A stretch of 28,244 nucleotides of DNA from a virus. Position 1 is the stretch's first letter, and each line of letters opens with the position of its first letter. The translations under genes and the position numbers were made by a program. This document shows, piece after piece, positions 1-28,244 of the stretch. The DNA lies in the IMG/VR virus record IMGVR_UViG_3300032265_002322, positions 1-28,244 of that record, one strand, 5' to 3'. The notes below the pieces were generated by a model. It saw only the letters and a list, made by a program, of their open reading frames with translations. It searched no databases and had not been told where the DNA came from.

Positions 1-115
1 CAATTTTACTTACAGTTTTTTTAAAAAGACTGGCAGAACTTTTTGTTTTCCCGGACACAACAGGACTAGGCGAATATTCACCTGCATCGTTTTTATTTTT
101 TACAAATAAATTCAT
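1..115 (-). CDS. Partial gene after gp26 (5' end only); tape-measure candidate by position
   Basis: The first 38 codons of a minus-strand gene are present; the rest lies beyond the left edge. The ATG (115-113) begins on the base after the TAA of the gp26 extension, so translation is probably coupled. The visible N-terminus starts MNLFVKNKNDAGEYSPSP and continues with a Ser/Lys-rich, polar stretch ending in a short basic segment. There is no signal peptide and no recognisable domain. In long-tailed phages the gene after a frameshifting tail-chaperone pair is usually the tape measure, so a long helical protein would be expected here, but that is inference from position only. It could equally be another hub assembly protein. 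No strong Shine-Dalgarno is visible; only an A/G-rich stretch precedes the ATG. Confidence 0.55.
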   Translation of the reverse strand, partial: MNLFVKNKNDAGEYSPSPVVSGKTKSSASLFKKTVSKI

Positions 116-304
116 TTATTTTCTTTGTCGTTCTTTTAGTTTTTGGTTTTCTTCTTCCAAATATTGAATCAACATGGCGACATAGATATCTCGTTCCCAA
201 GGTATCATATTTTCAAGTTCGGTAAGACTATACTTATGGTGTTGCATCAAGGAAAAGTTAGTCTTGTAGTAATTTCTTAAATCATCATAACCAAGTATTA
301 GCCG
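116..304 (-). CDS. -1 frameshift extension of gp26 (62 codons)
   Basis: Reading the minus strand in the -1 frame from the slippery site at the gp26 3' end gives 62 sense codons (RLILGYDDLRNYY...) and a TAA at 116-118. The product would be about 302 residues: gp26 residues 1-240 plus this tail. The core, MQHHKYSLTELENMIPWE followed by RDIYVAML, has the look of a small conserved T4-like phage protein, and also of the Trp/Glu-rich T parts of G-T tail assembly chaperones. The end (EEENQKLKERQRK) is charged and probably helical. The only in-frame ATG (245-247) would give just 43 residues, would drop the LGYDDLRNYY part and has no clear ribosome site, so frameshifting explains the frame better than independent initiation. 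A separate small ORF from that ATG remains the alternative. Confidence 0.7.
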   Translation of the reverse strand, partial: RLILGYDDLRNYYKTNFSLMQHHKYSLTELENMIPWERDIYVAMLIQYLEEENQKLKERQRK

Positions 305-1023
305 AAAAAACTTTCGAGCCCTTCCACATCCAAGTGGTGTTCAAAACCACATTTGGAACAAGTCATATCAATTTTCTTAGATAATTTAGGAATACTATTG
401 AAGAACTTTTCTAGTTTTTCAAATTGTTCTTGGTTCAATTGTTCAATAAACTCAATCAATTCCTCAACTGAAGATTCTTTCGCATAATGAAATTGCTCAC
501 CATCATAAACATATTCAATTGATTGAGCCAGCATATTAAAAGTAACTTCTGTAATGTCTTCCATTTCAATAGAGTCTTTAATTAACTTGAATGGTGGATA
601 TTTCATTTTAACGACAATTTTATCTGTCAGTTGAATTTCTGGATCCACATATTCTTCTTGTACAGGTTTGACCTCAGTCAAATCAATTTTGGCTTCCATA
701 ATGTTGCCACAGACTTTATCTTCAACTTCATTATTACAACGATATTTTGATTCAGATATTTCACCAACAGACTTTGCTCTCAGTTGTATAAAGTAATATT
801 CAATGTCTATAATTGGCAATTCATCAACATCAACATCTTTTGTGAGAGTGCATACATCTAATATTTCTCGCACATTATGTTGAATTGTTTTTGCATCAGA
901 TGACTCTAATGCCATCATCAAGGCTTTTTGTTCCTTGATTAGGTAAGGTCTAAACTTAATTGTTTTTTTAGAAAGCGGTAATTCCAATTCATATGTTGGC
1001 ACTTCAAGTTTTGGTAAAGCCAT
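298..1023 (-). CDS. 26: gp26-like baseplate hub / tail assembly protein (T4_baseplate family)
   Basis: A 241-residue protein resembling T4 gp26 (208 residues in T4), a factor needed for baseplate hub assembly in the cytoplasm. The N-terminal PTYELELPLSKKTIKFRPYLIKEQK stretch, shown here as PTYELELPLSKK then FRPYLIKEQK, is the typical family opening: a beta-hairpin followed by helices. Four cysteines, C96, C105, C222 and C225 (CSKCG), followed by two histidines at 229-230, look like a split zinc-binding site. The start is well supported: AAGGAG lies 6 nt upstream of the ATG on the minus strand. It is 9 bases downstream of the tube-fold gene in the same operon. The last codons hold a -1 slippery heptamer leading into a longer gp26 form. 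Family assignment is confident; the exact role of the two forms is inferred. Confidence 0.85.
   Translation of the reverse strand: MALPKLEVPTYELELPLSKKTIKFRPYLIKEQKALMMALESSDAKTIQHNVREILDVCTLTKDVDVDELPIIDIEYYFIQLRAKSVGEISESKYRCNNEVEDKVCGNIMEAKIDLTEVKPVQEEYVDPEIQLTDKIVVKMKYPPFKLIKDSIEMEDITEVTFNMLAQSIEYVYDGEQFHYAKESSVEELIEFIEQLNQEQFEKLEKFFNSIPKLSKKIDMTCSKCGFEHHLDVEGLESFFG
304..310 (-). promoter_or_regulatory. Putative -1 programmed ribosomal frameshift site T TTT TTC
   Basis: In the zero frame of gp26 the codons read AGT TTT TTC GGC TAA, so the heptamer T TTT TTC has the X XXY YYZ phase needed for tandem -1 slippage. The zero-frame stop lies one codon downstream (298-300). On the minus strand, GGAAGGG sits 8 nt upstream of the heptamer, in the place where an internal Shine-Dalgarno stimulates -1 shifting in E. 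coli dnaX. I could not make out a convincing downstream hairpin or pseudoknot by eye. Confidence 0.65.
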
Positions 1024-1032
1024 AATAACTCC

Positions 1033-1707
1033 TTAATAGTATAAATCAGTTCTAATTGTTTCAATTCCTTGGGCCATAGTATTAATCCCAGTTCCTATTG
1101 CCCCAGCAGCTGTACCACCAAGGCCTCCTAATCCAACTACAAGTGAATTTATACCAGCATCCAATAGTTCCATTCCCAAAGATTGTAGTGAATTATTTTT
1201 CCAGTATGTGTATGCAAATGTTATGGACAATTTATGATATCCTTCGCCATTCCAGTCTAAGTCCAATTGATTCATAGAAATTGGATATGCATCATATAGA
1301 TTTACTGAATAAGTCAAATCATTTGTTACTGAATACTGGTTTATTGTAATTGTTGTTACATAGTTTTCTTTATATCTCCAATTATAATTATATGCTGGAT
1401 TGATATAATTCAGCCACGCATCAAACAACAATTTAGATTGCATATCATCATCAAGTATAAATGTTAGGTCAATGTCAGTATATGTTGTTTCATATGGATA
1501 TTTTTCTACTGGACCATATGATTTTTGTTCAGCTGTTGCAAATGTTCTGCCTGGAAGATTAGCATTCTCACATCTGTATGTGAGTTGTCTTGCCGATTTA
1601 ACATAAGGCAACAAAGTTAGTGGTATAGGAATAGATACATCAAACCTATTTTGTCTGGATAAATCACCAGTAAAACTTGATTTGAAATCGTTGATACTTC
1701 TTGTCAT
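1033..1707 (-). CDS. Tail-tube-fold baseplate protein (gp54/gp19-like)
   Basis: A 224-residue protein whose first about 170 residues follow the pattern of T4 tail tube protein gp19: an N-terminal helix and RQNRFDVSI strand, LTYRCENANLPG, a central KLLFDAWLNYI helix, an INQYSVTND strand, and a closing DLDWNGEGYHKLSITFAYTYW. In T4 this fold is shared by the tube (gp19) and the tube-initiating baseplate proteins gp48 and gp54. Position in the baseplate cluster and the extra glycine-rich, weakly hydrophobic C-terminus (residues 172-224, VVGLGGLGGTAAGA) favour a tube-initiator or gp54-like role over the main tube. The ATG directly follows the TAA of the upstream gene; AAGGAA in the end of that gene serves as ribosome site. 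Which T4 protein it corresponds to is not settled. Confidence 0.65.
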   Translation of the reverse strand: MTRSINDFKSSFTGDLSRQNRFDVSIPIPLTLLPYVKSARQLTYRCENANLPGRTFATAEQKSYGPVEKYPYETTYTDIDLTFILDDDMQSKLLFDAWLNYINPAYNYNWRYKENYVTTITINQYSVTNDLTYSVNLYDAYPISMNQLDLDWNGEGYHKLSITFAYTYWKNNSLQSLGMELLDAGINSLVVGLGGLGGTAAGAIGTGINTMAQGIETIRTDLYY

Positions 1708-2325
1708 TTATGAATTCCTTATTTCTTCGACAGAATCTTTCCAGACTTCTGTTGGTTGAGCCTTCTTGAATTGTTGTATTGGTAAATAAATTGCAACGTC
1801 CCACTCATTAGGTTCCACTGCCAGAATCCTGGATTTTATGTGGTTGTATAGGTAATATTTGATACAAGGCCTGAACTCTTTTAACTTAGATGATGCGTCC
1901 AACATTGGATAGGTGATTCGGATGCGTTTAATTTCATCGTCATCATTGTAAATTGCAAAGTTCAATAGTTTCCGCATGAATAAGATTCTATATCTAAGTG
2001 GTAGATAGTGTATGTTTAACCCAATAAAACCATCTGATTGACGTTTCAAAGGTAAAACAAGTGGAAATCTATCATAATATGGCAAGTCATTTTTACCTTT
2101 GGGATCATAAACAAAATAGTACAACCCACCCATTAAAAATTTTTGTCTGTCAGCAGGCCTGGTCCAACGGGTCTTTTCTTTTGTTATAGGAATAGATAAT
2201 CGGCCAGGATTTCTAAGACCGGCGACTTTTTGCATTAACCATTTTAGAGACTCTTGGCTCATCGTTGGATGTTGAGCCTGAAGTTTTTCTTCAGTTATTG
2301 TGGTGAGTATGGATTTTGTTGTCAT
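1708..2325 (-). CDS. Conserved T4-like protein, possibly gp2 DNA end protector
   Basis: A 205-residue protein starting MTTKSILTTITEEK. The middle (FLMGGLYYFVYDPKGKNDL, then YYDRFPLVLPL, GLNIHYLPLRYR) and the end (EWDVAIYLPIQQF) match a conserved type seen in the structural region of T4-like marine phages, which I recall being annotated as DNA end protector gp2 in some genomes. T4 genes 2 and 4 are neighbours, which fits the position next to gp4, but I cannot verify the homology. The chosen ATG lies 11 bases after the gp4 stop; the longer in-frame start at 2436 would overlap gp4 by about 100 bases and adds residues with no family look (MGCQSGQMESRHR), so it is rejected. The ribosome site is weak. 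It is in the same operon as gp4 and the tube-fold protein. Confidence 0.6.
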   Translation of the reverse strand: MTTKSILTTITEEKLQAQHPTMSQESLKWLMQKVAGLRNPGRLSIPITKEKTRWTRPADRQKFLMGGLYYFVYDPKGKNDLPYYDRFPLVLPLKRQSDGFIGLNIHYLPLRYRILFMRKLLNFAIYNDDDEIKRIRITYPMLDASSKLKEFRPCIKYYLYNHIKSRILAVEPNEWDVAIYLPIQQFKKAQPTEVWKDSVEEIRNS

Positions 2326-2336
2326 CGGATATTTAG

Positions 2337-2771
2337 TTATAGTCCGAGATGGTCTTCCGTTATAAGTTTGAATTCCCAACCACGGTCTAAACAATATTCT
2401 GTGGCGGCTTTCCATTTGGCCTGATTGACACCCCATGTCACAACTTCTTGGATATACTGTTTTGTGACTCTTTTCTTTTTATCTGGTTCCATAGTTTGTT
2501 TCTTGGGCTTCACTTCAAGCATCATAGTTCTAAGTTTACCATCTTTATCACGCACTTTAACGACAAAATCAGGAAAATAACGGTGCATACGATTATCTAC
2601 AGGAGATTTGTATGGAATTATCACTTCTTCTGAGGCCCAAGACACAATATTTGGATTTTTGTCGAGCCAATTCATCACCCGGCATTCCCATGATGAACGA
2701 TAAATGATGTTTTTGTAATCCCCTACGTATTTTTGAGGATTTGAAGGTCGGAATGTTCCAGAATATGCCAT
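2337..2771 (-). CDS. 4: gp4-like head completion protein, nuclease-like fold
   Basis: A 144-residue protein, close to the size of T4 gp4 (150), which completes the filled head before tail attachment. The protein opens MAYSGTFRPSNPQKYVGDYK and contains IYRSSWE (E29), EEVIIPYKSPVD, RYFPDF (D68) and LEVKPKK (E86, K88). The E...PD...ExK arrangement is the classic restriction-endonuclease-like (PD-(D/E)xK) active-site pattern, close in layout to TnsA-type nucleases. The C-terminal WGVNQAKWKAATEYC segment is also typical of the cyanophage-type gp4. It is the first gene of the minus-strand operon and diverges from gp48 across only 31 bases. No Shine-Dalgarno lies close to the ATG. Family assignment is confident; nuclease activity is inferred from residues. 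Confidence 0.85.
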   Translation of the reverse strand: MAYSGTFRPSNPQKYVGDYKNIIYRSSWECRVMNWLDKNPNIVSWASEEVIIPYKSPVDNRMHRYFPDFVVKVRDKDGKLRTMMLEVKPKKQTMEPDKKKRVTKQYIQEVVTWGVNQAKWKAATEYCLDRGWEFKLITEDHLGL

Positions 2772-2784
2772 AAATATATGTATA
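2769..2784. promoter_or_regulatory. Divergent T4-late-type promoter pair between gp4 and gp48
   Basis: On the plus strand CATAAATA (2769-2776) matches the late consensus TATAAATA at 7 of 8 bases and would start transcription near 2782, about 21 bases before the gp48 ATG. On the minus strand TATACATA (2784-2777), also 7 of 8, points at gp4 and would start at or next to its ATG. The plus-strand motif overlaps the gp4 start codon. In this AT-rich genome such octamers also occur inside genes, so the support is mainly the placement at the only divergent junction in the window. Confidence 0.5.
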
Positions 2785-2802
2785 ACCTTTTCCTAAAAAA
2801 AC

Positions 2803-3786
2803 ATGGCAATCATAACAATACCAACATCAATTAGTGGCATAACCATACCCAGCTTTGGCGGTGGTGGTGGACCTTTGGATTCGTTGTATCAATCAGGTGG
2901 ATTACCTTTCTACAAATATCCTAGAGATTTAGGAAGTTCGACCAGAAGCCATTCAGTAGTTTTTACAATTAAAAAAATTAAAGAAGTCCCATTTAGTGAA
3001 GTTGTTGCTCAAAGCGTACAGTTTATTACTGGATCCGAAAACACTGTTGGTGGTGTCATAGGACGAGCAGTAGACTCGGCTGCGGATCTTGCCGACCAAG
3101 CAGCTGCGGTGGCAAAGCAAGGCCTTGGCGCAATCGCTGAAACAGTTAATAGAGGTATGTCACAAGTTTCACAATTTGTTTCAAAAAGAGAAGTTCAGAA
3201 TCAAGCAGTTATTGCACTGTATATGCCAGAAACAATGTCATTTACAAATGAAGCCACATACGATGGATCCACAACTTTGGCCAGTGCGGCTGGAGCTTTG
3301 CCGGCAATTGGAGGTTTGATTAGGTCTGTAACTAGTACATTAAATGATAATGATGCATTAAAATTAGGTTTGAATAAAATGGGTTATGTTTTTAATCCAC
3401 AAAAACAAATGTTATTTCAAGGTATTGAGTTTAGACAATTCAATATGTCCTTCACATTCACTCCATATTCTTCAAAAGAAGCACAAGATGTTAAAGAAAT
3501 CATCAAATTGTTTAGGAAATGGTCTGCTCCACAAAAAACTCAGGCCGCTGGAGGTATGTTTTTTAATCCACCAGCAGTTTTTCAAGTAGACTTTAAATTT
3601 AACAATTCACAAAATTTGAATATACCAAAATTAAAAGATTGTGTAATCACATCCGTAGAAGTCAATTATGCACCAAACGGAATGTGGTCAGCTCATAGTG
3701 ACGGTGCACCAGTGCAAACAACTGTAACATTGGCGCTGCAAGAAATGGACCTAGTTGATAGATCAGATATCGAAAATGGATATTAA
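2803..3786 (+). CDS. 48: gp48-like baseplate tail-tube junction protein
   Basis: A 327-residue protein (T4 gp48: 364) expected to cap the baseplate hub and seed the tail tube. The N-terminal Gly-rich stretch (SFGGGGGPLDSLYQSGG) leads to YPRDLGSSTRSHSVVF. A helical Ala-rich section occupies residues 75-140. A tube-fold C-terminal half follows: LYMPETMSFTNE, FRQFNMSFTFTPYSSKEA, FNPPAVFQVDFKF, ITSVEVNYAPNGMWSAHSDGAPV and TVTLALQEMD. The APNG...PV...L...E ending parallels T4 gp48 (TPNGNFNG...FTLEITMREI). It is the first gene of the plus-strand late operon, directly upstream of gp53. No Shine-Dalgarno is visible; the leader from the putative late promoter would be about 20 bases. gp48 and gp54 are related, so gp54 is the main alternative label. 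Confidence 0.8.
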   Translation: MAIITIPTSISGITIPSFGGGGGPLDSLYQSGGLPFYKYPRDLGSSTRSHSVVFTIKKIKEVPFSEVVAQSVQFITGSENTVGGVIGRAVDSAADLADQAAAVAKQGLGAIAETVNRGMSQVSQFVSKREVQNQAVIALYMPETMSFTNEATYDGSTTLASAAGALPAIGGLIRSVTSTLNDNDALKLGLNKMGYVFNPQKQMLFQGIEFRQFNMSFTFTPYSSKEAQDVKEIIKLFRKWSAPQKTQAAGGMFFNPPAVFQVDFKFNNSQNLNIPKLKDCVITSVEVNYAPNGMWSAHSDGAPVQTTVTLALQEMDLVDRSDIENGY

Positions 3787-3788
3787 AA

Positions 3789-4415
3789 ATGCAATATTTT
3801 AAAAATTTACCAAAAGTAACATATACGGATAAAAATAGAGTATCCACAGTCTACACTAATTTAATGGCTAGGGTGAGTTTTATTCCTGAAATGTTGAATA
3901 ATGGTTTGAATTTTTATTTGTATGACGTACAAGATGGCGATACACCAGAAATTGTTGCACATAAGTACTATAATGATGTTAGTCGTTTTTGGATTGTTTT
4001 ATATTGTAATGAAATGATGGATCCTCAATGGGATTGGCCATTATCACATTCACAGTTTAATAATTATGTTGAAGGTAAGTATGGTAATAATTTAAATGGC
4101 ACACATCATTATGAAAAAGTAATTACCAAAGCAAGTCGTGGAACAGTAAATGACCAAACAGTAGTGGAAAAATTTGTTATTTCAGGTGAAGAATTTATAA
4201 ACTATCCATATGGTATTGGTCCAACTAAAACTTTTCAGTTACCTAAAAGTAAGGTTACAGATCCCACAACATTTGTAGACGTATCAATTCAGACAGTTGC
4301 TGTAACAAATTATGAATATGAACTTAGTCTAAATGAAAGCAAAAGAACTATAAAATTGTTAAATAAATTATATGCAGATCAATTAGAATCAGAATTTACT
4401 AAATTAATGAGTTGA
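3789..4415 (+). CDS. 53: gp53 baseplate wedge subunit
   Basis: A 208-residue protein (T4 gp53: 196) that joins neighbouring wedges around the hub. It opens MQYFKNLPKVTY and shows the family core: YLYDVQDGDTPEIVAHKYYND (LysM-like, about residues 43-63, here one residue over a loop: DGDTPEIVAHKYYND), VSRFWIVLYCNE, then DPQWDWPLSHSQFNNYV. The second half (residues 105-208) is less conserved and ends with a QLESEFTKLM helix. It starts 2 bases after the gp48 stop and ends 1 base before the next ATG, so the three genes are one translational unit. No separate ribosome site is obvious. Family assignment is confident. Confidence 0.9.
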   Translation: MQYFKNLPKVTYTDKNRVSTVYTNLMARVSFIPEMLNNGLNFYLYDVQDGDTPEIVAHKYYNDVSRFWIVLYCNEMMDPQWDWPLSHSQFNNYVEGKYGNNLNGTHHYEKVITKASRGTVNDQTVVEKFVISGEEFINYPYGIGPTKTFQLPKSKVTDPTTFVDVSIQTVAVTNYEYELSLNESKRTIKLLNKLYADQLESEFTKLMS

Positions 4416-4416
4416 A

Positions 4417-5769
4417 ATGGAAAATACAGAAGCAAAAGACGGTTTAATATATCCACAAGATTTCAGTTTAGATGCGATAGACATAATAACCGATGGTCAA
4501 CAAGTATATAAACTTAAAAATCTTCTTGTGGAGTTGTCTTTTTTTGAGGATATTTACGCATTTGCTTGTTCTGGATATGTTATTCTAAAAGATGCTGTAG
4601 GATTGATTGAAACATTAAAATTACATGGTACTGAATTTATTAATATTGCTTATGGAAAAACTAGAAGTGAGGATCCTGCCGCAAAAATCATAAGAACTTT
4701 TCGCATATACAAAATTGGTAATAGAAAACCTTCCGGAAACATAAACTCCGAATTCTTTACAGTTTATTTTTGTTCCGAAGAAATGTTATTATCTGAACAA
4801 TTAAAACTATCAAAAGGTTTTAAAGGCCAACAAATCTCTGATATTATTAAAACTATATTAACAGACCAAAATTGTTTAAATGTAAAAAATAAAAAGATTC
4901 AGTATATTGAACCAACTTTTGGAACATATGATTTTGTTATACCTAGATTAAAACCATTTGAAGCAATTAGTTGGTTATCGACTTATGCAAGACCTATTGG
5001 CCGTCAAGGTGCTGACATGTTGTTTTTTGAGACAAATGATGGATTTTATTTTAGGTCATTACAATCAATGTTTGCTGAAAGTGTATATGGAACGTATATA
5101 CACAAACCCGCCAACATAAACAATTCAGACTTAGCCTCAGGATTAAATACGGTTTTAGAATATGAATTTGTTAAGACATTTGATTCATTAGAAGCAACAG
5201 AATCTGGAATATATTCTAGTAAATTGATAACAATTGATCCACTAACAAGAACACAAAAAATAACCAATTTCAACAAAAATGACTTGAATGGATACAGTGC
5301 TTCGGGAGAAGGTACGAACCGGTTAGGTAAAAAACAAACAGAAATGTATAACTCCTCATTAAAATTGGCTTTCAGTAATTCTGGTGAAAAAGACAAGGCC
5401 TATATAAAACAAAATGCATCTGGTGTTTCAAACGATATTTACATTGAAACTTATGTTCCTAATAGAACTGCACAAATTGCATTAGCTAACTATACTGTTA
5501 TAAAGGCAATTATACCTGGTGATACCGAAATAACTGCTGGAAGAACAGTTAATTTTCAATTGTACAGTAATAATTTTGATCCAGAGATGAGCAATAGAGA
5601 ATTTGATAAATTCTTTTCTGGTAAATATCTTGTGACTGCTGTTAGACATGTAATACAATCACAAGGTGTTTTTCAAACAATTTTGGAACTGGCAAAAGAA
5701 AGTTTAAAATCTTCTTATCCTTCACCAAGTTATTCAAACATGGAATATAAAGATATTGTAAATGCATAA
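4417..5769 (+). CDS. 27: gp27-like baseplate hub protein
   Basis: A 450-residue protein (T4 gp27: 391) predicted to form the trimeric hub ring that carries the spike. The first half has LKNLLVELSFFEDIYAFA followed by SGYVILKDAVGLIE, typical of the first tube-like beta domain of gp27/gpD-type hubs. The middle has KGFKGQQISDIIKTIL and PFEAISWLSTYARP. The C-terminus has GDTEITAGRTVNF, SGKYLVTAVRHVI and FQTILELAKES, the usual closing strands of hub proteins. It overlaps the gp5 OB-fold gene by 8 bases (ATGCATAA), which matches the physical partnership of gp27 and gp5. In T4 these genes are not adjacent in this way. The match is by pattern recognition; sequence identity to T4 gp27 is likely low. 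Confidence 0.75.
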   Translation: MENTEAKDGLIYPQDFSLDAIDIITDGQQVYKLKNLLVELSFFEDIYAFACSGYVILKDAVGLIETLKLHGTEFINIAYGKTRSEDPAAKIIRTFRIYKIGNRKPSGNINSEFFTVYFCSEEMLLSEQLKLSKGFKGQQISDIIKTILTDQNCLNVKNKKIQYIEPTFGTYDFVIPRLKPFEAISWLSTYARPIGRQGADMLFFETNDGFYFRSLQSMFAESVYGTYIHKPANINNSDLASGLNTVLEYEFVKTFDSLEATESGIYSSKLITIDPLTRTQKITNFNKNDLNGYSASGEGTNRLGKKQTEMYNSSLKLAFSNSGEKDKAYIKQNASGVSNDIYIETYVPNRTAQIALANYTVIKAIIPGDTEITAGRTVNFQLYSNNFDPEMSNREFDKFFSGKYLVTAVRHVIQSQGVFQTILELAKESLKSSYPSPSYSNMEYKDIVNA

Positions 5770-6058
5770 TTTTATTGGAAAAGACAGTTTTGTATGGTGG
5801 GTTGGTGTTGTTGAGGACAGAAGTGACACACTGGCTCTTGGTCGATGCAGAGTAAGAATTTTTGGTTGGCATACAGACAATAAATTAGAGTTACCAACAG
5901 ATAATTTGCCATGGGCTTTACCAATGTATCCCGTAAATAATTCAAATTCTTTTATGCCACCAAGAATTGATGACTGGATTGTAGGGTTTTTTATGGACGG
6001 TGAATCGGCACAAGCACCAGTGATGATGGGTGTTTTACCCGGATTGATACCAACATAA
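5762..6058 (+). CDS. 5: gp5 N-terminal OB-fold protein (stand-alone)
   Basis: A 98-residue protein matching only the N-terminal OB domain of T4 gp5 (575 residues). NFIGKDSFVWWVGVVEDR then LGRCRVRIFGWHT is nearly the T4 start (NWFVGVVEDRMDPLKLGRVRVRVVGLHP), followed by LPWALPMYPVN, IDDWIVGFFMDGE and PVMMGVLPG. The OB fold docks the spike onto the gp27 hub trimer. A stop codon follows directly (6056-6058): lysozyme and beta-helix parts are not fused here. AAGGA 13 bases downstream starts the next gene. The ATG overlaps the end of the gp27-like gene. Assignment to gp5 is confident; the split architecture is described under findings. Confidence 0.85.
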   Translation: MHNFIGKDSFVWWVGVVEDRSDTLALGRCRVRIFGWHTDNKLELPTDNLPWALPMYPVNNSNSFMPPRIDDWIVGFFMDGESAQAPVMMGVLPGLIPT

Positions 6059-6071
6059 GAAGGAATAATTT

Positions 6072-6887
6072 ATGGCAGCTGTAACACAACCTCTACCAAT
6101 TGTAGGAGGTCCAAATTTAAAACCACCTGTTGGTGCAGAAAATGATGGACAAATACCTGGTCAACCATCATTAAATGCTGCAGCTAGGGGTATTGTTAAT
6201 GGAACTTCGGTAGGTAATACAAATAAACAATTGGCACACGTTTGTGATTTTGTTTCTGAGATGCAAAAGAATATAGAATTGAAAAAATTCTTAAAAGCGG
6301 TAGCAAATCAAATTCGAGAAGGCATACGTGCAATTATGAGATTACTTGGTATAACTGACGCTACAGGCCAATACTCATGGTTGATAGATAAATTAAAATC
6401 TATAGCAAGAGAATTAAAAAGAATACAGAAAGAAATTATTCAACCAATCATTGATTTTGAAAAATATGTTTTAGCTTACATTACAAAATTAAGAGAAATT
6501 GTACAATGGATATTAGGTCTACCAGCAAGATTTTTGGCTTTACTAAGAGATTGTTTATCTAGATTATTAAAATTGATTGGTAGTGTTTTTAGTGATTTTT
6601 TTGCAGAATTGTCTGGTGGCCAAACAAATTCAGAATTAACAGAATTGGTTTCTGCGGCCAAGGAAGTTGCATCTGAAGCATATAAAACTGTAAATTTGGC
6701 TGGTGTTGCAGTAGCCGGAGCAGTTGCAATACCTGTGGCTGCAACAGCTGGTTTGTTGATTCCTGTTAATGCGGCTGATTTGGCTGCAGCCAACACAACA
6801 ATTGCAAATTATACATCTACATTTGCTTCAGCAAATACGGTTACAGCAAGTACAAGTGTTACAGCAAAACAAGGAATACCAGCTTAA
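6072..6887 (+). CDS. Helical hydrophobic protein in place of gp5 lysozyme, function unknown
   Basis: A 271-residue protein I do not recognise. It begins with about 45 flexible residues rich in Pro/Gly (VGGPNLKPPVG, GQIPGQPSL). From about 55 to 180 it is a run of amphipathic helices with many Lys/Arg, Ile and Leu (IRAIMRLLG, LPARFLALLRDCLSRLLKLIG). Residues 208-232 (AGVAVAGAVAIPVAATAG region) form an uncharged Ala/Val-rich segment long enough to span a membrane. A Thr/Ser/Ala tail follows. No lysozyme motif is present. AAGGA is a good ribosome site 8 bases before the ATG. Sitting between the gp5 OB-fold and beta-helix genes, it could be a spike-associated or membrane-active component; a structural linker or chaperone is as likely. 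Confidence 0.6.
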   Translation: MAAVTQPLPIVGGPNLKPPVGAENDGQIPGQPSLNAAARGIVNGTSVGNTNKQLAHVCDFVSEMQKNIELKKFLKAVANQIREGIRAIMRLLGITDATGQYSWLIDKLKSIARELKRIQKEIIQPIIDFEKYVLAYITKLREIVQWILGLPARFLALLRDCLSRLLKLIGSVFSDFFAELSGGQTNSELTELVSAAKEVASEAYKTVNLAGVAVAGAVAIPVAATAGLLIPVNAADLAAANTTIANYTSTFASANTVTASTSVTAKQGIPA

Positions 6888-6890
6888 ATT

Positions 6891-7751
6891 ATGAGTACAA
6901 TCAATACACCACCAACGGATAACCTGTGGACAGAACCAGAATCTGCCGCTAATATGGATAATGGACCAATCTATCCGTACAATAATGCAACAGTTACGGA
7001 GTCTGGTCATAAACTTGAAATGGATGACACACCGAGTCGTGAACGTGTTCGTTTATCGCATAGAACAGGAACTTTTATTGAAATGCATCCAAATGGTGAT
7101 GAGGTACATAAAGTTTTTGGTGATGGTTATGAAATCACAATTAAAAACAAGAATGTTTTAATCAAAGGATCATGTAACATTCAGATAGAAGGTAATTGTA
7201 ATATGAATGTTCTGAAAGACATGAACGTTCAGGTTGCTGGTGATTATAATTTACTGGTACAAGGTAAAACAAACATAAGGTCACACAAAGACATTTCAAT
7301 TTCTGGTGATGATGATGTTTCTATATCAGCAAATGAAAATTTTGGTGGTTCTTTAAGATTAGCGGCCGCAGACCATTTTTATTTGGCTTCAGATTTAGTT
7401 GTTGGTGGTTCAATTTCTGCTGACATAATTAATGCTGAAACTAGGGTAAATGCAGGAACCGGTGTGTTTGCAGGACCACTTGGATTTGTTTCTGGTTTTG
7501 GTGGTTTGTCATTGGGTATTCCGTCACCATTAACTCCGATTGCGGTTCCTGGTTGTATTAACACAATAGGTTCAATCACATCTATGACTTCGGTTAATGC
7601 ACCTTTGGCCAATTTTGCTTATGCAAATATTGGTATCATGGATGCAGTTTTAATGTCTGATATTATAAATTCCTCTATCTTTAATTATCATCAACATTTT
7701 GGTGTTCATGGTATAACGACTACACCTTTGTCCAATTTCGCAGGAGTTTGA
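6891..7751 (+). CDS. 5: gp5 C-terminal beta-helix spike protein with His-rich tip
   Basis: A 286-residue protein corresponding to the C-terminal part of T4 gp5 / VgrG-type needles. Residues 45-65 (RVRLSHRTGTFIEMHPNGDE) are the typical start of the spike domain, followed by short alternating strands of a triple-stranded beta-helix (NVLIKGSCNIQIEGNCNMNVL, shown here in 20: NVLIKGSCNIQIEGNCNMNV) up to about 165. Residues 165-255 are Gly/Ser-rich, less regular. The end has YHQHFGVHG (H267, H269, H273), close to the HxH apex motif that binds iron in P2-type spike tips. It should be the membrane-piercing needle. No lysozyme or OB part is present; these functions are separate or absent. It starts 3 bases after the helical gene. 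Confidence 0.8.
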   Translation: MSTINTPPTDNLWTEPESAANMDNGPIYPYNNATVTESGHKLEMDDTPSRERVRLSHRTGTFIEMHPNGDEVHKVFGDGYEITIKNKNVLIKGSCNIQIEGNCNMNVLKDMNVQVAGDYNLLVQGKTNIRSHKDISISGDDDVSISANENFGGSLRLAAADHFYLASDLVVGGSISADIINAETRVNAGTGVFAGPLGFVSGFGGLSLGIPSPLTPIAVPGCINTIGSITSMTSVNAPLANFAYANIGIMDAVLMSDIINSSIFNYHQHFGVHGITTTPLSNFAGV

Positions 7752-7752
7752 T

Positions 7753-8550
7753 ATGGCAACAGTAAATAATGCAACCGGTGTTTTTGCCACATTAGGTTAT
7801 AATTTTGATGATCCTAATGGTCAAATAACCACACTTTCGGCCAATGCACAAGCACACTTGAACAGTATGCCACCCTTTATTACAACTTGGCAGGCTCAAG
7901 ATATTAGAAACAACGATGTTGGTGGATATTATCAAAATCCAATCATTTCACAACTAACTAACATTAAAAACACTGTTTTATTAATATTACAAAAATCTGG
8001 AGCCAACGGTTTATCAAATATAAGATCATCATCAGTTGCTTTTGCAAACACCGCAAATGCATTTATAGAACACACAAATAGATTGTCTGGTGTAACACCA
8101 TTTACAGGTTTCGATCAAGTAAATCCTTATCTTGACCAAGCGGTAATTGCTGGTAAAACAGCTCTTTATGTGACAAATCAAACAGATTCTATAAAAAACA
8201 CAGCTCCAATATTAGGAAGTTTTACTAGTTTAATGATTGGACCACAATTACAAGCAAATGCAAATGTTATATCAACATATCCTGCGGAAATTCAAGCTGG
8301 TATTGATAACCCATATACCACAAACTCAGTTTTAATACCATCCCGTGTACAAGAGATGAATACATACATTCAATCTGCAAATACATTTTTGGCCAATAGA
8401 ATGAATTCTGATATAAATTATTACGGAAATTTAAAGACTTTTGTTGATAAGTATAATCAAACCAAAAAATTCACTAAACTGGGTGAAACTGAACAATACT
8501 TATATATCAATTTTATTGGTACTGATAAATTGAAATCAAGAATTTCATAA
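7753..8550 (+). CDS. Putative structural protein of the hub/wedge junction, unknown
   Basis: A 265-residue protein with no domain I can name. It starts MATVNNATGVFATLGYNF one base after the spike stop. The sequence is soluble, low in cysteine, with predicted helices (SQLTNIKNTVLLILQKSG; NTANAFIEHTNRLSG; VQEMNTYIQSANTFLANRM) and a Tyr/Lys-rich end (YNQTKKFTKLGETEQYLYINF). The invariant position between spike and gp25 genes suggests a virion or assembly protein made with the baseplate, as in related marine T4-like phages that carry an unassigned gene here. Nothing in the sequence indicates an enzyme. It is the last gene before an 89-base gap, so it may close a transcript. Confidence 0.6.
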   Translation: MATVNNATGVFATLGYNFDDPNGQITTLSANAQAHLNSMPPFITTWQAQDIRNNDVGGYYQNPIISQLTNIKNTVLLILQKSGANGLSNIRSSSVAFANTANAFIEHTNRLSGVTPFTGFDQVNPYLDQAVIAGKTALYVTNQTDSIKNTAPILGSFTSLMIGPQLQANANVISTYPAEIQAGIDNPYTTNSVLIPSRVQEMNTYIQSANTFLANRMNSDINYYGNLKTFVDKYNQTKKFTKLGETEQYLYINFIGTDKLKSRIS

Positions 8551-8639
8551 TTTTCGAATTTTTGCGTTCCGGCCCAAGAATTTTCTCCGACAGCTTCCAA
8601 ATTTCAAAAAAGCGTTTTACTCCTAGACATAAATAAAAG
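8551..8639. other. Intergenic region between spike cluster and gp25
   Basis: This is the largest gap between genes in the window. Its left two thirds contain a comparatively GC-rich core (about 8563-8605, with TTCCGGCCCAAG and CTCCGACAGC) flanked by AT-rich bases. I could not find a convincing hairpin plus T-tract, so a terminator is unproven. The right end holds a late-promoter-like motif. No start codon with a meaningful reading frame is present. Confidence 0.5.
8628..8635 (+). promoter_or_regulatory. Late-type promoter motif CATAAATA before gp25
   Basis: CATAAATA matches the NATAAATA late motif of T4-like phages and lies in the only sizeable gap on this strand. Four bases separate it from the gp25 ATG. 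With T4-like spacing, transcription would begin at the start codon, giving a leaderless message; no Shine-Dalgarno is present to argue otherwise. Confidence 0.5.
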
Positions 8640-9035
8640 ATGGCACAAACACTTACAAAACTGTACTCCGACATAGATTTCACGTTCGCTAGACGGCCGG
8701 TGGTGGGTGATGTTGCATTGAGTTATGATGGCCAGGCGATTATTCGTTCAATAAGAAACATACTATCAACAAAAAAGTATGAAAAGTTGTTTAATCCATC
8801 ATTTGGTACAAATATTGATTCTTTATTGTTTGAACCAATATCAACAATAACATCCAGTGCATTGCAACAAGAAATTTCAAATGCTATAAGGAATTATGAG
8901 CCTAGAGCAATTCTTAAAACTGTCATTGTTTCTCCAAAAGAAGATAAGAATTTATACGAAGTATCATTAACTTTTTATTTGGTAAATGCAACACAACCAA
9001 CTACTGTAACAGTTTTTTTAGAGAGAAATAGATAA
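8640..9035 (+). CDS. 25: gp25 baseplate wedge subunit
   Basis: A 131-residue protein (T4 gp25: 132), homologous to TssE of type VI secretion systems. It links wedges to the first sheath ring. LYSDIDFTF opens the family fold, followed by IRNILSTKKYEKLFNPSFG and the conserved EPR motif in YEPRAIL (residues 87-89), which organises the core bundle of wedge proteins. The end is a beta-hairpin with VSLTFYLVN. No other methionine lies near the N-terminus, so the ATG at 8640 is favoured despite its lack of a ribosome site. gp6 starts 1 base after its stop. Family assignment is confident. Confidence 0.95.
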   Translation: MAQTLTKLYSDIDFTFARRPVVGDVALSYDGQAIIRSIRNILSTKKYEKLFNPSFGTNIDSLLFEPISTITSSALQQEISNAIRNYEPRAILKTVIVSPKEDKNLYEVSLTFYLVNATQPTTVTVFLERNR

Positions 9036-9036
9036 A

Positions 9037-11112
9037 ATGGCAGGAGCTAACACAAATTTCAACATAACGGAACTAGACTTTAATAATATTAAAGATAGTT
9101 TTAAAAATTATCTCAAGAATAATGGCGTTCTTCAGGATTATAATTATGAGGGTTCTGCATTATCCACAATAATTGATTTGTTGGCATACAACACACAATA
9201 TAATGCATATTATCTGAATATGGTGGCCAATGAGATGTTTTTGGACACTGCATTACAAAGAAATTCAGTTGTTTCACAAGCCAAATTACTAAATTATGTA
9301 CCAAAATCTGCATTGGCACCATCGGCATCAATCAATTTGACAATATCAAATGTGAATGATACTTCATTGACATTACCAAAATATACATTGTTTTTATCTG
9401 AAGCGGTTGATGGGGTCAACTATAATTTTGTAAACACCGACTCACATACAGTTGCCGTTACAAATAATACCGCATTTTTTGAAAATGTAACACTCAAACA
9501 AGGTACAGGAACAACAATAACATATCAAGGTAGTAGTGTAGTAGGTTACAAATTTAAAATCCCAGATATCAATGTTGACACAACAACATTGTTGGTTTCG
9601 GTTCAAGAATCCGGTTCAAACAACTATACATCAACTTTCACAGAAGCTTCCAATTTTCTTACATTATTACCAAGTTCAGAAGTTTATTTCCTACAAGAAG
9701 GACTGAATGGTTACTATGAAATATATTTTGGTGACGGCATTTTAGGTAAAAGAATTTCTGAGAATAACATAATAAATGTATCTTATGTTTCAACTCAAGC
9801 TGGTTCATCAACTGGTGCAAATAACTTTATATTAATGCAATCTGTTGCTGGATATGCAAATTCAGCAATTTCACCGTTAACACCAGCTTCTCAAGGTTCT
9901 ACAAAAGAATCAATTAGTTCAATTCGTTTTCATGCACCTAAATCATATGCTTCACAAGGTCGTGCTGTAACTAAAGAAGATTACATTACGGCAATTCAAC
10001 AAAACAAATTAGGTTATTCATTCGATTCGGTTAGTGTTTGGGGTGGCCAAGAAAATGATCCACCAGTTTATGGGCAAGTATTCATTGCGATGAAACCAAC
10101 CGGTTCATACACAATAACAGAAAACCAAAAATTAAAATTAATAAAAGATGTATTAAAACCAATATCAATGTTGACAGTTGAACCGGTAATTATTGATCCT
10201 GATTATACTTACATACAAATTACTGCAAATGTATTGTATGATCCAAAAAGAACTACATCATCGGCCGATCAAATAAAAGCAGCAGTAAAATCGGCTATCA
10301 ATGCCTATGCAAAAACAACTCTAAACACATTTAATTCTACTTTTAGAGCTTCCGATTTTAATAATAGAATAGGTACTGTCGATTCTTCTATCATCACAAA
10401 TGAAATATCAATTCAATTACAGAAGAAATTTTATCCAAATCTATCAACGCCAACAACTTATAAATTATATTATGGTGCACCATTAAAACGTGGTTTGTTT
10501 TTGAGTGGTATAATAAGTTCACCTTCTGTTGTGTATAGAAATCCTTTGAATTTAGCACAAACAATTGATAGTTTATACATTGAAGAAGTTCCATCATCAA
10601 CAGGTGGTGTGGAATCTATTACAATAACAAATCCGGGGTTTAGTTACCAAGGCCAACCAACAGTAACCATATTGGGTGATGGAACTGGTGCAACAGCAGA
10701 AGCTGTTATGACAAATAATGGAACAATAAAACAAATCAATGTTATAACAAAAGGAACAGGATATACTTCAGCCATACTTAAAATTACACCTGCGGTAGAA
10801 GATACTACAGGTTCATCAGCTGCAGGTATAATTACACTTGAAGGTCGTTATGGTACACTAAGATTATATTACAATGATACATCAAATGTCAAAACCGTGT
10901 TCAAAGGTAATATTGGAACTGTGGATTACAATTTGGGTGTTGTGACATTAAATTCATTTTCACCATTGAATGTAAATAATGATTTGGGATTATTAACGGT
11001 GAATGTGAATCCAACAACCACTATATTATCTTCATCATATAATAGAATACTTACAGTGGATGAATTTGATCCACAATCAATTATTGTTAACGTAACGGCC
11101 AAAACAACATGA
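9037..11112 (+). CDS. 6: gp6 baseplate wedge subunit
   Basis: A 691-residue protein (T4 gp6: 660), the main wedge dimer that forms the continuous inner ring of the baseplate. The N-terminal part FNITELDFNNIKDSFKNYL and DYNYEGSALSTIIDLLAYNT, then FLDTALQRNSVVSQAKLLNY, is strongly diagnostic of gp6. The central FGDGILGKRI and RAVTKEDYITAIQQN match the gpJ-like wedge core found in contractile tails. Residues 522-588 contain a GGxGY-type module (ITNPGFSYQGQPTVTI ... VITKGTGYTS), not expected in T4 gp6. The C-terminus is beta-rich and ends FDPQSIIVNVTAK. Its stop overlaps the next start (ATGA), implying coupled translation with gp7. Confidence 0.93.
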   Translation: MAGANTNFNITELDFNNIKDSFKNYLKNNGVLQDYNYEGSALSTIIDLLAYNTQYNAYYLNMVANEMFLDTALQRNSVVSQAKLLNYVPKSALAPSASINLTISNVNDTSLTLPKYTLFLSEAVDGVNYNFVNTDSHTVAVTNNTAFFENVTLKQGTGTTITYQGSSVVGYKFKIPDINVDTTTLLVSVQESGSNNYTSTFTEASNFLTLLPSSEVYFLQEGLNGYYEIYFGDGILGKRISENNIINVSYVSTQAGSSTGANNFILMQSVAGYANSAISPLTPASQGSTKESISSIRFHAPKSYASQGRAVTKEDYITAIQQNKLGYSFDSVSVWGGQENDPPVYGQVFIAMKPTGSYTITENQKLKLIKDVLKPISMLTVEPVIIDPDYTYIQITANVLYDPKRTTSSADQIKAAVKSAINAYAKTTLNTFNSTFRASDFNNRIGTVDSSIITNEISIQLQKKFYPNLSTPTTYKLYYGAPLKRGLFLSGIISSPSVVYRNPLNLAQTIDSLYIEEVPSSTGGVESITITNPGFSYQGQPTVTILGDGTGATAEAVMTNNGTIKQINVITKGTGYTSAILKITPAVEDTTGSSAAGIITLEGRYGTLRLYYNDTSNVKTVFKGNIGTVDYNLGVVTLNSFSPLNVNNDLGLLTVNVNPTTTILSSSYNRILTVDEFDPQSIIVNVTAKTT

Positions 11113-14100
11113 TAGAAAATGGCCATAAAACCTCATTACAGGTACTTGACCAATTACCTGAACATGTCCGTGACAACGAAGATTATAACAATTTCAAAGT
11201 ATTTCTAAAGGCTTACTATGAATGGATGGAAACAACTGGTAAGGTAACTGACAGGTCTAAAAATTTACTATCTTATAAAGATATTGATAGAACAACTGAT
11301 GAATTTTTAGACTATTTTACTAATGATTTTTTACCTTATTTTCCAAAAGAATCATTAATAAGCCAACAAGAGGCAGTAAAAGTCGCAAGGCAATTATACC
11401 AAAGTAAAGGTACACCATCATCATACGAATTTCTTTTTCGTGTATTGTACAATACTGATGTTGAAATATTTAACACTAAAGATTCGGTATTCAAGGCATC
11501 TGGTGGTACATGGTATATTTCAAAAAGTTTAAAATTATTATCAGCCAATCCATATTTCTTGCAAACAAAGAACTATAGAATTTTTGGTGAAATTTCAAAA
11601 TCTATTGCAACAATTGAAGCTGCTGTATTGGTTGGAAGTAAAACAGAAATATTCATATCAAACATTGAAAGATTATTTAATTCTGGTGAAACTGTTAGAA
11701 TTGTAGATTCAAATAATCAAGATGTTTTATTTGGTGGTAATGTACTTCGTGCAAAAATTGTTGGTCAAATTAGCCAAATAAAAGTTAGTCCAACAAGTCG
11801 TGGTTTAACATATCAACCTGGTGATCCAGTTGTAGTTTATGGTGGATTAAACGCAAACGTTGCAAATCCAATTGGCGCAACAGCAATAATTGGTGAAATT
11901 ACAAAAGGTTCTATTCAACGTATCAATGTGTTGGATGGTGGTTATGGTTATTCTGCAAAACCAAATACAATTATTGTAATTGAAGATTCGGCCACAAGTG
12001 GTGCAAGGGCAAATGTTGCATCTGTATCACCATATCTACCTCCAACATTTAAAATAATTAATGGTGGTAGTGGTTATAAAATTAATGACTCAGTAATATA
12101 TGAAGATTCAACTTTTGCATATGTAACTGAGGTTGATGCCAATGGTACCATAAAAAATATTAAATATAGTGAATCAGTTAATGCACAAGCTATTGTTGGT
12201 ATAAGTGCATCAGTACGTTCTTCGAACTCACAAGCTACAGGTGCAATTGTACAAACTGCAACGGCACTAGGTAACGCAAGATCAAATGTAGCTTTTATAC
12301 CAATTGATGTTATTGGATTTAAAAAGAATATTAAATTAAGTAATACGAATTTCTATTTTGCTAATGCTGCAACATCCACTAAAGATACAACACTTGCAAA
12401 CGCATTTACTTTTGGTTCAATAACAACATATCCTATATCTTCTGTTTTTGTCGATAATGGTGGTGGCGGAATAACTAAAATTCCCGAAATAACTGCATTG
12501 TCTACATATGTGACAGAAGATTCTTTTGATGAATTTGCTGTTAGGTCTTCACTGAAATCACTTGGTATATTAGGACCAATTCAGATCAGTAATGGTGGCG
12601 CTGGTTATAGAGCGAATGATAGGATTATTTTTTCTGGTGGAAATGGTAATGGACCATATGCAAATGTAGTGAGTGTTGATGGAACTGGAGCTATTACATT
12701 AGTGGATTATTTTATTGATCCACAATATAGAAAGTATCCAAAATGGCCATTAGGTGGAATGGGATATAATAATGAATATTTACCTTCAGTGACTGTAACA
12801 TCTGCAAACACATTAGCATCTGGCGCATCTTTATTTGTTCCTGGTATTCTTGGAACAGGTGCAAAACTTTCTCCAATTGTAGATAGAGCAGGTTCAGTAA
12901 CAACAATTTCAATTGAAAATTATGGTGAAGATTATGAATTAAAACCTAATGTATCAATAAGAATACAAGATATTGTTGTATCTAATGTTGCGATTGAAAA
13001 CTTACCACAAAAAGATGATGTAATCTATCAAGGTCCAACAATCAAGCTTGCATCATATTCTGCAAAAGTCAACTCAATTTCATTGTTGGCTGCTGATGCA
13101 AACTCTCAACTATCACTATACAATTTGAGAGTTTACAATTACGATTCTCAACCAAATCCAAAACTACCTTTGGTGATTGATAGTAAAAAAATCATACTAC
13201 CAATGGCTAACTCGTTATTTCCACAATTTGTACAAACGTATGATTATTTTGATGCGGTTGGTAAACGAACGGTATACTCCAGAACTTATGATAAAACTGG
13301 TGTTATAACTTTTGGTGATGGATCCGCAAAAGCTAACGCAACATTTTTAAATGGCCTTGTGATTGGTGATGGAGAATATTTAACAACACAAGGACAACCA
13401 AGTTCTTACGATGTGTTGCAAAGTACCAAGTATAATAATTTCACATATCAAATTACACTTGAAAAAGAAATTGCAAAATATAGAGAAGTTTTGTTGAATC
13501 TATTGCACCCAACAGGTACAAATGTAATTGGTCGTTATGCATTAAAATCAAACAATAAAGTTTATCATCATGCACAACAAGGTTTATATAGTGGACAACC
13601 ATTAGCCTATTTCTTGGGTGAGTACATTTCTGATGTACTCAGTATCACCACAAGTTTTACCAACAAGAGTAACAATGTAATCAAATTCAATAATAAACTT
13701 GGTGCAAATTTGGAAACATTTATATTTCCAAATGCAAGTACAATTGCAATTAAAAATGACAATGGTGCCAACATCAAAGCTTTGGTTATTGGTGTTAATA
13801 ACACAGCAAATTCAATAACAATTGCAAGTAATGTTTGGTTGACATTTGGAAATGTGGCCGTTGTTACTGGTACCTCGGGCACCAACACACTAAATATTAC
13901 ATCATTGACTGGTCAATTTGATTATGAAAACAATGGTGTTTATAGTAACACAAGTTATCCATTAAAAGATATTGTTTACGCCGGCGATTCAATTCAAGTA
14001 AACACAAATGTATACACAGTTAAATCTGTGAACTACTTGCAAGATAAAATTGTTTTAACAACTAACTTATCTTCTAATGAAAACACTTTACTATCTGTTA

Positions 14101-14246
14101 AGAGAAACTTCATTGCAAATAGTACACTTTCATCAAATCAAATTAAGATATTTGGTCCTATTGGTATACAATATATACCAGAGATTACCACAGAAAATGG
14201 TATTACATTAACAACGGAAGACGATAGAACAATCCTATTGGGGTAA
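11109..14246 (+). CDS. 7: gp7-like baseplate wedge protein
   Basis: A 1045-residue protein, similar in length to T4 gp7 (1032), directly after gp6 as in T4. The first about 130 residues (LDQLPEHVRDNEDY, FKVFLKAYYEWMETTGK, TDEFLDYFTNDFLPYFPK, LYQSKGTPSSYEFLFRVLYN) are the standard N-terminus of marine T4-like gp7 proteins and should form the helical wedge core with gp6 and gp53. The middle is built from repeated beta modules with GGYGY (about 276), GGSGY (about 317) and GGAGY (about 495). KEIAKYREVLLNLLHPTGTN near residue 790 is another conserved stretch. The rest is Asn/Thr-rich beta sequence, perhaps outward-facing. ATG overlaps the gp6 stop. gp7 identity rests on position, length and N-terminus. 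Confidence 0.78.
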   Translation: MIENGHKTSLQVLDQLPEHVRDNEDYNNFKVFLKAYYEWMETTGKVTDRSKNLLSYKDIDRTTDEFLDYFTNDFLPYFPKESLISQQEAVKVARQLYQSKGTPSSYEFLFRVLYNTDVEIFNTKDSVFKASGGTWYISKSLKLLSANPYFLQTKNYRIFGEISKSIATIEAAVLVGSKTEIFISNIERLFNSGETVRIVDSNNQDVLFGGNVLRAKIVGQISQIKVSPTSRGLTYQPGDPVVVYGGLNANVANPIGATAIIGEITKGSIQRINVLDGGYGYSAKPNTIIVIEDSATSGARANVASVSPYLPPTFKIINGGSGYKINDSVIYEDSTFAYVTEVDANGTIKNIKYSESVNAQAIVGISASVRSSNSQATGAIVQTATALGNARSNVAFIPIDVIGFKKNIKLSNTNFYFANAATSTKDTTLANAFTFGSITTYPISSVFVDNGGGGITKIPEITALSTYVTEDSFDEFAVRSSLKSLGILGPIQISNGGAGYRANDRIIFSGGNGNGPYANVVSVDGTGAITLVDYFIDPQYRKYPKWPLGGMGYNNEYLPSVTVTSANTLASGASLFVPGILGTGAKLSPIVDRAGSVTTISIENYGEDYELKPNVSIRIQDIVVSNVAIENLPQKDDVIYQGPTIKLASYSAKVNSISLLAADANSQLSLYNLRVYNYDSQPNPKLPLVIDSKKIILPMANSLFPQFVQTYDYFDAVGKRTVYSRTYDKTGVITFGDGSAKANATFLNGLVIGDGEYLTTQGQPSSYDVLQSTKYNNFTYQITLEKEIAKYREVLLNLLHPTGTNVIGRYALKSNNKVYHHAQQGLYSGQPLAYFLGEYISDVLSITTSFTNKSNNVIKFNNKLGANLETFIFPNASTIAIKNDNGANIKALVIGVNNTANSITIASNVWLTFGNVAVVTGTSGTNTLNITSLTGQFDYENNGVYSNTSYPLKDIVYAGDSIQVNTNVYTVKSVNYLQDKIVLTTNLSSNENTLLSVKRNFIANSTLSSNQIKIFGPIGIQYIPEITTENGITLTTEDDRTILLG

Positions 14247-14249
14247 ACA

Positions 14250-16052
14250 ATGTCAACAGTAAAAATTTCGCAATTACCAAATCTAACACGTTTAGATAGT
14301 AACACATCCAATACAATTTTGGTTGGTATTGATAATTCAACTAGTGTTACTAGTAAATTCACAGCTAGAACATTGGCTGAAAGTTTGTATTCCAATACTG
14401 CATTGAATGTTGGTAACAACGCAATCATTCTTCCAAATGTTGTTGCACAATTTTCCGGAAATACGTCAAACTATTTGCAGGTGAATTTACAAAACAAAAC
14501 ACCTGATGGTTCAGGTGACTATATTATTACTGCTGACACAGGTACTGATGATAAGAATTATATTGATTTAGGTCTTGCTGGTTCTACAGATACCGATCCA
14601 TCTTATACTTCTATATTGCCATTAGATGGTTATCTGTATGTACAAGGTAACACCGCAACAGGCACTGGTGGTAACCTAATCATAGGCACAACAACCGCAG
14701 GTAGAACAGTTAATATTATTGCAGGTGGTCCAGGTTCAGACAAAGTTCAAGTAAAAATTTCAACAGATGGTGTGAATTTGATTGCAAAACCATTAAAGTT
14801 TGCTGACGGAACATCACAAAACACATCTGCAACCGCATCAGCCGCATCAGGTGAATTGTTTGCTAACGGTGCATTTGCAAGAGCCAACGGTGCATATGGC
14901 GTAGCAAATTCCGGTTCATCATTTGCTAATGGTGCTTTTACAACAGCCAATTCTGCGTCAACGATTGCAACTGCTGCATTTGGTCAAGCCAATTCTGGTG
15001 CATCTTTCGCTAACGGAGCTTTTGTAATTGCAAATTCAGCTGCAATATTTTCTAACGCAGCATTCGACCAAGCAAATTCCGGTTCATCATTTGCTAATGG
15101 TGCTTTTGTAATTGCAAATTCAGCCGCAATTTTTGCAAATGCTGCCTTCCTAAAAGCTAATTCAGCCGCAATTTTTGCAAATGCTGCGTTTACTACTGCA
15201 AATGTGGCACCATCGGCAGCATCCTTTGCTAACGGAGCATTCTTGGTTGCAAACTCAGCGGCCATATTTGCTAATGCCGCATTCCTGCAAGCCAACATAT
15301 CTGCTGCGGCTTTTGGTCAGGCAAACTCAGCAGCATCTTTTGCTAATGGTGCTTTTGGTCAAGCCAATTCTGGTGCATCTTTTGCTAATGGTGCTTTCTT
15401 AGTTGCAAATTCTGCAGCATTATTTTCTAATAACGCTCTTGTAATAGCCAATGCATCTTATAGTTCCCAAAACACTACAGCAGCATTTGCTAACGGAGCA
15501 TTTGATAGAGCCAACGGAGCATTCACATCCGCAAACTCTGGTTGGACCAGAGCAAATTCTGCATACAGTTTGGCGGGCATACAAGCAGGTCGTTTGGATG
15601 TTATTGAACCGATTGCACAAGCAGCCTTCAGTAATGCAGCCAGTGCTTTACAAAACACATCAACAATTGTAGTTGATACCAATTTAACAGTACCTGGTAC
15701 ATTAACTGTATCTGGTGCATTGTATGCAGCCAATACAATTAGAATTTCAAATATATTTCCAGGATCTCAAACAGCAATTACACTTTCTTTCCAAAATTCT
15801 GGTTTAATAAAAGCAAACATTGCAGCAGATTTGGTCATTACGCCTGTATCTTTTGTTCCAGGAAAATTTGTTGATATGTTTATAATAAACACTACAGGAC
15901 AAGGAAAAACAATTACACATGGATGTGCTGCAATCAATTCAACAATAGGTGCAACAACTTTTTCTTTGGCGGCCACAAAAACAGCATATTTAAGATATAC
16001 ATCTTTTTACAACGATCTGGCAAATACATGTGTTGCAATAACATATCAGTAA
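14250..16052 (+). CDS. Fibre-like structural protein with AF--AN heptad repeats
   Basis: A 600-residue protein between gp7 and gp8, a slot with no counterpart in T4. The N-terminus (MSTVKISQLPNL, VGIDNSTSVTSKFTA) is typical of phage fibre attachment parts. Residues 70-195 are beta-rich with Gly/Thr. Residues 203-444 are a 7-residue repeat of the form A-F-x-x-A-N-x, mostly arranged as 14-residue pairs such as SFANGAFVIANSAA. The phase suggests a trimeric coiled coil with Asn in the core. Residues 470-600 form a compact beta domain (NLTVPGTLTVSGALYAANT, VDMFIINTTGQGKTITHG) likely to register the trimer or bind a ligand. A short fibre, fibritin or gp10-gp12 analogue is possible. The receptor-binding role is inferred. 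Confidence 0.75.
   Translation: MSTVKISQLPNLTRLDSNTSNTILVGIDNSTSVTSKFTARTLAESLYSNTALNVGNNAIILPNVVAQFSGNTSNYLQVNLQNKTPDGSGDYIITADTGTDDKNYIDLGLAGSTDTDPSYTSILPLDGYLYVQGNTATGTGGNLIIGTTTAGRTVNIIAGGPGSDKVQVKISTDGVNLIAKPLKFADGTSQNTSATASAASGELFANGAFARANGAYGVANSGSSFANGAFTTANSASTIATAAFGQANSGASFANGAFVIANSAAIFSNAAFDQANSGSSFANGAFVIANSAAIFANAAFLKANSAAIFANAAFTTANVAPSAASFANGAFLVANSAAIFANAAFLQANISAAAFGQANSAASFANGAFGQANSGASFANGAFLVANSAALFSNNALVIANASYSSQNTTAAFANGAFDRANGAFTSANSGWTRANSAYSLAGIQAGRLDVIEPIAQAAFSNAASALQNTSTIVVDTNLTVPGTLTVSGALYAANTIRISNIFPGSQTAITLSFQNSGLIKANIAADLVITPVSFVPGKFVDMFIINTTGQGKTITHGCAAINSTIGATTFSLAATKTAYLRYTSFYNDLANTCVAITYQ
14857..15581 (+). repeat. 42-bp based tandem repeat coding AF--AN heptad pairs
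   Basis: Degenerate tandem units of 42 bases (14 codons) encode [SG]-x-[AS]-F-[AS]-N-[GA]-A-F-x-x-A-N. About ten full units are visible, with insertions (VAP near 15205, ASYSSQNTT near 15455) and shorter 7-codon units at the end. Several DNA stretches are nearly identical, such as TTTGCTAATGGTGCTTTT, so exchange between units is likely. The units alternate between an ASFANGAF type and an AIFANAAF type. Confidence 0.8.
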
Positions 16053-16058
16053 TAAATA
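16051..16058 (+). promoter_or_regulatory. Late-type promoter motif AATAAATA before gp8
   Basis: AATAAATA overlaps the stop codon of the fibre gene and ends 7 bases before the gp8 ATG at 16066. It fits NATAAATA. T4-like spacing would place the transcript start at about 16064, giving a nearly leaderless gp8 message. At least one other copy of this octamer occurs within gp8 coding sequence (near 17238), so chance occurrence is possible. Confidence 0.4.
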
Positions 16059-16065
16059 AAACACT

Positions 16066-17433
16066 ATGGCAAATAAAAATATTCTCACAAACGGTTCAAA
16101 AGTTTCTCAGATAGAACTGATGTACTATGCACCGGTGGCTGTGGTGCCACCAAATCTGACTGAACCAATCAATGTGTTCTATTGTTTTCTGGCAAAACCA
16201 ACACCTTGGGATAATGAAGTGAATCCACCTGTTCCTACAACCGACTTGAAATCACTCAAGCAGGTGTACAGGAATATGTTTATTGTAAAGAAAATAAAAA
16301 CAAACGATATATCACCAGTCATACAGCGTGTAGATTGGACCTCTGGAGTAATGTATAATTATTTTCAAGATGATGGTGATATGTTTGCAAAAGATCAAAA
16401 TGGTTATATAACTTACATGTTTTATGTAAAAAACAAATACGACCAGGTTTTTAAGTGTTTGTGGAATAATAATGACCAGCCGTCAACTGTAGAACCATAC
16501 TTTGAACCAGGCACTTACACTGCAAACAAAATGTTCCAAAGTTCAGATGGTTATAAATGGAAGTTTATGTACACCATCGACACAGGTCTAAAACTCAAGT
16601 TCATGGACAAAGAATGGATGCCAGTAGCAGTTGGTACAAACACACCAAACCCATTAATTACATCGGCCGGTGTAGGTAGTTTAGATGTTATCAATGTAAA
16701 TGATGGTGGTTCAGGATACGATCCTGGTAACTCCGTGGTGCAAGTTATTATAACTGGTGACGGAACAGGTGCTACAGCAACTGCAAATGTACAGTCTGGT
16801 GTAATACGAGATATTATTGTTACTAATCCAGGTAGCAATTATAGCTATGCAAATGCTTTTATTAAATCTGGTTTTGGCAATAATGCTGTACTAACACTTT
16901 CAACTTCACCTGTTGGTGGCCACGGTTTTGATCCAATTTCAGAATTGGGATGTAACCATGTGATGATGACTTGTGAGTTTGAAGGTGATGAAGGTGGTTT
17001 ATTGCCAACAGATATTGATTTTCACCAGTTGGGTATAATAATTAATCCAACAACCAAACAATATAATCCAATATATGCAAATGGTGTCGCATATAGTACA
17101 ACTACAGATATCGTTGTTGCACCAGGTTCAGATACTGGTTTTCAAATGGATGAAATTGTTTATCAAGGTACGGCAGACAATCCAACATTTACTGCCACGG
17201 TTTTATATTTTAATTTTGCTACCAATTTATTAAAGCTAATAAATACAAAAGGTGTTCCAGTAACTAATAGTCCTATTTTTGGTCAATCAACTGCATCAAC
17301 AAGAACTGTATTATCTTACAGTCTTCCAAATTTTGCAATTTACTCAGGTTATTTGGCATACATTGAAAATAGAACTGGTGTTCAAAGAAGCGGTGACGGA
17401 ATAGAACAACTCAAATTTGTATTAGGTTTCTAA
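16066..17433 (+). CDS. 8: gp8 baseplate wedge subunit with an inserted beta module
   Basis: A 455-residue protein (T4 gp8: 334). The N-terminal two fifths has the gp8 layout: VFYCFLAKPTPWDNEVNPP, LKQVYRNMFIVKKIK, ISPVIQRVDWTSGVMYNYF, and DGYKWKFMYTID (T4: DGYVWEYLFEI). The C-terminus, GYLAYIENRTGVQRSGDGI followed by EQLKFVLGF, corresponds to T4 GEMIYMENRPP...EEINILF. Between them, residues 206-280 form a GGSGY module (NDGGSGYDPGN ... VTNPGSNYSYANAFI) absent from T4 gp8 and explaining much of the extra length. gp8 dimers clamp the wedge to gp7 and gp10. It starts 13 bases after the fibre gene, behind a late-type motif, and is followed by the DUF4815-type gene after 9 bases. Family assignment is confident. 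Confidence 0.9.
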   Translation: MANKNILTNGSKVSQIELMYYAPVAVVPPNLTEPINVFYCFLAKPTPWDNEVNPPVPTTDLKSLKQVYRNMFIVKKIKTNDISPVIQRVDWTSGVMYNYFQDDGDMFAKDQNGYITYMFYVKNKYDQVFKCLWNNNDQPSTVEPYFEPGTYTANKMFQSSDGYKWKFMYTIDTGLKLKFMDKEWMPVAVGTNTPNPLITSAGVGSLDVINVNDGGSGYDPGNSVVQVIITGDGTGATATANVQSGVIRDIIVTNPGSNYSYANAFIKSGFGNNAVLTLSTSPVGGHGFDPISELGCNHVMMTCEFEGDEGGLLPTDIDFHQLGIIINPTTKQYNPIYANGVAYSTTTDIVVAPGSDTGFQMDEIVYQGTADNPTFTATVLYFNFATNLLKLINTKGVPVTNSPIFGQSTASTRTVLSYSLPNFAIYSGYLAYIENRTGVQRSGDGIEQLKFVLGF

Positions 17434-17442
17434 GGGAAAAAA

Positions 17443-20400
17443 ATGGCTCTAAATTTTAACGTTGATCCTTACTATGATGATTTCGATGATGCGAAAAACT
17501 TTCATCGAATTTTATTCAAACCAGGTAAGGCTGTACAAGCCAGAGAATTAACACAAGCACAAACAATTCTACAGGATCAGATTACTAAGTTTGCCAATAA
17601 TATATTCAAAGAAAATTCTCCTGTAACTGGCGGTCAACTTACAACAAATTTTAATTGTTTCTATATCAAATTACAAAGCACATATAATGGTGCAACAATT
17701 GATGTTACCGATTTTAATGGTTTATTGTTAACTAATTCAATAGGAACAATTAGAGCAAAAGTTATTGCTGTTGCACAAGCAACGGGCACATCAGGACAAG
17801 GTGATCCACCAACATTAATTGTTGTTTATAAATCAGGTACACATTTTACTGATAATGATATCATATATGATGTAAATTCAACTAAAGCTTGTCAAGCAAT
17901 TACAAACAATTCAACAGGTCAATCTTCTGTTGTTTCTATTGCAAAAGGTGTGTTCTATGTTCTTGGTAACTTTGTACAAATTGAACCAATAACAATCATA
18001 TTAAGTAAATATGATAGTACACCATCTAGAAGGGTTGGTCTTGAAATTACTGAAACAATTTATGATTATGCAAATGATGCATCGTTGTTGGATCCTGCGG
18101 TTGGTGCATCAAACTACCAGGCACCAGGTGCAGACAGATATGTTATTAGTCTTGAACTAACATCAAAACCATTGTATTTTGGTGATGACCAATTTTTTAT
18201 TGAATTACTTCGTATTGAAGATGGTAACGTTTTCAAAATGATTGATGGTTCAGTTTATGCAACAATTGATGACTATTTTGCAAAGCGTGACTATGAAACA
18301 AATGGTGATTATATTGTAAACGATTTCACTGTCACACCAAAAGTTGATCCGGATGATGAGGACAAGTATATAATGGGTGTTGGTAAAGGCCTTGCATATG
18401 TACATGGTTACCGTGTGGAAAATCCGTCACCAATCAATATATCTTCCAATCGTGCAAGAACAATAGATTCAAAAATAAATGACACAACAATTATAAACTA
18501 TGGTAGTTATTTTATTGTATCAAATGTACATGGTGCAAATTCAAAAACATTTGATGTAACTACAGCAAATACAATAGACTTACATTGTGTTTCACCAAAT
18601 AATGTATACACAGCCAATGCAACAACATATAATTCTACTTTGGTGGCCAGAGGTTACATTCGTGGTTTAGATTATCAAAGCGCACCATCAGCCAATGCAA
18701 ACACACATATCTTTAAGGCAATGGTATATGATTTGCAAAATCAAGCTTTGACAGGCACAGTTGTTTCAGCAACTTCGACAACCATAGTTTTACCTGCAAC
18801 AAACGGACTAACATCCTCAATTGATGGTGCTTATGCTAATGTTGATATTTCCATCACCGCAGGAACAGATGCAGGTGAAACAAGAACAATTACATCATAT
18901 GTTGGTTCTACCAGAACTGCAACTGTAAATAAGGCTTGGAGTGTTACACCAGATAACACCTCAACTTTTGTGATGAATTTTGATACAACTGATACAGAGT
19001 CTATGTTGCAAATTAATACTAGCAACTACACCATATACGGTAAAGCAAAAATAGATGACACAGGAAAAGAAACTGGATTATCTTCTGGTGATGCAATTTT
19101 TGTAAATCCAAATAAACCAGAATTAATATATCCAATAGGTTTACGTTATGTTTCTGGTATTTCTCGAGCATATTACACATCTTTCATTGAAGTTAGAGGT
19201 GTTACTTTTAGTGTTTCTGGTAGTACATTATCTGGAGTAGTGGATCTTTCAAGTTATAATAATAAAATTGCACACATAGGCACAGCAGGCCAAAATTTAA
19301 CTTCAGATTTGATTCTAGAAAATTTCACAATTATTGTGACAAATGCTCAATCAAATTCAAAATTTGCAGCTGGTGATATTGTTAACTGGACCGTATCTCC
19401 TAGAACAATTGGAATAAATAACAATTTATCTGTTGCAACATTACAAACAACAACTTCAGATTTAACTGCATTTACGGCAACAATTTTACTTAAAGTTGAT
19501 GTGCCAGTTGCAACTGATTCTGGTGCAATTTTAAAAATTAAAAATTTAGTTACCGCCAATGCAAATACAGTTGTCACTAGTGGAACACAAGTTAACACCT
19601 ACACATATGTTGATGATGGTGTAATTTCTAGTGGTCAAGTTTACATACAGGCCGCAGGAGTTGCGGCACCTGGAACAAAACAATCATTGTATCTATCTGA
19701 TGTGAAAAGAATTATAAAAATTATTGATACAAAAGCTTCAGGTACAGTACCATTAACATCAATGTATACCAATTCGACATATGATGTTACAAATAATTAT
19801 GTGTTCGATAATGGACAAAGAGATGGTTATTATGGCCATGCATCAATTACATTAAAACCAGGTGCACCTAAGCCATTAGGTAATTTGCTTGTATATCTTG
19901 ATTACTACAAACATTCCGGTGGTGATGGATACTTTAGTCAAACATCTTATATTTCTTCAAATTTACCAGAACAATACAGGGAAATTGGAGACTACACAAG
20001 TAAAAATGGAACAACATATTCATTGAGAGATTGTTTAGATTTCAGACCATCAAGACAAAATGCTCAATCAGATTTTGTTTTCCGCTATTCTAATCCATCG
20101 GATACAATAAGATTTGGAATTTTATTGCCTGTAGATTCAACAAACTTTATTTGTGATTATCAATATTATCTTGGCCGTAAAGATAAATTGGTTCTAACAA
20201 AAGATAGAAGTCTACAAATAGTTGAAGGATCACCTTCAATCAATCCAATTTTACCTAATGAACCAGATTCTTCATTAACAATAGCCAACATTACACATAA
20301 TCCATATACTGGTTATGTAACAACTGAAGCTCCTATTGGCAAACTACCAGATTTGTCTATTGACAAAGTGCAACACCGCCGTTACACAATGGCTGATATT

Positions 20401-23400
20401 GCGGGACTTGACACAAGAATTAACCGTGTTGAATATTACACATCATTAAATTCACTTGAACAAAATGCAAATTCGTTGCAAATTTCAGATGCATATGGTT
20501 TGAATAGATTTAAAAATGGTATTATGGTGGATGATTTTTCTGGTTTTTCCGCTTCAGATTCAGGTATCACAGACTATAATGCAAACATCAATAGAAGAAC
20601 AAGACAGTTGACGGCTGGACAAAATGTTAATAATTTTCCATTGAAAAATTTAGCAATGGTGTATAACATGAATTCACCAACAACATCATCAATTTCTGGA
20701 TTGAATTACAGTGTTAGTAGAGAAGGTTCAGTAAATTATTTTACATTACCATATACTACAACCAATCTTGTTGCACAAAAATTAGCAAGTAGAACAACGA
20801 ATGTAAACCCATTCAATACTCCTTTTGCAAAAGGTAGTTTGTCATTAACACCAAATATGGACAATTGGGTTGACACAACATATTCACCATCATTATTAGT
20901 TGTTGATCCTAGTTTACAAGTATTCCAAAGAGGTGATGTGACAAATACATTGTCTTTTGGTGATTGGCAAACAGTTCCTGGTACATCAATAACAAGTCTA
21001 CAATCACAAAAATCTAGTCCATGGGCCACAGTGTCTAATACCACTGGTTGGACAGGTGGTTCAACTGGATTGCAACAAACAACAATACAAAATTCCACAC
21101 TTTCTTCAACTTATATCACAAAGTTTAAAGAACAACAGAATAATTTACTTGGACCATACAATAAAATAGATAACACCTATGCACTGAATGATGGTTATAT
21201 AAATGATATCAGCATTCTTCCATGGATTAAACCGCAACAAATAGTAATCAAAGCTTCTAATCTATTGATTAAAACTAAATTGTATGCGTTCTTTGACAAT
21301 GTAAGTGTTGATGCTTATGTTCGCAGATTGAATACGATTGAAATTGCATCCGTGACTGGCACATTTAAAGCTGGTGATATTATTGGTTATTATTCATCTG
21401 GCACATTTACACCTACAGGTAAAATTGAAGGTGTATACAATTACACCGATACAACCAAGATTCGTTTGTATGTTTCAAATGACTTTAAGACAACCACATA
21501 CAATAATGGTTTAGCCTTACAAAACGGATTCTTTAATGCATCAGGTGTTTATCAATCATCTACAGCTTCAGGTAGTGTTGTTGCAACACAATTTAGTAAC
21601 TCAAGTGAACACTATAGTGGTACGTTGAAAGATTCAGCATCACTTACATCAGTACAATTATCACCATTAGCATCAAGTACAACAAATTTCTATAATGGTT
21701 TAACACTTTACATAACTTCTGGTGCAAATCCTGGCCAATCAGCAGTTATTACTGCATACAATGGAACAACAAAAGTAGCAACACTTGCAACACCAATTGC
21801 AGTAGCTTCAGTTGTTGGATTACCAGACAGAGAAACATATTCTATTGGTTCAAGCACAGGTTCAATTGAAACTAATGAACGTGGTGATTTCTTTGGTGTG
21901 TTTACAATACCAGCAAACACCTTCCATACTGGCCAAAAAGTATTCCGTTTGGACAACCGTATCAATAACAATACTGCTACGGTATCCACATATGCTGAAG
22001 GCACCTTTTATGCCGAAGGCCTACAAATCAATAAACAAAACATTGATTTTGGTGCATCTCCAGCTGGCGCAAAAGATGTTTTCAAACAAACATTGTATAA
22101 AGATTCTTCTTATACAACAAATACGTCCGAAGTGCAAACAAGAAGAATTGTTACAGATTTGCAACCACCTCCGCCACCTTTCGCTGATCCAGTATGTCAA
22201 ACTTTTCAAATTGATCCAACAAACTTTCCAAATGGTGCTTTTTTATCGTCAATTAAAGTGTTCTTTGCATCAAAACCAACATCAACAAATGATGGATCAC
22301 CAATAACACTCTCTATTGTTGGTACATTAAATGGTTATCCAAACGGAACAACATTAGATCATTCAATAGTTATTTTAGATCCAACTCAAGTTAAAGTTTC
22401 TTCAACACCACAATACTTGGATTCAACTACTTACACTGAATTCAAATTTACTGCGCCAGTTTATATTCAAACCGGTGTATTATATGCATTTATGTTGAAA
22501 TCAAATTCAAATGAATATACCATGTGGACCGCTTCTAATAATGAAGAAGCTTTACCCTCAACAGTAAAAAATCTATCAACTGATCCATATCCAAGTTCTA
22601 TTACAAAAATATCATCTGCATATTATGTTGGTGGTTTATTCATTTCTCAAAATTCACAAACATGGGAAGCAGATCAAAACCAAAGTTTGATGTTTACTGT
22701 TGACCGTTGTGTATTCAACACATCAGTTACACCATCAGTTAGAATGGTTATACCTAAAAAATTACCACAAAGAACTTTGGTTGATTCTGAAATTGATTTC
22801 TACAAAAATGCAAACACAATGACAGATTTGATTTCAACAACATCAAATTCAAACATATTAGTGGATGCATTTAATATATCAACAACAGATTTCGTACCAT
22901 CATCAACATCAATTAATTACACATATGATGCAACGTTACAAGGCGAAACTTCTGCTGGCCAGGTTGCAATAAATCCAGGTAAATATGGTACAACAATGTA
23001 CGAACACATTTATTTGGATGATAATCAAGGTGAAAGATTATTAATTGCAAACTCTGAAACATCTTTTTCCTTGTATGGACAATTATCTTCATTAGACAAT
23101 GCTGTTTCTCCAGTTATTTCTGATGCTGGAACAACTGTATTTACAGTTCAATATAATATCAACAATTGTGAATTGTCAAATAGTTTAATATCTATTGTTT
23201 CACAAGGTAGTAGTTACGATTCAAGTAACACAACAGTTACCATTTCTGCACCAACAGGATTGAATGGTACACAAGCATATGCATCACCAGTAATTACAAG
23301 TGGCAAAATTACCTCAATCTATCTAACAACACCGGGTTCAGGATACATAGAAACACCAACAGTTTCAGTTGTTGTTGGTAGTGGTTCTGCTTCTGGTGCA

Positions 23401-23871
23401 TCTGCAACAATAACAGGTGAGACTTCTAAGAATGGTGGTCCTGCTGCAACCAGATATATAACCAAAAAGGTTGTATTGGATGCAGGATTTGACTCTGGTG
23501 ATTTGAATGTGTATTTGTCTGCTTATCGTCCAATTGGAACAGATATACAAGTATACTACAAAATTTTGAATAGAAATGATACACAAGCTTTTGCTGATGG
23601 TTCTTGGAAATTGATGACTAAAACAAAAAATTGTGGTACACTATATTCCAATTTTAGAGGCGATTTACACGAATATACTTTTGCACCCGGCATATTTGGT
23701 ATGGAACAAGGTTATGTTTCTTATGTTTCCACGAATGGCCAAACATACAATTTATTTAATCAATTTGCAATCAAAATTGTGTTGGTGACTAAAGATAAAA
23801 CAATCGTTCCATACTTAACGGATATGAGATGTATTGCATTACCTTCAAACTTTAACAGTCCAATTCCATAA
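17443..23871 (+). CDS. Giant DUF4815-type virion structural protein
   Basis: A 2142-residue protein. The N-terminus (NVDPYYDDFDDAKNFHRILF, then KPGKAVQARELTQAQTILQDQ, FKENSPVTGG) is the hallmark of the DUF4815 family, large baseplate-peripheral proteins of marine T4-like phages. The first about 930 residues, up to SLRDCLDFRPSR, follow that family. Two similar beta inserts occur at 437-512 (SATSTTIVLPATNG ... GETRTITSYVGSTRTATV) and 1392-1468 (GANPGQSAVITAYNG). A third module with GSSYDSSN and GSGYIETP lies at 1917-1993. The region 1640-1760 (CQTFQIDPTNFPNGAFLSSI, SVTPSVRMVIPKKLP) looks like a carbohydrate-binding-like beta domain. AAGGGA 7 bases before the ATG is a good ribosome site. It may take the place of T4 gp9-gp10-gp11 in joining wedges to fibres; that role is inferred. 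Confidence 0.85.
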   Translation: MALNFNVDPYYDDFDDAKNFHRILFKPGKAVQARELTQAQTILQDQITKFANNIFKENSPVTGGQLTTNFNCFYIKLQSTYNGATIDVTDFNGLLLTNSIGTIRAKVIAVAQATGTSGQGDPPTLIVVYKSGTHFTDNDIIYDVNSTKACQAITNNSTGQSSVVSIAKGVFYVLGNFVQIEPITIILSKYDSTPSRRVGLEITETIYDYANDASLLDPAVGASNYQAPGADRYVISLELTSKPLYFGDDQFFIELLRIEDGNVFKMIDGSVYATIDDYFAKRDYETNGDYIVNDFTVTPKVDPDDEDKYIMGVGKGLAYVHGYRVENPSPINISSNRARTIDSKINDTTIINYGSYFIVSNVHGANSKTFDVTTANTIDLHCVSPNNVYTANATTYNSTLVARGYIRGLDYQSAPSANANTHIFKAMVYDLQNQALTGTVVSATSTTIVLPATNGLTSSIDGAYANVDISITAGTDAGETRTITSYVGSTRTATVNKAWSVTPDNTSTFVMNFDTTDTESMLQINTSNYTIYGKAKIDDTGKETGLSSGDAIFVNPNKPELIYPIGLRYVSGISRAYYTSFIEVRGVTFSVSGSTLSGVVDLSSYNNKIAHIGTAGQNLTSDLILENFTIIVTNAQSNSKFAAGDIVNWTVSPRTIGINNNLSVATLQTTTSDLTAFTATILLKVDVPVATDSGAILKIKNLVTANANTVVTSGTQVNTYTYVDDGVISSGQVYIQAAGVAAPGTKQSLYLSDVKRIIKIIDTKASGTVPLTSMYTNSTYDVTNNYVFDNGQRDGYYGHASITLKPGAPKPLGNLLVYLDYYKHSGGDGYFSQTSYISSNLPEQYREIGDYTSKNGTTYSLRDCLDFRPSRQNAQSDFVFRYSNPSDTIRFGILLPVDSTNFICDYQYYLGRKDKLVLTKDRSLQIVEGSPSINPILPNEPDSSLTIANITHNPYTGYVTTEAPIGKLPDLSIDKVQHRRYTMADIAGLDTRINRVEYYTSLNSLEQNANSLQISDAYGLNRFKNGIMVDDFSGFSASDSGITDYNANINRRTRQLTAGQNVNNFPLKNLAMVYNMNSPTTSSISGLNYSVSREGSVNYFTLPYTTTNLVAQKLASRTTNVNPFNTPFAKGSLSLTPNMDNWVDTTYSPSLLVVDPSLQVFQRGDVTNTLSFGDWQTVPGTSITSLQSQKSSPWATVSNTTGWTGGSTGLQQTTIQNSTLSSTYITKFKEQQNNLLGPYNKIDNTYALNDGYINDISILPWIKPQQIVIKASNLLIKTKLYAFFDNVSVDAYVRRLNTIEIASVTGTFKAGDIIGYYSSGTFTPTGKIEGVYNYTDTTKIRLYVSNDFKTTTYNNGLALQNGFFNASGVYQSSTASGSVVATQFSNSSEHYSGTLKDSASLTSVQLSPLASSTTNFYNGLTLYITSGANPGQSAVITAYNGTTKVATLATPIAVASVVGLPDRETYSIGSSTGSIETNERGDFFGVFTIPANTFHTGQKVFRLDNRINNNTATVSTYAEGTFYAEGLQINKQNIDFGASPAGAKDVFKQTLYKDSSYTTNTSEVQTRRIVTDLQPPPPPFADPVCQTFQIDPTNFPNGAFLSSIKVFFASKPTSTNDGSPITLSIVGTLNGYPNGTTLDHSIVILDPTQVKVSSTPQYLDSTTYTEFKFTAPVYIQTGVLYAFMLKSNSNEYTMWTASNNEEALPSTVKNLSTDPYPSSITKISSAYYVGGLFISQNSQTWEADQNQSLMFTVDRCVFNTSVTPSVRMVIPKKLPQRTLVDSEIDFYKNANTMTDLISTTSNSNILVDAFNISTTDFVPSSTSINYTYDATLQGETSAGQVAINPGKYGTTMYEHIYLDDNQGERLLIANSETSFSLYGQLSSLDNAVSPVISDAGTTVFTVQYNINNCELSNSLISIVSQGSSYDSSNTTVTISAPTGLNGTQAYASPVITSGKITSIYLTTPGSGYIETPTVSVVVGSGSASGASATITGETSKNGGPAATRYITKKVVLDAGFDSGDLNVYLSAYRPIGTDIQVYYKILNRNDTQAFADGSWKLMTKTKNCGTLYSNFRGDLHEYTFAPGIFGMEQGYVSYVSTNGQTYNLFNQFAIKIVLVTKDKTIVPYLTDMRCIALPSNFNSPIP

Positions 23872-23873
23872 TT

Positions 23874-24095
23874 ATGACATACTTGAGAGTTGAAGGTACA
23901 AAATTGGTCAGAGATACCAGAAGTGGTGCAATTATAAACCAAGATAAAAATGGTTTGGATGAGTATTTGAATAAACGCCGAGCACTAGAGTCTCAAAAAA
24001 ATGAAATAAATAATGTTAAGTCTGAGGTTAAAGTTCTCAGAGAAGATATAACGGAAATAAAAAATTTGTTATTAAAACTATTAGAAAAAGGTTAA
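23874..24095 (+). CDS. Small coiled-coil protein between DUF4815 protein and tail fibre
   Basis: A 73-residue protein. The N-terminal half (YLRVEGTKLVRDTRSGAIIN) is a short beta section with a pattern I have seen in small structural proteins of marine T4-like phages. From about residue 31 the sequence is strongly helical with heptad spacing (LESQKNEINNVKSEVKVL, EDITEIKNLLLKLLEKG), so a coiled coil of about 40 residues is expected. It lies 2 bases after the giant gene and 1 base before the fibre ATG. A role in fibre attachment or fibre trimer assembly is suggested by position only. The end of this gene holds AAAAAGG, which serves as ribosome site for the next gene. Confidence 0.75.
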   Translation: MTYLRVEGTKLVRDTRSGAIINQDKNGLDEYLNKRRALESQKNEINNVKSEVKVLREDITEIKNLLLKLLEKG

Positions 24096-24096
24096 A

Positions 24097-27000
24097 ATGG
24101 CTAATACAGTATCCTCATTAAGTTATGCCAATACATTTGGTGATTGGATGGTTTCGACCAACAATCTAGTTATCGAAAACAACATTCTTGCCAAAGATAA
24201 TTATGTCAAAGATTCTGGAACATTATATCTTTCCGAAAGTTCACAAACTGCTTTACAATCAAACGGTAATGTTATCGTTTCAAAAGTTTTTTCAGTAACA
24301 GGTATTGGTTCATCTGCAACTATTCAAAACAATTTAAATGTTCAAGGTCAAGGTTACTTTTCAAATGGAAATTTGAGTCTTGCAACAACAGGAACTGCAA
24401 ACGTTGGTAATGTATTGAATGTTTTAGGATCAGGTAACGCATTAATAGTTTCAAATAATGCTATAATTGGTGGTAATGTTGCAATATCATATGCAACCAT
24501 CACAAGAACATTACAGGCAAACAATACTGTAAACACATCTTACGCTTCAGTATATAATACCATATTTGCAAATAAATTACAAGCAAACAATAGTACATTA
24601 ACAGATGTTTCAGTTGCAAATAGTTCCAGTTATACAAATTATTTACAAGCAAATACAAATATATTAACCGGATCATTACAGGCTAATGACTTTGTTAATA
24701 CTAGAACTATGTCTGTCACTGGTGTTACATACACTAATGTGTTACAGGCTAATACTTCATCAAACACATCAAATGCAAGTATTGTTTGGACTTTATATGC
24801 AAATAATGTGCAAGCTAATGCTACAGTTAATACAACAACTGCTTCAATTACTGGCACAACATTTACCAATAATTTACAGGCCAATACACAGGCCAATACG
24901 CAAACACTTTCTGTGACTCAAACTGGATTTGTTAATTTATTACAAGCCAATTCACTAGTCAACACCAGAACCATGTCTGTTACTGGTACAACTTATACTG
25001 ATGTTCTACAAGCTAATAGTGCAGCCAATACTACAACAATGTCAGTTACTGGAACTACATTCACTGATGTGATGCAGGCAAATTCAGCAGCCAATACTAG
25101 AACCATGTCTGTTACTGGCGTAACTTATACTGATGTTCTACAAGCCAATTCAGCAGCCAATACTAGAACAATGTCTGTTACTGGTACAACATATACTGAT
25201 GTTCTACAAGCCAATTCGGCAGCCAATACTAGAACCATGTCTGTTACTGGAACCACAAGAACTGATGTGTTACAAGCTAATAGCGCAGCCAATACTAGAA
25301 CCATGTCTGTTACTGGAACCACACTCACTGATGTTCTACAAGCTAATTCTGCGGCTAACACCAGAACCATGTCAGTTACTGGTGTAACATATACTGATGT
25401 TCTACAAGCCAATTCGGCAGCCAATACTAGAACAATGTCTGTTACTGGAACCACACTCACCGATTTGTTAGTAGCAAATACTAGAATTAATACAGTAAAT
25501 GTTTGGGCAACAAATACAGTAACAGCAAATACAATAAGAGCAAATAATGATGTTTATACACCAAACATAGCAGTTACAAAATTGTTAGATGCAAGCTTAG
25601 CTGAAGTTTATGCTAAGAGTTTGCAAGTTACAAATGATTTTGGTATTGGTGGCAATTTTGTTATCAATGGTAAAACAGTATACAATGTAAACGAATTTAC
25701 ATTAAGCCAAAACGCAAAAAATCAAACATCATATTTCAGAGTTTATAGAACGATTGATGGAACATCCAATACTGCTACGGCCAATGCAACAATTCGTTGG
25801 AATGAAGCAGGAAACTATTTTGACATTAATGATGTAAATAGTTTTGAAGCGGCTTCATACTACAGAATTATTACCGAACAACAACTTAGCGATTCAACAA
25901 CATCAATAAGTTCAATAACTGCCGCATCATCCAAAGCCGCAAACACATTAAATACCGCATTACAAACTGCAAATACTTTCTTAAAAGCAAGAATAGATTC
26001 AGCAGACTCTTTTGCCAATGGTTCATTTGTAAGAGCCAATTCTGGTTATGCCGCAGCAAACTCAGGAGCTTCATTTGCAAACGGTGCATTTGATCGTGCA
26101 AATGCTTCATATGCTGCAGCAAACAATGTTGGACCACAAATTGAACCAGCACATGCAAAAGCTAATGCGGCTTTTGCAAAAGCTAATGCTGCAACATCTG
26201 AGATTAAGGGAACAACAGGTTCAATATCACCAATTGATGCATCATTGACATTTACATCAAATAATGGTGTACAAATTTATGCAACTACTGCAAACACCTT
26301 AGCAATCAGCACATCACAAGATTTGCGGACTACCGCAAGTCCGTTATTTACCGGATTAACAGTAACAGGAACTCCTCTGTCAACATCATCTGGTGGTACT
26401 GGTTCAACATCAGCTTCATCAGCATTCAACACATTGGTTGCTGCTGCTACAGGTACAGCAAGTGGAACTTCAGGTTATGTACTTGCAACTGGTGGTTCAG
26501 GTAACTTTTATTGGACTGCTGCTGGTGCAGGCGGTGCAGGCACTCAACCTGGTACCAGAATTACATCCAATAGATTGTCTTATACTGGTGATGGTACAAC
26601 AACAATATATACAACACCAACATTCAGTCAGGCCAACCAAGTTAGAGTGTATATTAACGGTGTTCGTCAATTAGAATCTGAGTATAGTTTAAATTCTGGC
26701 ACATCTAGAGTAACAATGACTGTTGCACCAGTTGTTAATGATAAAATATTGGTCGAAGTAGATGGTTATGCAGTATATGAATATTTTGCAAACAATATTA
26801 CATATGGACCAGCAACAGGTGCTCTTTCAACAGGATCAATTCAACTTGCAATTGACACATTAGAATCTGGTAAAATGCCTAAATCTGGTGGCACATTTAC
26901 TGGTACAGTGGTTGGTCTAACACCTGCCACCGCATCTAATGATACTACAATTCCAACTACTGCTTTCGTTAAAAATGCATTGAATGTTGGCACAGGAACA

Positions 27001-28244
27001 ACTTATACAATGAGTATATCTGGTTCTGCTGCATATGCAACAAGTGCTGGAAACGCAACACAAGCTGGCGGATTAAATGTACATGCCGGCAGAAACAATG
27101 AAGCAAATAAAATTGTAAGAACTGATGTAAACGGTTATATACAAGCAGGTTATATCAACTCATCTAATGGTGACGAAAATAATGCAAGCAGTCCTGCAAG
27201 AGTTTGGGGCACAAACGGCGGTGATAGTTATTTACGCACATATCAAACTGGATCGTTGAGTGTTGGATACGCAGGTTCTGCTGGTTCTGCTACAAATGCT
27301 GGATATGCTGGATATGCTGGAAGTGCTGGGTCTGCTACAAATGCTGGGTATGCTACAAGTGCTGGTTCTGCTACAAATGCTGGGTATGCTACAAGTGCTG
27401 GTTCTGCTAGTTCTGCTGGAAATGCTGCATATGCAACTGATTCGGGACGTTCATATAACTATACTCAATCAACCAATCAAAACTGGAACACAGATTTCGC
27501 AACAACTCCTCCTGGTAGTACAGTTCTCCGTGGTGACACACAATGGGGAAGTTATACGGGTGGTCCAGGTGGCACATGGTGGTTCCAACAAAACATGCGA
27601 CACACAAATACTTCCAATGTATGGGGTGTTCAAGTTGCATGGGGTTGGGAAGACAATGCAAACATACTTAGAACCAGAAACGTGTCTCAAGGAAATTACG
27701 GTGGCTGGGTAACATACATTAACAGTACCAACATTGGTTCACAATCTGTTGCTTATGCTGGTAGTGCTGGTTCTTCATATTCATCATCAAATGCTGGATA
27801 TGCTGGAAGTGCTGGATATGCTTACAGTGCTGGTTCTTCATATTCATCAACAAATGCTAGTTATGCTGCAAGTGCTGCATATGCTGGTTATTCATATTCA
27901 TCATCAAATGCTGGGTATGCTGATAGTGCTGGATATTCATATTATGGTCGAAAAGTATATAATGATGGTACATATTCTGGAAGTGGATGGACGGAACCAT
28001 CAGACTTAGGCGTTAGATATGCTAGTAGTGCTGGGTCTGCTGGATATGCTGGATATGCTGGAAGTGCTGGATATGCTGGATATGCTGGAAGTGCTGGATA
28101 TGCTGCTTCTGCTGGATCAGTAGGAGTTCCTGCGGTGGGCGGAATTGGTTCAATTGCACAATTTTTCTGTGATTATGGTGCCATGTATAATTACGGAGGA
28201 AACCTTTGGAATACAAATTCATATATAGATTACCAAGGCGGTAC
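24097..28244 (+). CDS. Long tail fibre / adhesin, 3' end beyond window
   Basis: An open frame of 1382 codons with no stop before the right edge; ATG at 24097 with AAAAAGG upstream. Domains in order: N-terminal attachment region (1-150, MANTVSSLSYANTFGDWM); LQAN-rich degenerate repeats (150-285); eight 22-residue repeats (about 290-460) with TMSVTGTTYTDVLQAN; helical AF--AN heptads (634-698); a beta domain with IYTTPTFSQANQVRVYINGVRQ (about 830-890); KMPKSGGTFTG and TTIPTTAFVKNAL, standard tail-fibre motifs (925-955); a shaft domain with RVWGTNGGDSYLRTYQTGSLSVG; Gly-Tyr-Ala/Gly-Ser-Ala triplet stretches alternating with Trp/Gly-rich globular parts (1122-1215, 1284-1305, 1342 onward). It is most likely a receptor-binding fibre; the tip and any chaperone are not visible. 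Confidence 0.85.
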   Translation, partial: MANTVSSLSYANTFGDWMVSTNNLVIENNILAKDNYVKDSGTLYLSESSQTALQSNGNVIVSKVFSVTGIGSSATIQNNLNVQGQGYFSNGNLSLATTGTANVGNVLNVLGSGNALIVSNNAIIGGNVAISYATITRTLQANNTVNTSYASVYNTIFANKLQANNSTLTDVSVANSSSYTNYLQANTNILTGSLQANDFVNTRTMSVTGVTYTNVLQANTSSNTSNASIVWTLYANNVQANATVNTTTASITGTTFTNNLQANTQANTQTLSVTQTGFVNLLQANSLVNTRTMSVTGTTYTDVLQANSAANTTTMSVTGTTFTDVMQANSAANTRTMSVTGVTYTDVLQANSAANTRTMSVTGTTYTDVLQANSAANTRTMSVTGTTRTDVLQANSAANTRTMSVTGTTLTDVLQANSAANTRTMSVTGVTYTDVLQANSAANTRTMSVTGTTLTDLLVANTRINTVNVWATNTVTANTIRANNDVYTPNIAVTKLLDASLAEVYAKSLQVTNDFGIGGNFVINGKTVYNVNEFTLSQNAKNQTSYFRVYRTIDGTSNTATANATIRWNEAGNYFDINDVNSFEAASYYRIITEQQLSDSTTSISSITAASSKAANTLNTALQTANTFLKARIDSADSFANGSFVRANSGYAAANSGASFANGAFDRANASYAAANNVGPQIEPAHAKANAAFAKANAATSEIKGTTGSISPIDASLTFTSNNGVQIYATTANTLAISTSQDLRTTASPLFTGLTVTGTPLSTSSGGTGSTSASSAFNTLVAAATGTASGTSGYVLATGGSGNFYWTAAGAGGAGTQPGTRITSNRLSYTGDGTTTIYTTPTFSQANQVRVYINGVRQLESEYSLNSGTSRVTMTVAPVVNDKILVEVDGYAVYEYFANNITYGPATGALSTGSIQLAIDTLESGKMPKSGGTFTGTVVGLTPATASNDTTIPTTAFVKNALNVGTGTTYTMSISGSAAYATSAGNATQAGGLNVHAGRNNEANKIVRTDVNGYIQAGYINSSNGDENNASSPARVWGTNGGDSYLRTYQTGSLSVGYAGSAGSATNAGYAGYAGSAGSATNAGYATSAGSATNAGYATSAGSASSAGNAAYATDSGRSYNYTQSTNQNWNTDFATTPPGSTVLRGDTQWGSYTGGPGGTWWFQQNMRHTNTSNVWGVQVAWGWEDNANILRTRNVSQGNYGGWVTYINSTNIGSQSVAYAGSAGSSYSSSNAGYAGSAGYAYSAGSSYSSTNASYAASAAYAGYSYSSSNAGYADSAGYSYYGRKVYNDGTYSGSGWTEPSDLGVRYASSAGSAGYAGYAGSAGYAGYAGSAGYAASAGSVGVPAVGGIGSIAQFFCDYGAMYNYGGNLWNTNSYIDYQGG
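24943..25473 (+). repeat. 66-bp tandem repeats in the tail fibre gene (8 units)
   Basis: The codon ATG of the TMSVTG motif recurs at 24973, 25039, 25105, 25171, 25237, 25303, 25369 and 25435, exactly every 66 bases. Each unit encodes 22 residues: ANTRTMSVTGTTYTDVLQAN plus two. The DNA is nearly identical between units (for example CCAATACTAGAACCATGTCT), with changes concentrated in the TTYT position. More degenerate relatives precede the array from about 24700. Confidence 0.92.
25997..26190 (+). repeat. AF--AN heptad repeat segment in the tail fibre
   Basis: Residues about 634-698 read SFANGSFVRANSGYAAANSG, SFANGAFDRANASYAAAN, then AKANAAFAKANAA. This is the same heptad grammar as the long repeat of the fibre gene at 14250-16052, including the identical ASFANGAFDRAN-type wording. 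It probably forms a short trimeric coiled coil between the beta repeats and the distal fibre. Confidence 0.8.
27256..28113 (+). repeat. Interspersed xxA triplet (GYA/GSA) repeat blocks in distal fibre
   Basis: Three blocks (27256-27438, 27751-27942, 28012-28113) consist almost entirely of residue triplets ending in Ala or, in places, Ser: GYA, GSA, TNA, TSA. At DNA level the 9-base words GGATATGCT and GGAAGTGCT, with Gly codon variants GGT and GGG, dominate. Globular segments of about 100 and about 25 residues separate the blocks, and a further segment starts after the third. Confidence 0.88.

Follow-up and report, generated by a model that had tools for sequence, protein, structure and literature searches.

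Four successive structural proteins in a virus record (IMG/VR IMGVR_UViG_3300032265_002322) raised the question of whether proteins of unrelated fold share one glycine-rich beta module, and how each came to carry it. The window analysed here is the whole stretch of 28,244 nucleotides. The original prediction was that gp6, a gp7-like protein, gp8 and a 2142-residue protein contain the same module at different points, and that it moves between genes of one baseplate.

Module copies in the window

The module spanned about 65 residues and contained G-D-G-T-G-A flanked by two G-x-G-Y half-repeats. Motif order and spacing were common to the copies, and tandem arrays of the module occurred. Detection was performed with a profile seeded on a Stenotrophomonas phage sheath and trained on other phages, from which the window and T4 were excluded. 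All four proteins were matched (Table 1). The four gp7-like matches scored 17-20 bits each, and copies b, c and d were partial and weaker than the other copies. As a control, the four proteins were locally shuffled 100 times each with local composition kept. The top domain reached 8.5 bits, compared with 17-59 bits for the real copies. A reversed-sequence control of 612 ORFs with an earlier profile gave a lowest domain E of 0.27, and the reversed controls overall were empty or not significant. The predicted sharing of one module was thus borne out by a window-free profile on which shuffles did not score. The positions proposed originally agreed with the profile matches within a few residues. 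All the copies listed at that time were found, and a fourth gp7-like copy (d) was missing from that list. Where the window copies could be aligned, their protein identity was generally some 30-45%.

Table 1. Copies of the module in the window and their carriers, with matches to the window-free profile
Copy	Residues	Positions	Strand	Profile match (residues, bits)	Evidence	Carrier ORF
gp6, C-terminal part	523-585	10603..10791	+	525-579, 58.7	HMM, AF2 model, fold match	9037-11112
gp7-like, copy a	219-290	11763..11978	+	229-285	HMM	11109-14246
gp7-like, partial copy b	313-352	12045..12164	+	313-352, 19.7	HMM	
gp7-like, partial copy c	489-532	12573..12704	+	491-532, 17.4	HMM	
gp7-like, partial copy d	579-617	12843..12959	+	579-610, 19.4	HMM	
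gp8	204-271	16675..16878	+	209-260, 43.7	HMM, fold match	16066-17433
2142-aa DUF4815/'VrlC'-type protein	1916-1992	23188..23418	+	1916-1972, 36.5; second half-copy 1956-1992, 16.8	HMM	17443-23871

The copies might instead be convergent glycine-rich beta repeats that resemble one another through composition. The module does have a low-complexity character, and tblastn with the default filter gave no match for either the gp8 module or the profile consensus. This was most likely caused by the low-complexity filter, since HMMs found many copies. The composition-keeping shuffles, the reversed controls, the common motif order and spacing, and the match of two structural models to the same PDB domain (described below) all argued against convergence, which we considered scarcely credible.

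Relationship to T4 gp18 domain I and Dpo31 D3*

T4 gp6 and gp8 were predicted to lack the module. This was confirmed with the window-free, T4-free profile, which gave 6.4 bits (E 0.027) for T4 gp6 and 0.2 bits for T4 gp8. The same profile gave 23.6 bits for the T4 sheath protein gp18. The T4-free profile A6 was searched against 177,635 PDB sequences, and only Dpo31 (E 4.4e-6, residues 448-505) and T4 gp18 (E 3.2e-4 to 6.2e-3) were below 0.01. The matches to full-length gp18 began at residue 102. Alignment of A6 with gp18 domain I by hhalign gave 83%, and the first, smaller alignment gave 63%. The sequence relationship to domain I was detectable with T4 held out.

Structural models were consistent with these results. 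The AF2 model of the gp6 module had a pLDDT of 88.5 and matched T4 gp18 (3foa) residues 99-186 with a VIA Z of 6.1, compared with 3.1 for the next unrelated fold. The model of gp8 residues 207-280 matched the same region with a VIA Z of 6.0 and 24% identity, and both matches spanned 71-73 residues. The whole-gp8 model was poor outside its good stretches (mean pLDDT 61) and was not used to judge exposure. The module has the fold of gp18 98-188 at a moderate Z, where a VIA Z of 6 falls under the safe-match level of the tool and the Foldseek E for gp18 was 1.4. Profile and structure comparisons agreed that the copies are relatives, and T4 gp18 domain I appears to be a distant member that the original prediction overlooked.

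Domain I (PF22639; PDB 3foa, 3fo8) is, like the module, a beta-barrel insertion with a G-x-x-Y signature loop. It differs in being about 25 residues longer and, in the available part of its description, in having a helix-containing stretch in place of the second half-repeat. In addition, the copy of T4 is in the sheath and not in wedge proteins. In Pfam, PF22639 Gp18_dom_I matched the gp18 proteins of T4 and of Aeromonas phage 25. It did not match the four window proteins at E up to 1, nor any of 17 aligned copies (0/17), and these copies had no model in Pfam or NCBIfam. According to the accessible portion of PMC3004832, domain I (98-188) is a protruding insertion that contacts the baseplate and the retracted fibres, and G106S, S175F and A178V in gp18 inhibit fibre retraction. 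G106 falls on the motif's first invariant glycine, with a numbering that fits only with an offset of +1. The effect of G106S could come from unfolding of domain I.

The other solved relative, Dpo31 D3* (434-536; PDB 28lx, 28mg, 8ck1), is, like the module, an insertion, and it protrudes from its carrier according to the available part of PMC13317679. Unlike the window copies, it sits in the beta-helix of a podovirus tailspike, and its authors call it Ig-like. Dpo31 was not among the structural neighbours listed for the gp6 module model, an absence that decides nothing. Phage Ig-like accessory domains (Big_1/Big_2, in tail tubes and sheath additions) are also promiscuous, protruding and optional, as far as the accessible parts of PMC8718954 and PMC9230969 describe them. 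However, the module has a distinct sequence of two half-repeats, and no Ig-type Pfam family matched the window proteins or the 17 copies at E up to 1. It also lies within the chain, whereas the Ig-like domains of lambda gpV and T5 pb6 are described in the available text as C-terminal.

Carriers and inheritance of the module

The family extends far past baseplates, which the original prediction had overlooked. Other T4-like phages carried copies in gp5, gp14 and the sheath, prophages carried them in tail-tube, sheath and cement proteins, and a tailspike had one as well. Endosialidase and beta-helix proteins were among the carriers. Bacterial surface proteins, namely SusD nutrient-binding proteins (a comparison of 195 genomes, as listed) and multi-copy lipoprotein-like proteins, also carried it. 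A speciality of T4-like baseplates was rejected on the grounds of the bacterial and prophage carriers. The situation resembles domain mosaicism, in which a fragment is common to otherwise unrelated proteins. In the part of PMC10684548 available, the examples are receptor-binding proteins, endolysins, neck passage structures and polymerases, and the words 'tail sheath' do not occur in that part.

The module is an optional, exchangeable insertion in virion proteins. Among prophage tail-tube proteins, it was present in 11 of 30 and absent in 19 of 30, at one same site, and the tree, which left out L298 (a SusD entry), showed 5 gain/loss changes. Presence and absence were observed at this site in tail tubes with core identity up to 87%. 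This meant that the fold of the carrier does not need the module. We also considered that the module is a structural brace or spacer for large wedge and tail proteins with no specific partner. The many carriers without a common ligand, the tandem arrays, and a conservation that falls mostly on the fold's glycine, tyrosine and alanine residues would fit such a role, but the absence from the same site in these tail tubes speaks against it, and we regarded this explanation as rather improbable.

In the clade of the window, the module copies sorted by gene in the tree, and gp7-like copy a grouped with the same copy from 10 relatives. The gp6 copy was present in 126 of the 126 viral-contig gp6 ORFs examined and was absent from all 7 of those from named phages. 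The gp6 module looks like a clade-level gain. For gp8 from named non-T4 phages, 9 of 10 ORFs were above threshold and the tenth held a diverged remnant, and the gp8 module is old. No above-threshold copy was present in Melnitz1 gp8, Melnitz1 big or HTVC008M big. The 2142-aa-type copy was degenerate yet recognisable in L078 and L093. An intron in L126 and L148 was rejected, as the extra match length was the neighbouring ORF.

Insertion at different points of unrelated folds was predicted correctly. Current movement between the genes of this baseplate was not borne out. The seven window copies had no convincing similarity at the DNA level, the copies grouped by gene, and recent transfer within the window was rejected. 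Module conservation was like that of the carrier (percentiles 0.60, 0.54, 0.65 and 0.31). Since each gene's copies form a cluster of their own and change at the rate of the carrier, there was no recent gene-to-gene movement in this clade. Each window copy would now be settled in its carrier and passed on vertically.

A proposed docking surface on the virion exterior

These results are best explained, with fair probability, by a promiscuous barrel with an accessory docking role. One self-folding beta-barrel domain of about 65-90 residues has repeatedly entered loops of otherwise unrelated virion proteins (gp5, gp6, gp7, gp8, gp14, sheath, tail tube, cement and tailspike), as well as bacterial surface proteins. 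Its solved relatives, gp18 domain I and Dpo31 D3*, both protrude. The barrel would lie outside the core of the carrier and leave assembly undisturbed, and the window copies are probably exposed on the baseplate of this phage, in agreement with the original suggestion. It may offer fibres or adjacent virion proteins a docking surface that is weak but repeated, much as T4 gp18 domain I does for the baseplate and for long tail fibres in the retracted state. Docking taken on its own is tentative, and we put it slightly short of an even chance. The wedge insertion domain of A-1(L) gp31 holds the long tail fibre, according to the accessible part of PMC10966104. As a module copy it was unsupported in bases 1-45000 of KU234533, where the best of 114 ORFs was a small minus-strand ORF with an E of 0.049.

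A carbohydrate function was also weighed, in which the module is a weakly binding decoration with which the virion skims the host surface, a role that has been suggested for Ig-like domains of phages, and the T4 sheath is one use among several. The depolymerase tailspike, endosialidase, beta-helix, SusD and multi-copy bacterial lipoprotein-like carriers are consistent with it. In the available text, the authors of Dpo31 reported a remote DALI similarity (Z 2.8-2.9) between D3* and Ig-like domains that bind sugars, a comparison that favours glycan contact. However, the fold similarities to sugar-binding modules in the present analysis are weak (Z 2-3), and a protein-docking role has been described for T4 domain I. 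Host-contact surfaces often diversify, whereas the gp6, gp8 and gp7 modules changed no faster than their carriers. Glycan contact is possible, if somewhat unlikely.

Extended further, the docking proposal would make this an ancient family that acts as a general 'socket' on the exterior of tailed-phage particles, where fibres or neighbours dock at sheath, wedge, neck, tube and cement. The T4 gp18 retraction site would be the one instance known from genetics, and bacterial surface proteins would have drawn on the same domain pool. This generalisation is speculative and, in our judgement, unlikely.

The domain lies outside Pfam and NCBIfam models, and filtered tblastn can overlook it. One family unites T4 sheath domain I, Dpo31 D3*, the extra domains of cyanophage gp7, gp8 and gp14, prophage tail tubes and sheaths, and SusD inserts. 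Two solved structures now serve for reading the whole family, and the role of the module is testable in T4, where domain I is open to deletion or mutation.

The module in the window proteins

The 28,244-base window is a complete IMG/VR record and part of a T4-like myovirus. Its genes were ordered gp25, gp6, gp7-like, a 600-aa fibre-like protein, gp8 and a 2142-aa DUF4815/'VrlC'-type protein, which was closely similar to the order in Pelagibacter phage HTVC008M. gp6 and gp8 were assigned to PHROG 219 and PHROG 438.

Plain BLAST among the window proteins gave weak links at the module sites of gp6, gp7, gp8 and the 2142-aa protein (E 0.001-0.25). A test profile was seeded with a Stenotrophomonas phage sheath copy and trained on other phages, excluding window and T4 sequences. 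It scored 58.7 bits on gp6, 43.7 on gp8, 36.5 on the 2142-aa protein and 17-20 on each of four partial copies in gp7. The 100 locally shuffled versions of each carrier did not exceed 8.5 bits. The pattern that the original prediction saw in these four proteins was therefore real. The unit consisted of two half-repeats flanking G-D-G-T-G-A, each with G-x-G-Y and then a P-x-V-x-I strand. Among 17 aligned copies, four glycines never varied and the two motif tyrosines almost never did. These copies had no model in Pfam or NCBIfam.

Coordinates of features observed alongside the module
Feature	Location	Observation
Domain in whole-gp8 model	window 17104-17328 (gp8 347-421)	T4 gp7 768-845, Z 8.3; EF-Tu-type barrels, Z 5-6
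Repeats of two fibre-like proteins	window 14250-16052 and 24097-28242	runs of short 'ANGAF/ANSAA' repeats common to both
1382-aa protein of these two, open at window end		many near-identical 'TTYTDVLQANSAANTRTMSVTG' units
2142-aa homologue in locus L067 (IMGVR_UViG_3300032223_002055)	L067:9823-17016	ends in tandem Hint/intein-like run (Hom_end_hint, PT-HINT, Hint); resumes in next ORF, which holds the module
Module in BUCT608 and Xanthomonas phage X1 sheaths	residues 240-307	
The same sheath site (loci L007 and L009) compared with T4	residues 240-307	98-188 in T4 gp18, hence two sites in one protein family

Fold and relation to T4 gp18

The gp6 module gave a confident all-beta predicted model (57 sequences, pLDDT 88.5). 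T4 gp18 took ranks 1 and 2 among solved structures in Foldseek, yet at E 1.4. VIA aligned 73 residues with gp18 99-186 at Z 6.1, followed by Klebsiella phage sheaths (Z 5.0) and the next unrelated fold (Z 3.1). A whole-gp8 model, independent of the gp6 model and poor overall (pLDDT 61), matched gp18 99-186 with residues 207-280 (Z 6.0, 24% identity) and T4 gp8 with its core (Z 15). The match of another part of this model to T4 gp7 raises the possibility of a second beta domain common to gp7 and gp8. A T4-free profile from 36 phage and bacterial copies found only Dpo31 (4.4e-6) and T4 gp18 (3.2e-4 to 6.2e-3) in the PDB below E 0.01. The module profile also scored at domain I in Straboviridae sheaths of other genera, weakly in some. 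In hhalign, the module alignment gave 83% against gp18 domain I and a smaller alignment 63%. Pfam PF22639 did not match the window copies, and we therefore consider domain I a distant relative that does not belong with them in a single Pfam family.

The T4 review PMC3004832 describes domain I (98-188) as a protruding insertion without inter-subunit contact and as a binding site for the baseplate and for long tail fibres in the retracted state. G106S, S175F and A178V inhibited retraction (PMC3004832). G106 was the first invariant glycine of the motif, given an offset of one, at which alone the published numbering agrees with the gp18 sequence.

Distribution and history of the module

The gp6 module was present in 126/126 gp6 ORFs from viral contigs, which were picked as close relatives and not deduplicated, and in 0/7 from named phages. 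This distribution points to acquisition at or close to the origin of the window clade, or to losses elsewhere. The gp8 module is old, because 9 of 10 ORFs of named non-T4 phages passed the threshold and Melnitz1 kept a remnant. For the 2142-aa protein, 43 of the 54 ORFs with both flanks carried the module; among the other 11, loci L078 and L093 had a degenerate copy, and the L067 protein was interrupted by Hint domains. In a 93-copy tree of 68 columns, with deep forks lacking resolution, the clade's gp6, gp8, gp7a and 2142-aa copies clustered by gene, except for one phiN3 gp8 copy beside the gp6 group. The copies were therefore inherited rather than shuffled in the window lineage, and the proposed movement between baseplate genes was not borne out there.

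At least one carrier was found in every named phage (12 loci searched): gp7, gp8, gp14 (S-CAM9, six copies), gp5 (S-SSM7), the 2142-aa type (S-CAM9, OLIVR6) and two sheaths. The sole match in T4 was gp18 102-156. At least 118 stretches of bacterial genome contigs matched a DNA pattern biased towards consensus-like copies, and 80 were kept as loci. The HMM found the module encoded in 77 of the 80, with an empty reversed control. Pfam identified the carriers as lambda-like tail tube (PF16460), cement (PF23982/PF22758), DUF3383, DUF2589, gp8 and SusD; one sheath (PF04984), at 31.3 bits, fell just short of the 31.4-bit cut-off. Lipoprotein-like proteins had up to 18 hits. The bacterial proteins of L255, L179 and L205 (Acidobacteria, Bacteroidetes) had 18, 14 and 12, apparently in tandem. 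In L219 and L248 the module lay within SusD/RagB outer-membrane proteins of Bacteroidetes. Structure search of viral models added baseplate wedge, beta-helix, endosialidase and P22-gp10-like proteins.

The tail-tube module is a clean case of gain and loss. Homologues of the tail-tube protein of L194, a Pseudomonas guariconensis record, occurred in 30/199 genomes of the genus, 11 with and 19 without the module at one site (HMM and alignment). In module-free homologues, query residues 126|205 adjoined. A tree excluding the module's columns gave five trait changes (bootstrap 4-6), at least two of them forced by well supported branches. The closest pair with and without the module shared 87% identity over 169 core columns. 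A SusD carrier behaved alike: one relative (G296) among the matches listed aligned up to residue 440 and again from 530, with 30 bases between.

Novelty and probable role

Promiscuous accessory domains on virion proteins are known from Ig-like domains (PMC9230969, PMC8718954) and from studies of domain mosaicism in phage proteins (PMC10684548). In the open-licence literature we found no paper that groups T4 gp18 domain I, Dpo31 D3* (the inserted domain of a tailspike) and the inserts of wedge, neck, tube and cement proteins into this one family, for which no model exists.

Conservation relative to the carrier lay at percentiles 0.60 (gp6), 0.54 (gp8), 0.65 (gp7) and 0.31 (2142-aa protein); the module was conserved to the same degree as its carrier in gp6, gp8 and gp7. 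We infer that in this phage it is probably an accessory domain on the outer side of its carrier, because both solved relatives (gp18 domain I and Dpo31 D3*) are protruding insertions, tail tubes occur with and without it, and its conservation in gp6, gp8 and gp7 equals the carrier's. The glycan contact that had been suggested earlier, with the module as a glycan binder, is rather unlikely, and a mere brace is more doubtful still. The putative role as a docking surface for fibres or neighbouring proteins is tentative, and we consider docking likelier than glycan binding or bracing.
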